From NCBI RefSeq assembly GCF_021729085.1, contig NZ_JAJSAR010000002.1, positions 806,001-870,000 of the forward strand: 64,000 nucleotides of DNA. Direction: 5' to 3'. Of this stretch, positions 1 through 64,000 are shown piece by piece (position 1 is the first letter of the stretch; each line of letters begins with the position of its first letter). A program made the position numbers and the translations under genes. The notes under the pieces were generated by a model. The model worked only from the letters and a program-made list of their open reading frames with translations. It was not told the origin of the DNA and did not search any database. This stretch comes from Pseudohongiella sp. O18. GTDB lineage: Bacteria; Pseudomonadota; Gammaproteobacteria; Pseudomonadales; Pseudohongiellaceae.

Positions 1-231
1 GCGGGCATCGCAGGAATCATGCGCCAGTTGGTGCTGACGCTGGCAGAGCAGCGTGGCTGGTCATTGGTCGTGGGGCAGCTGCCTGTTACGCAAATACAGG
101 GTTTTCAGGAAATGTTTGTCTGTAACTCCATCATCGGCATATGGCCGGTGAACTGTGTCTCAGTTGGCGGACAGGAGATCCTGTTTCCTCAACACCGTTT
201 TGCCAGAGAAATTCAGCAAGTTCTGGCATAA
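1..231 (+). CDS. pabC: Aminodeoxychorismate lyase, C-terminal end (partial)
   Basis: This is the last 76 codons of an open frame that enters from the left edge of the window. The visible part has the AGIAGIMR segment and, near the end, EMFVCNSIIGIWPV, which match the C-terminal part of PLP-dependent aminodeoxychorismate lyases of fold type IV. PabC releases pyruvate from 4-amino-4-deoxychorismate to give p-aminobenzoate for folate synthesis, in the cytoplasm. It stops 7 bases before mltG, and pabC-mltG-tmk-holB is a familiar gammaproteobacterial order. The PLP lysine lies outside the window, so activity cannot be judged. Confidence 0.85.
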   Translation, partial: AGIAGIMRQLVLTLAEQRGWSLVVGQLPVTQIQGFQEMFVCNSIIGIWPVNCVSVGGQEILFPQHRFAREIQQVLA

Positions 232-238
232 TGCCGCC

Positions 239-1270
239 ATGCTTTCTCTTTCCCGGCTTATCAAGTACTTCTGCGTCATGGTGGCACTGTGCATCAGTGC
301 GGCACTGCTTGGCTGGTTGAGCCTAAACCGCTATCTTGAATCACCGATAGGAGAGGGCGGTTCCTCCGCTGAAAGCATTGTGATCGACATCCCGGCGGGA
401 TTTGGGGTCAATCAGGTGGCCTCATTGTTACAACGCGAGGCGGGCCTCAAGTGGCCTCGTATATTCGCGGCCTGGACTCGTGCGCAGGGCCAGGATCGTT
501 CCATCCGCAGTGGTGAGTTTGCAATAGAGCCCTCGATGACACCGCCAGAGATTCTTGCCTTGCTGGTCTCCGGGCGGAATGTGCAATATCCGGTCACGCT
601 GGTTGAGGGTTGGACCATCGATCAGGCCCTGAGTCAGTTATGGGCCATTGACACGATTTCCAGCACGCTTCAGGGCCTGACGCACGAGGAGATTCTGGCA
701 CAACTGCAATCTCCCTATCCCGCTCTGGAAGGCAGCCTATTTCCTGATACCTATTTCCACACACGTGGCACAACCGATATTGATATTCTGCGACGCGCTA
801 ATCAGCGACTGCAGCAGACAATGAATGAGCTCTGGCCAGCGCGGGATGCGGCGCTACCATACGAGACCCCGTGGGAAGCGCTGATCATGGCCTCAATCAT
901 CGAGCGCGAGTCAGGGTACAATGCCGAAAAGAATGCAATCGCAGGCGTCTTTGTGCGCCGCCTGCAGCGAGGCATGCGCCTGCAATCGGACCCAACGGTA
1001 ATTTACGGGATGGGTGCCGAGTATCAGGGAAATATCAGGCGCCGCGATCTTGAGACGACCACGCCCTGGAACACATACCGGATTAACGGGCTTCCGCCTA
1101 CACCGATTGCCCTCAGCGGTCGGGCGTCGATAGAGGCAAGTCTGCACCCGGCAGAGGGAACGGCACTGTATTTCGTTTCCAGAGGCGATGGCAGTCATCA
1201 GTTTTCCGACACACTGGAAGAACACAACGCTGCTGTGCGTCAATACATTCTCAACCGCACGAGTGACTAG
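239..1270 (+). CDS. mltG: Endolytic murein transglycosylase MltG
   Basis: MltG cuts nascent peptidoglycan glycan strands at the inner membrane and is thought to set strand length. The product is 343 residues, close to the usual 340. One membrane segment lies at about residues 13-33, followed by a periplasmic region. The catalytic signature ASIIERESG places the acid glutamate at residue 222, and MRLQSDPTVIYGMG follows, as in the family. The open frame extends upstream to 155, but that would overlap pabC. The ATG at 239, 7 bases after the pabC stop, puts the membrane segment at the N-terminus. No strong ribosome-binding site is visible, so coupling to pabC translation is likely. Confidence 0.93.
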   Translation: MLSLSRLIKYFCVMVALCISAALLGWLSLNRYLESPIGEGGSSAESIVIDIPAGFGVNQVASLLQREAGLKWPRIFAAWTRAQGQDRSIRSGEFAIEPSMTPPEILALLVSGRNVQYPVTLVEGWTIDQALSQLWAIDTISSTLQGLTHEEILAQLQSPYPALEGSLFPDTYFHTRGTTDIDILRRANQRLQQTMNELWPARDAALPYETPWEALIMASIIERESGYNAEKNAIAGVFVRRLQRGMRLQSDPTVIYGMGAEYQGNIRRRDLETTTPWNTYRINGLPPTPIALSGRASIEASLHPAEGTALYFVSRGDGSHQFSDTLEEHNAAVRQYILNRTSD

Positions 1271-2946
<1,676 letters not shown>

Positions 2947-3007
2947 CTGCAACCGTTTCAGGTGACCGATCAAGGCATACAGCCAGCATGGAAGACAATA
3001 ATGACGC

Positions 3008-3391
3008 ATGGAGAATGGACTCTTGCAAACACTACTCGCCACGCCGGCTTATAAGCCACCGCGCCTTTTGAAGATCTACTTTGACGATCCGGCCATACTC
3101 GCCGCCTGCTACTTGCCGTTTCTCAAACAGGGTGGCCTGTTTATACCAGGAGACTATGACGAACTCAGCAGCGACGCGGTGATGCTGCTGTTGCGACTGC
3201 CGGGCGAATCCCAGGCCGAAATGCTGCGTCTTGACGTTGTCTGCAGCACACCGCTGGGTGTGCCGGGCAAACAGCCAGCCGGAATAGGGCTGGGCTTCAA
3301 CGCCGAGACCGCCGGGGCGGCCGCTCGAGTTCGGGAGATAATTTCGCCATTCAGCGCAGCCCAGGGCAGCGCTTTCCTGGGATCGTGGTAA
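3008..3391 (+). CDS. pilZ: Type IV pilus-associated PilZ protein
   Basis: 127 residues, matching the PilZ proteins encoded beside tmk-holB. The pattern FDDPAILAACYLPFLKQGGLF, residues roughly 25-45, and the later GKQPAGIGLGFN are typical of this group. Members are needed for type IV pilus assembly, with PilB and FimX as known partners in other bacteria. The canonical c-di-GMP-binding RxxxR arm is not visible, as is usual for this subgroup, so direct c-di-GMP binding is not expected. It follows holB by 61 bases. In Pseudomonas tatD follows here; in this window it does not. Confidence 0.85.
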   Translation: MENGLLQTLLATPAYKPPRLLKIYFDDPAILAACYLPFLKQGGLFIPGDYDELSSDAVMLLLRLPGESQAEMLRLDVVCSTPLGVPGKQPAGIGLGFNAETAGAAARVREIISPFSAAQGSAFLGSW

Positions 3392-3495
3392 ACTGTCTTC
3401 AGGACTTACCTTTCTCGAATTCACGAAGTGGTATTCGGTTCCGGCGGCCCAGGCCAAAGACCTGAACCTGACCTCTGCTCTCAGGAGAATACGCC

Positions 3496-4023
3496 ATGCC
3501 ATTGAAGTCAATGATAAAATTTGCGGGTCTGTGTATGCTGATGTGGCTTGTCAGCTGTTCACCAGACAATAATCCTGGCGTTGCCAGCGCAGCCGAGCAG
3601 CCCATTGCACTTGAGGTATACAAAAGCCCGACCTGTGGGTGTTGTGGCATGTGGGTAGACCACGCCTCAGCCCGGGGTTTCGCATTCACCGTCCAACATC
3701 TCGATAATGACGAGTTGACGCTTGAGAAACTGCGCCGCGGCATCGGCCTGCGCTATCACTCATGCCACACCGCCGTGGCAGAAGACGGGTCTGTTTTTGA
3801 AGGTCATGTCCCCGCCTACCTGATCCATCAGTTCCTGGCAGACAAACCGGAAAACGCAATTGGCCTGGCAGTACCTGGCATGCCAATCGGTAGCCCGGGA
3901 ATGGAAGTAGGCGACCGTTTTCAGCCTTACGACGTCTATCTGCTCAATGCCGATGGCACCGCTGAGGTCTATACTCATGTTGGAGACTTCGAGTCCCAGT
4001 ATCAGACGGCGTCAGTTGAATAA
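3496..4023 (+). CDS. Secreted DUF411 metal-binding lipoprotein
   Basis: 175 residues with a lipoprotein signal (LVSC lipobox, cysteine near residue 21) and a DUF411 domain. The domain shows YKSPTCGCCGMWVDH near residues 44-58, HSCHTA about 40 residues later, and GLAVPGMPIGSPGM. DUF411 proteins are small periplasmic proteins often found with copper or other metal resistance genes; the exact function is not established. A ribosome-binding site AGGAGA precedes the ATG at 3496. The 3-prime end overlaps the convergent oxidoreductase gene by 12 bases. The copper-type module at 7634-10866 is nearby but not in the same operon. Confidence 0.82.
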   Translation: MPLKSMIKFAGLCMLMWLVSCSPDNNPGVASAAEQPIALEVYKSPTCGCCGMWVDHASARGFAFTVQHLDNDELTLEKLRRGIGLRYHSCHTAVAEDGSVFEGHVPAYLIHQFLADKPENAIGLAVPGMPIGSPGMEVGDRFQPYDVYLLNADGTAEVYTHVGDFESQYQTASVE

Positions 4024-5187
4024 CTCAAGTTGCGAAACGCGCTCCGCGAGGTGTTTCGCGAGCGCGAGGCTGGCCGTCAGCCCCGGCGATTCAATCCCCA
4101 GCAAATGGATCGCCGCGCAGTCCTCAGTTTTCTGTTCAACAAGCTGGAAATCCTGAAAACCACTACCTGTGATGCGAGTGCGAATACCGGCATAGTCTGG
4201 CACCAGACGTGATTCATCCAGCGCGGGGAAATAACGTCGGATCTGTTCCGCGAACAATTCGCGCCGCGATGCATTCACGCTCAAATCCAGCCTCTCTTCA
4301 CTATTAATGTAGGGCGCCAGTTGCTCCACATCGGGCCCAAATCGACAGCTTCCAGCCATATCCAGTGTGGCGTGGATCCCCAGTCCATTGCCCGTTGGGT
4401 CAGGCACCGGATAGATCAGATGACTGAACGGCGAGCGCCCCTGATAGGTAAAATAATTGCCTTTTACCCATTTGATAGATGGTAGTGCCTGATTCGATGC
4501 GAAACCTGACTGGTGCAGGCGCTCTGCGATAGCAAGGGCACCCAGTCCGGCGCAATTGACCATCAAGCGGCAGGAAACCTGTGACGTTTCCGCACTGACG
4601 CGATGCCAGTTACTTATCAATTCAAGCTCCAGCCCTTTGCCACTGTCGCGGGGCCTGACATCGCCGAGACGGGTAGCCAGCGCCAACATGAGCCCATTTG
4701 CCTGTGCCTGCCCCAGTAGCGACCCCATGAATTCATGGCTATCGATGATGCCTGTACTGGGTGACCATAAGCCTGCGTCAGCCCTTACGAGGGGCTCGCG
4801 ACTTGCTATCTGGGAAGCATTCAGGCTCTGCAGATTCACAACCCCGCTGGCACGAGCATTCTCTGCGATTCTGTTTAGAGCTTCTTCCTCTCCTGACTGC
4901 GCCACAATCAGTTTGCCAATCTGACGGACCGGCACCTGGTACTGTCTGCAGTATTCGTACAGCAGGTCCCGACCGGCGATACAAAAGCGCGCTTTCAGGC
5001 TGTCGGGCGCATAATAAAGCCCTGCGTGTATTACTTCACTGTTGCGACTACTGGTGCCCTGACCAACGCTGTCAGCCTGTTCAATCAGGGCAATACTGGT
5101 ACCGGGCAATAACTGACTCAGCTGCCGCGCAATTGCCAGCCCGCAGACGCCAGCGCCGACAATGCAGATATCAACTTCGAAGTTCAA
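4012..5187 (-). CDS. FAD-dependent oxidoreductase, L-2-hydroxyglutarate oxidase-like
   Basis: 391 residues of the DAO/LhgO flavoprotein type. A dinucleotide-binding motif GAGVCGLAIARQLS starts about 8 residues from the N-terminus. SSRNSEVIHAGLYY and WVKGNYF are typical of the L-2-hydroxyglutarate dehydrogenase/oxidase group, so oxidation of a 2-hydroxy acid is inferred; the substrate is not proven. The frame is open to 5466, but that would overlap gor. A TTG at 5187, preceded by CAGGAA at about 6 bases, places the Rossmann motif at the N-terminus and is the preferred start. It is transcribed away from gor. Confidence 0.82.
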   Translation of the reverse strand: MNFEVDICIVGAGVCGLAIARQLSQLLPGTSIALIEQADSVGQGTSSRNSEVIHAGLYYAPDSLKARFCIAGRDLLYEYCRQYQVPVRQIGKLIVAQSGEEEALNRIAENARASGVVNLQSLNASQIASREPLVRADAGLWSPSTGIIDSHEFMGSLLGQAQANGLMLALATRLGDVRPRDSGKGLELELISNWHRVSAETSQVSCRLMVNCAGLGALAIAERLHQSGFASNQALPSIKWVKGNYFTYQGRSPFSHLIYPVPDPTGNGLGIHATLDMAGSCRFGPDVEQLAPYINSEERLDLSVNASRRELFAEQIRRYFPALDESRLVPDYAGIRTRITGSGFQDFQLVEQKTEDCAAIHLLGIESPGLTASLALAKHLAERVSQLELFN

Positions 5188-5289
5188 AAATTCCTGCCAG
5201 ATGATACGTTTTGTATCTGAATAATATGAAAAAAAAACCTCAGAGCATGTACAATGCCGTCTGATTACCGCGGAATAGACTATAACGTT

Positions 5290-6654
5290 ATGCCTGGATT
5301 CGACTACGACTTTTTTGTGATTGGCGCCGGTTCCGGTGGCGTACGAGCTGCCAGAATTGCTGCAGGGCTTGGCGCCCGGACGGCAATTGCCGAAGCACGC
5401 TTTATGGGAGGCACCTGCGTCAATGTTGGCTGCATCCCCAAAAAGCTTTATGCCTACGCTGCACATTTTGCCGCTGACTTTCAGGAAAGTGCTGCCTTCG
5501 GCTGGCAGGAATTTAGAAAACCGGATTTCGATTGGTCATCTCTGAAGTCTAATAAAGACAATGAAATCAAACGACTGAATGGCATTTACGAGGATCTTCT
5601 GAAAAATGCAGGTGTCACTCTATTGCGGGGTTATGCCACTTTCGAAGCGGCAAACACCATTCGCATAGCCAAGCAGACCGTGACCGCGGAGCACATTCTG
5701 ATTGCAACTGGTGGTCAACCCTGGATGCCAGACATCCCAGGCATCGAACACGCAATCAATTCCGACGACTTTTTTGAACTCACCGAACAACCACGCAGCG
5801 TAGCGATTGTCGGCGGGGGATTCATTGCCACCGAGCTGGCCGGGATTTTCAAGGGACTGGGCAGCCATGTCCACCTGATCCATCGCGGCGAACAATTGCT
5901 GAGCGGGTTTGACCAGGATATACGCAGTTTTTACACCAACTGCGCGAAGCGTGATTTTGATCTGCATTTAAATTCAGAAGTCAGCAAGATAAGCAAAACC
6001 AGTGATGGCGCCTGCCTTGTTGGCCTTTCTGACGGCAGCGAAATTGAGGTTGAAAAAGTACTGTTTGCCACCGGGCGACGGCCGGCAACCTCTGGACTGG
6101 GTCTGGATCGAGTAGGGGTGTCTACTGAAAAAAATGGCTCCATCATCGTTGATAGCGTTTTTGAGAGCAGTGTCAAAGGCATTTATGCCGTTGGCGACGT
6201 CATCAATCGTGTCAACCTGACACCTGTAGCACTGGGGCAGGGCCAGGTTCTGGCGCGCCGCCTTTTTGGCAATTCAGTCACTGACTACGCCTGGGACAAT
6301 ATTCCGTCAGCAGTTTTTAGCGACCCACAAATAGCGACAGTCGGTTTAACCGAAGCGCAGGCCCGCGCTGATTATTCAGAAATCGACATCTATCGCAGTC
6401 AGTTCAGACCATTAAAATACACGCTGAGCCGCAAAGAAAAATACAGTATGATGAAGCTCATCGTAGACAGAAAGAGCGATCGCGTCCTCGGACTACACAT
6501 GGTCGGAGACGACGCAGCAGAAATCGTGCAGGGGATGGCTGTAGCCATCAAGTGCGGCGCCACCAAGGCAGATTTTGATGCCACAGTTGGCATTCATCCC
6601 ACTGCGGCAGAGGAATTTGTAACCATGCGGGAGCCTGTGGCCAGTAAACAATAA
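5290..6654 (+). CDS. gor: Glutathione-disulfide reductase
   Basis: Reduces oxidised glutathione with NADPH. The protein is 454 residues, the usual length. It has the FAD motif VIGAGSGGVRAAR, the redox-active disulfide GGTCVNVGCIPKKL near residues 46-59, the NADPH-binding GGGFIATELAG, the FAD-contacting AVGDV, and the C-terminal HPTAAEEFV with the catalytic histidine. An ATG at 5254 would add 12 residues (MPSDYRGIDYNV); the start at 5290 matches family N-termini better. Neither has a strong ribosome-binding site. The stop overlaps the next gene by one base (TAATG). Confidence 0.93.
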   Translation: MPGFDYDFFVIGAGSGGVRAARIAAGLGARTAIAEARFMGGTCVNVGCIPKKLYAYAAHFAADFQESAAFGWQEFRKPDFDWSSLKSNKDNEIKRLNGIYEDLLKNAGVTLLRGYATFEAANTIRIAKQTVTAEHILIATGGQPWMPDIPGIEHAINSDDFFELTEQPRSVAIVGGGFIATELAGIFKGLGSHVHLIHRGEQLLSGFDQDIRSFYTNCAKRDFDLHLNSEVSKISKTSDGACLVGLSDGSEIEVEKVLFATGRRPATSGLGLDRVGVSTEKNGSIIVDSVFESSVKGIYAVGDVINRVNLTPVALGQGQVLARRLFGNSVTDYAWDNIPSAVFSDPQIATVGLTEAQARADYSEIDIYRSQFRPLKYTLSRKEKYSMMKLIVDRKSDRVLGLHMVGDDAAEIVQGMAVAIKCGATKADFDATVGIHPTAAEEFVTMREPVASKQ

Positions 6655-7637
6655 TGCCGAATCCTCAAGACACTGATCACCAGATTTATTACCGCGACGT
6701 CGTTTTTTACCGCCAGGTGCTTATAGCCGTTGCGCTCTGTGGCGTCACTGTGGCCATGCCATTTGCGGGATGGCACTTCATCTGGGGAAACCCGGTGATT
6801 ACCTACCTGCTGCTTCCTGTCATTGGGCTGCAGCTAGTGTCATTGTTGTTGCTGATTCGTCACGGTTTTAATCAGTGGATAGCCCTGTTTCTGGCATCCG
6901 TTCAGATGGGTGTGACCGTGATTATTAACATCCAGATGGGCGTTCTTGGGAGCTACTGGGTTATTGCGAGCGCCGTCGCCAACTACTACATCGTCAGTCG
7001 CAACATGGCTCTGGGCATCAACCTCATAGCCTGTATCACAGTGCTGCCATTGGCGTTTGAAAGTGGCGATATCATGTTCAGGTTTGCTATGGCCAACGCC
7101 ATGATCAATGTATTCCTGTATGCCTATGCCAGACAGCTCGAAACCAAAAATCGTGAACTTGAAGAATTGCTCACCAAGGATCCGTTGACCCGCGCCGGCA
7201 ATCGCACAGCTCTGGAGAACGCGCTTATCCGGGTAAAAAACCAGCATTTGCGCCACAACACGCCAGCCACCGTGTTGATGCTTGATCTGGATCACTTTAA
7301 AAAAATCAATGACACCGAAGGTCATACAGAGGGTGACAAAGTCCTGAAACGTCTGGCTGATCAGCTGCGGGCAAGGCTACGTGCAACAGATTCACTGTTC
7401 AGATACGGGGGCGAGGAATTTGTCATCATCGCTGACAACACCACATTGGACCAGGCCGCCTATCTGGCAGAAGACATTCGGCGCCGCGTCGAAAAGGCCA
7501 ATGAATTAACGGTATCCATTGGCCTGGCCGAACTGAAATCAGGTGAATCGACCGAGGATGTCGTATCGCGCGCCGATCAGGCTTTATACAAAGCCAAGCA
7601 GATGGGCCGCAACTGGGTTTGCTTCGACCCGGTTTAG
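6654..7637 (+). CDS. Membrane diguanylate cyclase (GGEEF)
   Basis: 327 residues. About six membrane segments fill residues 20-160 and form an unclassified MASE-like sensor. A GGDEF domain follows, with KDPLTRAGNR, LDLDHFKKINDTEGH, and an intact active site RYGGEEF. An I-site RATD lies five residues before GGEEF, so product inhibition is plausible. It should make c-di-GMP from GTP at the inner membrane. The start overlaps the gor stop by one base, suggesting cotranscription and perhaps a redox link. The 3-prime end overlaps the convergent multicopper oxidase gene by four bases. Confidence 0.9.
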   Translation: MPNPQDTDHQIYYRDVVFYRQVLIAVALCGVTVAMPFAGWHFIWGNPVITYLLLPVIGLQLVSLLLLIRHGFNQWIALFLASVQMGVTVIINIQMGVLGSYWVIASAVANYYIVSRNMALGINLIACITVLPLAFESGDIMFRFAMANAMINVFLYAYARQLETKNRELEELLTKDPLTRAGNRTALENALIRVKNQHLRHNTPATVLMLDLDHFKKINDTEGHTEGDKVLKRLADQLRARLRATDSLFRYGGEEFVIIADNTTLDQAAYLAEDIRRRVEKANELTVSIGLAELKSGESTEDVVSRADQALYKAKQMGRNWVCFDPV

Positions 7638-8923
7638 CTTGGCAAATCCTCAGGAGGGCCATCGACCCGGTAAGCCTGGGTCCCCTCTGGAATGCTAAAC
7701 CAGCCGTCAGGATCCAGCTCATCACCCTCATCACGAACCTTGATCAGGGTAAACATGCCACCCATTTCCATGGAGCCGAATGGACCCATGCCGCCCATCA
7801 TCGGCAAGGTATTCTCAGGACCTTGCATATGCCCCATGTCGATATGCATCTGATGTTCTGACATCCCGTGCTCGCCCATCGGCATATAGCCGGGGATCAG
7901 TTGTCTGATACGCCTCGCCACCTCTCTCTGGTTAACGCCGATGGTATTGGTGATGTCATGACCCATGGCATTCATGGTGTGGTGCGCCATATGACAATGC
8001 AGTGGCCAGTCGCCGGCGACAGCGTTGAACTCCAGATCACGGGTCTGACCTACACCGACCAGTTCGGTGACCTCTTTACGCCATAGCTCACGTGGCCAGC
8101 GACCGCCGTCAGAGCCGGTTACGTCGAACTGCACGCCATGCATGTGCATGGGATGGTTCCACATGGACAGATTGCCGATTCTCACCCGCACCCTTTCGCC
8201 TGTGCGCGCCATTAACGGAGCAATGGCTGGAAACACCTTGCTGTTCATGGTCCACAAATCGAAGTCGACCATGACACTGGGGTCCGGACGATAGGTACCG
8301 GGGTGCACAGCCCAGTTATGCAGCAGCAGGGCATAGTCCCGATCCACGGGCGGATTGCTACCCACGCGAGGGTGAATAATGAACATGCCCATCATTCCCA
8401 TGGCCATCTGCACCATCTCATCAGAGTGCGGATGGTACATGTGCGTGCCATGCTGTTTCAGTTCAAATTCATAGACCCAGGTTTCTCCAGGGTCAATCGC
8501 GCGCTGGGTCAGACCTGCCACGCCATCCATCCCAAATGGCAAAATAAGGCCGTGCCAGTGAATAGTGGTGGGTTCCTGCAGCCTGTTCGTCACATAGATG
8601 CGAACAAAATCACCTTCGACAGCTTCAATGGTGGGACCAGGTGTAGAGCCGTTATAGCCCCAGGCCTTTATTTTTGTTCCCGGTGCAAACTCGTGGTCCA
8701 CCTGCTCGGCAATAAGATGAAACTCCTTGACGCCATCACGCATCCGCCAGGGCAGGGTACGGCCGTTGGGCGTGACAACGGGCGTGTAGGGGAGAGCGTC
8801 GGTCGGGGTCAGATTGGCTTGTGCCAGCTCATCCAGTGCCGTTGGAGTCTGCGCACCTGCGCGGGAAACCAGACCTGCACCAAGCAAAGACGCTGCGCCG
8901 GCAATCATTTGTCGTCTGTTCAT
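7634..8923 (-). CDS. Tat-exported multicopper oxidase with Met-rich C-terminus
   Basis: 429 residues. The N-terminus MNRRQMIAGAASLLGAG has the twin arginines expected of a Tat signal. The first cupredoxin domain carries HWHG and HMYHPH. The last carries HPMHMHG and HCHMAHHTMNAM, which together supply all type 1, 2 and 3 copper ligands including an axial Met. A Met/His-rich tail (HQMHIDMGHMQG and MMGGMG) may bind extra copper. Periplasmic copper or phenol oxidation is likely, with Cu(I) oxidation the best guess from context. The start overlaps the upstream TolC-family gene by four bases (ATGA), so the two are translationally coupled. Confidence 0.9.
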   Translation of the reverse strand: MNRRQMIAGAASLLGAGLVSRAGAQTPTALDELAQANLTPTDALPYTPVVTPNGRTLPWRMRDGVKEFHLIAEQVDHEFAPGTKIKAWGYNGSTPGPTIEAVEGDFVRIYVTNRLQEPTTIHWHGLILPFGMDGVAGLTQRAIDPGETWVYEFELKQHGTHMYHPHSDEMVQMAMGMMGMFIIHPRVGSNPPVDRDYALLLHNWAVHPGTYRPDPSVMVDFDLWTMNSKVFPAIAPLMARTGERVRVRIGNLSMWNHPMHMHGVQFDVTGSDGGRWPRELWRKEVTELVGVGQTRDLEFNAVAGDWPLHCHMAHHTMNAMGHDITNTIGVNQREVARRIRQLIPGYMPMGEHGMSEHQMHIDMGHMQGPENTLPMMGGMGPFGSMEMGGMFTLIKVRDEGDELDPDGWFSIPEGTQAYRVDGPPEDLPS

Positions 8924-10326
8924 TGGAAGTCTCCTGTCTCAGCTACGTCGTCTGTGTCTATGCCTGTCAGTTTCAGTAGCAGGCTTTCTGCTTTCCAGTA
9001 GGCCAGCGTGTGCGCGACGTATTCGAGCTGTGCGTCAAACACCTGCTCCCGCAACGTCAGCAGTGAAAAAGTATCGCGCAACATAAAGTTGTACTCCTGC
9101 AGAGCCAGCTCCAACATGCGCTGATGGCGGGGCAGGTCTTCAGCATCCACCTGCCGGGCCAGCTCAGTCGCAGACCGCTTTGACATCAGTGCCTGCGAAA
9201 TAGTGTGCCGTGTCTCAGTTCTAGCCTGCTCAATCTGTGCCTGTAGAGAGGATCTCTGCGCCTTAATGTCTGCCAGGTGCGCATGCCCGCGATCAAACAA
9301 GGGGAGTTCGATGGATCCACCCAGTGCCAGCCTGCGCTCACTATTGGTCTCACGCTCAACACCAACCTTCACGGCACCATCAAGCAAACCGACCTGACGC
9401 TTTATCAAGCGCTCGGCAGCTAGTTGCTGATTCAGGGCTTCATCCAGCAGGCGCATACGGGGTTGAAATTGCTCGGCCAGGTTCATAGCCTGTCCCACGT
9501 CCATCAGTGATTGCTTGTCAGACTCAGGCACTTTGGGCAGCGAATCTGGTAATACGGGCAACTCATCCGGCATCAGACCCAGCAGGGATTGCAGTTCGCT
9601 GATCGCGATATCCGCTTCAAGTCTCGCTGCCTGCAGAGCTCGCTGCTGTCGCGCGTGCTCAGTCTCATAAACGAGAAAATCAAGCTCATTCAGGTTCCCC
9701 GCTGCCTGAACCTGCTGCGCAAACTCCAGCATGGCAAACGCCGTCTGATAAAGACCGTCGTGAACCGCCATCTGTTGTCTGCTCGCAACCGCGTTCAGCC
9801 AGGCCTGCCTGATCTGATGAAGGTACTCGGTCAGGTCATCCAGTACATCCAACTGATTAACCAGATGGACGGCACGTGCCCGGTCCAGACGGACCGAACG
9901 CGTCAACCAATCGGCCAATCCCAGCTCCAGTCCTGCTTCCAGCTGCCATCTGCCTGAGCCGGCCTCAGGTTCGAGGAAGCTTAGCTCAAATCCGGGATTT
10001 TCCAGCATTGATGCATTCCAGATTTCAGCCTGACTGCTTTGAAGTTCGGCAATCATGTGACTAACTCGAGGCGCGTTAGCGATTGCCCAGCGCTGCGCCT
10101 GACGCGGGTCCGGCCATTCCAACCCGACATTGGCTCCATCATTCGACGCGGGCTCTGTAGCCTGCTCTGACGAAACAATGAATTCAGGATCTGCGTTGAT
10201 ACCGGCAACAATAGCGGCCAATGGCGGCATCAGAGCAGCATCACTGGGAGGCTCCAGACTGCTGCAGCCTGCGAGAAACAAAATTAGTAATAGCGCGTAG
10301 CCGCGAGACTGTGAATTGATCATCAT
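8920..10326 (-). CDS. TolC/CusC-family outer-membrane efflux lipoprotein
   Basis: 468 residues with a lipoprotein signal ending LFLAGC. Two OEP-type repeats follow, rich in long heptad helices (the QAWLNAVASRQQ region and, later, SLQAQIEQARTE) and ending in a region with the LxLLTLREQVFDAQLEY pattern. It should form the outer-membrane channel of a tripartite pump or act in copper export. No adaptor or inner-membrane pump is encoded beside it; its partners are the downstream multicopper oxidase and the upstream small secreted protein. An AAGGG lies upstream of the start. Confidence 0.85.
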   Translation of the reverse strand: MMINSQSRGYALLLILFLAGCSSLEPPSDAALMPPLAAIVAGINADPEFIVSSEQATEPASNDGANVGLEWPDPRQAQRWAIANAPRVSHMIAELQSSQAEIWNASMLENPGFELSFLEPEAGSGRWQLEAGLELGLADWLTRSVRLDRARAVHLVNQLDVLDDLTEYLHQIRQAWLNAVASRQQMAVHDGLYQTAFAMLEFAQQVQAAGNLNELDFLVYETEHARQQRALQAARLEADIAISELQSLLGLMPDELPVLPDSLPKVPESDKQSLMDVGQAMNLAEQFQPRMRLLDEALNQQLAAERLIKRQVGLLDGAVKVGVERETNSERRLALGGSIELPLFDRGHAHLADIKAQRSSLQAQIEQARTETRHTISQALMSKRSATELARQVDAEDLPRHQRMLELALQEYNFMLRDTFSLLTLREQVFDAQLEYVAHTLAYWKAESLLLKLTGIDTDDVAETGDFQ

Positions 10327-10449
10327 CTAACCCTTTATACGTCCGGCGCTCGCAAGGAAGCACCAGCACGTCACAGATTCCAGAAACAGGCCCGCAGCGC
10401 ATAATCACAGCGTGATTGGCGGGTGACGTATCAAAAAAGCTTTAAAGGA

Positions 10450-10866
10450 TTAAAGGCAAGGAGGGCGGTGTGGCAGGTTTGTGTATCCAGGCAGCGTGAC
10501 AGACACGCCGGCATTGAGTGTTACATCCGCCTGGTCAGCTGTCAGTCGACCAGCGCCATGTTCATCAAAGCCAGGTTTGCTCTGGCATGAATTGATGCAA
10601 TGGCGGCACTCCAGCTCTAAGCCGGCACGATCACTGCTTTCATCGCCAGCTGATTTAATGATCGGGGGTTGCCCGTGACAGTCGGGACTGGCAGCTGATG
10701 ACAGATGCGAATCATGCTGTGCCGCGGCGTGTGACTGGAGCACTGCAACGTCCCGATGCTGCTCGCAGGCCAGCAGCCCACTGGCAAGCGCCTGGGATGG
10801 CAATACAAGCATCAAGATAAGGCTTATTGTCTTGATCAGTGATCGGGTTATCAATTGGATGTCCAC
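10450..10866 (-). CDS. Small secreted Cys/His-rich protein, unknown function
   Basis: 138 residues from a GTG start. A hydrophobic signal peptide (about residues 9-28, ending ALASG) is followed by a low-complexity mature part with CEQH, HAAAQHDSH, a CHG, and CRHCINSC. The cysteine and histidine spacing suggests metal binding, and the place at the head of the TolC/multicopper oxidase gene set suggests copper; both are inference. I do not recognise a named family. No good ribosome-binding site is visible before the GTG. The 123 bases between this gene and the TolC-family gene hold nothing I can identify. Confidence 0.6.
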   Translation of the reverse strand: MDIQLITRSLIKTISLILMLVLPSQALASGLLACEQHRDVAVLQSHAAAQHDSHLSSAASPDCHGQPPIIKSAGDESSDRAGLELECRHCINSCQSKPGFDEHGAGRLTADQADVTLNAGVSVTLPGYTNLPHRPPCL

Positions 10867-11166
10867 GGTCGAAATGACAGACCTTGTGATTGGATCCGCT
10901 CAATGTTACCGGTAAACGACATCCTGTTCCAGTCGGGCACGCCCCCTGCGATGCCTGACTGACGCTTTGTTATCCCTGCGCGCTGATTTTCCGAGTTTCC
11001 AATTTGAACCGCGATTAAGGCATACTCAATGTTCGTTCATGTCCTTAGAGAAGACTGACGGGGATCCTGACAACATTCAAGACAAAAGCTAGAAGAATCC
11101 TGTATGTCTATGAACAACAGTTATATTTGTTTAAACTTGCCCAAAGATACCGCAAGGAGTGCGTGA
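10867..11166. other. Divergent intergenic region, copper module / signalling operon
   Basis: 300 bases without a gene between the leftward copper-type module and the rightward signalling operon. It must hold both promoters. I see no convincing consensus -35/-10 pair and no clear CueR-like dyad. The only firm element is a ribosome-binding site AAGGAG at 11154-11159, seven bases before the ATG at 11167. The segment 11100-11140 is AT-rich relative to its surroundings. Confidence 0.5.
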
Positions 11167-13635
11167 ATGAACTCTCAGTTCGATGATGAACTCGCCATTT
11201 TACGTGAACGCTATCGGCGCAACCTTTTAAACTATCGATCAGAGATCGAACAACACTGGTCATCTCTCCAACAGGATCGACGTTCCGTTCACCTGGAACA
11301 GCTTGCCATGCTTGCCCACCGGCTTGCTGGTTCAGGTCGAGCGTATGGTTTTGAAAAGTTGTCCCAGTTAGCCCGCTCGCTTGAACACACGATTGATCAC
11401 CAGGAAAAACCGGCGTCGGATGACCTGTTGACCCAACTGACCGAGCCGGTCAATCAGCTGCTTGCCCGCCTCCGCCTTGACGAGTCAGACCAGGATTCTG
11501 CCACGGAGCCACATACTTCGACTTCGGACCTCACCAGCCCGGATTACAATCCAGACGAGGTCAGAATACTGGTTGTTGATGACGACACGGATTTTTGCCT
11601 TAAGCTGTGCCACTTTTTAAGAAATCACGGCTACACCGTATTCAGTCTGAACGACATAGCCGGATTTGAAGACGCGGTCGCACGCTTCTCACCGAAGGCC
11701 GTCATTGTCGATATGGATTTCTATGGCCAACGCAAGGCCGGTGCGCAAACTGTGTTGAGCTGGCATGAACGGAGTGGCAAGCCCGTGCCAGTGATTTTCG
11801 TATCTGCCTTTGATTCAATGGATCTCAGGTTGGCGGCAGTGCGGGCCGGTGGAAATTTTTTCTTGAGTAAACCTCTAGACCAGCATCGTCTGCTGTTCAT
11901 ACTGGGCTCGGAACTCGATCTTCAACCAGCAGATGCATTTCGTGTATTACTGGTTGATGATGATGCAGATCTTCTCATCCTTTACGAATCAATCTTGACT
12001 CGGTCCGGCTACGCAGTTCATACCGCAAGCTGTGCGACAGAAGCCTTAAACCTGCTTGAGCAGGAATCCGTGGACCTTGTACTGATTGACGTTTATATGC
12101 CGGAGTTTAACGGCATTGAGCTAGGACAACTGATTCGTCAACACGAGCGCTTTGCTCACATTTCGCTTCTATTCATGTCTGCCTCTGCTGACACGGACGT
12201 CAGACTGGCCTGTGCCAGATTGACCAGCGATGAATTTATTAACAAACCCATCGAACCCTGGCGCCTGAACATGGTGATCAAGGCCCGCTCGACGCGCAAA
12301 CACAATCACCTGACTCGTTCTTATATCAATTACGATCAACACTGGCAGCAGTATGACCAGTTGACGGCACTCCCATCACTTAAGACGTTTCGCAAAGCAC
12401 TTCAACTCCGGCTGGAGACTTTAAATCCCAGTGAACATTTTGCAGTACTGAAAATCGATATCAGGCATTTTCATACCGTGAATAATCTTTATGGGTATTT
12501 CACTGGCAATCAGGTATTGCAACGTCTCGCATGGGAGTTGTCGCAGAGTCTGACATTGGATGATCTGCTGTGTCGTGAAAGCGGCGATGAATTTTTAGTC
12601 ATGACGGCTGTGACGACTGACCCATCAACCATTGACACGCTCGCGAAAAAACTAGCCGTCGAAACGAGTAAGCCCATGCAGTTCGATGACCAGCGAACCG
12701 TTTTGCTATCGGCAGACATCGGCGTTGTCGTAGCACCAAAAGATACCAACAACGCTGATGAACTTCTGCAGTACCTGGATACAGCTTTGTTCGCCGCCCG
12801 ACGCTCGACAGAAACCAGCATCTGTTACTTTGATACCTCCATGAGACATCGAGAGGTACTGACCTTTGGCCTGGCGCAGGAAGTCAAGCGTGGGTTGAAG
12901 GATGGGCAATTCATTGCGGTGTATCAGCCCATTTTTTCCGTCGCAGATGGGAAGTTGACTGGTTTTGAAGCACTAGCCCGATGGCAACACCCAGTACGAG
13001 GTCTTGTTTCACCACTGGAGTTCATACCTGTCCTGGAAGAGCACGGTTTGATAACTCAGCTGACCAAATCCATGCTGGAACTGGCGCTAGCACAGTTGGC
13101 GACCTGGCGTGTGAAGCATCCAGACCTTTATGTGTCTGTTAACCTCTCGGCCCGAGACATTCAGGAGCCGGACTTTATTCGTGTCCTGGAACACTTACTG
13201 CACCACTATCAGGTGCCATCAAACCGCGTATTACTTGAAATTACTGAAACTGTTTTGCTGGCGGACTGGCATAATGCATCCAAGTCAATCAACGATTTAA
13301 AAGCATTGGGCGTGAAACTGGCCCTGGATGATTTTGGCACTGGCTATAGTTCGTTGAGTTACCTGAGCAAAATACAGGCATCAACACTGAAAGTAGATCG
13401 CAGTTTTATCAACTCCTGGTCAGAATCAAGCGACGACAACCTCCTGTCCACGATGGTCCAGCTTGGACACGGAACTGGCATGAAAGTAGTGGCAGAGGGT
13501 GTGGAAACAATAGAGCAACTTAATTATCTGAAAGAAATCGGTTGCGACAATTATCAGGGATACCTGTTATCCAAACCCATGTCCAGCGATGATATCAGCG
13601 CAACCGAATGGTTTAAGACAGGAAGAGTGGTGTAA
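11167..13635 (+). CDS. Hpt-REC-REC-GGDEF(degenerate)-EAL signalling protein
   Basis: 822 residues, no membrane segment. An Hpt domain carries the phospho-histidine H51 in AHRLAGSGRAYGF. REC1 (about 131-250) has acceptor D182 and K235; REC2 (about 257-375) has DDD, acceptor D308 and K360. The GGDEF domain has ESGDEF at 471-476 in place of GGDEF and an altered DIRHFHTVNN, so cyclase activity is doubtful. The EAL domain is complete: EAL at 601-603, then VNLSARDIQ, LEITET, DDFGTGYSS, LKVDRSFI and AEGVET. It is therefore probably a phosphorelay-controlled c-di-GMP phosphodiesterase. It is first in the operon, with AAGGAG seven bases before the ATG. Confidence 0.9.
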   Translation: MNSQFDDELAILRERYRRNLLNYRSEIEQHWSSLQQDRRSVHLEQLAMLAHRLAGSGRAYGFEKLSQLARSLEHTIDHQEKPASDDLLTQLTEPVNQLLARLRLDESDQDSATEPHTSTSDLTSPDYNPDEVRILVVDDDTDFCLKLCHFLRNHGYTVFSLNDIAGFEDAVARFSPKAVIVDMDFYGQRKAGAQTVLSWHERSGKPVPVIFVSAFDSMDLRLAAVRAGGNFFLSKPLDQHRLLFILGSELDLQPADAFRVLLVDDDADLLILYESILTRSGYAVHTASCATEALNLLEQESVDLVLIDVYMPEFNGIELGQLIRQHERFAHISLLFMSASADTDVRLACARLTSDEFINKPIEPWRLNMVIKARSTRKHNHLTRSYINYDQHWQQYDQLTALPSLKTFRKALQLRLETLNPSEHFAVLKIDIRHFHTVNNLYGYFTGNQVLQRLAWELSQSLTLDDLLCRESGDEFLVMTAVTTDPSTIDTLAKKLAVETSKPMQFDDQRTVLLSADIGVVVAPKDTNNADELLQYLDTALFAARRSTETSICYFDTSMRHREVLTFGLAQEVKRGLKDGQFIAVYQPIFSVADGKLTGFEALARWQHPVRGLVSPLEFIPVLEEHGLITQLTKSMLELALAQLATWRVKHPDLYVSVNLSARDIQEPDFIRVLEHLLHHYQVPSNRVLLEITETVLLADWHNASKSINDLKALGVKLALDDFGTGYSSLSYLSKIQASTLKVDRSFINSWSESSDDNLLSTMVQLGHGTGMKVVAEGVETIEQLNYLKEIGCDNYQGYLLSKPMSSDDISATEWFKTGRVV

Positions 13636-13700
13636 GCTGATCACAGAATTTCCTGGAAGTCTTTCAGAGAGCTAGAAAGAGACCCGCCCTGGAGGCGCTC

Positions 13701-15677
13701 ATGCAGAAACCTGCAATACCCTGTAACGAGCCTGAGCGCTTGAAGGCATTACACAGTCTGCGATTATTGTTTACCGCCGCTGAGGCTCGATTTGACCGCA
13801 TCACGCGATTGGCACAGCGCGTGTTTGGTGTTGAAATCGCCTTGATTTCTCTGGTTGCAGAAGACATTCAGTGGTTCAAATCTCGTCAGGGACTTGATGT
13901 CACTCAAACTGAACGCAGTATTTCCTTCTGTGGTCACACAATCTTGCAGGACGAATTTCTGGTTGTTTCCGATACCCACGAGGACCCAAGATTTCGGGAC
14001 AACCCGCTGGTGACGGACGCACCCAATATACGGTTTTATGCCGGCGCGCCATTGAAATCCTTTGATGATCAGAATATTGGCACCTTGTGTTTAATTCATC
14101 CTCAACCTCGAACATTTACAAGCCAGGACAAGCTTTTGCTGCGCGACCTGGCAGATCTCGTTGAACAGGAATTTCAGCAGAACCATCTTCGCGACCAGCT
14201 CCTGCGCGCCGAGCGTGCTGAACAACGACTCGCATCATTTATTCAGGGCACCAATATCGGCACATGGGAGTGGAACGTTCAAACCGGAGAAACTGTTTTT
14301 AATGAGCGTTGGGCCAACATTGTCGGGTATACACTTGAGGAACTGGCACCTGTCAGCATTGAGACTTGGATGAATCTGGCTCACCCAGATGATTTGCAAC
14401 ACTCCGGACAGGCATTGGAAGCGCACTTTGCTGGCAAATCCGATTTCTACGATTTTGTTTGTCGAATGAAACACAAACTCGGACATTGGGTCTGGGTGCA
14501 TGACAGGGGCAAGTTGATCAGCCGCAATGCAAATGGAGAGCCGCTGATGATGACAGGCACACACGCCGACATCACCAAACAGATTGAAGCACAACAGGCG
14601 CTCAGTATCAGCGAAGCACGTTTGCGCGGTCTTTTCGAGCTCTCTCCACTGGGAATTGCACTTAATGACTTTGAAACTGGGACATTTATTGATGTCAATC
14701 CGGCACTGATTGCACCCACCGGCTACTCCGAAGAGGAGTTTCGGCAGCTGAGCTACTGGGAAGTGACACCTGAGGAGTATGCTGAACAGGAGCAAATACA
14801 GTTACAAAAAATGGAGGAAACTGGGCGCTACGGACCTTATGAAAAGGAGTACATCCGTAAAGACGGTAGTCGTTACCCGGTTTTGTTGAACGGTATGGTC
14901 GTTAAAGATGCCAACGGCCAGAAACTGATCTGGTCCATCATTGAGGACATTTCCGACCGCAAGCGGCTGGATCGCATGAAAAACGAGTTTATATCGACGG
15001 TCAGCCATGAGCTTCGAACGCCCCTTACAGCGATTCACGGTGCCCTTAAGCTAATGGCGTCTGGTTCGCTAGGCTCATCTGATGGGCCGTTTAACGACAT
15101 GGTGACGATTGCGGAGAAAAACAGCCAGCGTCTCCTTTTGTTGATAAATGATTTGCTTGACATGGAGCAGATGTTACTCGGCAAATTGAGCATCAACTTG
15201 CAATGGCAAGAACTCAAACCGTTGATAGAAGCGTCTATCCGGGAAAATATGCCATACGCCAGGCAGTATCAGGTTCAGTTGCGCTGTATAGATGACATCG
15301 GGGACCTCGAAGTTATGGTTGATTCGACGCGATTAATGCAGGTTATGGCTAACCTTTTATCGAACGCCATCAAATTTTCTCCGGCCCAAGGTGAGGTGCT
15401 TGTTCGCGTGGAAAACCAGGAGCATGGTATACGTATCAAGGTTATAGATGAGGGGCCAGGAATACCCGAAGAATTCAAGGAGCGAATTTTTCAAAAATTT
15501 TCTCAAGCTGATTCAACTGATTCTCGGCAAAAGGGGGGGACTGGCCTGGGCCTGGCCATCACACGAGAGCTCGTGGATAAAATGGGAGGGCAGATCGGTT
15601 TCAGCTCGTCCGTCAATCAGGGTTCCTGCTTTTACGTTGATTTACCAACGCGCACATCCGGCCGACAGGAGATTTGA
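13701..15677 (+). CDS. Cytoplasmic sensor histidine kinase GAF-PAS-PAS-HisKA-HATPase
   Basis: 658 residues without a membrane segment. In order: a GAF domain (about 25-160), PAS (180-295), PAS/PAC (305-420), HisKA with H436 in STVSHELRTPLTAIHG, and an ATPase domain with the N box NLLSNAIKFSP, the G1 box DEGPGIPEEF and GTGLGLAI. There is no receiver, so phosphate must go to a separate protein, most simply the REC proteins in the same operon. The ATG is preceded by GGAGG at six bases. The H-box region closely resembles that of the next gene, suggesting a duplicated kinase core with swapped sensors. Confidence 0.92.
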   Translation: MQKPAIPCNEPERLKALHSLRLLFTAAEARFDRITRLAQRVFGVEIALISLVAEDIQWFKSRQGLDVTQTERSISFCGHTILQDEFLVVSDTHEDPRFRDNPLVTDAPNIRFYAGAPLKSFDDQNIGTLCLIHPQPRTFTSQDKLLLRDLADLVEQEFQQNHLRDQLLRAERAEQRLASFIQGTNIGTWEWNVQTGETVFNERWANIVGYTLEELAPVSIETWMNLAHPDDLQHSGQALEAHFAGKSDFYDFVCRMKHKLGHWVWVHDRGKLISRNANGEPLMMTGTHADITKQIEAQQALSISEARLRGLFELSPLGIALNDFETGTFIDVNPALIAPTGYSEEEFRQLSYWEVTPEEYAEQEQIQLQKMEETGRYGPYEKEYIRKDGSRYPVLLNGMVVKDANGQKLIWSIIEDISDRKRLDRMKNEFISTVSHELRTPLTAIHGALKLMASGSLGSSDGPFNDMVTIAEKNSQRLLLLINDLLDMEQMLLGKLSINLQWQELKPLIEASIRENMPYARQYQVQLRCIDDIGDLEVMVDSTRLMQVMANLLSNAIKFSPAQGEVLVRVENQEHGIRIKVIDEGPGIPEEFKERIFQKFSQADSTDSRQKGGTGLGLAITRELVDKMGGQIGFSSSVNQGSCFYVDLPTRTSGRQEI

Positions 15678-17710
15678 CTCTCTTGGCCTCTTTCTACTTC
15701 AGGAACAAAACCCATTTCTTGTTCATAGAAGTCGCATTGTTTATTGCGATGTTGTTATTAACTGAATTCGCTGTAAGAGCTTACCGTGAAGCGTCACTCC
15801 AACAGTCGCGGTTAGAAACTCTGGATCGTGGAGCCCAGCTTCGCGCATTTCTTGAGTCGGAGATTAATCAGGCCGCATTTCTGGCAACTGGTGTTGAATC
15901 CTATGTCGTTGCTCGAGAAGGTAGTATTGAAGATGAAGAAATACAACGTATTCTGGCTTTGATTTTTGAGCGCAACCAACATTTTCGTAATATTGGCCTC
16001 GCACCTGGAAACCAATTAACCTGGGTGTATCCGGAGGCAGGCAATGAGTCCGTGCTGGGCTTAAATTACGCCGACCTGCCTGAACAATGGCCAGCAATCC
16101 AAAGAGTTATCGAAACAGGGCAGGGCATACTGAGTGGTCCGCTGGAACTGGTTCAAGGCGGCAATGGATTGATTTATCGATCCCCCGTTTACATTAACGA
16201 GAATTATTGGGGCCTGCTAAGTACCGTCATTGATGCTGACAGTCTCCTGAGTTTGATTAGATCAGCTGCTGGCGACCTCGCATCACGAATCTCGTTGCGC
16301 AATGTCGATGACGAAGGACAGCCAGGCAGAACTTTTTTTGGGGATAGTGAAAATTTCAACTCACCGCTGGAGCTTACGCCAGTACGCGTGCCAGGTGGTG
16401 AGTGGCAGATGGCTATCCAGCTGCCGGAAAACGTCGGTAGCCAGGTGATGTCACTGCGCATCTCAGGTGTATTTATTTCGATCTTGGTAGCTGTTTTTCT
16501 GGGCTCGATACTGCGCATGATCTGGCAACGTAACCTTCTCCAGCAACTGGATTCGGAAGTACTGACGCGGACCGCTGAACTGAGCGAGACGAATGACTTA
16601 TTGGATTCAGTGTTATCGGCGGCAAGATCATTCGCAATTATCGCGACTGATTTATCAGGCACCATTATTGTATTTAACAACGGGGCAGAGCGTATGCTGG
16701 GTTACTCTGCCGATGAAATGGTCGGCAAACACCAACCTGACATTTTTTTGCTAAATGATGAACTGCGCGAAAGGGCAGCCAAAATATCCGGTGAGTTGGG
16801 TCGACGACTGATTGGCAACGAGTTACTGACATACAGAATTAGTCAGGGTGGCACCGAAGAGTTGATGATCCACTATAAACATCGCGATGGTCACTTGATT
16901 CCCGTACAGGTCGTCATCAGTGCACTAACTGATCTTCAGGGCAAAGTCCGCGGTTACCTTGGTATTGCCGAAGATGTATCGGAAAGACTGCGCAACCAGA
17001 CACTTAAGGACCAATTCATTTCGACGGTCAGCCATGAGCTGCGTACACCATTGACAGCCATCACCGGCGCATTAGGCCTGATGCGGTCAGGGTCTATCGG
17101 CGCCTTACCTGAAACTGTGCAATCCATGGTGGAAATTGCCCATAACAATAGCCAGCGTCTTGCATCCCTGGTTAACGATTTACTGGATGTAGAAAAATTA
17201 ATGGCGGGCCGGATGGTGTTGTATCCTGACAAACAGGAGATTGCCGATCTGGTGCATTCTGCAGTCTCTGATCTACTACCGTTGGCGAAAATACAGAACG
17301 TGGAACTAAAAGAGCACGCGAACGTATCTGCCTGTATTTGGGTGGATTCGGCCCGTTTTCAGCAGGTTTTGACCAATCTCCTCAGTAACGCTATTAAGTT
17401 CTCACCACCGGGTGGGCAGGTTAGTATTACAACAGCCTTGGAATCAGGTCGGATCAGGATAATGGTGCTGGATCAGGGGTCAGGTATTCCTGAAAGTTTT
17501 CAGGATCATATTTTTCAGCGGTTTGCTCAAGCTGAAGCCGGAGACAGTCGACAAAAAGCGGGTACTGGCCTGGGTTTGGCAATCAGCAAGGAGCTAACCG
17601 AGCAGATGGGCGGCTGCATCGGGTTTGACGCCGAGCGATCTGAAGGTTGTTGCTTTTGGGTTGAGTTCCCGCTTTATAATGACGCCAGGTCCGGTAATGA
17701 AAATACCTGA
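15674..17710 (+). CDS. Membrane sensor histidine kinase CHASE-like-PAS-HisKA-HATPase
   Basis: 678 residues. Membrane segments at about 14-36 and 259-282 bracket a periplasmic region of some 220 residues that looks like a CHASE-type sensor (AFLESEINQAAFLATGVESY, NIGLAPGNQL, and SPVYINENYWGLLS later). A PAS domain (about 310-440) follows, then HisKA with H454 in STVSHELRTPLTAITG and an ATPase domain with NLLSNAIKFSP, DQGSGIPESF and GTGLGLAI. The start is a TTG at 15674 that overlaps the previous stop as TTGA, with AGGAG a few bases upstream. There is no receiver domain. Confidence 0.9.
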   Translation: MTLLASFYFRNKTHFLFIEVALFIAMLLLTEFAVRAYREASLQQSRLETLDRGAQLRAFLESEINQAAFLATGVESYVVAREGSIEDEEIQRILALIFERNQHFRNIGLAPGNQLTWVYPEAGNESVLGLNYADLPEQWPAIQRVIETGQGILSGPLELVQGGNGLIYRSPVYINENYWGLLSTVIDADSLLSLIRSAAGDLASRISLRNVDDEGQPGRTFFGDSENFNSPLELTPVRVPGGEWQMAIQLPENVGSQVMSLRISGVFISILVAVFLGSILRMIWQRNLLQQLDSEVLTRTAELSETNDLLDSVLSAARSFAIIATDLSGTIIVFNNGAERMLGYSADEMVGKHQPDIFLLNDELRERAAKISGELGRRLIGNELLTYRISQGGTEELMIHYKHRDGHLIPVQVVISALTDLQGKVRGYLGIAEDVSERLRNQTLKDQFISTVSHELRTPLTAITGALGLMRSGSIGALPETVQSMVEIAHNNSQRLASLVNDLLDVEKLMAGRMVLYPDKQEIADLVHSAVSDLLPLAKIQNVELKEHANVSACIWVDSARFQQVLTNLLSNAIKFSPPGGQVSITTALESGRIRIMVLDQGSGIPESFQDHIFQRFAQAEAGDSRQKAGTGLGLAISKELTEQMGGCIGFDAERSEGCCFWVEFPLYNDARSGNENT

Positions 17711-17758
17711 CGCAGAGAGTCATTTAATTCAGCAGTAGCAGGAGCAAAGAGGTTACGG

Positions 17759-18151
17759 ATGAGTGATTTGATTCGTGTCATGTATGTAGAAGATGAGCCA
17801 GATATCCGAGCCGTCGCCAAACTGGCGCTAGAAGTAGTGGGTGGTTTGACCGTCAGTCTGTGCGAGCGTGGAGACCTGGCCGTTTCCCAGGCAGAGCATT
17901 TTTCGCCGCAGATGATTTTGTTGGATGTAATGATGCCCGGGATGGACGGGCCGAGCACCTTAAAAGCCTTGCGCGAACACCCCCAATTGCATGCCGTGCC
18001 GGTTGCATTCATGACAGCCAAAGTACAGGCGCATGAAGTAGACCGTTTTATAAGCCTGGGGGCCATCGGTGTCATTCCCAAGCCTTTTGATCCAATGACA
18101 CTGGCTCAACAGGTCAAAGATTTGTGGCGTCTCACGGAGGAGCAGTCTTGA
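17759..18151 (+). CDS. Single-domain response regulator (CheY-like)
   Basis: 130 residues forming one receiver domain: acidic pair EDE at 11-13, acceptor D56 in LLDVMMPGMDG, the switch threonine in FMTAK, and the conserved lysine in VIPKPFD. There is no output domain. It lies between the two kinases and the last Hpt-REC-REC-GGDEF protein, and could act as a phosphate shuttle from a kinase to an Hpt domain, or as a sink. That role is inferred from position. Its stop is overlapped by the TTG start of the next gene. Confidence 0.92.
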   Translation: MSDLIRVMYVEDEPDIRAVAKLALEVVGGLTVSLCERGDLAVSQAEHFSPQMILLDVMMPGMDGPSTLKALREHPQLHAVPVAFMTAKVQAHEVDRFISLGAIGVIPKPFDPMTLAQQVKDLWRLTEEQS

Positions 18152-19812
18152 ATTTTAATGAGCAGTTACAGGCAATTCAGGATGAGTATCTAAAGAAACT
18201 GCCAGTCGTGTTGGACCAGATATCCTTGCTGGCACAGGAGTTACAGCTGACTGCACCGAGGCGAGATCAATTAGTAATACTGGGACAGGAATTGCACAAA
18301 CTGGCCGGATCTGCGGGCACGTTCGGTCTGACACGACTCAGTTCGCGTGCCGCTGAACTAAATAAGAACCTTGATAGCATTTTGTCTTCGAATTCGGCTG
18401 AAAGTGACCTCAGAAATAAAGGTCTGCAGCTTAAAGAAGCGCTGGACTCTCTTAGCCTGTTCGCAAAGCCTGGCCCAAATCCCAACCCGAGCCTCATCAC
18501 TCCGGACGCAGACGTAACACGTACAACCAATAACAAGCCATTGCTCGATCAAATATGGCTTCTTGAGGCTGAACCTCAACTGGGCGCAACGCTGATGGCC
18601 CATCTGGAATCTTTTAATTTTTCAGCGCGACTGTTTACCAACCTTAGCGAACTGGCGTCAGCGTTTGAATCAGACCAGCCGCAAATTTTGTTGCTGGATA
18701 TTCCATTGGAGAATGAGGGTCCTTCTACTGATTTTCATTCTCAATGCCAATTTTTTCAGAACACATCTTCACGCGTTGTTTTTATCAGTAGTAAAGACGA
18801 TTTTGCTGCACGGCTCGAGGCTGCCAGCCTCGGGGCACAAGCCTATTTTGTCAAACCCCTCGACATACCAAATTTGATAAATCGGATCGAACAAATTGTC
18901 GCCAATCTGCATTCGCCTGCAGAGAAAGTTCTGATTATCGATGATGATGAGATGTTGGCACAGTACTATCGACAGGTGCTGATCGGGGCGGGGATGCAAG
19001 CAGAAATCCTCGCCAGGCCAGAGAAAGTCATCTCAGCTTTAGAATCGAACACCCCTGATGTGATTTTGATGGACCTGCAAATGCCTGGAATCAGTGGACA
19101 GAATCTTGCCGCCGTGATCAGACAATACGGGCGGTGGGTTGGTCTGCCAATTGTCTATTTGTCTGCAGAGCACGATCCCCATTTACAATTACTCGCTCTC
19201 AAGCAAGGAGCAGACGACTTTCTGGTAAAACCCATTTCTAATGAGCACCTCGTTACTGTGGTCAAATCAAAAGTAGCCCGGTCACGGCAGCTGATTGATC
19301 TGATGACTAAAGACAGCCTGACAAGTTTGCTTAAGCATGCAGCCATCAAAGACGCCTTGCGCAGAGAACTGGATCTCGCGCGCCGTAAACGGGAAGAATT
19401 ATGTGTTGCCATGATGGATATAGACCATTTCAAGCAGATTAATGACCAATTCGGCCATGCCATGGGAGATGAGGTTATTGCCTCGGTAGCGACATTACTT
19501 CGGATGCGACTGCGAAGAACGGATGTACTTGGACGCTACGGCGGCGAAGAATTCGTCGTGATTATGGGTAACTGCAGTGGTGATAAGGCATTTAAGGTTC
19601 TCGACGATTTCAGGCAACGCTTCCAGGAGCTGAAGTTTTCAGACGAAGAGAAGGTATTCAGCGCGACCATATCAATAGGAATCGCACCGATTAAATCCTC
19701 ACATGAGATTGATGCTGATATGTTGCTTGTGGCGGCGGACAAAGCCATGTACGCGGCCAAGTCGATGGGGCGTAACAAAGTTGTACTGCACGACGCCGGG
19801 AGTGCTGGTTAA
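18148..19812 (+). CDS. Hpt-REC-REC-GGDEF diguanylate cyclase
   Basis: 554 residues. The Hpt domain has H50 in ELHKLAGSAGTFGL. REC1 (about 135-250) keeps acceptor D184 and K236 but has a weak acidic pocket (EAE). REC2 (about 259-375) has DDD, D309 and K361. The GGDEF domain is intact: MDIDHFKQINDQFGH, GGEEF at 465-469, and an I-site RRTD at 456-459. It should make c-di-GMP under phosphorelay control. The frame is open to a GTG at 18124, but the TTG at 18148 overlaps the previous stop as TTGA and has GGAGGAG at a good distance, so it is preferred. It is the last gene of the operon. Confidence 0.9.
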   Translation: MNFNEQLQAIQDEYLKKLPVVLDQISLLAQELQLTAPRRDQLVILGQELHKLAGSAGTFGLTRLSSRAAELNKNLDSILSSNSAESDLRNKGLQLKEALDSLSLFAKPGPNPNPSLITPDADVTRTTNNKPLLDQIWLLEAEPQLGATLMAHLESFNFSARLFTNLSELASAFESDQPQILLLDIPLENEGPSTDFHSQCQFFQNTSSRVVFISSKDDFAARLEAASLGAQAYFVKPLDIPNLINRIEQIVANLHSPAEKVLIIDDDEMLAQYYRQVLIGAGMQAEILARPEKVISALESNTPDVILMDLQMPGISGQNLAAVIRQYGRWVGLPIVYLSAEHDPHLQLLALKQGADDFLVKPISNEHLVTVVKSKVARSRQLIDLMTKDSLTSLLKHAAIKDALRRELDLARRKREELCVAMMDIDHFKQINDQFGHAMGDEVIASVATLLRMRLRRTDVLGRYGGEEFVVIMGNCSGDKAFKVLDDFRQRFQELKFSDEEKVFSATISIGIAPIKSSHEIDADMLLVAADKAMYAAKSMGRNKVVLHDAGSAG

Positions 19813-19861
19813 TTAGCTCAGTTTCATCATTTCCACGAAAAGTAGCTTGCTCCAGCTGATA

Positions 19862-19901
19862 CCCACTATTTCCGGTAATAAAGATTACCGGAAATAGTGG
19901 G
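19862..19901. terminator. Perfect 18-bp inverted repeat between convergent genes
   Basis: CCCACTATTTCCGGTAAT at 19862-19879 and its exact complement at 19884-19901 flank a four-base loop AAAG. A second, weaker pair, TGATAC at 19857-19862 and GTATCA at 19909-19914, surrounds it. There is no T-run on either side. The place between the end of the signalling operon and the convergent phosphatase gene suggests transcript-end formation or RNA protection for both, but it is not a classical intrinsic terminator. Confidence 0.6.
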
Positions 19902-19959
19902 GCAGTAAGTATCAAATGCATTTACCCTGCAGCTTTAAATAAACCGCTAACAATAACTG

Positions 19960-20535
19960 TCAGCCACCAACCTGAGACGGCGTCCAGTCGCAGCCTTCGC
20001 ACTCTGGTGAAATGCCGTGATCTGCCAGTACCTCAAATATCAGGTCGCGCCAGGTTTCATTCGGCTGCCAGACTGTGTTCATGTCAGCTTTGGCTTCTGC
20101 GACCGGCACATCCTCATAGACGACGCGATACATAAAACTGAATGCCGTAGCGCGCGCATTAACCTGGCAATGCAGCAGCGTTTTCTGTTCAGGGTTGCGT
20201 TGCATGGCATCGGCAAACGCATAGAAATCACGCTTGGTCGGGTTGTTCCAGTCCACCGGGATATGCAGGTAATCCATGCCAAGCCCTTTGACGACCTGAT
20301 CAGCATTGGCCAGTGCGTTGTCATTCGTGGTAAACGCAATGTAGATGACACGCTCGTAGCCGGCATCGCGGATGGCCTCAAACTGCTCGGCTGTCGGCTG
20401 ACCAGCGCTGGCAAAGGTGTCGCTGTACTCACGCAGGTTCAATACATCCGACAAAGTAGACTGAGCATTGACACTTGCGGCCATGAGCACTCCCAGTAGT
20501 GCACCGGAAACTTTCAATATCATGTTTCTTTTCAT
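19960..20535 (-). CDS. Secreted protein tyrosine phosphatase-like protein (DUF442-like)
   Basis: 191 residues with a signal peptide ending SVNAQ. The core has SAGQPTAEQFEAIRDAGY and a P-loop HCQVNARA of the C-x4-R type, which resembles the DUF442/beta-lactamase-hydrolase-like phosphatase group rather than the classical C-x5-R loop. The catalytic cysteine and arginine are both present. Two further cysteines near the C-terminus (CEGC) could form a disulfide. It starts 30 bases after the RND pump gene in the same direction, so it is likely the last gene of the tetR-adaptor-pump operon. The substrate is unknown. Confidence 0.8.
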   Translation of the reverse strand: MKRNMILKVSGALLGVLMAASVNAQSTLSDVLNLREYSDTFASAGQPTAEQFEAIRDAGYERVIYIAFTTNDNALANADQVVKGLGMDYLHIPVDWNNPTKRDFYAFADAMQRNPEQKTLLHCQVNARATAFSFMYRVVYEDVPVAEAKADMNTVWQPNETWRDLIFEVLADHGISPECEGCDWTPSQVGG

Positions 20536-20565
20536 TTACTTACCTCGATATCTGCAAGACAGGCG

Positions 20566-23500
20566 TTAAACTGTGGCAGTGCCAGCAGCTTTGATGCGGA
20601 ACAATATCGCATAAAATACGGGCACTGCCACCAGTGTCAATACGGTCGCAAACGCCAAACCGCCCATAATTGTGACTGCCATGCTGGCAAAAAATGCATC
20701 TGACAACAGTGGAATCATACCCAGAATGGTTGTCGCCGCCGCCAGGAACACGGGACGCAGACGACTTACCGAGGCATCAACAACCGCCTTAAAGTCATCC
20801 TTGCCCTCTTCCCGCTGTGCATCGATTTCGTCTACCAGGACAATTGCGTTTTTCATCAGCATGCCCGAAAGACTCAACAGGCCCAACAAGGCAGTGAAGC
20901 TGAAAGGCAGATTGCTGAGCAACAGTCCTGCCACCACACCGCAGACCGACATTGGCACAACCAGCCAGATGATCAGCGGCTGGCGTACCTTGCCAAAGAT
21001 GAGCACGGATATGATAAGCATCGACAGGAAGCTTAATGGCAGCTGAGCACCCAGCGAAGCCTGTGCTTCGCTTGAAGCCTCAAACTCACCACCCCAGGTT
21101 AATGTGTAACCCGGCGGCAGAGGGATAGCCTCAATATGTGGCCTCACCTGTCGCAGTACCTCATCAGCCGTTTTACCCATGACCGGGTCTGCCAGGACTG
21201 AAATCGTCCTTGCCCTGTCCCGCCGGATAATCATGGTTTCTTCGGCATCTGTGGTGAACTGGTCGACTACCTGCGTGATAGGCACGTAACGCTGCTCGCC
21301 ACTGCTCCATACCAGCCGCTCCTGAAATCGCTCTACGGCCAGCCGCTCCTGATCCGGCGGCCGGATGATGATAGGCACCCTTTCATCACCCTCGCGGTAT
21401 GATCCTGCACGCACACCTGTGCTGGCAAACTCCAGCGTCTGCGCCAGATCGCTGCGGGCCACACCGGCAAGACGCGCTCTCTCATCGTTGAATTGCGGTG
21501 CGATGACCAGTTCGCGCTGGTACCAGTTGTGCCGCAGATCGATAACATCGGGATCCTGCGAAAGCACTGTGATTGCCTCATCTGCCAGCCGCCGCAATTC
21601 GCGTGGGTCTGGACCGCTGAAACGCGCTTCCAGTTTGGCACCGGCGCCAGGTCCGAATACCAGGCGTCGCGTACGGATATCTGCCGCTGGGTATTGTTGA
21701 GCAAGGTCAGTGCGAATCTGGGCTGTCAGATCATCTATCACATCACGGCTTTCGGTGCGGACAATCAAGTGGCCGTAGGAATCATCAGGCTGCTCGGGCT
21801 CATAGGTCAGCATGAAGCGTGAGGCACCCTGCCCCACAAAGCTGGCGACACTCTCTACCCCTTGCAGTGCCAGTACCTGTTCGTCCAGCCGTGCAGTATC
21901 ACGAGCCGTGGCCCGGATATCGCTGCCCTGCGGCAGTCTGTAATCAACAAAAAAGATCGGCGTGTTGGAATCGGGGAAAAACGCCTGTTTGACCGACCCG
22001 AAACCCCAATAACTGACTACTGTGATCAGCAGCAAAGCAAGCACAGTGACAGCCCGCATGGCCAGTGTCGTATGCAGAATGCGACGGTACAGGGCGTAGA
22101 ACAGGCCACGATACGGATCGGCCCCTGAATCACCACCGCCTTTGACCTTCAGCAAATAGTCTCCGAACAGAGGTGTGACGGTGACAGCCAGCAGCCAGCT
22201 CAGCAACAGTGAAATACCGATCACGGCGAACAATGAGAACAGGAACTCTCCCGTGGTGTCCTGGGACAGGCCGATACCGGAAAACGCCATGATACCGATC
22301 AGGGTCGCACCCAGAAGCGGCCACTGAGTACGCACCGCGGCTTCGCTGGCGGCCTTGTGGGCTTTCATGCCACGTTGCATATTGATCAGCATGCCTTCGG
22401 CAATAACGATAGCGTTATCAACCAGCATCCCCATAGCAATAATCAATGCGCCCAGCGAGATACGCTCCATCTCGATGTTAAAGATGCGCATGAAAAACAC
22501 GGTACCAAGGACGGTCAGTAACAGCGTCAGGCCAACCACCAGCCCTACCCGCCAACCCATGAACAGACACAGCACGCCGACAACAATGGCAACGGACATT
22601 GCGAGATTAACGATGAAGGCGTTGATAGCCTCATCAACGACAATGTGCTGTTCATAAATTGGGTGGAGTTCAACACCCAGCGGAATCTGGGTCTGCAATT
22701 CGGACAGTTTGGCTGACACCGCCTGCCCTACTTCAACAATATTGGCATCAGCAATGCCGGCAACTGCCAGTGTAAAGGCATCCTGGCCATTAAAACGGAT
22801 GGGCTGATCAGGGATTTCCTGAGCCTCGCGACTAACCGACGCCATGTCCACCAGACTGATCTGATCGGTGCTGCCAGGTCGCCCGATCCGCAAAGATTCG
22901 ATATTGGCCACGCTGTCGAACCCAGGCGAGTTGGCGATCCGAACGTTCAAGTCCCCTATTCTCGCGGCCCCAGCCGGCTGAACCGCATTCTCGGACTCGA
23001 TGCTGTTGATGACCTGCGACAACGGAATACCGGAGCTGATCAGCTTGTCGTTGGGTACTTCCACGTAAATGGCTTCGTTGGGCAGGCCACGAATTTCAAC
23101 CTTGGCAACACCATTGACGGTCAGTAATTCCCGTCGTAAAAATCTCGATATGTCACGTACTTCTCTGATTGTGTAACCATCAGCAGTTACGGCGTAGAAA
23201 ATACCAAAAACATCACTGAAGTCATCGTTGACAATGCTCGGTCCGGCACCTTCTGGCAGGCTGCGCTGAAAATCATTCACCTTGCGGCGCAGCTCATCCC
23301 ATATCTGAGGTATCTGCTCGCCGGTATAAGTATCCTGGATCTCGACAGTTATCTCAGAACGGCCGGGCGTCGATTTGGAGCGAATACGTTTCAATTGGCC
23401 GAGCTGCTGGATGGCGGACTCCAGGTGTTCGGTGACTTCCTGTTCAACTTCCCTGGCAGTCGCGCCCGGATAAGGTGTGACCACAACTGCCTGCTTCAGG

Positions 23501-23622
23501 GTGAAGGCAGGATCCTCGAGTCGCCCGACAGTTTCGATACCCCACCAGCCGCCCAGCAGCAGAACAATAATCAGCAGCCAGGTATTAACTGGCTTTTCAA
23601 TAGCATAGCGCGCAAAGTCCAT
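20566..23622 (-). CDS. RND efflux pump, inner-membrane permease
   Basis: 1018 residues, the length of the hydrophobe/amphiphile RND class. It starts with one membrane segment (TWLLIIVLLLGGWWGI), has two large periplasmic loops and about 12 membrane helices. The TM4 signature reads GMLVDNAIVIAEG, so the second aspartate of the usual DD pair is asparagine; the TM10 lysine is kept in LSGMLMKNAIVLVDE. It should export small hydrophobic or toxic compounds using the proton gradient. The adaptor ends 14 bases upstream. No outer-membrane channel is in this operon; a TolC protein from elsewhere is presumably used. Confidence 0.92.
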   Translation of the reverse strand: MDFARYAIEKPVNTWLLIIVLLLGGWWGIETVGRLEDPAFTLKQAVVVTPYPGATAREVEQEVTEHLESAIQQLGQLKRIRSKSTPGRSEITVEIQDTYTGEQIPQIWDELRRKVNDFQRSLPEGAGPSIVNDDFSDVFGIFYAVTADGYTIREVRDISRFLRRELLTVNGVAKVEIRGLPNEAIYVEVPNDKLISSGIPLSQVINSIESENAVQPAGAARIGDLNVRIANSPGFDSVANIESLRIGRPGSTDQISLVDMASVSREAQEIPDQPIRFNGQDAFTLAVAGIADANIVEVGQAVSAKLSELQTQIPLGVELHPIYEQHIVVDEAINAFIVNLAMSVAIVVGVLCLFMGWRVGLVVGLTLLLTVLGTVFFMRIFNIEMERISLGALIIAMGMLVDNAIVIAEGMLINMQRGMKAHKAASEAAVRTQWPLLGATLIGIMAFSGIGLSQDTTGEFLFSLFAVIGISLLLSWLLAVTVTPLFGDYLLKVKGGGDSGADPYRGLFYALYRRILHTTLAMRAVTVLALLLITVVSYWGFGSVKQAFFPDSNTPIFFVDYRLPQGSDIRATARDTARLDEQVLALQGVESVASFVGQGASRFMLTYEPEQPDDSYGHLIVRTESRDVIDDLTAQIRTDLAQQYPAADIRTRRLVFGPGAGAKLEARFSGPDPRELRRLADEAITVLSQDPDVIDLRHNWYQRELVIAPQFNDERARLAGVARSDLAQTLEFASTGVRAGSYREGDERVPIIIRPPDQERLAVERFQERLVWSSGEQRYVPITQVVDQFTTDAEETMIIRRDRARTISVLADPVMGKTADEVLRQVRPHIEAIPLPPGYTLTWGGEFEASSEAQASLGAQLPLSFLSMLIISVLIFGKVRQPLIIWLVVPMSVCGVVAGLLLSNLPFSFTALLGLLSLSGMLMKNAIVLVDEIDAQREEGKDDFKAVVDASVSRLRPVFLAAATTILGMIPLLSDAFFASMAVTIMGGLAFATVLTLVAVPVFYAILFRIKAAGTATV

Positions 23623-23636
23623 GTAGTACGTCCTTC

Positions 23637-24716
23637 CTAGCGCACAGAAACGTAAGGAGTCACTCGCATGCCATCACGTAACAGATGCGCACCCGCGGTC
23701 ACAATCTGTTCACCGATCTGTACGCCCGACTCAATCTCTACGCGCTCTGAACCCAGTGTGCCTACCGTCACAGTTCGCGGTGAGACCTGTGCTGTCTGCT
23801 GATCGTAAACCCACAGACGGAATGATCCATCTGCCGCAGTATCCAGTGCTGCGACGGGCACAGTGATCAGGTCCGGCATAGCACCCTGACGGGATGTGAC
23901 AATCACAGTGGCGGTCATGCCGGGCAATGCCCCGGGCGCCTCACTGCGATCCAGTGCAAAACTGATGGGATAAGTCTGAGTCACAGGATCCGCTTCTGTA
24001 GCGTGTTCACGGTATTCCAGCTCAAATGACTGCCCCGGATAGGCAGAAAGCTGGGCTACAACGCTGAAACGCTCAGGCGTCTGCAGCACACTCATGAGAC
24101 TCTCCGGAACCGAGATGTTGACACGGAGCTCGGTGACATCCTGCACTCTGACAACCTCGGTGCCCGCCTGAACTTGAGTGAACGAGTCGACCAGGCGGCG
24201 CGTTACCAGCGCGTCAAATGGCACCTCGATGCTGGCATAGCCCAGGTTTCGCTCTGCGGCTGCGAGAGCCAGCCGTCGCATCTCCAGATCCGCCAGGGCC
24301 CGGTCGTAAGTTGCCTGCGGGATAGCGCCATTATTCAGCATCTGCTGATTTCGCTGATGGTCCAGCTCGGACAGCTCAAGTGCTACCTGCGCTTCGCGTA
24401 CGGCCCGCTCGTAGTCCGTCTTGTCCAGTTCGGCAATCAGATTACCAGCGGGCACGATGCTGCCTTCCTGCACAGGCATGTTGACGATGCGGCCTCCCAC
24501 CTGGAACGACAGATCGACGGTGCTCGACGCCGCCACACGACCAACAAAGCGGCGCTCCGCGTATGCCGGCCCTGCTGTGATTGTTTCTACCCGGGCAGTG
24601 CGCAGGGTATCACCGGGCGCCTGCTCGGCTGTCGATTCCTGACATGCCTGTAAGGTCGCCATAAGCGCTACTGCGCCCACGATTGTCATCAATCCACGTG
24701 CAGCCGGACTTCTCAT
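23637..24716 (-). CDS. RND efflux periplasmic adaptor lipoprotein (MFP)
   Basis: 359 residues with a lipoprotein signal (TLQAC lipobox, cysteine near residue 25). The membrane-fusion protein pattern is clear: the first lipoyl half (VDLSFQVGGRIVNMPVQEGS), an alpha-hairpin with ELSELDHQRNQQML, the second lipoyl half (YASIEVPFDALVTRRLVD) and a beta-barrel with PGMTATVIV. It should link the pump to an outer-membrane channel. Its ATG overlaps the tetR stop by four bases and its stop lies 14 bases before the pump gene, so the three are one operon. Confidence 0.92.
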   Translation of the reverse strand: MRSPAARGLMTIVGAVALMATLQACQESTAEQAPGDTLRTARVETITAGPAYAERRFVGRVAASSTVDLSFQVGGRIVNMPVQEGSIVPAGNLIAELDKTDYERAVREAQVALELSELDHQRNQQMLNNGAIPQATYDRALADLEMRRLALAAAERNLGYASIEVPFDALVTRRLVDSFTQVQAGTEVVRVQDVTELRVNISVPESLMSVLQTPERFSVVAQLSAYPGQSFELEYREHATEADPVTQTYPISFALDRSEAPGALPGMTATVIVTSRQGAMPDLITVPVAALDTAADGSFRLWVYDQQTAQVSPRTVTVGTLGSERVEIESGVQIGEQIVTAGAHLLRDGMRVTPYVSVR

Positions 24717-25261
24717 AATGCTTCCTCGGATATCTGCATAAGTTTCTGAAATAATCTGTTTTTTTCGCTCTGACTGTAGGGCGCAAGACCGAGAATGGCG
24801 TGAAAGATCAAACCCTCGGCGGCCAGCCAGAGAATCGTCGCCATATCGGGATCACTGCTCTCGTTTTGCAGCCGCTGATAGTATTCAGCGAGCGTTTCCT
24901 TAACGGGTGTCATCAACTCTGGCTTGTGCGCAGAGGCTGCCAACAGCGAAAGATAGACTCCCGGGTCTGCCACCTCGTGACAGGCGTTTGCGCCAAGCAT
25001 GGCTTTCAGACAGGCATTGGGTTCACCGGCCAGACTTTTTTCCTCAGAATCCATCATGGCCTTGTGCTGTTCCAACAGACGATCAAGCATGCCAGCCAGC
25101 AAGGCATCCTTATTGGGAAAGTTATAAAGCAGGCCGCCCTTGCTCATGCCACACTCGCAGGCCACCTTGTCCAGGGTCAGATTGCCCGCCCCTTCTTTGC
25201 CGGCAACACGCTGCGCGGCGTCCAATATATTGTCACGTGGATTTGCTTTTGACTCACTCAT
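24713..25261 (-). CDS. TetR-family repressor of the efflux operon
   Basis: 182 residues. The N-terminal helix-turn-helix region (about 10-55) has ILDAAQRVAGKEGAG, the recognition part CECGMSKGGLLYNFPNKD, and the TetR_C region has few conserved features, as normal for ligand-binding domains. It is the first gene of the operon and is coupled to the adaptor by ATGA. Autoregulation through the inverted repeats at 25313-25346 is the likely scheme; the inducer is unknown. The start at 25261 (MSESKANPRDNIL) fits family N-termini. Confidence 0.9.
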   Translation of the reverse strand: MSESKANPRDNILDAAQRVAGKEGAGNLTLDKVACECGMSKGGLLYNFPNKDALLAGMLDRLLEQHKAMMDSEEKSLAGEPNACLKAMLGANACHEVADPGVYLSLLAASAHKPELMTPVKETLAEYYQRLQNESSDPDMATILWLAAEGLIFHAILGLAPYSQSEKNRLFQKLMQISEEAL

Positions 25262-25312
25262 TTCTTTACCGTCTGGATGGTACAGTAGATGAGACGAGCT
25301 TAACAGAAATGT

Positions 25313-25346
25313 GTTACCTAAAGCAACACGCTACCTGATAGGTAAC
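25313..25346. promoter_or_regulatory. Candidate TetR operator
   Basis: Upstream of the tetR start there is a palindrome TACCT-GAT-AGGTA at 25332-25344. It lies inside a wider pair, GTTACCTA at 25313-25320 and TAGGTAAC at 25339-25346, which repeats the same half-site. On the minus strand it sits next to a possible weak promoter (TTGCTT, 17 bases, TTAAGC). Symmetry, the repeated half-site and the distance to tetR suggest its operator; no binding evidence is available. Confidence 0.5.
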
Positions 25347-25364
25347 CAGGATCGAAGGAAGGTA

Positions 25365-26720
25365 TTATTCAGACGAACCATCTTGCGCAGGCTGGTTCCC
25401 GGGCGCAGCGTCCGCCCGCGTCGCGATGGTCAAATTCCTTTCTGACGGCATGGATTTGATGTGCAGGTCCCGCTGTGGATAGGGGATGGTGATACCGGCT
25501 TTCTTGAATGCGCGCCAGATGGCCACATTGATATCCGATCTTACCGGCATGAAGCCATTGACCGGATCAGCGATCCAGACTCTGACTTCCAGACAGATTC
25601 CGTTGTCTCCAAACTCTGTCAGCCTGACCGTGGGCGGCGGGTTTTCAAGTACACGTTCAGAGGCTGTTGCACATTCCAGCATCAGCTGCATGGCCTCCTC
25701 CGGATCGTCCTCGTAACTGATCTGTACCGGCACAGACACCCGCACATTGGGATCCGCATAACTCCAGTTGATCACTTCCGAGGTAATCAGATTCTCATTG
25801 GGAATCAGGGTATCCACGCCTTCACGGTTGCGAACCACGATATAGCGGGCTTTTAATTCCTGCACCCAGCCAAACTTTTCACCCACCGTGATGACGTCGC
25901 CGGGCTTGATTGAGCGATCCAGGACCAGTATGAATCCACTGATAAAGTTTGAGGCAATCTGCTGCAGGCCAAAGCCCAGACCCACACCGAGTGCTCCGCC
26001 AAAAATGGCCAGGGAACTCAGGTTGATACCAACCGCGTTCAAGGCCAGCAGAAAGGCAAGGGTCAGCAACAGGAAACGGCTGAACTTATTGATGCCCACC
26101 TGCATGCTGAGAGACATCCCCGGCATCCGCGCCACCTGGTGGTTGATAAGCTCCGAAAGCCATATGGCGAGAATGAAGGCCAAAACCACAATGAGCAGAA
26201 GCTGTAGCGTTGACAGCAGCGTAATGCGGGTTTCTCCCATCGTGAATGCCATGCTGTCGAGCATTGACAATACCGTTGGCAACCAGCCCATCAGGTGCAT
26301 GATCACAACTGACCAGACCAGCAATACCAGCAGATTCTCCGATGAATGCAGCAGTGGATTTTGCGAGAAGGACTTGCGCAGAATGTAGACACACAGGCGG
26401 ATCAGAGCCAGGGCAGCCAGGATGGGTACAACAACATCCAGGATTGTGGTTGGCAGCTGATAGTTTCTAAGGATGCCGGTGCCCACCAGAATCAGGCCAA
26501 GTGCGGTCAATGGCCAGACAATGCGCTGTGCGGCACGGACTGCAATATGCCGCAGACCACTGCTTTGAGTGTTGTTCTGTTCCAGCCGCTGTTGAAGCCG
26601 GACATTTATCAGAGCGGAAAGGCAGGCCGCGATAGCCAGGATCAAAAACTGCCACCAGTATTCTGGATTCTGCAGAATCACGATAATCTGCTGGAAACGA
26701 TCCTGTAGCAGCTGCAGCAT
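25365..26720 (-). CDS. MscS-family mechanosensitive channel
   Basis: 451 residues. Several membrane helices fill residues 20-220 and lead to the pore-lining segment GGALGVGLGFGLQQIASNFISG, with the Gly/Ala-rich pattern of MscS TM3. A beta domain (DRSIKPGDVITV, VRNREGVDTLIPNENLI) and the C-terminal alpha/beta domain (ICLEVRVWIADP) follow. It should release solutes on hypo-osmotic shock. It is larger than E. coli MscS because of extra N-terminal helices. It ends about 100 bases before the tetR start and may be transcribed separately. Confidence 0.9.
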   Translation of the reverse strand: MLQLLQDRFQQIIVILQNPEYWWQFLILAIAACLSALINVRLQQRLEQNNTQSSGLRHIAVRAAQRIVWPLTALGLILVGTGILRNYQLPTTILDVVVPILAALALIRLCVYILRKSFSQNPLLHSSENLLVLLVWSVVIMHLMGWLPTVLSMLDSMAFTMGETRITLLSTLQLLLIVVLAFILAIWLSELINHQVARMPGMSLSMQVGINKFSRFLLLTLAFLLALNAVGINLSSLAIFGGALGVGLGFGLQQIASNFISGFILVLDRSIKPGDVITVGEKFGWVQELKARYIVVRNREGVDTLIPNENLITSEVINWSYADPNVRVSVPVQISYEDDPEEAMQLMLECATASERVLENPPPTVRLTEFGDNGICLEVRVWIADPVNGFMPVRSDINVAIWRAFKKAGITIPYPQRDLHIKSMPSERNLTIATRADAAPGNQPAQDGSSE

Positions 26721-26808
26721 GGACAGTGGCCTGTTTTTAGGTAATTAATAGGTATCGTTCACAAGCATAACTATCATCGCCCGGCAAATACAACGAAAAT
26801 AGCGGACC

Positions 26809-28020
26809 ATGAAATCACCACATCCCTTGTTTGACACGCTGGAGAGCATGCCCAACCCCTGGCGTGAACCGCCAGTGCTCAGCCCGGAACTCCTGGCATC
26901 CTGCAAAAAACCATTACCCGAAAGTGCCGCCGATGACTTCCGTTTCGCCAGCGAGTTTCTATACAGCTATCGTGGCAGTCCCGACACCTTCACCGCTTAT
27001 CGCCGCGAGCTGGAGCATTTTCTGCAATGGATGTGGCTGGTTGCCGGCCTGTCTCTGCCTGAGATCCAGCGCGAACACCTGGAGTCTTATGTCGAGTTCT
27101 CTCGTCAGCCCCCGGATAACTGGATAGGCCAGAAGCAGGTGCCGCGCTTTTTAGACAGGCAGGGACAAAGAGTGGCCAATCCTGACTGGCGCCCCTATCA
27201 GACTGCAGCAGACCAGCCTTACTCCCTTTCTCAATCAGCGCTGCAGGCCAAGTTCTCGGTACTGAGCAGCTTTTTTAATTATCTGGTGCAGGAAAGCCGC
27301 CTCAAGGCCAATCCGGTCGCCCGTATACGCCAGAAAGGCAAATTTCTGCGCAAACGTCAGGGACAGGACAAGATTCGTCGCTTATCCCAGATACAGTGGG
27401 ATGTAGTCATCGAATGTGCCGAAGAGATGGCACAGCAGGAGCCGGAAGTTCATGAACGCACCTTATTCGTGATGAGCGCCCTGTTTGCCATGTATCTCAG
27501 GGTCTCGGAACTGGTCGAGACCGAACGCTGGATACCACAGATGGGACACTTTCAACGCGATCTGGAGGGCAACTGGTGGTTCCTGACGGTTGGCAAGGGC
27601 AACAAGGAAAGAGAAGTTTCTGTCAGTGATGATATGTTGCGCGCACTGCGTCGATATCGCGAATCACGCGGGCTGTCCTCCCTGCCGCTGCCCGGCGAGT
27701 CTACGCCACTTATTCACAAGACCCGTGGCAAGGGTGGCATCACCAGTACGCGCCAGATACGCGGCATTGTGCAAAAATGTTTTGACCGCGCTGAAGCAAA
27801 GCTCCGCGAAGAAGGGTCTGTAGAAGAAGCAGAACGACTGGCCGAGGCAACCGTGCACTGGTTACGTCATACCGGCATTTCAGAGGATGTTAAATACCGC
27901 CCCCGGGAACACGTCCGGGATGACGCCGGCCACGGTTCCAGTGCGATTACTGATCGCTACATTGATGTCGAACGCGCAGAGCGCCATGCATCAGCCCGTC
28001 ACAAACGGGTGAAGCCGTGA
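26809..28020 (+). CDS. Orphan tyrosine recombinase (phage-integrase family)
   Basis: 403 residues. An N-terminal SAM-like core-binding region (about 45-165) precedes the catalytic domain. All catalytic positions are visible: R231 (MYLRVSEL), K263 (VGKGNKER), H350 and R353 (HWLRHTG), H375 (AGHGSS) and the nucleophile Y384 (DRYID). It is longer than XerC/XerD, with an insertion around residues 100-140. No phage, integron or transposon genes and no att-like repeat lie next to it. It could be a domesticated recombinase or the remnant of a lost element; the substrate site is unknown. It is divergent from the MscS gene. Confidence 0.88.
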   Translation: MKSPHPLFDTLESMPNPWREPPVLSPELLASCKKPLPESAADDFRFASEFLYSYRGSPDTFTAYRRELEHFLQWMWLVAGLSLPEIQREHLESYVEFSRQPPDNWIGQKQVPRFLDRQGQRVANPDWRPYQTAADQPYSLSQSALQAKFSVLSSFFNYLVQESRLKANPVARIRQKGKFLRKRQGQDKIRRLSQIQWDVVIECAEEMAQQEPEVHERTLFVMSALFAMYLRVSELVETERWIPQMGHFQRDLEGNWWFLTVGKGNKEREVSVSDDMLRALRRYRESRGLSSLPLPGESTPLIHKTRGKGGITSTRQIRGIVQKCFDRAEAKLREEGSVEEAERLAEATVHWLRHTGISEDVKYRPREHVRDDAGHGSSAITDRYIDVERAERHASARHKRVKP

Positions 28021-28102
28021 CTTTTAGTCACAGCGGCGACCTTGACAGCGCCCGGCTAAACGTAATATCAAGGATGAACAAACCGCTCCAGTATTGCGAG
28101 GT

Positions 28103-30502
28103 ATGACGTTGAGTACTACTAACACCATAGTGAGCCAAGTGAATCGAGACTACACACCCGTTCGCAGTGCTGACACCGGAGGTGTCGGCTGGTTCGGCTC
28201 TGAGCGCATTAACCTCGCACGGGCTGTCCGCCTTGTGTTCAGCAGCGCTTTGATTGGCCTGATGGCCACTGGCGCCTGGGCGCAGGAAGAGGCACAGCCA
28301 ACGGCAGAGCCCCAGCCTGCTGCTGTTGAGGCGCCGTTGGAAGTAGCGACGCCCGAACCGTCAGCGCTGGACAACATTCCGCTTGATGTAGACGTGCTGT
28401 ACCAGGAAATGGCGCCTGCTGTCATTTATGGCCGCACCGCCATTGAACTGCTGCGCGAACTGGAAACCAAGCATTACTCGCCGGTCGTATTTGACGACGG
28501 CTTCAGCGTTGAACTTTATGATCACTACATTGAAGCCCTGGACGGCCAGAAGCTGTACTTTAATGCCAGCGACATCCAGCAGCTCAGCGCGTACCGTGAC
28601 ACGCTTGATGATTCCCTCAAGAACGGTGATCTGCAGCCAGCCTACGAAATCTATAACCTTTACCATCGACGCGTCCTCGAACGTCTGGTGTGGACCGTCA
28701 ATTTTGTAGAGAACGAGCTGAGTTCACTGGATTACAGCGTTGAGGAGTATCTTGAAATAGATCGTGAGGACGCTGCCTGGGCCTCAGACACAGCATCGCT
28801 CGATGATCTGTGGCGACAGCGTATCAAGAGCAGCGCACTCAGCCTGTCACTGACCGGCATGGAACCCGATCTGATTGAGGAACGTCTCAGCAAACGTTAT
28901 AGAAACCAGCTGAATCAGGTCGCCAAAACCAACGATCGTGATGTGTTTCAGGCCTATCTGGCAACTGTGGCACGCACCGTGGACCCTCATACCAGCTACT
29001 TCTCTCCGCGAGACTCAGAAACTTTCAACATGGGCCTGCGTGGATCACTGCAGGGTATCGGCGCGCAGCTAACGTCAGAAGATGAGTACACCAAAGTCGC
29101 CGAGCTGATCAAGGGTGGCCCGGCTGAGCGTGGCGGAGAGCTGAAGGCTGGCGATCGCATCATCGGTATCGCGCAGGGTGAAGAAGGTGAAATGCAGGAC
29201 GTCATTGGTCTGCGCCTGGATGATGTAGTTGACCAGATTCGCGGTGAAGAAGGTACAACCATCCGTCTGAATGTCATTCCGGCAGCGGCAACCAGTGAAG
29301 CGGCAGCCCGCGAGATCGTGATCGTACGCGATACCGTAGAGCTTTCAGAGCAATTCGCGAAAAGCGAGGTCATTGAGGTCGAGGTTCAGGACGACATTTA
29401 CCGCGTTGGCGTGATTACCCTGCCCTCGTTCTACTTTGACTTCGAAGCGGCTGCAGCCGGTCTGCCAAACTACAGAAGTTCTGCCCGCGATGTACGCGCT
29501 CTGCTCGAAGAGCTGAAAGAGGACGACGTCGAAGCCGTGGTTGTTGACCTGCGCTACAATGGCGGTGGTTCGTTGAATGAAGCCAATGAACTGGTGGGCC
29601 TGTTCATTGATTCGGGTCCGACTGTGCAGATTCGATACTCCGGTCAGCGCAACGGTTTTGTTCGCTCTTATGGCGATGCGGACCAGGAGATCGTATACGA
29701 CGGTCCGCTGGCTGTGCTCGTGAACCGTGCCAGCGCATCTGCATCAGAAATTTTTGCGGGCGCCATTCAGGACTACCAGCGTGGCGTTGTACTTGGCGGC
29801 CAGACCTTCGGTAAAGGCACCGTGCAGGAAATCATTCCGATGAACTATGGTCAGGTGAAACTCACCAGATCCAAGTTCTATCGTATTTCCGGTGCCAGCA
29901 CGCAGCACCGGGGTGTACTGCCGGATATCGAGTTCCCGGACCGTTATCAGGCCATCGAAACCATGGGTGAAAGCAATCTGGACGGCGCTCTGCCCTGGGA
30001 CACCGTTCGCCCTGTAGAGTATCGATCTTACAATGACCTGCGCGCCATCATGCCAGAACTGCAAGCCAGACACGAAGCCCGTGCAGCCGAAGATCCTGAC
30101 TTCGTTTATCTGGAGGACGCCGTTCAGCGCATGATCGAGGTGCGTCAGCGCAAAACCATCCCGCTGCAGCGTGAAGAACTGAAGTCTCAGCGCGAGGCTG
30201 ATCGCCGAGCAGAATTTGAAGCGAACAATCAGCGCCTGCAGGCCAAAGGACTGCCTCTGGAAGAATGGCGCGACCTCGAGTCAGATTCAGAAGCTGAAGA
30301 CGAAATCGCTGCTGTTGAAGAGGAAGAGTCTGAAGAAGAGCGCGAAGAAGATGATCCACTGCTGATGGAAAGCGGCCGCATCCTGGTCGACATGGCAGAG
30401 CTGCTGGGCAACCCGATGGCTGCTGCATTCCCAGCCGACGCTACCCGCTCGGCGGCACGTGTCGATTCAGAGCAGATGGATTCACTTCCCGGCACTCTGT
30501 AA
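28103..30502 (+). CDS. prc: Carboxy-terminal (tail-specific) processing protease
   Basis: Periplasmic S41 peptidase with an N-terminal helical region, a PDZ domain (GLRGSLQGIGAQL to EGEEG, about residues 310-380) and the protease domain. The Ser/Lys dyad is in NRASASASEIFAGA and TFGKGTVQEI, about residues 546 and 571. It degrades or trims proteins at the C-terminus, including lipoproteins and cell-wall enzymes in other bacteria. At 799 residues it is longer than E. coli Prc (682), owing to an n-region of some 35 residues before the signal peptide and a Glu-rich stretch (EEEESEEEREEDD) near the C-terminus. The ATG at 28103 is preferred over an in-frame TTG at 28094. Confidence 0.9.
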   Translation: MTLSTTNTIVSQVNRDYTPVRSADTGGVGWFGSERINLARAVRLVFSSALIGLMATGAWAQEEAQPTAEPQPAAVEAPLEVATPEPSALDNIPLDVDVLYQEMAPAVIYGRTAIELLRELETKHYSPVVFDDGFSVELYDHYIEALDGQKLYFNASDIQQLSAYRDTLDDSLKNGDLQPAYEIYNLYHRRVLERLVWTVNFVENELSSLDYSVEEYLEIDREDAAWASDTASLDDLWRQRIKSSALSLSLTGMEPDLIEERLSKRYRNQLNQVAKTNDRDVFQAYLATVARTVDPHTSYFSPRDSETFNMGLRGSLQGIGAQLTSEDEYTKVAELIKGGPAERGGELKAGDRIIGIAQGEEGEMQDVIGLRLDDVVDQIRGEEGTTIRLNVIPAAATSEAAAREIVIVRDTVELSEQFAKSEVIEVEVQDDIYRVGVITLPSFYFDFEAAAAGLPNYRSSARDVRALLEELKEDDVEAVVVDLRYNGGGSLNEANELVGLFIDSGPTVQIRYSGQRNGFVRSYGDADQEIVYDGPLAVLVNRASASASEIFAGAIQDYQRGVVLGGQTFGKGTVQEIIPMNYGQVKLTRSKFYRISGASTQHRGVLPDIEFPDRYQAIETMGESNLDGALPWDTVRPVEYRSYNDLRAIMPELQARHEARAAEDPDFVYLEDAVQRMIEVRQRKTIPLQREELKSQREADRRAEFEANNQRLQAKGLPLEEWRDLESDSEAEDEIAAVEEEESEEEREEDDPLLMESGRILVDMAELLGNPMAAAFPADATRSAARVDSEQMDSLPGTL

Positions 30503-30519
30503 AGAAATTCAATTTGTAT

Positions 30520-30564
30520 AATGCAATCGGCCCGGGTCAGATTCTGACCCGGGCCGATTGCATT
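30520..30564. terminator. Perfect 21-bp inverted repeat between convergent genes
   Basis: A GC-rich palindrome with arms at 30520-30540 and 30544-30564 around a three-base loop. The core is GGCCCGGGTCAG and its complement. It follows the prc stop by 17 bases, and the convergent DUF3089 gene ends at 30599. There is no T-run beyond TTT on the right. It should fold strongly in either RNA and probably ends or protects both transcripts. Confidence 0.65.
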
Positions 30565-30598
30565 TCAGGGAAGTTATTATGTCTCGATCAGGGACGCA

Positions 30599-31780
30599 TC
30601 AGGGCCGTCGGTAGGCCTGGGACTGCTTGTGCACAATCGTTTCAAGATCACCCATGGCCACGTTGGCATCAATCAGGTGAAGTCCCCAACCAGCGTTCAC
30701 ACTGCCATCGGGATTCATTACGTCACCGGATATTTCGTCGGTTCTGGCATCATCTGGATCGGCATTAACGGTCACCTGCAGGTAGTTAAAGCCGTTGTTA
30801 CTGACGCATTTTCCAGTCAGCAACCCGGGAACACTGACAAATGGCGTATGAATTACAACGCCATTATCTGTCCATGGGGACGGACCCGTTGACGAGAATC
30901 CCTCGGCAGCATTGTTGCTCAGGTAAGCATGCAACTCGTTGCTGCCCTTGGCCAATTGCGCCGGGTTGGTGCAGGCAGCCTCTGTGCCCTGACCACCCCG
31001 GCCAAACAGAGCTGTTGCCGGTGGCGGAACTTCTTCACGGAACGACGCATAGGTAATCACACAACCGATCTGATCTCCGGCTTCACACAGCGGCAGTTGC
31101 TTGAAAGTTCCACCTACCAGTTCACCCTCGGGCACCTGCACATTGCTGCCCAGAATCATCGCCGATACGATCTGATCCTGAACTGACGTTCCTTCAATTT
31201 CATTCGCGATCAGACGACTGAGCACACCAGCCCCCTGAGAATGACCTATCAATACAACGCCTCGGCCTTCATTGTGATTTTCAAGGTAGTAATTCCATGC
31301 ATTGAGCACATCGTTGTAACCGAGATTGCGGTCCGGGCGCATGTCGGTATTGCCAGACATGCCAGCTCGTAAGGCTGTCAGAGTCACCTGACGGTACAGC
31401 GGCGCGAAGGTGCGGCACTGCGAGCCAAGGCGTGCGAACTGACTCCGCACCACGTTGTATTCCTCCGGCCCGGCGACCATATCACTGTTGGCACCGGCAT
31501 CCTGGGATACAGTCGGGTAGACATAAAAACAGTCAATCGGTGCCAGTGGATCAGATGTCCACGGCTCCAGATGAATATTGCCATCTGCTTCCACGATAGT
31601 TGTACTCATGTCGACCGCACAGGCGCGTGGGTTGTCCGGTCGGCAGAGCCAGTTGGACGAATTTGAATAATCAATGGCCTCGGCGCCTGACTGAGCGTGC
31701 GCAGCAGAGACTCCCAGTACACCGCCCAGCGCCGCGCCTGCCAGCCACAGGTGCCCGGCGACGTGTTTTCTCAAAATCAT
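30599..31780 (-). CDS. Secreted DUF3089 alpha/beta-hydrolase
   Basis: 393 residues with a signal peptide ending AHAQS. The body matches DUF3089: NWLCRPDNP, DCFYVYPTVSQD near residues 83-94, and the nucleophile elbow GHSQGAG, with Ser as predicted nucleophile. These proteins are alpha/beta-hydrolases of unknown substrate, probably esterases or lipases. The mature protein has several cysteines that could form disulfides. It is transcribed away from nhaC and towards prc. Confidence 0.85.
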   Translation of the reverse strand: MILRKHVAGHLWLAGAALGGVLGVSAAHAQSGAEAIDYSNSSNWLCRPDNPRACAVDMSTTIVEADGNIHLEPWTSDPLAPIDCFYVYPTVSQDAGANSDMVAGPEEYNVVRSQFARLGSQCRTFAPLYRQVTLTALRAGMSGNTDMRPDRNLGYNDVLNAWNYYLENHNEGRGVVLIGHSQGAGVLSRLIANEIEGTSVQDQIVSAMILGSNVQVPEGELVGGTFKQLPLCEAGDQIGCVITYASFREEVPPPATALFGRGGQGTEAACTNPAQLAKGSNELHAYLSNNAAEGFSSTGPSPWTDNGVVIHTPFVSVPGLLTGKCVSNNGFNYLQVTVNADPDDARTDEISGDVMNPDGSVNAGWGLHLIDANVAMGDLETIVHKQSQAYRRP

Positions 31781-31829
31781 TTTGTTTCCCCCAATTGTGT
31801 TTTCCAGATTGGCAAACCGGAGTCAGCAT

Positions 31830-31846
31830 AGATGATTCGTTCATCT
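31830..31846. promoter_or_regulatory. Small palindrome in a divergent promoter region
   Basis: AGATGA, five bases, TCATCT: a perfect six-base dyad at 31830-31846 between the divergent DUF3089 and NhaC genes. It could be a regulator site, but no regulator gene is adjacent and a short dyad can arise by chance. Confidence 0.25.
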
Positions 31847-31916
31847 CGTCACAAGGCGAAACTGGTGTTAGAGTGTTTGTTTACGACAAAACGAATAACA
31901 GGCGGTAACTTTCCGG

Positions 31917-33371
31917 ATGACTTCCCAGCAAACGCCCCCCTCCCTGATGGTTTGCGTACTCCCATTACTGTTACTGTTCGCCCTGCTCGGATATAACGTG
32001 GCTGTTTATGGCGACGATTCACTGAGCGGAGCCAACCAGGCGGCGCTGATTGCCGCTGCCGCCCTGGCCGCCGCCCTCGGCCTTTTACAGGGCACGTCCT
32101 GGCAGCGAATCCAGGACTTCATTATTGACAATATCAAGGCCGCCACGCTGGCCATCCTGATTCTGTTGATGGTGGGTGCGCTGACCGGCAGCTGGCTTGT
32201 CAGTGGCATCGTACCAGCGATGATTTATTATGGCCTGGAGATATTCAATCCCTCATTTTTTATCGCCAGTGCCTGCCTGTTGACTGCACTGGCCGCGGTT
32301 GTGATTGGCAGTTCCTGGTCTACATCAGCCACGCTGGGTGTGGCGTTGATGAGCATCGGGCACGCCATGGGTATCAATCCGGGCCTGGTAGCCGGTGCAC
32401 TGATTTCTGGTGCGTATTTCGGCGACAAAATGTCGCCACTGTCAGACACGACCAACCTGGCGTCCGGGGTTGCCGGCGTCGACTTGTTTACTCACATACG
32501 CTACCTGGCGCTGACGGCATTTCCTTCGATACTGCTTACCTTGCTGATATACCTTGTGGTGGGCTGGTTTGCCGGCGGCGAAGCAGCCGATACCAGCAAC
32601 ACAGCCATTTACCAGCAATTAATCAGCGAGAAATTTACACTGAACCCACTTCTACTGCTGGTTCCGGCAGGTGTCATATTTCTGATCATCAAAAAAGTTG
32701 CTGCCCTGCCCGCACTGTTTATGGGTGTCCTGGCAGGTCTGATCTGTGCCTTCGTGTTTCAACAGCCCTTACTTGCTGAACTGTCTGCCGCCACAGGCGG
32801 CACTTACCAGACGCTGATGCAGGCTATTTACGGCGATACAGCGATACCCACTGGCAATGCCATTCTGGATGATCTACTCAGTACCGGTGGTATGGCGGGC
32901 ATGCTTTACACCATCTGGCTGATTCTCTCCGCGATGATTTTTGGTGGCGCTATGGAAGCCTCCGGTTTCCTGGCCAGAATCACGAACGCGCTTATCAGTC
33001 GCGTAAAGTCGGCAGCAGGACTTGTCACGGCGACAGGCGCAACCTGTATGGTCACCAACGTGTCGGCATCGGATCAGTACCTTTCCATCGTCGTGCCAGG
33101 CCGAATGTTCACGCAGGCCTACCAGCAAGCCAATCTGGCGCCGCAGAACCTCAGCAGAACACTTGAAGATACCGGTACCGTGACATCGGTTCTGGTTCCC
33201 TGGAATACATGTGGCGCCTATCATGCTGGCGTACTCGGCGTTGCAACCCTGTCCTATGCTCCCTGGGCTCTGTTCTGTCTGATCAGCCCATTAATGACGC
33301 TGGCGTTTGCCTGGTTCAGGATTCGTATCGTAAAAACCGAACCCGAATCCGAGCAGATGGCCGCCGCCTGA
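31917..33371 (+). CDS. nhaC: NhaC-family Na+/H+ antiporter
   Basis: 484 residues, about 11-12 membrane helices. Typical NhaC segments are SSWSTSATLGVALMSIG and GAYFGDKMSPLSDTTNLAS, the latter carrying the acidic and polar residues thought to bind the ion, as well as NVSASDQYLSIVVPG and the late DTGTVTSVLVPWNTCGAY. It exchanges protons for sodium at the inner membrane and is consistent with a marine or saline habitat. The start ATG at 31917 gives MTSQQTPPS before the first helix. A different substrate is possible, since some NhaC members carry organic anions such as malate in exchange with lactate. Confidence 0.85.
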   Translation: MTSQQTPPSLMVCVLPLLLLFALLGYNVAVYGDDSLSGANQAALIAAAALAAALGLLQGTSWQRIQDFIIDNIKAATLAILILLMVGALTGSWLVSGIVPAMIYYGLEIFNPSFFIASACLLTALAAVVIGSSWSTSATLGVALMSIGHAMGINPGLVAGALISGAYFGDKMSPLSDTTNLASGVAGVDLFTHIRYLALTAFPSILLTLLIYLVVGWFAGGEAADTSNTAIYQQLISEKFTLNPLLLLVPAGVIFLIIKKVAALPALFMGVLAGLICAFVFQQPLLAELSAATGGTYQTLMQAIYGDTAIPTGNAILDDLLSTGGMAGMLYTIWLILSAMIFGGAMEASGFLARITNALISRVKSAAGLVTATGATCMVTNVSASDQYLSIVVPGRMFTQAYQQANLAPQNLSRTLEDTGTVTSVLVPWNTCGAYHAGVLGVATLSYAPWALFCLISPLMTLAFAWFRIRIVKTEPESEQMAAA

Positions 33372-33405
33372 AACCGGCAAGAGTAAATGACCCTAAGGTG
33401 ATTCA

Positions 33406-34800
33406 ATGAAAACAAACTGTATCCGTCTGGCGATCTCTCGTTTTTCAGCATCACGCCCCACCCTGCATGGCTCTGCATATCTAATGCTGGCAGCACCACT
33501 CGCAGTATTGCCTTCCCTGGCATCTGCCGATGATGCGGCCCTGCATCAAATCGCAGTCAGTCCCTCAGCAGAGAGAATTGAACGTGACATCACCACACTG
33601 GCCGGCTTCGGTACACGTCATACATTATCGGAAACTGACTCAGACACGCGCGGAATTGGCGCCGCCCGCCGTTGGCTGAAAGCAGAGTTCGACAGTATTT
33701 CAGAAGCCTGTGGCGGTTGCCTTGAGGTGTTTTATGTGAGTGATGTGGTATCTGGCACTGCACGGGTACCGGATCCCGTAGAGGTCGTCAATGTTGTGGC
33801 GATTCAGCGCGGTACTCGTGATACCAACCGTTTTGTCATGATGAGTGGTGATATCGACAGTCGGGTCTCCGACATCATGAATTACACGGACGATGCCCCC
33901 GGGGCAAACGACAACGCATCGGGGCTGGCTGGAACGCTCGAAGCAGCTCGGGTGCTGACGCAGTATGAGTTCCCCGGATCGATCATCTACACCGGACTAT
34001 CGGGTGAAGAACAGGGACTTAATGGCGGCGCCATTCTTGCTGAATATGCCCTTGAGCAAGGCTGGGACATCCAGGCTGTCATCAACAACGACATGATAGG
34101 CAACAGCCAGGGCATCAATGGTGTTGTCAATAACACGACAGCGCGCGTGTTTTCAGAAGGCACCCGCTACGTTGAGACCGAAGATGAAGCCCGTCAACGT
34201 CGCTTCCAGGGAGGTGAGGTCGACTCTGCGTCGCGCAATCTGGCCCGCTACATCGACCTGATGGCTGACCTGTACATACCCAATCTCGATGTCATGATGA
34301 TTTACCGACTGGACAGATTCGGTCGTGGCGGCCATCACCGCCCGTTTAATGAAGTCGGCTTCCCGGCCGTCCGCATCATGGAAACCAATGAACATTACCA
34401 TTGGCAGCATCAGGATATTCGTGTTGAAAATGGCATTGCCTATGGCGATGTTCTGGAGCATGTGGACTTCGACTACGCAGCCAAACTGACCGCGCTTAAT
34501 GCTGTGACCCTGGCTGCCATGGCCTGGGCACCGGCACCTCCTGCAGATGTAAGCATCAGTGGTCAGGTGAGTCCGGATACCACACTCAGCTGGAGCAAAG
34601 TGCCAGGAGCCGCTCAATATCGCGTACACTGGCGACTGACCACCGAACCGCAATGGACCTATTCGCGTCTGGTTGGAGATGTCTCAGAGTTTACGCTGGA
34701 GAATATTGTCATCGATAACTACTTCTTCGGCGTCTCCAGTGTGTCGGAGACTGGCGTGCAGAGTCCCGTTGTATTCCCGGGTCCCGCTGGCGCGTTCTGA
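33406..34800 (+). CDS. Secreted M28-like metallopeptidase with fibronectin-III-like tail
   Basis: 464 residues. A long N-terminus ends in a probable signal peptide (about 25-41). The M28 core (60-375) has the ligand segments GANDNASG (D169), GEEQGL (E201, E202) and NNDMIGN (D229). The first metal ligand, usually His in GHYDS, is Asp here (GDIDSR, D149), while a His-rich segment (NEHYHWQHQD) supplies the last ligand. A C-terminal domain from about residue 380 looks like fibronectin type III. It is probably an exported aminopeptidase. The stop abuts the hairpin at 34801. Confidence 0.8.
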   Translation: MKTNCIRLAISRFSASRPTLHGSAYLMLAAPLAVLPSLASADDAALHQIAVSPSAERIERDITTLAGFGTRHTLSETDSDTRGIGAARRWLKAEFDSISEACGGCLEVFYVSDVVSGTARVPDPVEVVNVVAIQRGTRDTNRFVMMSGDIDSRVSDIMNYTDDAPGANDNASGLAGTLEAARVLTQYEFPGSIIYTGLSGEEQGLNGGAILAEYALEQGWDIQAVINNDMIGNSQGINGVVNNTTARVFSEGTRYVETEDEARQRRFQGGEVDSASRNLARYIDLMADLYIPNLDVMMIYRLDRFGRGGHHRPFNEVGFPAVRIMETNEHYHWQHQDIRVENGIAYGDVLEHVDFDYAAKLTALNAVTLAAMAWAPAPPADVSISGQVSPDTTLSWSKVPGAAQYRVHWRLTTEPQWTYSRLVGDVSEFTLENIVIDNYFFGVSSVSETGVQSPVVFPGPAGAF

Positions 34801-34835
34801 GTAACTGACTGACCAGTCTTCAGCCAGTCAGTTAC
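34801..34835. terminator. 11-bp inverted repeat between convergent peptidase genes
   Basis: GTAACTGACTG at 34801-34811 and its exact complement at 34825-34835, with a 13-base loop. It begins directly after the M28 gene stop and lies 17 bases before the end of the convergent M20 gene. There is no T-run. A shared transcript end is likely. Confidence 0.5.
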
Positions 34836-34852
34836 ACAGCCGCCTTATCTAA

Positions 34853-36238
34853 TCAGTCGTACACCACGTTGCGGATCACCGCGTAAAAATCACTCACACC
34901 GCGCCGGAAGACCGCTTCCGGTACGCGTTCATCATTGCCATGCACGCCGGTATGTTCGCCCTGGTCAGTAATCATGGGATTAAATCCGTAACTGATGATT
35001 CCCAGGTCGCGAGTGAAGTGACTGTCGGTAAATCCGGTGCTGACAGAAGGCAGCACACGCGAGCCAGGGTGCAACTCTCCTGTGACACTTTCAATAGCAC
35101 GATACAGCCGCGAATTTGTTGTGGAGATGGCGGGCGTGAACGCCATGATGACCTCAACTTCCACGCCACTTTCTGACACCAGTGTCTCCAGTTCGCTGAC
35201 AAACTGTGCCGCAGGTTTGTCTGGCAGGATACGGCAATCCAGCTCAGCCCAGGCCGTTGGCGGTACCACATTGATCTTGTTCGAACCTTCGAAACGGGTC
35301 ATGGAGCACGTGTCCCGTGTCAGCGCATGATGGCCGGGACGCTCAGCATGCAGGCGCTGCATGAAGTCGGGATCATTAATTGCCGATGCGAGATTCGCGT
35401 AGGCCGCGCGCCACTCGGATGTCATGTTCACTGACAGGCCGGCAAAATATTCCTGTACTGGCGGAATCACCCGCGGTGGGAAGGGATTTTCCATCAGCGT
35501 ATTCAGCGCCTGAACAATTCGGGTGACCGAACTGGTAACTCTGGGTGACGAGCCGTGCCCGGGCTCATCGATAGCCTTAAGGCGTAACCACACGGGTACC
35601 TTTTGCGTAACTTCCACGCCGAAGGTGACATCGTCTTCGATGCGTGATCCACCGCCTCCCTCATTGAGCAGGATGCCAACTCCTTCAAAAATCTCAGGGT
35701 GATTGTCTATCAGCCAGCCGACACCAAATTCTCCACCGGCCTCTTCATCGGCAGTCGCCAGGAAAATGACATCCCGATTCAGCGGCAGGCCGGACCGGTG
35801 AAGCTCCAGGAATGCGACCAGGTGTGCAATGCCCAGACCTTTCATGTCGCGCGTCCCGCGGCCGTAAATGTAGCCATCGCTGATATCGCCAGATAGCGGA
35901 TCAAATGACCAGAATTCACGGTCTGCCGGCACAACATCGGTATGCTGCAGGAGAATCAGGCCGGGTTCGTCTCCACCGGGTATACGGGCCCAGATATTGC
36001 CTCGGCCGGGGGCGCTTTCGGCGGTCTCATACTCAATGCCCTCGGCTTCAAATATCTGCGCGTAAAAATCTACCGCACGGTATTCATTGCCTGGCGGGTT
36101 TATCGTGTCGATCCTTACAAATTCCTGCAACCATTGCACAGCCTGCGATTCAAGCGCATTTTGCGCGCTGACCGTGCCACTTAACAATAATGCACCTGCC
36201 AGTGCCAGGCTATGTTTAACCCACTTGATCTTCATCAT
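34853..36238 (-). CDS. Secreted M20-family metallopeptidase
   Basis: 461 residues with a signal peptide ending TVSAQ. M20 features: LLQHTDVVP near residues 95-103 (His and Asp ligands), GRGTRDMKG (bridging Asp), ATADEEAGG (catalytic and ligand Glu), and a dimerisation/lid domain in the middle with HGSS. The C-terminal His ligand is probably in GEHTGVHGNDERV. It likely removes residues from peptides or acylated amino acids in the periplasm. The ATG at 36238 or the next codon (MMK) are both possible. It faces the M28 gene across a shared hairpin. Confidence 0.88.
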   Translation of the reverse strand: MMKIKWVKHSLALAGALLLSGTVSAQNALESQAVQWLQEFVRIDTINPPGNEYRAVDFYAQIFEAEGIEYETAESAPGRGNIWARIPGGDEPGLILLQHTDVVPADREFWSFDPLSGDISDGYIYGRGTRDMKGLGIAHLVAFLELHRSGLPLNRDVIFLATADEEAGGEFGVGWLIDNHPEIFEGVGILLNEGGGGSRIEDDVTFGVEVTQKVPVWLRLKAIDEPGHGSSPRVTSSVTRIVQALNTLMENPFPPRVIPPVQEYFAGLSVNMTSEWRAAYANLASAINDPDFMQRLHAERPGHHALTRDTCSMTRFEGSNKINVVPPTAWAELDCRILPDKPAAQFVSELETLVSESGVEVEVIMAFTPAISTTNSRLYRAIESVTGELHPGSRVLPSVSTGFTDSHFTRDLGIISYGFNPMITDQGEHTGVHGNDERVPEAVFRRGVSDFYAVIRNVVYD

Positions 36239-36327
36239 GGCCTCCGCTTGTCAGCGTGATAGAGTGAGAGAGTCCAGAGAACAACTCTGCGTTTCATTTG
36301 TTTCGTGTATTCAAGGTGATTCCGATC

Positions 36328-37338
36328 ATGACATCTGTAACCATAAATCTCCATATCTCCAATGCATTACCTCACGGCAATCAGGCACATAGCCAGGATA
36401 TCCTGTCCCTGTGGCAGGACGTCGCGGCCTTCTTTCGCGAGCGCCCCTTTCGCGCCAGTGGTGACACCGCAGATAACGAACAGGACTATCAGGTGACATT
36501 TGACGCTGGCGCAGTGGTTGATCTGATGGATCAGGCACTGCGCCACAGCGGCAGCTTTGATCGTTATCGCGAGGCCATGGGCCACGAAGTTACTCCGCCT
36601 TTTGGTGTCGATGTCAGTGTCACATTAAGCGCCCGGGACACCATTACAGAAAGGGACGGATACGGCGTAGCCACTGTCTTTCTGCAGCAACTGGTACTGG
36701 CCGCCAACATCTGTGTGCCTGGTGCCATCCAACTGCTTGGAACGTGGTTCAACGGTGATGGCGCCGCACACTACGAAGCGCAGACATACGATTCGCACCT
36801 GCTGCATGGCGCGCATCAGGCGGCGGCTCTGAATGAATGGCCGAAACTGGAAACGCTGCCCTTCAGTCACGTGTGGGGCTGGCTCGAAAAAACCGAGTCG
36901 AGCAGCACACACACCGCCCTAAAGGATATCAACAAAGCCCTGTTCACCTTCCTGAAGGTGGCACAGCAGCGCCAGGAATACAGCGCCCGCACGGTCATGC
37001 TGGTCGCCTATTTGCTGGAAACCTTGCTGGCCTGCCGGCCATCAGGTCTTCAGAGTCGGCTCGGTGCGCGCCTGCGCACGATACTGGGATCCATTCCGGA
37101 AGGCGCAGACTGTGTTCGGGAGCTGCAGGAGATTCGTGACAACCTGTTCCTTGCCAGCCAGCCGGTTCATCGCCCCCCGCTTTTGGGCAGCAGAGGCACT
37201 GAAACGACAGCTACGCAGCCAGGACAACACAACAGCGTTGTTGAGGGAGGCATGGCCATCACTCTGGCCCTTCTTCAGGATCTGGTGAAGCATGAGGCAT
37301 TGAGCTATCAGTTCACTGAACAATGGAGTCGCAAGTGA
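36328..37338 (+). CDS. Unknown protein, possible HEPN-like helical domain
   Basis: 336 residues; no family recognised with certainty. There is no signal peptide or membrane segment. Residues 50-165 are mixed; residues 195-285 look helical and resemble the Apea-like HEPN pattern (ALFTFLKVAQQ, MLVAYLLETLLA, SRLGARLRTILG, EIRDNL). The short R-x4-H RNase motif is absent: after R270 the next His is H281. The ATG at 36328 has AAGGTGA about eight bases upstream and is preferred over a TTG at 36298. The stop overlaps the GTG start of the PfkB-family gene (GTGA), so the two proteins are coupled. The HEPN idea is inference. Confidence 0.5.
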   Translation: MTSVTINLHISNALPHGNQAHSQDILSLWQDVAAFFRERPFRASGDTADNEQDYQVTFDAGAVVDLMDQALRHSGSFDRYREAMGHEVTPPFGVDVSVTLSARDTITERDGYGVATVFLQQLVLAANICVPGAIQLLGTWFNGDGAAHYEAQTYDSHLLHGAHQAAALNEWPKLETLPFSHVWGWLEKTESSSTHTALKDINKALFTFLKVAQQRQEYSARTVMLVAYLLETLLACRPSGLQSRLGARLRTILGSIPEGADCVRELQEIRDNLFLASQPVHRPPLLGSRGTETTATQPGQHNSVVEGGMAITLALLQDLVKHEALSYQFTEQWSRK

Positions 37339-38270
37339 TACTGACTCTCACCATGAGCCCTGCCGTGGACATGTTTGCCGTCACTGAGCAGTTTTTTCAT
37401 GACAGTAAAACACGTTGCCAGATCACCCGGCACCTACCTGGAGGTGGCGGCATCAACGTCGCTCGCAATCTTCGGCGCATGGGCATCAGCACAACGGCTG
37501 TTTTCCCGGCCGGAGGCTTCCACGGTGAGTTGCTTTCAAAACTGCTGGAGGAGGATGGCCAAAGCTGTCTGCGCGTCTCAGTAACGCATGAGACGACTCA
37601 GAACATCGTGCTCGATGAAAAAGCCACCGGCCTTGCATTGCATCTGGTGTTTCCGGGTGCCCGTCTGGAAAAGGATGAATGGCTGGCCTGCCAGAAAGCC
37701 ATTCGTGACTTCAGCCCCCAGCCACAACTGCTGGTCATCAGTGGGTCCCTGCCTCCTTCTGTACCTGATTCATTTTTTGCCGAGCTTGTTGAGCAATGCC
37801 ATGAGCGCAACCTTCGGGTCGTGCTCGACACCTCAGGTAATCCCTTGCGCCTGGCTCTCGCCAAAGGTGTCCATCTGGTAAAACTGAACCGCGAAGATTT
37901 CTCCGCGCTTGGATACGATGGAGGCGAGTCACCCGCCGAGAGACTGCCAGCGCTCAAGACAATGCTGGCTGAAGGAATGGCAGACCACATGGTGCTGACA
38001 CTTGGCCCCAATGGCGCGATGCTGGGCAGCCGTGACGGGCTGCACCTGCATGCAAGGCCACCCAGTGTCGAGGTAGTCAGCCATGCAGGAGCTGGTGATG
38101 CTTTCGTGTCGGTCATGACCTGCAAGCTCTATCAGGGCCAGCCCGTGCGTGAGGCGTTTGCTTATGGTGTGGCCGCAGCAGCGGCAGCGATCAGCACACC
38201 TGGCAACCAGCTTGAGGATATGGATTGGCTCGAGCAGGTCCGTGCGGGTACGGTGATGACCGAACTCTGA
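37335..38270 (+). CDS. PfkB-family sugar/phosphosugar kinase
   Basis: 311 residues of the PfkB (ribokinase-like) superfamily, closest in pattern to the FruK/LacC/PfkB phosphosugar group: the start MILTLTMSPAVDMF, the substrate-binding GGGGINVARNLRRMG, and the catalytic SHAGAGDAFVSV with the base Asp. The substrate is not clear. The GTG at 37335 overlaps the upstream stop as GTGA, has GGAG six bases before it, and gives the usual family N-terminus; an ATG at 37323 would add four residues. No sugar PTS or transporter is adjacent, so it is not an ordinary fructose operon. Confidence 0.82.
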   Translation: MILTLTMSPAVDMFAVTEQFFHDSKTRCQITRHLPGGGGINVARNLRRMGISTTAVFPAGGFHGELLSKLLEEDGQSCLRVSVTHETTQNIVLDEKATGLALHLVFPGARLEKDEWLACQKAIRDFSPQPQLLVISGSLPPSVPDSFFAELVEQCHERNLRVVLDTSGNPLRLALAKGVHLVKLNREDFSALGYDGGESPAERLPALKTMLAEGMADHMVLTLGPNGAMLGSRDGLHLHARPPSVEVVSHAGAGDAFVSVMTCKLYQGQPVREAFAYGVAAAAAAISTPGNQLEDMDWLEQVRAGTVMTEL

Positions 38271-38281
38271 CCGTGCATGAC

Positions 38282-38396
38282 GCAAGGTGTCGAACTCTTA
38301 CGTTCAAATCTCTCCCCGCTGCTGGGCAGTGGCGAAACTAATGACGTCGGAGGATAGCATTGTGGCGCGAGGAAACTTTAAATGGCGGAGGGGGAG
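38282..38396. repeat. Tandem repeat copy A ending in a tRNA-Ser 3-prime remnant
   Basis: Copy A of a unit repeated with an exact offset of 205 bases. It starts GCAAGGTGTCGAACTCT and ends AAATGGCGGAGGGGGAG (38380-38396), which on the minus strand is the 3-prime end of tRNA-Ser with its CCA. The ends match copy B closely, the middle only loosely. The 317 bases 38271-38587 carry no gene. Between the copies, 38404-38470 holds two small hairpins (AAACAGCC-TGTA-GGCTGTTT and a CCCCTGCTTC...GAAGCCGGGG arm pair). Confidence 0.75.
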
Positions 38397-38486
38397 GATT
38401 GATTGCAAACAGCCTGTAGGCTGTTTACAACCCCTGCTTCGCAGAAGCCGGGGCTTCGCGCTGGCGCGCTCGTCGCACCTTGCTGT

Positions 38487-38601
38487 GCAAGGTGTCGAAC
38501 TCTAACGTTCAAATCTCTCCCTGCTCCTTGGCCATGGAGAAATTTTCAACGTTTGAGGATGGCAATGGACTGCGAGGATACTATAAATGGCGGAGGGGGA
38601 G
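38487..38601. repeat. Tandem repeat copy B running into tRNA-Ser
   Basis: Copy B of the 205-base unit. It starts GCAAGGTGTCGAACTCT at 38487 and ends inside the intact tRNA-Ser gene at AAATGGCGGAGGGGGAG (38585-38601). On the minus strand it is the spacer just downstream of the tRNA. No gene lies in it, and short open frames crossing it are not supported. Confidence 0.75.
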
Positions 38602-38677
38602 AGATTCGAACTCTCGGAGGGCTTTCACCCTCGCCGGTTTTCAAGACCGGTGCATTCAACCGCTCTGCCACCCCTCC
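38588..38677 (-). tRNA. serT: tRNA-Ser(UGA)
   Basis: 90 bases on the minus strand. The acceptor stem GGAGGGG pairs with CCCCTCC, followed by G and an encoded CCA. The anticodon loop is CTTGAAA within CCGGTCTTGAAAACCGG, giving anticodon TGA. A long variable arm (GAGGGTGAAAGCCCTC) and the T arm GAGAGTTCGAATCTCTC are as expected for a class II tRNA. It reads UCA and related serine codons. It is divergent from yccA. The gene symbol follows E. coli usage. Confidence 0.95.
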
Positions 38678-38785
38678 GCAGCGCGAGAAGCGGCATGTTA
38701 CTACAATTTTGCCGTCAGTCAACAGCCAGAATAAAAATCACCTGTTGCCCGGTCTTTTAACAGGTCGAAGTCAAACCGAAATGCA

Positions 38786-38813
38786 TTGATTTCGGGTAGG
38801 CAGTCGGTATGAT
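38786..38813 (+). promoter_or_regulatory. Likely yccA promoter with overlapping dyad
   Basis: TTGATT at 38786-38791 and TATGAT at 38808-38813, 16 bases apart, about 50 bases upstream of the yccA start. A perfect dyad, CCGAAAT at 38776-38782 and ATTTCGG at 38789-38795, overlaps the -35 element and may be an operator. A GGAGG precedes the ATG at 38862. Confidence 0.45.
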
Positions 38814-38861
38814 TAGCGACTGAAGGACGTTAACCATAGTATTTTTTGGAGGTTTACCTGT

Positions 38862-39530
38862 ATGAGCCAGTACCAGATTGGTACCACACAGAGCCGCGAG
38901 TCAGCGGTTGTTGTCAACAAGGTTCTTAAAAACACCTACATGCTGCTTGCCCTGACGCTGGCATTCAGCGCGCTGACTGCCGGATTCGCAATGGCGAGCA
39001 ACGCTGCGCCCGTCAACATCTGGGTCATGCTGATCGGCTTCTACGGATTGCTGTTCCTCACGCACAAGCTTTCTGACAGCGCCTGGGGCCTGTTGTCCGT
39101 TTTCGCACTGACCGGTTTTATGGGGTATACACTGGGCCCTATCCTCGGTTACTACACTGCAACCGCCAATGGCAGCCAGCTGGTCATGACGGCCATGGGT
39201 GGCACCGCGTTCATCTTCCTGGGTCTGTCAGCCTACGCGTTAATCTCTCGTAAGGACTTCAGCTTCCTGAACGGTTTCATGATGGCAGGTTTCTTTGTAA
39301 TTCTGGCCATGTTCGTAGCCAATCTGTTCCTGCAGATTCCGGCCCTGCAACTGGTCCTGTCAGGCGCCTTCATGCTGTTCTCCAGCGCCGCTATCCTGAT
39401 GCAGACTGGCGCGATCATAAATGGCGGTGAGCGCAATTACATTCTGGCTACCGTTACCCTTTACGTTTCGCTGTACAACATCTTCATCAGTCTGCTGAAT
39501 CTGCTGACAGCATTCGGCGGCGAAGAGTAA
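38862..39530 (+). CDS. yccA: Bax inhibitor-1/YccA-family membrane protein
   Basis: 222 residues with about seven membrane helices and the BI-1/TMBIM pattern: KVLKNTYMLLALTLAFSALTAG, GFMGYTLGPI near residue 85, and a C-terminal NIFISLLNLL. E. coli YccA is a substrate and modulator of the FtsH protease and protects the SecY translocon; the same role is likely here. The ATG follows GGAGG at about ten bases. A strong intrinsic terminator follows, and the tus operon is immediately downstream, as in Pseudomonas. Confidence 0.92.
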   Translation: MSQYQIGTTQSRESAVVVNKVLKNTYMLLALTLAFSALTAGFAMASNAAPVNIWVMLIGFYGLLFLTHKLSDSAWGLLSVFALTGFMGYTLGPILGYYTATANGSQLVMTAMGGTAFIFLGLSAYALISRKDFSFLNGFMMAGFFVILAMFVANLFLQIPALQLVLSGAFMLFSSAAILMQTGAIINGGERNYILATVTLYVSLYNIFISLLNLLTAFGGEE

Positions 39531-39613
39531 GGCACTCTTGACATACGGCTGCCAGTGCTTACACCCATCGGCAGCCTGCAAGCTCAACCTCAATAGTCTT
39601 TTGCTAACTCAAT

Positions 39614-39638
39614 AGCCCCGGTTTCCCCGGGGCTTTTT
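39614..39638 (+). terminator. Intrinsic terminator after yccA
   Basis: AGCCCCGG at 39614-39621 and CCGGGGCT at 39627-39634 with a five-base loop, followed by TTTTT. It is the clearest Rho-independent terminator in the window. Confidence 0.92.
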
Positions 39639-39664
39639 GTTACTGGGTGGTAATCGTGCATAAT
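39637..39664 (+). promoter_or_regulatory. Possible tusDCBE promoter
   Basis: TTGTTA at 39637-39642 and CATAAT at 39659-39664, spaced by 16 bases and starting in the T-run of the yccA terminator. The start would fall about 40 bases before tusD. The -10 matches at five of six positions, the -35 at four of six. Confidence 0.4.
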
Positions 39665-39711
39665 ACGCAGCTATCAATTACAGCCAGCCAGCACACAACT
39701 GAGAAACCGCT

Positions 39712-40098
39712 GTGAAAATCAGTCTGCTTATCATGTCCGCACCGGGCGAGAATCAATCCAACCAGTCCGCCTTGAGCTTCGCACGTGCAGCTCTTGATGC
39801 AGGACACGAAATTTACCGGCTGTTTTTCTACGAACAGGGTGTCGGTACTGGCACAAATCTCGCCGTTGTCCCGCAGGATGAATACGATCTCAGAGCAGCA
39901 TGGCAGGAACTGATCCAGCAGCACGATCTGGACGCTGTGGTCTGTGTGGCATCAGCGCTGAAACGCGGGCTACTCAACGAAGAGGAAGCTGAACGCTACG
40001 AAAGGCCTGCCGCCAATCTGGCAAAAGGTTTCAACATTTCCGGCCTGGGGCAATGGGTGGATGCCTGTATAAACTCCGATCGGCTGGTCAGCTTTTAA
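39712..40098 (+). CDS. tusD: Sulfurtransferase TusD
   Basis: 128 residues of the DsrE/TusD type. TusD takes sulfur from TusA as part of the TusBCD complex and passes it to TusE for 2-thiouridine formation at the tRNA wobble base by MnmA, whose gene is at 59219. The catalytic cysteine is in VVCVASALKRG, near residue 79. The start is a GTG at 39712 giving MKISLLIMSAP, typical for the family. First gene of tusDCBE. Confidence 0.92.
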   Translation: MKISLLIMSAPGENQSNQSALSFARAALDAGHEIYRLFFYEQGVGTGTNLAVVPQDEYDLRAAWQELIQQHDLDAVVCVASALKRGLLNEEEAERYERPAANLAKGFNISGLGQWVDACINSDRLVSF

Positions 40099-40119
40099 AG
40101 GTCAGGGATCAAACCAGCC

Positions 40120-40485
40120 ATGAGCAAAACACGCACTATAACCCTGCTGATCCAGCAAGCACCATACGGTAGCAGCAAACCCAAAGCTGCTCTGGACATG
40201 GCCTTGTCCGCCGCAGTTTTCGAGCAAAATGTGCAACTGATTTTCATGTCAGATGGCATATTTCAGCTGCTTCCGGACCAGCAACCCGCTGACATTCTGG
40301 CCAAAAACACCTCTGCCGCACTAACTGCGCTGCCGCTTTATGGCATCGAATCAGTCTATGTTGATGCGGCATCCCTGCAACATCGTAATCTGTCTCTCGA
40401 AGGCCTGGCTATAGATGCCGAATCTGTTTCGACTGAGCAGCTGGCCACGCTGATTCACGAATCGGATGTCCTGGTCGCATTATGA
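40120..40485 (+). CDS. tusC: Sulfur relay protein TusC
   Basis: 121 residues of the DsrF/TusC type: TITLLIQQAPYGSSKPKAALDMAL at the N-terminus and LPLYGIESVYVD later. It is a structural member of the TusBCD hexamer with no catalytic cysteine of its own. It starts 21 bases after tusD, and its stop overlaps tusB by four bases (ATGA). Confidence 0.92.
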   Translation: MSKTRTITLLIQQAPYGSSKPKAALDMALSAAVFEQNVQLIFMSDGIFQLLPDQQPADILAKNTSAALTALPLYGIESVYVDAASLQHRNLSLEGLAIDAESVSTEQLATLIHESDVLVAL

Positions 40486-40772
40486 GCACCCTGCATATCA
40501 TCAACCAGTCGCCTTTCTCCGGTAAATCACTGGAACAATGCCTGTCTGTCTGTCGCGATGGCGACAGCATCCTTTTTACTCAGGACGGCGTTTTAGTGCT
40601 TCAGAATCAGCAGGCTCTGGCCGTGCTGAAAGTGGCGTATTACGTGCTGGCAGAAGACGCGAAGGCTCGTGGCCTGGAGCAGGCCCTGTCAACGTCTGGC
40701 GCAAAGGCCGCAGGCTACGACGACTTCGTGACACTGGTCTGCAGCCACCAGAATTCGGTCACCTGGTCCTGA
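40482..40772 (+). CDS. tusB: Sulfur relay protein TusB
   Basis: 96 residues of the DsrH/TusB type: MSTLHIINQSPF at the start and CRDGDSILFTQDGV near residues 23-36. It is the third subunit of TusBCD. The start overlaps tusC by ATGA and the stop is one base before tusE. Confidence 0.9.
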   Translation: MSTLHIINQSPFSGKSLEQCLSVCRDGDSILFTQDGVLVLQNQQALAVLKVAYYVLAEDAKARGLEQALSTSGAKAAGYDDFVTLVCSHQNSVTWS

Positions 40773-40773
40773 C

Positions 40774-41112
40774 ATGAAGGCACTATCCCTGCCTGATGGC
40801 CGCCGTATACCGCTGGACAAGGACGGCTACCTGCGCTCTCTGGATGACTGGAGCATCGAGGTAGCCGGCACGCTGGCAAACAACGAAAACATCTCGCTGA
40901 CAGACGCACACTGGGAAATCATCCACCTGGTCCAGCAGTTCTACGAAGAAACCGGCCTGGCCCCTGCCACTCGCGCGCTGGTCCGCCTGGTGGCACAACG
41001 CGCTGGCCCTGACAAAGGGCGCAGTATCTATTTGATGAAGCTGTTTGGAGGCAAGCCGGCATTGACTGTCAGCAAACTGGCTGGACTGCCCCGCCCTGCA
41101 AATTGTTTCTAG
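40774..41112 (+). CDS. tusE: Sulfurtransferase TusE
   Basis: 112 residues of the DsrC/TusE type. It has LDKDGYLRSLDDWS at the N-terminus and AHWEIIHLVQQFYEETG in the middle. The persulfide cysteine C111 lies one residue before the C-terminus, in LPRPANCF. It carries sulfur from TusD to MnmA. It has the single C-terminal cysteine expected of TusE, not the second cysteine of sulfur-oxidation DsrC proteins. Confidence 0.92.
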   Translation: MKALSLPDGRRIPLDKDGYLRSLDDWSIEVAGTLANNENISLTDAHWEIIHLVQQFYEETGLAPATRALVRLVAQRAGPDKGRSIYLMKLFGGKPALTVSKLAGLPRPANCF

Positions 41113-41134
41113 ACAGCATTCGACTTTGGCTTTC

Positions 41135-41183
41135 TGCTATGATTTGGCTTCAGGCGAGACTGAATGAAAAATCTCGGCGCCTG
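41135..41183 (+). promoter_or_regulatory. Extended -10 promoter and leader hairpin of purC
   Basis: TGCTATGAT at 41135-41143 is an extended -10 with no good -35. A hairpin would form at or near the predicted transcript start: CAGGCG at 41151-41156 with CGCCTG at 41178-41183, extended by AGA/TCT. It is followed by about 30 bases of leader before the purC ATG. No purine-riboswitch or PurR-like sequence is visible. Confidence 0.4.
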
Positions 41184-41216
41184 ACCGACCTCCAAACTGC
41201 GAGTTGAATAACAACC

Positions 41217-42320
41217 ATGACCTATGCCAACAGCGTTCTGGCCGTCAATGACGACCTCCCCATCCGAACAAACCGCCCGGTCCACAGTGGCAAGGTACGC
41301 TCTGTGTACTGGCTTACCGCCGAGGACAGCGCAAGACTGATCCGCGAGCGCGACTACCCGGTTCGGGCTGATGCGCCGCTGGCCGTGATGGTGATCAGTG
41401 ATCGGCTGTCTGCATTCGATTGCATCTGGCACGCGGAAGATGGACTGAATGGCGTACCGGGCAAGGGTGCAGCGTTAAATGCCATCGCCAGTCACTGGTT
41501 CAGCCTGTTTCGTAATGAAGGGCTGGCAGACTCGCATATTGTGGATATTCCCCACCCCTTTGTATGGATCGTACAGCAGGCACAACCGGTCAGGATCGAA
41601 GCCATCTGCCGACAATACATCACCGGCTCAATGTGGCGGGCCTACGCCAACGGTGAGCGCGATTTCTGTGGCAATCAGCTGCCAGAAGGACTGCAAAAGA
41701 ACCAGCGTCTGCCAGAGCTGCTGATTACGCCTTCCACCAAAGGCATATTGAAGGGCATTCCTGGGGTCCCGGAAGCCGACGATGTAAACATTTCACGTCA
41801 GGATATTCAGGACAACTACGCTGCCTTCGGCTTTAAGACGCAAGACGACATTGCGCTTTACGAAAAGCTGTTGGCCGAGGGCTTTGCTGCAATAAGCGAA
41901 GAACTCTCCTCTATCGACCAGATATTTGTCGATACCAAATTTGAATTCGGTTACGTCACGGATCGCCATGGCCAGCAGCGGCTTATTTACATGGACGAAG
42001 TAGGCACACCCGACTCCTCACGGATATGGAATGGTGAGGACTTTCGGCAGGGACAGATTGTCGAGCAATCCAAGGAAGCATTCCGTCAGTTCCTGCTGAA
42101 TCACTTTCCAGACCCCGATATCCTGCTTAACAAGAACCGCATGGATGAGCGCCTTGCTCTGGCACGCGACAACGCCCTGCCACAACAGGCTCTGCTGGAC
42201 GTGTCACGCACGTACATCAAAATGGCAGAAAAAATCACCGGCCAACACGTTTACGTCCCGGACAATCCAAAAGCGGAAATCATCAACATTCTTCGCGATC
42301 ACTACCACCTCATAGACTGA
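41217..42320 (+). CDS. purC: Phosphoribosylaminoimidazole-succinocarboxamide synthase (long form)
   Basis: 367 residues, the long type found in Vibrio and some other gammaproteobacteria rather than the 237-residue E. coli form. SAICAR synthetase motifs include [10 protein letters not shown] (ATP loop), [44 protein letters not shown] and [14 protein letters not shown]. It joins aspartate to CAIR in purine synthesis. The stop is directly followed by the ATG of the MATE gene. Confidence 0.93.
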
Positions 42321-43685
42321 ATGAGCGTTCCGGTTACACGTCGCACAATTCTTCGGCGCGCCTGGCCAGTCATGCTGGCCAACGCGTCAGTTCCGCTACT
42401 GGGACTATCTGACACCGCAGTCATCGGAAACTTTGGTTCACTTGAGGCACTTGGCGCCATTGCATTTGGCGCAATCGTTTTCAGTTTTGCCTATTGGAGC
42501 TTCGGTTTTCTGCGGATGGGCACAACCGGCTTCGTGGCGCAGGCCCTTGGTGCCAGAAACGCATTGGAAATACGTGCAGCTCTGTGGCGAGCCGTCTTTC
42601 TCGGAACAATAATTGGCTGTCTGTTAATTATCCTGCAATACCCTCTAAGTAGCATTTCGATCTCTCTTCTCCAGGGAAGTGTCGCTGTAGAGACACTGAC
42701 ACATGACTACATCCACATGCGAATCTGGGGCGCTCCGGCCGCACTGGCACTGTTTGCCCTGATGGGGTGCCTGATTGGACTCGGAAAAAGCAAAACGCTG
42801 CTGTTTGTGCAGATCTTGATGAACGGATTAAATGTGATACTGGACATCCTGTTCGCCGGGGTTTTGCAAATGGGCGTTGTTGGCATTGCACTGGGCACAT
42901 TGATCGCCGAGTGGATTACCCTGAGTGTTGCGCTGATCGTAGTGATCAGAGCACTGCCGGATCGCAATAAATTTCCCCTGCTGCCCTGGGAAAAACTGAA
43001 GGATTTAAAATCCCTTCGACAAACTTTAAGTGTCAATCGTGACATCATGATCAGGACGATTCTGATGGTGGCCAGCTTTGCCTGGTTCGTCAGACAAAGT
43101 GCACAGTTTGGTGATGATGTATTGGCGGCAAACCATATTCTGTTGCAACTAATCTCTTTTTCAGCGTTTTTCCTCGATGCCTATGCCTATATTGCAGAAG
43201 CCCTGGTCGGTGAAGCAATGGGAGCTGGCGATCTGCAGAACTTTGATCAGGCAATGTGGCGCAGTACCGAACTGGCAGCTGGCAGCAGCGTGCTTCTTGC
43301 CGCCATCATCTGGTTTGCCGGAGATTTTTTTGTGGCGCTGTTGAACCAGCATGACGCTGTAAGGCTGGCAGCCAGTGAGGGGCTACCGCTGGCCGCGCTT
43401 TATGTCGCGCTGGCGTTTGCGGCGTTCCAGCTGGACGGCATATTCATCGGCACAACCCAGACGCGTCAGATGCGCAATGCCTCGATCATGTCCGTAGCGG
43501 TGTTTCTAGGCGCCAGTCTGGTGTTGACGCAGGCCTACCAGGTGACCGGCCTGTGGGCAGCGTTTGTGATATACGTCTTTGCCCGCGCTGTGACACTGGC
43601 TGCATACCTGCCGGCGCTGCGGCTCAAGCTCAGTCAGAGCCAAACCACGCCAGTTGATTCTGCAGGCGAACCACCTGGCCAATGA
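42321..43685 (+). CDS. MATE-family (DinF-like) efflux transporter
   Basis: 454 residues, about 12 membrane helices in two MATE halves. The first has MLANASVPLLGLSDTAVIG and the second a matching NRDIMIRTILMVASFAWFVRQ. The SDTAVIG and LRMGTTGFVAQALGA segments are typical of the DinF branch. It should export drugs or other organic compounds by Na+ or H+ antiport. The start follows the purC stop with no gap. Its last 56 bases overlap the convergent cysG gene. Confidence 0.88.
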   Translation: MSVPVTRRTILRRAWPVMLANASVPLLGLSDTAVIGNFGSLEALGAIAFGAIVFSFAYWSFGFLRMGTTGFVAQALGARNALEIRAALWRAVFLGTIIGCLLIILQYPLSSISISLLQGSVAVETLTHDYIHMRIWGAPAALALFALMGCLIGLGKSKTLLFVQILMNGLNVILDILFAGVLQMGVVGIALGTLIAEWITLSVALIVVIRALPDRNKFPLLPWEKLKDLKSLRQTLSVNRDIMIRTILMVASFAWFVRQSAQFGDDVLAANHILLQLISFSAFFLDAYAYIAEALVGEAMGAGDLQNFDQAMWRSTELAAGSSVLLAAIIWFAGDFFVALLNQHDAVRLAASEGLPLAALYVALAFAAFQLDGIFIGTTQTRQMRNASIMSVAVFLGASLVLTQAYQVTGLWAAFVIYVFARAVTLAAYLPALRLKLSQSQTTPVDSAGEPPGQ

Positions 43686-45015
43686 TGATGATGGCAGGCG
43701 CCCTGACCTCGGCTGCCGCCACCTTGTCTGCGATACTGGTCAGTGTCCCCTTGACCACACGCTGCTGAGGCAACGTGCCCTGCTCTACCACAGCTACTGG
43801 CATATCAGTGCTCATGCCATGACTCAGCAACTGTTCACAGATTAGCGGCAGTGTCAGCAGGCCCATGTAGATCACAAGCGTCTGCTGCTCTGCCGCCAGC
43901 GCCTGCCAGTCGAGATCCGGTTTATCGTTTTTCAGGTGCCCTGTGACAAACCGCACCGACTGGGAAAAATCACGATGTGTCAGCGGAATACCCGCGTAGG
44001 CGGAGCAACCTGAAGCAGCGGTGATACCCGGCACCACCTGGAATGGAATGCCCGCTTCAGTCAGTCTGTCAATTTCCTCACCACCTCGCCCGAAAATGAA
44101 GGGATCACCGCCTTTCAGGCGCAGTACCTTCTTGCCCTCACTCGCCAGACGCACCAGCAGATCATTGATCTCTTCCTGCGGAACGGGGTGATGCTTGGCC
44201 TCCTTGCCAACAAATACGCGTTCGGCATCGGGTCGGACGCGCTTCATGATCTCGGGTGACACCAGCCGGTCAAACAGCACCACATCTGCCGCATACATCA
44301 AGCGCAGAGCCTTCAGTGTAAGCAGATCCGGATCACCCGGACCTGCACCAACCAGATACACTTCGCCGGTCTGAGCCTCGTCGAATCCCTGCTTCAGAGC
44401 GTACTCAAACAGCTCAATAGCCTCGTCGTCCCGGCCCTGCAGTACTTTGTCGGGCAAAATACCACTCAGCAGTGATTCCCAGAAGCGCGTGCGGTCAGAG
44501 AAGCTTTCGAATCGCTCTTTTACGCTAGAACGCCAGCCACCAAGCATGGCAGCCAGTCTACCGTAGGCGGCAGGCAACAGAATCTCTATCTGTTCCTTGA
44601 TGCGTCGGGTTAGCACGGGTGAACTGCCACCTGTAGAAATCGCAATGACCACCGGTGAGCGGTCCACGATGGCGGGCACAATAAAACTGCAAAGCTCCGG
44701 CTGATCGACAACATTCACAGGAAGACGACGCTGCCTGGCAAGTTCCGAAACTCTGATGTTGACCGCCGGATCATCGGTGGCGGCTATGACCAGATCGACC
44801 TCTTCAAGATCCCCATCCTGAAATGGCCGCTCATGCAGCTCAAGCTCCGTTTGCGCAGCGAGTGCGCGCACGTCATCACTTATCCAGGGGGCGACGACGA
44901 CAAGATGCGCGCCACAGCGACTCAATAATGCCGCTTTGCGGCTGGCCACCTCACCGGCGCCAACCAGCAGGCAGCGACGGTGAGTGACGTTCATGAACAG
45001 CGGCAGGTAATCCAT
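43630..45015 (-). CDS. cysG: Siroheme synthase CysG (trifunctional)
   Basis: 461 residues. The N-terminal CysGB part has [25 protein letters not shown] (NAD-binding Rossmann) and makes sirohydrochlorin and inserts iron. The C-terminal CysGA part is a SAM-dependent uroporphyrinogen-III methyltransferase: [25 protein letters not shown] and [19 protein letters not shown]. Siroheme is needed by sulfite and nitrite reductases. It starts 3 bases after the serS stop and overlaps the convergent MATE gene by 56 bases. Confidence 0.95.
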
Positions 45016-45018
45016 TAC

Positions 45019-46323
<1,305 letters not shown>

Positions 46324-46364
46324 TTAGCGTTCGAGTACAGGCGTACCGCGTCAGGGGCGTGATT

Positions 46365-46760
46365 TTACGTCAGCAGGCGCATCAAGGCTATGCCGAGCCA
46401 TGCCATCAATACACACAGCACCACGCTCATGAACGTGTAGGCCACTGCCTGGGCCAGTTGGCCCTGCTCTATCAACAATACTGTATCCAGCGAAAATGTT
46501 GAAAAGGTCGTGAAGGCTCCCAGCAAACCAACTACCCAGAGCCCCCTGACTGTCTCGGATACGGCGAGCTTCTCAGCGAACAATACGTACAGCACGCCAA
46601 TCAATGCCGACCCTAGTACATTCACGGCCAGTGTGCCCCACGGCAGGCTGTGGCCAATCGGTCCCAGAGAAGCCGTGGCCCGCGTGACCCACTGCATAAG
46701 TGCGTAGCGACCAACGGCACCAAAAGCACCGCCAAGAGCGATTACCAGCCACAGGTTCAT
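46365..46760 (-). CDS. crcB: Fluoride channel CrcB/Fluc
   Basis: 131 residues with four membrane helices and the channel signature [12 protein letters not shown], which supplies the phenylalanine-box residues. It expels fluoride as a dimer. Its start overlaps the rarA stop by four bases (ATGA). No fluoride riboswitch is seen, as expected inside an operon. Confidence 0.93.
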
Positions 46761-48130
46761 TTACGCCCTCCTGAGGAAGCACGTCCCTGCTTTGCATAAC
46801 GCTGCGTTGGGCTGGCTGCATCAAGGGTGCGCAGATGTGCCAGTTTCTCCGCAATTTTAAGCTCCAGGCCGTTGCTGCCCGGCTGGTAGTACTGTCTGTC
46901 CTTCAGTGGCTCTGGAAAATAGTTCTCGCCCGCGGCATAACTGCCAGGCTCATCGTGAGCATAGCGATACTCAGCACCATACTGCATATCCTTCATCAGA
47001 CGAGTTGGTGCGTTACGCAGGTGCTCAGGCACCTCATAGGACGGTTGTGCGGCTATATCGGCCTGAACGTCATTAAACGCCATGTAAACCGCGTTACTCT
47101 TGGGTGCCGCTGCCAGGTAGATAACTGCCTGAGCCAGCACCAGTTCTCCCTCCGGGCTGCCCAGCCGGGTTTGCGCATCCCAGGCATTCATGGCCAGTTG
47201 CAGCGCCCTGGGGTCGGCATTGCCTATGTCCTCACTGGCCATGCGAACCAGCCGGCGGGCCACATAGACCGGATCACAGCCGCCGTCGAGCATCCGCACC
47301 ATCCAGTAGAGTGCCGCATCCGGTGATGAACCTCGCACGGCTTTGTGAAGGGCTGAAATCTGCTCGTAGAACACATCACCACCCTTGTCAAAGCGGCGGC
47401 TGAATCCCTGCAGCACCTGGTCCAGAATGGAATCATCTACAGTGCCACCATCCTCAACCAGATCAGAAGCAATCTCCAGCAGATTCAGGGCTCGCCGCGC
47501 ATCGCCGTCGGCTGTTGCGGCCAGTCGGGACATCGCTGCTTCATCCAGTTGCAGCGCGCGCCGGCCCAGCCCCCTGTCAGCGTCGGCGAGTGCCGCAGCC
47601 AGCACCTGCAGCAACTCTTCATCACTCAGGCTTTTCAGCACATAGGTGCGGGCTCTGGACAACAGGGCGTTGTTCAGCTCAAACGACGGGTTTTCAGTGG
47701 TAGCACCAACAAATATCAGTGTGCCATCTTCGATGTGCGGCAAAAACGCATCCTGCTGGCTCTTGTTGAATCTGTGCACCTCATCAACGAACAGCAGGGT
47801 TGCGCGGCCATGTTGCTGCCGTCTGACACGTGCCCTGTCGACGGCGGCGCGGATGTCCTTTACTCCAGACAGCACGGCCGACAGACTTTCGAAAGCAGCA
47901 TCCGCACGCTGTGCAATCAGACGGGCCAGCGTGGTCTTGCCGGTTCCGGGAGGGCCCCAGAAAATCATGGAGTGCAGAGCACCGCGTTCTAGCGCCTGCC
48001 GCAGCGGCTTGCCTGCCCCCATGATGTGACTCTGGCCTATGTATTCTTCCAGTGTGCGCGGCCGCATGCGAGCTGCCAGGGGCTGCGAGGCAAGTGATGT
48101 GTCTTCAAGCTCGTCAAGATCAGCTTGCAT
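46757..48130 (-). CDS. rarA: Replication-associated recombination protein RarA
   Basis: 457 residues of the RarA/MgsA AAA+ family related to the clamp loader. Walker A is [11 protein letters not shown], Walker B includes [16 protein letters not shown], and sensor 1 is GATTENPSF. It acts at stalled forks and recombination intermediates. It lies between lolA (11 bases upstream) and crcB, as in Pseudomonas. The start at 48130 gives the normal N-terminus, [16 protein letters not shown]. Confidence 0.93.
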
Positions 48131-48141
48131 CTGAGTTCACT

Positions 48142-48846
48142 TCAGGGGGCCGGGGCGGTTTGACTGCGATTGTCGATGACGTCAAGAAATTCATCGTCTG
48201 GCACCGGAAAAACAAACTGATCGGACGCCAGAGACAGGTTGACCTGGCGATTGTAGAACTCCCACAAGGTGCGCTGTCCATTGGTACTGACAAGGAGAAT
48301 CGAGGCGGGTTCGCGGTTTTCGAAATACAGGGTGACGCGTTCGTAGAGGCTGGACGGATCAAGCGGTGTCAGATAAAACTCTGCGCTCCCGGGCTGTCCC
48401 TCGATAGCCACAGCTTCGATTGCGTAGGATTCAGCAACGGCATTTATCTGACCGCCCAGCAGCTGGGCAGCGAGCTCTGACTGATCGGTCTGCCAGTCAT
48501 CAATGGTCAACTGCAGCAGATCGGGCTGGTAATTCCAGAGAGATTCACCGTCGGTGACAATCAACTCCGGAAACGGCTCCAGCGTCTCCCAGTAAAATCC
48601 GTCTGGCCGCTTGAGCATAAACAGAATCTGACTTTCTTCCAGCACACTGCCACTGGACTCCATCACCAGTTGCCGGACGTCAGCACGAAACGTGCTCAGA
48701 TCAGACAGCATGGTCTGCAGCAAGGCGGTATCGTCAGCCGCGGCCATTGATGAGCTAGACTCATCTGCAGACTGCGAGCTCGCGGCAGGCAGTGCGATCA
48801 GGCAGCTGACCAGCAGGACAGGAACAAATTTAGAGAACTTCATCAT
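48142..48846 (-). CDS. lolA: Outer-membrane lipoprotein carrier LolA
   Basis: 234 residues with a signal peptide ending near LPAASS. The mature part has the LolA pattern: LSDLSTFRADVRQLV, GFYWETLEPFPELIVTDGESLWNYQPDLLQ, and the C-terminal LWEFYNRQVNLSL. It carries lipoproteins across the periplasm from LolCDE to LolB. The frame is open to a GTG at 48858; the ATG at 48846 (MMKFSKF) gives the more normal signal peptide. It starts 47 bases after ftsK. Confidence 0.92.
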   Translation of the reverse strand: MMKFSKFVPVLLVSCLIALPAASSQSADESSSSMAAADDTALLQTMLSDLSTFRADVRQLVMESSGSVLEESQILFMLKRPDGFYWETLEPFPELIVTDGESLWNYQPDLLQLTIDDWQTDQSELAAQLLGGQINAVAESYAIEAVAIEGQPGSAEFYLTPLDPSSLYERVTLYFENREPASILLVSTNGQRTLWEFYNRQVNLSLASDQFVFPVPDDEFLDVIDNRSQTAPAP

Positions 48847-48893
48847 TGAATCGCTCACAGGGCCAGGGCTATCAGCCTGGCCGGTAATCCTGT

Positions 48894-51215
48894 TTATCGG
48901 GGTGGCGGCGGAGCAAGTACTTCACGACTACCATTGGCGCCCATTTCCGACACTACACCGGCTGCTTCCATCGCCTCGATCATCCGGGCGGCGCGGTTGT
49001 AACCAATTCGCAACTTACGCTGCACTGCCGATATAGACGCTTTGCGGGACTCGGTCACAAACGCTACGGCTTCATCATACAGCGCATCATCTTCTTCGCC
49101 GCCTTCGCCGCTGCCGCCACCCATACCCATATTCATTTCACGGTCTTCGACACCCTGGGTGATCTCTTCGATATAGACCGGCTCGCCACGCTGTTTCCAG
49201 TCAGCCACTACACGGTGTACTTCTTCATCACTGACAAAGGCGCCGTGCACGCGTTTGGCCAGGCCACCACCGGGAGGCAGAAACAGCATGTCGCCGTTGC
49301 CCAGCAACTGTTCAGCGCCGCCTTCACCCAGAATCGTGCGGGAGTCCACTTTGGACTGCACCATAAATGACAGTCGGGTCGGGATATTGGCCTTGATCAG
49401 ACCAGTTAACACGTCCACGGAGGGCCGCTGTGTGGCAAGGATGAGGTGAATACCGGCTGCCCTTGCCTTCTGCGCGATGCGTGCGATCAACTCTTCAACT
49501 TTCTTGCCAACTACCATCATCATGTCAGCAAGTTCGTCGACAATCACCACTATATTAGGCAACGGTTCAAGGGGTGGTGCTTCCTGGTCATCCTGCAGCG
49601 CCATTGGATCGGGTTTCCAGATAGGGTCTATGATAGGCTCACCCGCTTTAATCGCATCCTGGACTTTTTTGTTGTAGCCCGCCAGATTCCGCACGCCCAG
49701 TGCAGACATCAATTTGTAGCGTCGCTCCATTTCGGCTACCGACCAGCGCAGCGCATTCGCGGCATCCTTCATGTCGGTTACAACTGGTGTCAGCAGGTGA
49801 GGAATCCCGTCATACACGGACAGTTCAAGCATCTTGGGGTCGATCATGATCATCCGGACATGTTCCGGTGTCGACTTGTAAAGCAGGCTGAGGATCATGG
49901 CGTTGATGCCCACCGACTTGCCTGAGCCTGTGGTACCTGCCACCAGCAGGTGCGGCATCTTGGCAAGGTCTACGATGACCGGTTTGCCAACAATATCGTG
50001 CCCCAGCGCCATACTCAGCGCGGACTGCGCCTTGTCGAACTCCGGCGACGCCAGCACCTGGCTCAGCAGGATCATTTCGCGCTGTTCATTGGGGATCTCT
50101 ATCCCGATGACAGTCTTGCCTGGAATAACCTCGACCACACGCACGCTAATGACGGCCAGGGACCGCGCCAGATCCTTGCCCAGGCTGGTGATGCGACTGG
50201 CCTTAACACCAGGGGCTGGCTGCACTTCGAAACGGGTAATCACCGGTCCCGGATGCACCGACGTAACTTCGATATCAATGCCAAAGTCCTGCAATTTCAA
50301 CTCCAGCAGTTTTGACATCGCTTCGAGCGATTCGGTGGAATAACCCTTTTTGCCGGCATTGCGGTTTTCGTCAAGCAGACCGATTGCCGGCAGCTCACCC
50401 GGGTTGCTGCCGGTAAACAGCGTGCCCTGGCGTTCCTTCTCGACCCGCTTGCTGCGTGGCGGCTGTGCACTGATCACCGGTTCAATCTTGGGCGGCGTGC
50501 GCACTTTCTCTTTCTCGATACGCACATCCAGAGCCTTGCGGCGCCGTTCTACTGCCTGTTTTACTTTACCAGCTTCTGCGCGCTTTTCCTGCCAGTCAGC
50601 AAACTGCTCTCGTGCCCGGGCAACCCCATGAATCGTCCAGTAACCAATAGCATCCACAACTGAAAGCCAGGAAATCTCAAAGGTCACCGTCAGACCAAAC
50701 AGGAAGATTGCCAGGTACACCAGAGTACTGCCAAGCATGGCCAGCACTGGAATGCTGGCATCCGCCATTGCTGCGCCAATCAGACCGCCTGCAGGCCAGG
50801 TGCTGCCAGTAGGAATACTGAAGTGCAGCGTAGCCAGAGTGCAGGCGCCAATGATCAGCAGCACAATACCGGCTACCTTTATGGATACAACGCCCCATGA
50901 GAACGCCTGGTCCGCATCGGACTTTCGGAACAGCCTGTAAACCTTGAAGCCCAGGGCAAATGGCAGGACATATGCGAAGTAACCCAGCATGTGCAGCAAA
51001 ATGTCGGCCAGCCAGGCGCCCATATTGCCGACCGCATTCTGTACCGGCTCACCGGTGCCCGTGGTGGTAAATCCGGGATCATCCGGAGAGTAACTGAGCA
51101 GCGCAATCAACAAAAACAGGCCCAGCAGAAAAGCCGCAATGAGGGTCCCCTCGCGGGCTATACGTTGTGACAGGCTGGCCATCCCGTCGTCCTTGGCGGT
51201 CTTTTGTTTGGACAT
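48894..51215 (-). CDS. ftsK: DNA translocase FtsK
   Basis: 773 residues. About four membrane helices fill residues 20-190. A short linker follows (E. coli FtsK, at 1329 residues, has a long one). The motor has Walker [11 protein letters not shown] and Walker [14 protein letters not shown], and the C-terminal gamma winged-helix domain ([21 protein letters not shown]) reads KOPS sequences. It pumps DNA through the septum and activates XerCD at dif. It is divergent from trxB and heads the ftsK-lolA-rarA-crcB-serS-cysG series. Confidence 0.96.
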
Positions 51216-51380
51216 ATTTTTAAAACTTTTCAGAAACCTGCAGAATCAATTTAATTCATTTTCCAGAATTATACGGAGCAAGACAAGCATTATTCCAGTT
51301 CGAGAAAAACCCACTGCCATATTGGGCGCAGCATAGCACACTCAAACCCTTGATAATCGCTATGCCAGTCTCCATAGATG

Positions 51381-52372
<992 letters not shown>

Positions 52373-52375
52373 TTC

Positions 52376-53086
52376 ATGGGGCAGCTGACACGGCTGCACG
52401 CCGACAACCTCCACTTTCCTCCAGCCGACAACGCGCTGGAGGATCCGCCAGGCCTGCTGGCAGTGGGTGGAGATCTGCGGCCCGAGCGGCTGCTGGCGGC
52501 CTATCGACAGGGCATATTCCCGTGGTTTGATGACAGCAGCCCTATCCTGTGGTGGTCGCCCGACCCCCGAATGGTGCTCAACCCAGCCGATGTCCACTGC
52601 TCTCGCAGCCTCGGTAAACTGATACGACGCGGACTTTACCGTGTCACCATGGACAGTGCGTTTGATCAGGTCATACAACAGTGCGCGGCGCACCGGGATG
52701 GTCAGCCCGGCACCTGGATCACCGAAGACATGCAACAGGCGTATATCAAGCTGTACCACCTGGGCTATGCCCATTCGGTTGAGGTCTGGCAAGAACAAAC
52801 CCTGGTTGGCGGGCTTTATGGCATCAGCCTGGGACGGATGTTTTTTGGAGAATCCATGTTCAGCCGGCAGCCCAATACATCCAAGCTGGCGTTTGTGGCG
52901 CTGTGTCGGCAGCTGCAACAATGGTCATTCACACTGATTGACTGCCAGCTGCCCACCGATCACCTGGCCAGCCTCGGGGCCGCCCCCATGAGCAGGCAGA
53001 GGTTTCTTGCGCTGTTGGCCGAAAATCGCGTTGAAGACAATCAGTATAAGCACTGGCTATTTGATGACAATTGCCTTGTCGCTTGA
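52376..53086 (+). CDS. aat: Leucyl/phenylalanyl-tRNA-protein transferase
   Basis: 236 residues. Key segments: FPPADNALEDPPGLLAVGGDL, YRQGIFPWFDDSSPILWWSPDPRM, GTWITEDMQQAYIKLYHLGYAHSVE, and GRMFFGESMFS. It adds Leu or Phe to N-terminal Arg/Lys of proteins, marking them for ClpS-ClpAP, both of which are encoded 340-2600 bases downstream. In Pseudomonas the related bpt/ate gene lies between aat and infA; here it is absent. Confidence 0.95.
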   Translation: MGQLTRLHADNLHFPPADNALEDPPGLLAVGGDLRPERLLAAYRQGIFPWFDDSSPILWWSPDPRMVLNPADVHCSRSLGKLIRRGLYRVTMDSAFDQVIQQCAAHRDGQPGTWITEDMQQAYIKLYHLGYAHSVEVWQEQTLVGGLYGISLGRMFFGESMFSRQPNTSKLAFVALCRQLQQWSFTLIDCQLPTDHLASLGAAPMSRQRFLALLAENRVEDNQYKHWLFDDNCLVA

Positions 53087-53180
53087 CTTAACTTTGAGTC
53101 GAACCCGGACGAGGCTTTGCCAACGACAAAAAATTCAGGCAAAATGCGCGCTTACTTCAAGCAGTGAGAATTTCTTTTAG

Positions 53181-53399
53181 ATGGCTAAAGAAGACCAGAT
53201 TGAAATGGAAGGCGAAGTGGTAGACACCCTTCCGAACACCATGTTCCGCGTCAAACTCGAAAACGGCCACATCGTGACCGCCCATATTTCGGGCAAAATG
53301 CGCAAAAATTACATTCGCATCCTGACCGGCGACATGGTCAAGGTAGAGTTGACACCCTACGACCTGACCAAGGGTCGCATCACCTACCGCGCTCGTTAA
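53181..53399 (+). CDS. infA: Translation initiation factor IF-1
   Basis: 72 residues, the standard length, matching IF-1 along its whole length ([20 protein letters not shown], then [20 protein letters not shown]). It assists 30S initiation at the A site. The stop codon TAA lies in the middle of a 22-base palindrome shared with the convergent clpA transcript. Confidence 0.97.
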
Positions 53400-53410
53400 T
53401 TAACGAGCGC
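53389..53410. terminator. 22-bp perfect palindrome over the infA stop codon
   Basis: GCGCTCGTTAA at 53389-53399 followed immediately by its exact complement at 53400-53410. The last codons and stop of infA form the left arm. In RNA it gives a stem of about nine pairs with a four-base loop. There is no T-run. It sits between convergent infA and clpA. Confidence 0.6.
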
Positions 53411-53426
53411 TCAGGCCTGCATGCGG

Positions 53427-55718
53427 CTAACTGTCTGCCGAGCTTAATGCCCGGCTTTCCGACTTCTTGCCGCGCCGATTGATATCCAGCTCCACCTCAT
53501 CATTAACGATGGACACGGTGACTTCGCCGCCCTCGGCCAGCTTGCCAAACAGGATCTCTTCGGCCAGCGCTTTCTTCAGCTTCTCCTGGATCAAGCGAGC
53601 CATTGGACGTGCCCCCATCTGCGGGCTGTAGCCATGGACTGCAAACCAGTCGCGGGCGCTGTCATCAACACTCAGCGTGACCTTCTTGCTGTCCAGCTGT
53701 ACCTGCAGCTCCACCAGGAACTTGTCGACCACAGTGCGGATTGTCTCAGGCTGCAATGGGCCAAACTGAACAACGGCATCCAGACGGTTGCGGAACTCTG
53801 GTGTAAAGCTGCGTTTGATGACTTCCATGCCATCGCTGCTGTGATCCTGAGCCGTGAACCCGATGGATGGTCGTGACATTTCCTGGGCTCCCGCATTGGT
53901 GGTCATGATCAGGATGACATTACGGAAATCGGCCTTGCGCCCATTGTTGTCCGTCAAGGTACCGTGGTCCATCACCTGCAGCAGGATGTTAAAGACATCC
54001 GGGTGCGCCTTCTCGATCTCATCCAGCAACAGCACACAGTGCGGATGCTTGGTCACTGCCTCGGTCAGCAGTCCGCCCTGATCAAAACCGACGTATCCGG
54101 GGGGCGCACCGATCAGGCGCGACACGGTGTGTCGCTCCATGTATTCGGACATATCGAAACGCAACAACTCAATCCCCATAATTCGCGCCAGCTGACGGCT
54201 GACTTCGGTCTTACCAACACCAGTAGGACCGGCAAACAGATAGGAGCCGATCGGCTTGTCCGGCGTGTTGAGACCGGCGCGCGACAGCTTGATAGCCGTT
54301 GCCAGTGATTCAATGGCCTCATCCTGACCAAATACCACCATCTTCAGGTTGGCTTCCAGACCACGCAGGGCTTCAACATCAGAGGATGTCACGTGCTGCG
54401 GCGGGATACGCGCAATTGACGCAACAACACGCTCCATGTCGGGTGCCTGTATCAGCTTCTTGCGTTTGCTATCAGGCTGCAGACGCTGCCAGGCGCCCGC
54501 CTCGTCAATTACATCGATTGCCTTGTCTGGCATATAGCGGTCATTGATGTAGCGTCCTGCAAGCTCTGAGGCCGCACGCAGCGCGTTATCGCTGTAGCGA
54601 AGATCATGGTGTGCCTCAAAGCGCGACTTAAGGCCTTTGAGAATCTTGTAGGTCGTTTCCACATCCGGTTCTTCGATATCGATTTTCTGAAACCGCCGTG
54701 ACAGCGCCCTGTCTTTGTCAAAGATGCCACGGTATTCCTGATAGGTAGTCGAACCCACGCAGCGTAAGTCACCCGACGTCAGGATGGGTTTCAGCAGATT
54801 GGAGGCGTCCATGACACCGCCCGAAGCCGCGCCGGCACCGATGATGGTATGAATTTCATCAATAAAAAGAACGGATTCCGGCTGTTTCTTCAACTCAGCC
54901 AGCAGTGTCTTGAAGCGTTTTTCAAAATCACCACGGTACTTGGTGCCAGCCAGCAATGCACCCATATCCAGCGAATAGATCACATGCCCCTTGAGGACAT
55001 CCGGCACCTGGTCTTCGACCACCATACGGGCCAGACCTTCAACTACTGCCGTTTTACCGACACCGGATTCGCCCACCAACAGTGGATTGTTCTTGCGTCG
55101 TCGACACAATATCTGAATCAGGCGCAGTACTTCTTTGTCGCGGCCAATCAGCGGATCAATGCGACCCTGTCGGGCCAGCTCATTGAGGTTGGTGGCATAG
55201 TTTTCCAGTGCACTGGCGGAACCGCTGCCCTCTTCTTCAGTGCCTTCCTGCTCTGATTTTTCGGGATCTGGCGAGTCACCCTGCTGCTTGCTGATACCGT
55301 GACTGATGTAGTTGACCACATCAAGGCGGGCGATTTCCTGCTGACTCAGCAGGTACACCGCCTGGCTCTCCTGTTCGCTAAAGATGGCAACCAGCACATT
55401 GCCGCCGCTGACTTCCTGGCGGCCGGAGGACTGCACGTGGAAGACGGCACGCTGCAGCACACGCTGGAATCCGAGTGTCGGCTGAGTGTCACGCTCCTCG
55501 TCATGCTCGGCAAGAACCGGCGTGGTAGCTTCAATATAGTCCACCAGGCCAGCACGCAGACGGGAAATATCCGCTCCGCAATGCAGCAGCACATCAATCG
55601 CCAGATCATTGTCCAGCAATGACAACAGCAGGTGTTCTACGGTCATGTATTCGTGACGTTTGCTGCGCGCATTCGCAAACGCGGCATTCAAGGTCGCTTC
55701 CAGATCACGGCTGAGCAT
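53427..55718 (-). CDS. clpA: ClpA, ATPase subunit of ClpAP protease
   Basis: 763 residues (E. coli 758). The N-domain (about 1-145), two AAA+ modules with Walker A motifs [13 protein letters not shown] and [15 protein letters not shown], and the pore and sensor motifs are all present. A Glu/Ser-rich linker ([15 protein letters not shown]) lies after the N-domain. It unfolds proteins for ClpP, including N-degron substrates brought by ClpS. clpS lies 14 bases upstream in the same direction. Confidence 0.96.
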
Positions 55719-55732
55719 GATGTCTTCCTCCC

Positions 55733-56083
55733 CTACTGATCAACTTCAACGTGGCAAAGCAATGGTTGCTGGTTCTCGCGCGAAAACTCATTGACCTGCT
55801 GAGCCTTGGTTTCGGCGACATCGCGACTGTAAACGCCACAGACGGCCTTCCCCTCGGTGTGGACCTTCAACATGATCTGGGTCGCCTTTTCCACCGGCAT
55901 CTGAAAGAACTCTACCAGCACCCCCACCACAAATTCCATGGGTGTGTAGTCGTCGTTCATAAGTAAAACTTTGTATAACGGTGGCTTGGCGAGTTTGGGC
56001 TTGTCAGCCGCCGTCGCCAGCCCGCGATCCGAGTGCTGATCGGGTTTCTGGCCGTCTGGCGACTGAGCGAAAATACTGCGCAT
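55733..56083 (-). CDS. clpS: ClpS adaptor of ClpAP
   Basis: 116 residues with the ClpS core [20 protein letters not shown] and the later [19 protein letters not shown]. It binds proteins with Leu, Phe, Tyr or Trp at the N-terminus, the products of Aat, and delivers them to ClpA. It starts a clpS-clpA operon and is divergent from the cold-shock gene. Confidence 0.95.
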
Positions 56084-56230
56084 GTTGTGCTGTTTCTCTC
56101 TATCTGATTTCTGGCTGATCGCCTGTGATTGCCAACAAAGATGCTATTTGCAAAGATCGACGCAGGCGCACATTTATTTCAGAGCCACATTATCACACGC
56201 CACTTCAGTCTACTTCCATATTACAGACTG

Positions 56231-56260
56231 TTGCAATTAGACAAAAATGATGAATAATAA
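56231..56260 (+). promoter_or_regulatory. Possible cold-shock gene promoter
   Basis: TTGCAA at 56231-56236 and TAATAA at 56255-56260, spaced by 18 bases. This would give a leader of nearly 100 bases before the cold-shock ATG, in keeping with long leaders of csp genes. The rest of the clpS-csp gap (56084-56363, 280 bases) holds nothing else I can identify. Confidence 0.35.
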
Positions 56261-56363
56261 AGCCTTGCAGGGACGACTTACATACGTTAAGGATTAACAC
56301 TCAGGTCATACCTGGCGTGTAACACAATTAAAATTAGAACTATACGTGCAATGGAGTATTACG

Positions 56364-56582
56364 ATGGCAATGGGGCAAGTTAAATGGTTCAACAACGCTA
56401 AAGGTTTTGGTTTTATTCTTCCAGACGACGGTGGCGGTGATCTGTTCGCCCACTATTCGGCGATCGGTATGGACGGATATAAAACCCTGAAAGCAGGTCA
56501 AACCGTAACCTTTGAAACCCTGGAAGGTCCAAAGGGCCTTCACGCGACCAACATCAAACCTGTCGCACAATCACAAGCCTGA
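56364..56582 (+). CDS. Cold-shock domain protein (CspD-type position)
   Basis: 72 residues with both RNA-binding motifs: KWFNNAKGFGFI (RNP1) and DLFAHYSAI (RNP2). It is a nucleic-acid chaperone. The position beside clpS matches cspD in E. coli and Pseudomonas, though the name is not certain from sequence alone. The ATG at 56364 has GGAG about nine bases upstream; a GTG at 56346 is in frame but unlikely. Confidence 0.9.
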   Translation: MAMGQVKWFNNAKGFGFILPDDGGGDLFAHYSAIGMDGYKTLKAGQTVTFETLEGPKGLHATNIKPVAQSQA

Positions 56583-56588
56583 CGAGTC

Positions 56589-56613
56589 GGCGGGAGCCGA
56601 ACAGGCTCCCGCC
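56589..56613 (+). terminator. Hairpin after the cold-shock gene
   Basis: GGCGGGAGCC at 56589-56598 and GGCTCCCGCC at 56604-56613 with a GAACA loop: ten perfect pairs. It lies six bases after the stop and has no T-run, so it may protect the mRNA rather than end it. Confidence 0.55.
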
Positions 56614-56704
56614 TCAGCTCACACGCAAGCCCCTCCTCCTCGTTCTGACCATCGAATTGAGATAAAAAACTTTTTACTCACCAGTTTTGGCTATACTTGC
56701 GCGC

Positions 56705-57262
56705 ATGCCAAATCTCATACTGTTCAACAAGCCCTTCAACGTTCTGTCCCAGTTCACTGGCGATGTGCCGGAACAGACTCTTGCTCACTATATCGACAGG
56801 CCTGGATTCTATCCGGCCGGACGACTCGATAAGGACTCGGAAGGTCTGCTATTGCTGACCGACGATGGTCAGACCCAGCATCGAATTGCTGAACCGCGCT
56901 ATAAACTTGCCAAAACTTACTGGGCACAGGTAGAGGGCATTCCCGACGACAAGGCACTCATGCAGCTGCGCAATGGCATAGTGCTGAAGGACGGCCCCAC
57001 TCGACCGACGCAGGCCGAACTGATCGAACCAACAGATTTGTGGCCGCGTGTGCCGCCGATACGGGTCCGCAAGCAGATACCCGACAGCTGGGTGCAGCTC
57101 ACGATAACCGAAGGTCGGAACAGGCAGGTAAGGCGCATGACGGCGGCAGTGGGATATCCAACACTGCGGCTGATTCGATATCAGATCGGTGACTGGACAC
57201 TGGGCAGTCTGAGTCCCGGCGAATGGCGAATGATAGAACTGCCTGAGCGCTGGTGGCGCTGA
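56705..57262 (+). CDS. rluE: 23S rRNA pseudouridine(2457) synthase RluE
   Basis: 185 residues of the RsuA/RluE type without an S4 domain. LILFNKPFNVLSQFT opens the catalytic domain. The catalytic Asp is in GRLDKDSEG. WPRVPPIRVRKQIPDSW and EGRNRQVRRMTAAVGYPTLRLIR match RluE. It modifies U2457 of 23S rRNA. The ATG at 56705 is preferred over a TTG at 56687. In E. coli rluE lies directly beside nudJ; here moaEDC is between them. Confidence 0.9.
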   Translation: MPNLILFNKPFNVLSQFTGDVPEQTLAHYIDRPGFYPAGRLDKDSEGLLLLTDDGQTQHRIAEPRYKLAKTYWAQVEGIPDDKALMQLRNGIVLKDGPTRPTQAELIEPTDLWPRVPPIRVRKQIPDSWVQLTITEGRNRQVRRMTAAVGYPTLRLIRYQIGDWTLGSLSPGEWRMIELPERWWR

Positions 57263-57286
57263 GCATTGCTGCTTCGTTCAGACTGG

Positions 57287-57799
57287 CTACTCGTCTGCCG
57301 GCGTATTTTCCCAGCGCGCCGCCCGCTGGTAATCCGACTGGCGTGATGCCACCCATTCGCTCTGCTCACCAAAACGCTGCTTCTTCCAGAAAGGAGCGGA
57401 CGTTTTAAGATAGTCCATGATGAATTCCGCAGCCGCAAATGCGGCCTCGCGGTGCGCACTGGCTGTCAACACCAGCACAATCTGATCGTGCGGCAGCAGT
57501 TTACCGACACGATGTACCACACGCACGGCCTGCAGTGGCCAACGTGCTCTGGCCTGCTCGACAATAGCCCGCAACGCCTTCTCGGTCATGCCCGGGTAAT
57601 GCTCAAGCGTCAGCGACTGCCCCGCTGCGGCCGAAGCCTGGCCATCAGCTCCTGAACCCGGTGCGACATCCCTGACCAGCCCGCTGAACATGACGACCGC
57701 ACCCGGATTACCTGCATCCGCGATAATGCCCTGATATTCGTGTGCCACGTCGAAATCAGCCGTCTGCACACGCACATCGAATATTTCCTGCGCAGACAT
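57287..57799 (-). CDS. moaE: Molybdopterin synthase catalytic subunit MoaE
   Basis: 170 residues. VVMFSGLVRDVAPG, LEHYPGMTEKAL, HRVGKLLPHDQIVLV and the catalytic-lysine segment LKTSAPFWKKQ are as in MoaE. A loop of about 15 residues (SGADGQASAAAGQS) is inserted after the first of these, longer than in E. coli. With MoaD it makes molybdopterin from precursor Z. It starts one base after the moaD stop. Confidence 0.94.
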   Translation of the reverse strand: MSAQEIFDVRVQTADFDVAHEYQGIIADAGNPGAVVMFSGLVRDVAPGSGADGQASAAAGQSLTLEHYPGMTEKALRAIVEQARARWPLQAVRVVHRVGKLLPHDQIVLVLTASAHREAAFAAAEFIMDYLKTSAPFWKKQRFGEQSEWVASRQSDYQRAARWENTPADE

Positions 57800-57800
57800 C

Positions 57801-58052
57801 CTAACCTCCCGTCATCGGCGGAAAGAAGGCTACCTCTTCCTGTCCGGTCAAGGTTCGCTCACGATCCACAACTTCCTGATCAACGGCAACCAGAACCTGC
57901 TGCGCATCAGTCAGCAATGCCCATGGCGCACCGCGCTCTGCCAGCCAGGCCGCCAGATCCGCAACGGTAATTACATCTGCTGGCAAATCCAGCTGCTCAG
58001 ACTCGCGGCCGAGCTGCTCCCTGACACTGGCAAAGTACTGTAAGTTCAACAT
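57801..58052 (-). CDS. moaD: Molybdopterin synthase sulfur carrier MoaD
   Basis: 83 residues with a ubiquitin-like fold pattern and the C-terminal GG (FFPPMTGG) on which the thiocarboxylate is formed. It provides the sulfur for molybdopterin. It lies 36 bases after moaC and is tightly followed by moaE. The enzyme that adenylates it, MoeB, is not in the window. Confidence 0.93.
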   Translation of the reverse strand: MLNLQYFASVREQLGRESEQLDLPADVITVADLAAWLAERGAPWALLTDAQQVLVAVDQEVVDRERTLTGQEEVAFFPPMTGG

Positions 58053-58088
58053 TAAAATTCAATCCTGTTCTTCATCTGCTGGTTCAGA

Positions 58089-58589
58089 TCAATCTGCAAT
58101 CCGCTTGAAGTCGCCTGATTTGCCGCCAGTCTTGGAAATCAGCCTTATATCGCCTATGACCATGTTTTTATCGACTGCCTTGCACATATCGTAAAGAGTC
58201 AGCGCGGCGACAGATACTGCTGTCAACGCCTCCATCTCGACCCCTGTTTTGGCATCCAGTCCGCAACGTGCTTCGATCAGCACACGATTATTGTCTGTGT
58301 CCAGATCAAAACTCACATCAACGGAATTCAACAGCAGAGGATGGCAGAGCGGGATCAGATCGGGACACTTTTTGGCAGCCATGATGCCTGCCACCCGAGC
58401 GACCGCCAGCACATCGCCCTTGGCATGTCCGCCACTGGCTATCAGCGATAGTGTCTGCGATTGCATACTGACCTCTCCGGCGGCGACCGCAACACGGTTA
58501 GTAATCGCTTTTTCACTCACATCCACCATCCGGGCGTTACCCCCGGCATCCAGATGCGTCAGTACACCTTCAGGTGCAGTCTTGCTCAT
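58089..58589 (-). CDS. moaC: Cyclic pyranopterin monophosphate synthase MoaC
   Basis: 166 residues. Typical segments are [29 protein letters not shown] (catalytic region) and [26 protein letters not shown]. It makes cyclic pyranopterin monophosphate after MoaA. The ATG at 58589 has AGGA eight bases upstream and gives the family length; the frame is open to 58649 but without a better start. moaA and moaB are not in the window. Confidence 0.94.
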
Positions 58590-58735
58590 GGCTCTGTCCT
58601 TGAATGTAAAACCTAACGGCCGACCATTATCCATGCTTTGCCGCTGCAATGGGAGTGTCGGGACGTCGAGCGAGCAATTTGTGGGGAAATCCGGTAAACT
58701 TGCGCCCCTTAAATTCAGTCATCCAGCACTAAAAC

Positions 58736-59209
58736 ATGAGTTTCCAACCCCACAAAACGGTGGCCGTTGTTGTTGAGCAGCCCGACTGGCTGCGCGACAC
58801 CAGCGATTCCGCACCGCGGTTTCTATTTGTCGAGGAAAGCGCCGACGGCCGCGTCGTGCTCAATCAGCCAGCAGGCCATCTGGAGGCTGATGAAACGCTG
58901 CAACAGGCCGCTGTTCGTGAGGCGCTTGAGGAAACCGCGTGGCAGGTAGAGCTGACCGCCTTTATCGGACTCTATCATTACGTCGCTCCGGCCAATGGCG
59001 AATGTTATATCCGCAGCTGTTTTGCGGCCCGTGCCGTGCACCACCACAGTGAACGCGCGCTTGATGCAGACATCATCCGCACCCACTGGCTGACATTGCC
59101 GGAACTGACAGAGCGCGAATCACAGTTGCGCAGTCCACTTGTCGCCAGGGTTGTTGAAGACTATCTGGGCGGCGCACGTTATCCACTCACTCTGGTCAGT
59201 TCCTGGTAG
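58736..59209 (+). CDS. nudJ: NudJ-type Nudix phosphatase
   Basis: 157 residues. The Nudix box is GHLEADETLQQAAVREALEE followed by TAWQ; the conserved Gly after EE-x is Ala. Family and order (nudJ-mnmA-hflD-purB as in E. coli) support NudJ, a broad phosphatase of thiamin pyrophosphate and nucleoside triphosphates. It starts 147 bases from moaC in the divergent direction and stops 9 bases before mnmA. Confidence 0.88.
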   Translation: MSFQPHKTVAVVVEQPDWLRDTSDSAPRFLFVEESADGRVVLNQPAGHLEADETLQQAAVREALEETAWQVELTAFIGLYHYVAPANGECYIRSCFAARAVHHHSERALDADIIRTHWLTLPELTERESQLRSPLVARVVEDYLGGARYPLTLVSSW

Positions 59210-59218
59210 GAGCAATTA

Positions 59219-60322
59219 GTGACGGTTTTCAATCCTGGCAATACACGTGTCATCGTTGGTATGTCCGGTGGTGTCGACTCTTCTGTGGCGGCGCTGCTGC
59301 TCAAGCAGCAGGGTTATCAGGTCGAAGGCCTGTTCATGAAGAACTGGGAAGAGGATGACGATACCGAGTACTGCACCGCCAAGGCCGACCTGGCTGATGC
59401 GCAGGCAGTCAGTGACCGGCTTGGCATCCATCTGCACACAGCCAATTTCTCAGCGGAATACTGGGACGGCGTGTTTGAACATTTCCTTGCCGAGTATCAG
59501 GCAGGCCGCACGCCCAACCCGGATATCCTGTGCAATCGCGAAATCAAGTTCAAGGCGTTTCTGGACTATGCAACGGAACTTGGTGCCGACTGCATCGCCA
59601 CCGGGCACTATGCACGTCGCCATGACAGCAACGGCCAGACACAACTGCTCAAGGGGCTCGATGCCAACAAGGATCAGAGCTACTTTTTGTGCGCGGTCAG
59701 CGAAGCCAGTCTGGCACGCAGCCTGTTCCCGGTCGGTGAACTGGAGAAACCCAGGGTGCGTGAAATAGCAGCAGAACACGGCCTTGCCACCAGTGAGAAA
59801 AAAGACAGCACCGGTATCTGTTTTATCGGCGAACGCAAATTCAAGGATTTTCTGCAGCGCTACCTGCCAGCGCAGCCTGGACTTATCGAAACCGTGGATG
59901 GTGATGTCATCGGGGAACATCAGGGCCTGATGTACCACACTTACGGGCAGCGCCAGGGTCTGGGCATCGGTGGTCTGGCAGAATACAGCGAGGCTCCGTG
60001 GTATGTGGTCGCCAAAGACCTGGACCGGAATGTCCTGGTCGTTGCGCAGGGCAGCAAGCATCCAGCGCTTTATTCCAGCGCCCTGGATGCTGCGCAAATT
60101 AACTGGATCAATGGCTTACCGGCACCATTTCCCCTGACTTGCCATGCAAAAATCCGCTATCGCCAGGCAGATCAGGAATGTACCATTACAGCTCTGGATG
60201 GCGACCGGGTTCGAGTCACATTCGCGCAGCCACAACGTGCGGTCACGCCTGGGCAAACCATCGTGTTCTATCAGGGAGATATCTGTCTGGGAGGAGGCAT
60301 CATTGAGCAGTACATCAAATGA
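59219..60322 (+). CDS. mnmA: tRNA 2-thiouridylase MnmA
   Basis: 367 residues. It has the PP-loop [13 protein letters not shown], the cysteine in [13 protein letters not shown], and the catalytic cysteine in [13 protein letters not shown]. It adds sulfur to the wobble U of Lys, Glu and Gln tRNAs, receiving it from TusE (gene at 40774). The start is a GTG at 59219 with AGGAG seven bases upstream. Its last 20 bases overlap hflD. Confidence 0.96.
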
Positions 60323-60995
60323 TTTTTCCGAGTGGGAGTACCGCAACATCGCTCTGGCCGTCGTGACAGAGTGTGCATTGCGCGTCAATCAGCTCGCTGT
60401 CGATGGCACCATACCTACTGACAAATTGATCGCCTGTCTGAACCCTGTTTACAAGCTAGAAGCCGGAAGCGTCGCTGAGCTGTATCCGGACATCAGCCAG
60501 TTCAGCCAGGGCATCCAGGCGCTTCAGGAAAGTTTTGACAGCGCCGGCCTGCGCAAACACGCCAACACCGTCCGCTACATGCTCGGCATGCTTGTGATTC
60601 AGCAGCATCTCAACAAGCAACCAGAAATGCAGCAGCTCCTTGGCCAGCGTATCGGCCAGCTGGCCGCGGCTGAAGGCGACGACAGCCAGCCAGCTCACGA
60701 GCAGGCATTGCAGGCAGACTGTGCCGCCCTGGCACGTCTGTATCAGGACACCATCAGCAAGCTCAGCTATCGCATCCATGTTGCCGGCAACCCGGAACAC
60801 CTTCGCAATCCGGAGGTGGCCGACAGAATCCGGGCGCTGTTGCTGGCGGGAATACGTTCGGCAGTCCTCTGGCATCAACTGGGCGGACGCCGCTGGCACC
60901 TGTTCGTTTATAAAAAGCGCATACACCAGTGCCTGGCAGGTGTGCGCAGACAGCTCTTCAGCATTTCCAGACCCGATTCTGACAACGTTCACTGA
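60303..60995 (+). CDS. hflD: HflD-family protein
   Basis: 230 residues, mostly helical: [18 protein letters not shown] at the start, [15 protein letters not shown] in the middle and [20 protein letters not shown] later. HflD is a peripheral membrane protein that in E. coli affects lambda CII stability; its normal role is unclear. The start is a TTG at 60303 inside mnmA with GGAGG before it. The frame stays open upstream to 60144, but that would overlap mnmA by 179 bases and lacks support. Confidence 0.88.
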
Positions 60996-63592
<2,597 letters not shown>

Positions 63593-63599
63593 TTCAACG

Positions 63600-64000
63600 A
63601 TGAAAAGCGAGTGGAAAATGCCGATAAGAGTCGCTACTGGTCTATTGCGCTGGACAGGATTACTGGCAAGGCCAATAAGCATGCTGAGCGCGAGTCTGAT
63701 ACTGCTCGCCAGCCCCTCATGGGCGCAGGAAGGCAATTTGGCCACCATCGAAATTATTGATATTGAACACCGCAGCCCCAGCGAGATTCGCAACCAGCTG
63801 ACGCCGCTGTTGCATGAGCGCGGCTATATGGGGCAAATCGACAATAAATTGATTATTGCCACTACCGCAGCGAATCTCGACATTCTGCAACAACGCATTG
63901 AGACGCTTGATGTGCCACCTCGGCGCCTGATTGTCAGCGTCGACTTTGATTATCGCGAGCCGGGCACTGCCGCTGTGACGGACAGCATTGATGAAAATAC
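63600..64000 (+). CDS. Exported protein with secretin-N-like region (partial)
   Basis: The frame is open to the right edge (about 133 codons). The ATG at 63600, or one at 63618, leads to a signal peptide ending PSWAQ. It is followed by IEHRSPSEIRNQLTPLLHER, DNKLIIATTAANLDILQQ and RIETLDVPPRRLIVSV, which match the short N-domain repeat of secretins (NolW/secretin-N type). It could be a secretin or a free periplasmic protein with that domain. The rest lies outside the window, so no function is assigned. Confidence 0.6.
   Translation, partial: MKSEWKMPIRVATGLLRWTGLLARPISMLSASLILLASPSWAQEGNLATIEIIDIEHRSPSEIRNQLTPLLHERGYMGQIDNKLIIATTAANLDILQQRIETLDVPPRRLIVSVDFDYREPGTAAVTDSIDEN

Follow-up and report, generated by a model that had tools for sequence, protein, structure and literature searches.

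The five genes at positions 11167-19812 of the window, the whole stretch of 64,000 nucleotides from Pseudohongiella sp. O18 that was analysed, probably encode a multi-step phosphorelay. As read from sequence comparison, it would run from histidine kinases to a lone receiver (REC) protein, on to histidine phosphotransfer (Hpt) domains, and then to the second receiver (REC2) of two output enzymes, so that one hub would serve both a cyclase and a phosphodiesterase of c-di-GMP, a lifestyle messenger. The support that is observed consists of domain content, conserved sites, gene context and a presence/absence correlation. The five open reading frames are all on the + strand, and their coordinates and strand were verified (Table 1).

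Table 1. Features of the locus, with positions in the window.
Feature	Positions	Strand	Description	Basis
Gene 1	11167..13635	+	822 aa; Hpt (H51) - REC1 (D182) - REC2 (D308) - degenerate GGDEF (SGDEF) - EAL	Pfam, motifs read
Gene 2	13701..15677	+	658 aa; GAF-PAS-PAS-HisKA-HATPase sensor kinase, without receiver	Pfam
Gene 3	15674..17710	+	678 aa, TTG start; CHASE-PAS-HisKA-HATPase kinase, without receiver	Pfam
Gene 4	17759..18151	+	130 aa; lone REC (D56), proposed phosphotransfer hub	Pfam, motifs read
Gene 5	18148..19812	+	554 aa, TTG start; Hpt (H50) - REC1 (EADSK) - REC2 (D309) - GGEEF	Pfam, motifs read
Inverted repeat	19862..19901	.	18 bp perfect, 4-base loop, no T-run; 3' of gene 5	

Two of the intergenic gaps measure 65 and 48 bp, and the remaining junctions, gene 2/gene 3 and gene 4/gene 5, are 4-base TTGA overlaps. 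Because of its overlap with gene 4, gene 5 most likely begins at the TTG at 18148 instead of the GTG at 18124 given in the ORF list. The short gaps and verified overlaps bear out the original prediction of one compact unit, and the five genes are presumably cotranscribed. Promoter-like matches at the locus showed no excess (8 vs 10.4 in shuffles) and terminator-like matches were slightly commoner (15 vs 10.5 in shuffles, sd 3.2); neither count decides anything on the operon. One terminator-like site on the + strand spans the gene 2/3 junction. The inverted repeat, a possible operon end, is absent from the terminator-like sites found by the scan of the locus.

Pfam and direct motif reading agree with the domain content first assigned to the five genes. 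Gene 5 matches Hpt, two Response_reg domains and GGDEF; with its GGEEF motif and intact RxxD I-site it is a predicted diguanylate cyclase. Its REC1 keeps the Asp but has a degenerate acidic pair (EADSK), one acidic residue of the pocket being missing, and its REC2 is intact. Structure prediction, applied to gene 5 alone, gave an AlphaFold2 model with a pLDDT of 87 and an N-terminal helical bundle, and structure comparison returned PleD, WspR and DgcR as the nearest folds. Gene 1 matches Hpt, two Response_reg domains, GGDEF and EAL, and both of its receiver pockets are intact (DDDSK). Direct reading found in its EAL domain what we take to be the usual catalytic set, and in its GGDEF domain what we likewise take to be defects: the motif SGDEF and the absence of the I-site Arg and of a guanine-binding Asp. 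The product is predicted to be a phosphorelay-controlled c-di-GMP phosphodiesterase. The opposing outputs proposed at the outset thus hold, as a predicted cyclase and a predicted phosphodiesterase, each headed by an Hpt domain. Gene 4 matches Response_reg, and the parts of a multi-step phosphorelay (histidine kinase, intermediate REC, Hpt with its histidine, terminal REC) are all present with intact sites.

Gene 4 belongs to a distinct, conserved family of lone RECs (A2), found mainly in Gammaproteobacteria and also in beta- and alphaproteobacteria and Chloroflexus. It passed no cut-off among the NCBIfam families listed (25 of 88). The strand-4 motif of the family is F-M-T-A-K (FMTAKVQ in gene 4), unlike the letters in the name of the FATGUY motif. 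The pocket is complete in 89 of 94 neighbouring lone RECs, and the other five have an alignment gap at the Lys. Median pairwise identity over 94 loci was 55% for the lone REC, 44% for REC2, 31% for Hpt and 26% for REC1; as the best-conserved part of the module, the lone REC fits a hub role.

In the proposed relay the locus as a whole would have the shape of a bow-tie. Both sensor kinases, one with CHASE and one with GAF-PAS-PAS input, would phosphorylate themselves and transfer the phosphoryl group to the lone REC, which would pass it to the Hpt histidine of the cyclase and to that of the phosphodiesterase. Each Hpt domain would then phosphorylate the REC2 of its own protein, directly before GGDEF, and REC2 would switch the output enzyme, with REC1 as an accessory or adaptor receiver. 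We infer the direction of transfer, the intramolecular step from Hpt to REC2, the shared hub and which way each enzyme responds.

Gene 2 matches GAF, PAS_3, PAS_9, HisKA and HATPase_c, and gene 3 matches CHASE (over the cut-off), PAS_9, HisKA and HATPase_c; hydrophobic stretches around the CHASE domain suggest that the gene 3 product is membrane-anchored. The kinase cores share 49% identity and are almost alike in the phosphoacceptor region. One lone REC of family A2 was found in the window genome, and one was detected together with an Hpt-headed cyclase and phosphodiesterase in G000, G007, G514, G637 and G652. Given the similarity of the cores and these genomes with one lone REC and both enzymes, the inputs probably converge, and the separate channels first envisaged, driving c-di-GMP up or down from two inputs, were not upheld. 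Two insulated branches, with one kinase per enzyme and opposite pushes on c-di-GMP, would suit a cluster that holds two kinases and two Hpt-headed enzymes of opposite predicted activity, and two genomes with both enzymes do carry two lone RECs (G084, G236). Such wiring is nevertheless very unlikely in view of the kinase cores, the single lone REC of the window genome, and G514, G637 and G652, where one detected lone REC stands alongside a cyclase and a phosphodiesterase on another contig.

The gene order was found again in three other species of the genus, one with the layout of the window (G008), one with a hybrid CHASE kinase (G007) and one with an extra hybrid kinase inserted (G002). A gene 5 match at E <= 1e-60 is present in 4 of 15 same-genus genomes and absent from 11, a count that includes the window's own genome and some incomplete ones. 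The lack of receivers in both kinases is true of the window but not of the close relatives with a hybrid kinase (G007, G002). Among the relatives compared (the best 80 of at least 547, taken from a capped candidate list), Hpt-REC-REC is a recurrent input module of many genera, fused to GGDEF, GGDEF-EAL or PAS-HK(-REC), so that the order of Hpt followed by REC-REC, once called unusual, is not. The HMMs that annotated the domains of the relatives were built from domains of the window itself, so weak Hpt calls in proteins lacking the histidine do not count as independent evidence. A 381-aa REC protein beside two Marinobacter-type loci (L109, L243) was considered as an HD-GYP phosphodiesterase and rejected; it is REC-HDOD.

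The presence of the lone REC follows that of the Hpt histidine. In a sample of 390 genomes of the order, the lone REC family is present in 39 of 41 genomes with a histidine-bearing (His+) Hpt-REC-REC protein and in none of 31 that have only relatives without the histidine (His-; GcbA/AdcA type), histidine status having been read directly in all 41 and all 31. Presence meant a match to alignment A2 at E <= 1e-38, and no more than 11 candidates were scored in each genome; 39 of the His+ set were chosen by score, and G242 and G398 were added after their Hpt was read. The contrast is repeated within three families, with 17/17 His+ vs 0/23 His- genomes (f20, 12/12 vs 0/5; f21, 4/4 vs 0/13; f39, 1/1 vs 0/5). 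In the two exceptions, G130 and G209, the cyclase is preceded by a CheA-like kinase and another REC, of 118-120 aa; Pfam verified a Halomonas-like CheA chassis in G130.

The link is weaker in the class sample, where the lone REC family occurs in 40 of 56 genomes with the Hpt-REC-REC module (A1) and in 23 of 313 without it. This count omits three of 59 matched genomes for late-starting matches (G540, G567 and G778, the last being His-, L227), and includes the late-starting matches of G598, G502 and G765 and the His- genomes G502 and G760. The 16 module genomes without the lone REC comprise those two His- genomes, the CheA chassis of G130, two with another 120-aa REC adjoining the gene (G486, G622), five Hpt-REC-REC-PAS-HK types (G529, G531, G615, G746 and, a second time, G760), and seven His+ genomes in which no lone REC was seen in the fetched stretch (G534, G541, G547, G607, G650, G713, G751).

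Among proteins ending in GGDEF, with identical ones counted once, a lone REC is nearby for 72 His+ and absent for 15, against 1 and 40 for His-. Nearly all His- rows fall in one clade, and adjacency counts were therefore rejected as sole proof in favour of whole-genome presence/absence and within-family contrasts. A tree of 125 rows (L099, L150 and L156 left out beforehand) gave 2-4 independent pairs for adjacency vs the histidine, too few for significance. Covariation between Hpt and lone REC was not above that of control pairs (mutual information; Neff 71, a shallow paired alignment).

In His+ cyclases the REC2 pocket is intact in 85 of 87 and the REC1 pocket in 41 of 87. Together with the coupling between the Hpt histidine and the lone REC, this conservation makes the lone REC the likely donor and REC2 the likely acceptor. 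It had been asked whether the Hpt serves its own RECs or the lone REC; the comparative answer combines the two, with the lone REC as the most likely source of the phosphate and REC2 of the same protein as its destination. In the available text on DgcR and PleD (PMC8041772), a REC placed immediately ahead of GGDEF is a known arrangement for activation, and the like position of REC2 in the window enzymes supports it as the switch.

The coupling by itself gives no direction. It would also arise under direct two-component control with a drain, where the kinases phosphorylate REC2 (or REC1) and the Hpt and lone REC act as a sink; REC2 is canonical in nearly all members, and single-domain RECs can be sinks according to the accessible part of PMC5964349. 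This arrangement is unlikely, as the lone REC often adjoins a kinase, a free Hpt gene or both at loci where no Hpt-headed enzyme was detected. Such loci were hand-picked (from the order, 11 of 24 genomes; from the class, 10 of 23), and in 9 of the 21 examined, all in genomes without a detected Hpt-REC-REC protein, a free Hpt gene lies directly 3' of the lone REC, which also supports the relay. Seven of these nine pass the Pfam Hpt cut-off; those of L321 (no Pfam match) and L322 (below the cut-off) are weak. The Chloroflexus locus L112 has the order hybrid kinase, lone REC, free Hpt, REC-REC-GGDEF-REC. Against the relay, the surroundings of the lone REC showed no Hpt at five order loci (of 11) and four class loci (of 10). 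One more locus, L325, has a lone REC-Hpt fusion that was discounted as a Rosetta stone, its His being missing and Pfam finding no Hpt. Two of the 11 order loci turned out to have a His+ Hpt-REC-REC protein that the search threshold had missed, beside the lone REC in G313 (L330) and about 4.5 kb away in G021 (L323). Both window kinases carry a phosphoacceptor signature common near lone RECs (39 of 86 non-hybrid and 34 of 44 hybrid kinases, vs 8 of 59 at loci without a lone REC), and these counts, uncorrected for kinship, fit kinase-to-lone REC specificity and also speak against a drain.

Hybrid kinases occur at 42 of 80 homologous loci having a kinase, identical proteins counted once. This would suit a relay entered through hybrid kinases encoded elsewhere, with the lone REC as an allosteric regulator and no shuttle. 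DivK acts in this allosteric manner. As the accessible text describes, the divK-pleD operon of Sinorhizobium meliloti joins a lone REC gene to that of PleD (PMC4414408). An allosteric role does not predict that the lone REC tracks the Hpt histidine, nor that it pairs with free Hpt genes, and this reading is very unlikely. The lone REC is kept in relatives even where the kinase is hybrid, and is therefore not merely a stand-in for a missing kinase receiver.

Taken as a whole, the original prediction is partly supported; three things are new, namely the hub REC, its tie to the histidine of the Hpt domain, and the pairing of opposite outputs. More tentatively, the lone REC may be a widespread and apparently unnamed hub that is charged by many kinases, hybrid and non-hybrid, and in turn supplies phosphate to interchangeable outputs headed by an Hpt (cyclases, phosphodiesterases and further kinases). 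In the window genus c-di-GMP would then be set by two Hpt domains competing for one phosphorylated REC, and GcbA/AdcA would have escaped by losing the Hpt histidine together with the hub.

An Hpt-REC-REC-GGDEF cyclase had already been described in 2018, in chemosensory cluster 2 of Halomonas titanicae KHS3; in the available text the authors suggested a phosphorelay and found 83 proteins so organised, none characterised to their knowledge (PMC5907407). The arrangement was not known at the outset as a described system, which appears true of the hub REC and paired opposing outputs but not of this cyclase. Gene 5 has the same order of Hpt, two RECs and GGDEF, with phosphorylatable residues, and cluster 2, as far as that text describes it, likewise includes a stand-alone REC (CheY2) in an operon-like cluster (PMC5907407). 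Its kinase is of CheA type, with MCP, CheB, CheR and CheW, whereas the locus has two HisKA kinases, a different lone REC family and, in addition, an Hpt-REC-REC-GGDEF-EAL phosphodiesterase; Pfam found no che genes in 11167-19812, and the cluster 2 gene set is absent there. The relay reading predicts which REC accepts and which lone REC donates, and gives a testable wiring for a cyclase class without a characterised member known to the 2018 authors.

GcbA/AdcA of Pseudomonas (PA4843) resembles gene 5 as a REC-REC-GGDEF cyclase with an intact REC2; in the available portions, its authors named one probable phosphorylation site, D300, and its partner kinase was unknown in the 2014 paper (PMC3946381, PMC9355167). 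Pseudomonas members were here taken as GcbA from their two RECs and GGDEF, not by comparison with PA4843. Unlike gene 5, proteins of the GcbA/AdcA type lack the Hpt histidine in their N-terminal region and have no neighbouring lone REC, and Pfam gave no Hpt match in either His- protein scanned (L130, L081); the locus does not hold a stand-alone REC-REC-GGDEF protein of the His- kind. The hub reading could explain why no partner kinase of GcbA/AdcA was known.

In Caulobacter the non-hybrid kinases DivJ and PleC act on the lone REC DivK and on the REC-REC-GGDEF cyclase PleD, as is proposed at the locus. The phosphorylated receiver of PleD is its first REC, and to our knowledge PleD has no Hpt and the divK-pleD operon no phosphodiesterase partner. 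Gene 5 shares with PleD the tandem RECs followed by a GGDEF domain with an intact motif, but has an Hpt, a degenerate REC1 and an intact REC2, and the PleD equivalog NCBIfam PRK09581 was not reached (gene 5, 203 bits; gene 1, 147 bits; cut-off 474). The Hpt, REC2 as the conserved receiver, and the phosphodiesterase partner set the window locus apart from the PleD system.

In the Spo0F-Spo0B-Spo0A relay, a single-domain REC gathers kinase phosphate and passes it to a histidine phosphotransferase. The MrrA hub of Caulobacter, also a single-domain REC, transfers phosphate from several kinases to histidine phosphotransferases in the text available (PMC5964349), and the same logic is proposed for the window lone REC. 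The locus would then be a small natural circuit whose single phosphorylated shuttle could drive both synthesis and breakdown of the same messenger. MrrA, as the same text has it, is a FATGUY-motif REC feeding the kinase-like PhyK/LovK (PMC5964349), whereas the window lone REC has FMTAKVQ and its Hpt partners are fused to c-di-GMP enzymes.

To judge from sequence, the five-gene set is a real, conserved phosphorelay unit with a predicted wiring. The original prediction of five same-strand genes with these domains was confirmed by open reading frames and Pfam (table). Two junctions are gapped, by 65 and 48 bp, and the remaining two are TTGA overlaps, for which reason the start of gene 5 is most likely 18148. 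Motifs were read directly. In the GGDEF domain of gene 1 the motif is SGDEF, and two residues, the Arg of the I-site and one guanine-binding Asp, are missing; the EAL motifs are all complete, and the protein is therefore a predicted phosphodiesterase. Gene 5, with GGEEF and an intact RxxD I-site, is thus a predicted cyclase. These motifs are taken here to have their usual meaning for activity. The genome has 33 GGDEF matches.

Features of the five-gene locus and its surroundings (window positions)
Feature	Position	Strand	Content	Basis
Locus	11167-19812	+	five genes	ORFs, Pfam
Gene 1	11167-13635	+	Hpt, REC, REC, GGDEF, EAL	Pfam
Gene 2	13701-15677	+	GAF, PAS, PAS, HisKA, HATPase	Pfam
Gene 3	15674-17710	+	CHASE, PAS, HisKA, HATPase	Pfam
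Gene 4	17759-18151	+	REC	Pfam
Gene 5	18148-19812	+	Hpt, REC, REC, GGDEF	Pfam
Further GGDEF protein, few kb upstream	6654-7637	+	327 aa, GGEEF, N-terminal half hydrophobic	
Resembles copper-resistance group	7634-10866	-	multicopper oxidase-like, 429 aa; CusC-like efflux lipoprotein, 468 aa; 138-aa protein	by eye
PTP-NADK-like phosphatase adjoining RND-type transporter, downstream	19960-20535 and 20566-23622	-	phosphatase with apparent N-terminal signal peptide	transporter by eye

A search for conserved neighbourhoods, as had been proposed, found the unit in four of 15 same-genus genomes (its own included, some incomplete), the same four in which gene 5 was matched at E <= 1e-60. One (G008) has a layout identical to that of the window; G007 differs in having a CHASE kinase of hybrid type, and in G002 an additional PAS-HK-REC-REC kinase is inserted. 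A locus from another family of the order (L220 of G236) holds a lone REC (a relative of gene 4), Hpt-REC-REC-GGDEF, a hybrid kinase and a convergent Hpt-REC-REC-GGDEF-EAL, so that the cyclase/phosphodiesterase pairing recurs. The module was surveyed in 80 named loci, the best 80 of 547, and in further genomes. The order kinase, lone REC, Hpt-REC-REC-GGDEF occurs in gamma-, beta- and alphaproteobacteria (e.g. loci L101, L083, L143), and the head is also found joined to GGDEF-EAL and to PAS-HK-REC; contrary to what had been supposed, the Hpt-then-REC-REC order is therefore not unusual. A Myxococcales locus (L108) has the module with Gln in place of the Hpt His, and one from Chloroflexus (L112) has a hybrid HK, lone REC, Hpt as its own gene and REC-REC-GGDEF-REC. 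In six loci (L231, L254, L255, L261, L367, L368) the head is joined ahead of PAS and histidine kinase domains in one protein, the relay output being itself a kinase. Five others (L094, L102, L106 and L109, all Marinobacter, and L243) have divergent kinases opposite Hpt-REC-REC-GGDEF, a ~381-384-aa REC protein and a lone REC; L109 and L243 were tested, and in both the gene in the middle encodes REC-HDOD.

Over 94 loci the lone REC is the most conserved component: its median pairwise identity is 55%, whereas the second receiver (REC2) reaches 44%, the Hpt 31% and the first receiver (REC1) 26%. Its presence follows the Hpt histidine. Among the 390 genomes of the order sample, the family was present in 39 of 41 with a histidine-bearing (His+) Hpt-REC-REC protein, in none of 31 having only His- relatives (GcbA/AdcA type), and in 24 of 318 others; the histidine was read directly in 41/41 His+ genomes, and its absence in 31/31 His- genomes. 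The contrast holds within families (f20, 12/12 vs. 0/5; f21, 4/4 vs. 0/13; f39, 1/1 vs. 0/5), and the co-occurrence extends to some genomes with the two genes on separate contigs (G074, G131, G147). In the two exceptions (G130, G209) a 118-120-aa REC and an Hpt-HK-REC kinase gene precede the cyclase; by Pfam the G130 cluster comprises MCP, CheB, CheR, a CheA that carries both Hpt and REC domains, a REC protein, cyclase and CheW, a chassis much like Halomonas cluster 2. The association is weaker in the class sample (40/56 genomes with the module vs. 23/313 without), where 16 genomes have the module and lack the lone REC family, which counts against the link. Tree-aware adjacency tests had low power, with 2-4 independent pairs, and covariation between Hpt and lone REC did not exceed that of control pairs (Neff 71).

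For genomes in which the search had detected a lone REC and no Hpt-REC-REC protein, 21 loci were inspected (11 of 24 in the order sample, 10 of 23 in the class sample). A small Hpt gene lies directly 3′ of the lone REC in 9 of these 21 (L321, L322, L328, L371, L372, L374, L376, L379, L380); by Pfam, seven of the nine exceed the cut-off, L322 scores below it and L321 is not matched. In L330 a His+ Hpt-REC-REC-GGDEF gene adjoins the lone REC, and in L323 a His+ Hpt-REC-REC protein lies ~4.5 kb away. In nine, no Hpt was found near the lone REC (L324, L326, L327, L329, L331, L373, L375, L377, L378). L325 has a natural fusion of lone REC and an Hpt-like region that has lost the histidine (4762-5550, minus strand); beside it lie a PAS-HK gene and a further lone REC that is intact. 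L322 (G081) resembles the window operon split into its parts: REC-GGDEF, FHA-EAL, PAS-PAS-HK, the lone REC and a weak Hpt are each encoded by a gene of their own.

The acceptor pocket is intact in REC2 of 85/87 His+ and 40/41 His- cyclases. REC1 retains it in 41/87 His+ cyclases and in no His- member (0/41), and is degenerate in gene 5. REC2 thus looks like the obligate receiver. We infer that phosphoryl groups would pass from the sensor kinases to the lone REC, then to the Hpt and on to REC2, which would control the GGDEF (cyclase) or GGDEF-EAL (phosphodiesterase) output. AlphaFold2 modelling of gene 5 (mean pLDDT 87, pTM 0.74, 31 sequences) places a predicted helical bundle at the N-terminus, the second helix bearing H50; Foldseek ranked PleD as the best match to the model, then WspR and DgcR. 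In DgcR, according to the part of the source available, the phosphorylated REC adjoining GGDEF switches the enzyme on (PMC8041772).

A branched relay driving c-di-GMP up or down from two inputs had been suggested. Separate channels fit poorly with the window kinases, which share 49% identity across 231 residues of their cores and have almost identical phosphoacceptor regions, and with the one lone REC detected in this genome alongside both output enzymes. These observations make a shared hub more likely in the window than two insulated branches. A single detected lone REC with both enzymes is also found in G007, and in G514, G637 and G652 with the phosphodiesterase on another contig; two lone RECs accompany the enzyme pair in G084 and G236. 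The signature F.STVSHE[LI]RTPLT.I.G occurs near lone RECs in 39/86 non-hybrid and 34/44 hybrid kinases, compared to 8/59 kinases in loci lacking one (kinship ignored). Against the proposed relay, hybrid kinases accompany the lone REC in 42 of 80 loci that have a kinase.

Titles and opening lines of abstracts of the papers listed in open-access searches gave no description of the five-gene arrangement or the lone REC family, and the portions available of PMC11841396, PMC6416229, PMC4618731 and PMC8846402 hold nothing on the Hpt-REC-REC-GGDEF organization. The excerpts available of other sources treat GcbA/AdcA (PMC3946381; PMC9355167), FATGUY (PMC9981736) and the divK-pleD operon (PMC4414408). 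Hpt-REC-REC-GGDEF has been described in Halomonas titanicae, where the authors, in the text available, knew of no characterized cyclase of this organization (PMC5907407); no follow-up was found in the open-access literature. The proposed wiring is clear and testable, and its most interesting part is the lone REC, an apparently unnamed hub. As far as the accessible text goes, MrrA (PMC5964349) is an analogue of this proposed hub, and the Hmr pathway, in which Hpts with a hybrid kinase act on c-di-GMP (PMC11481889), is a looser parallel.
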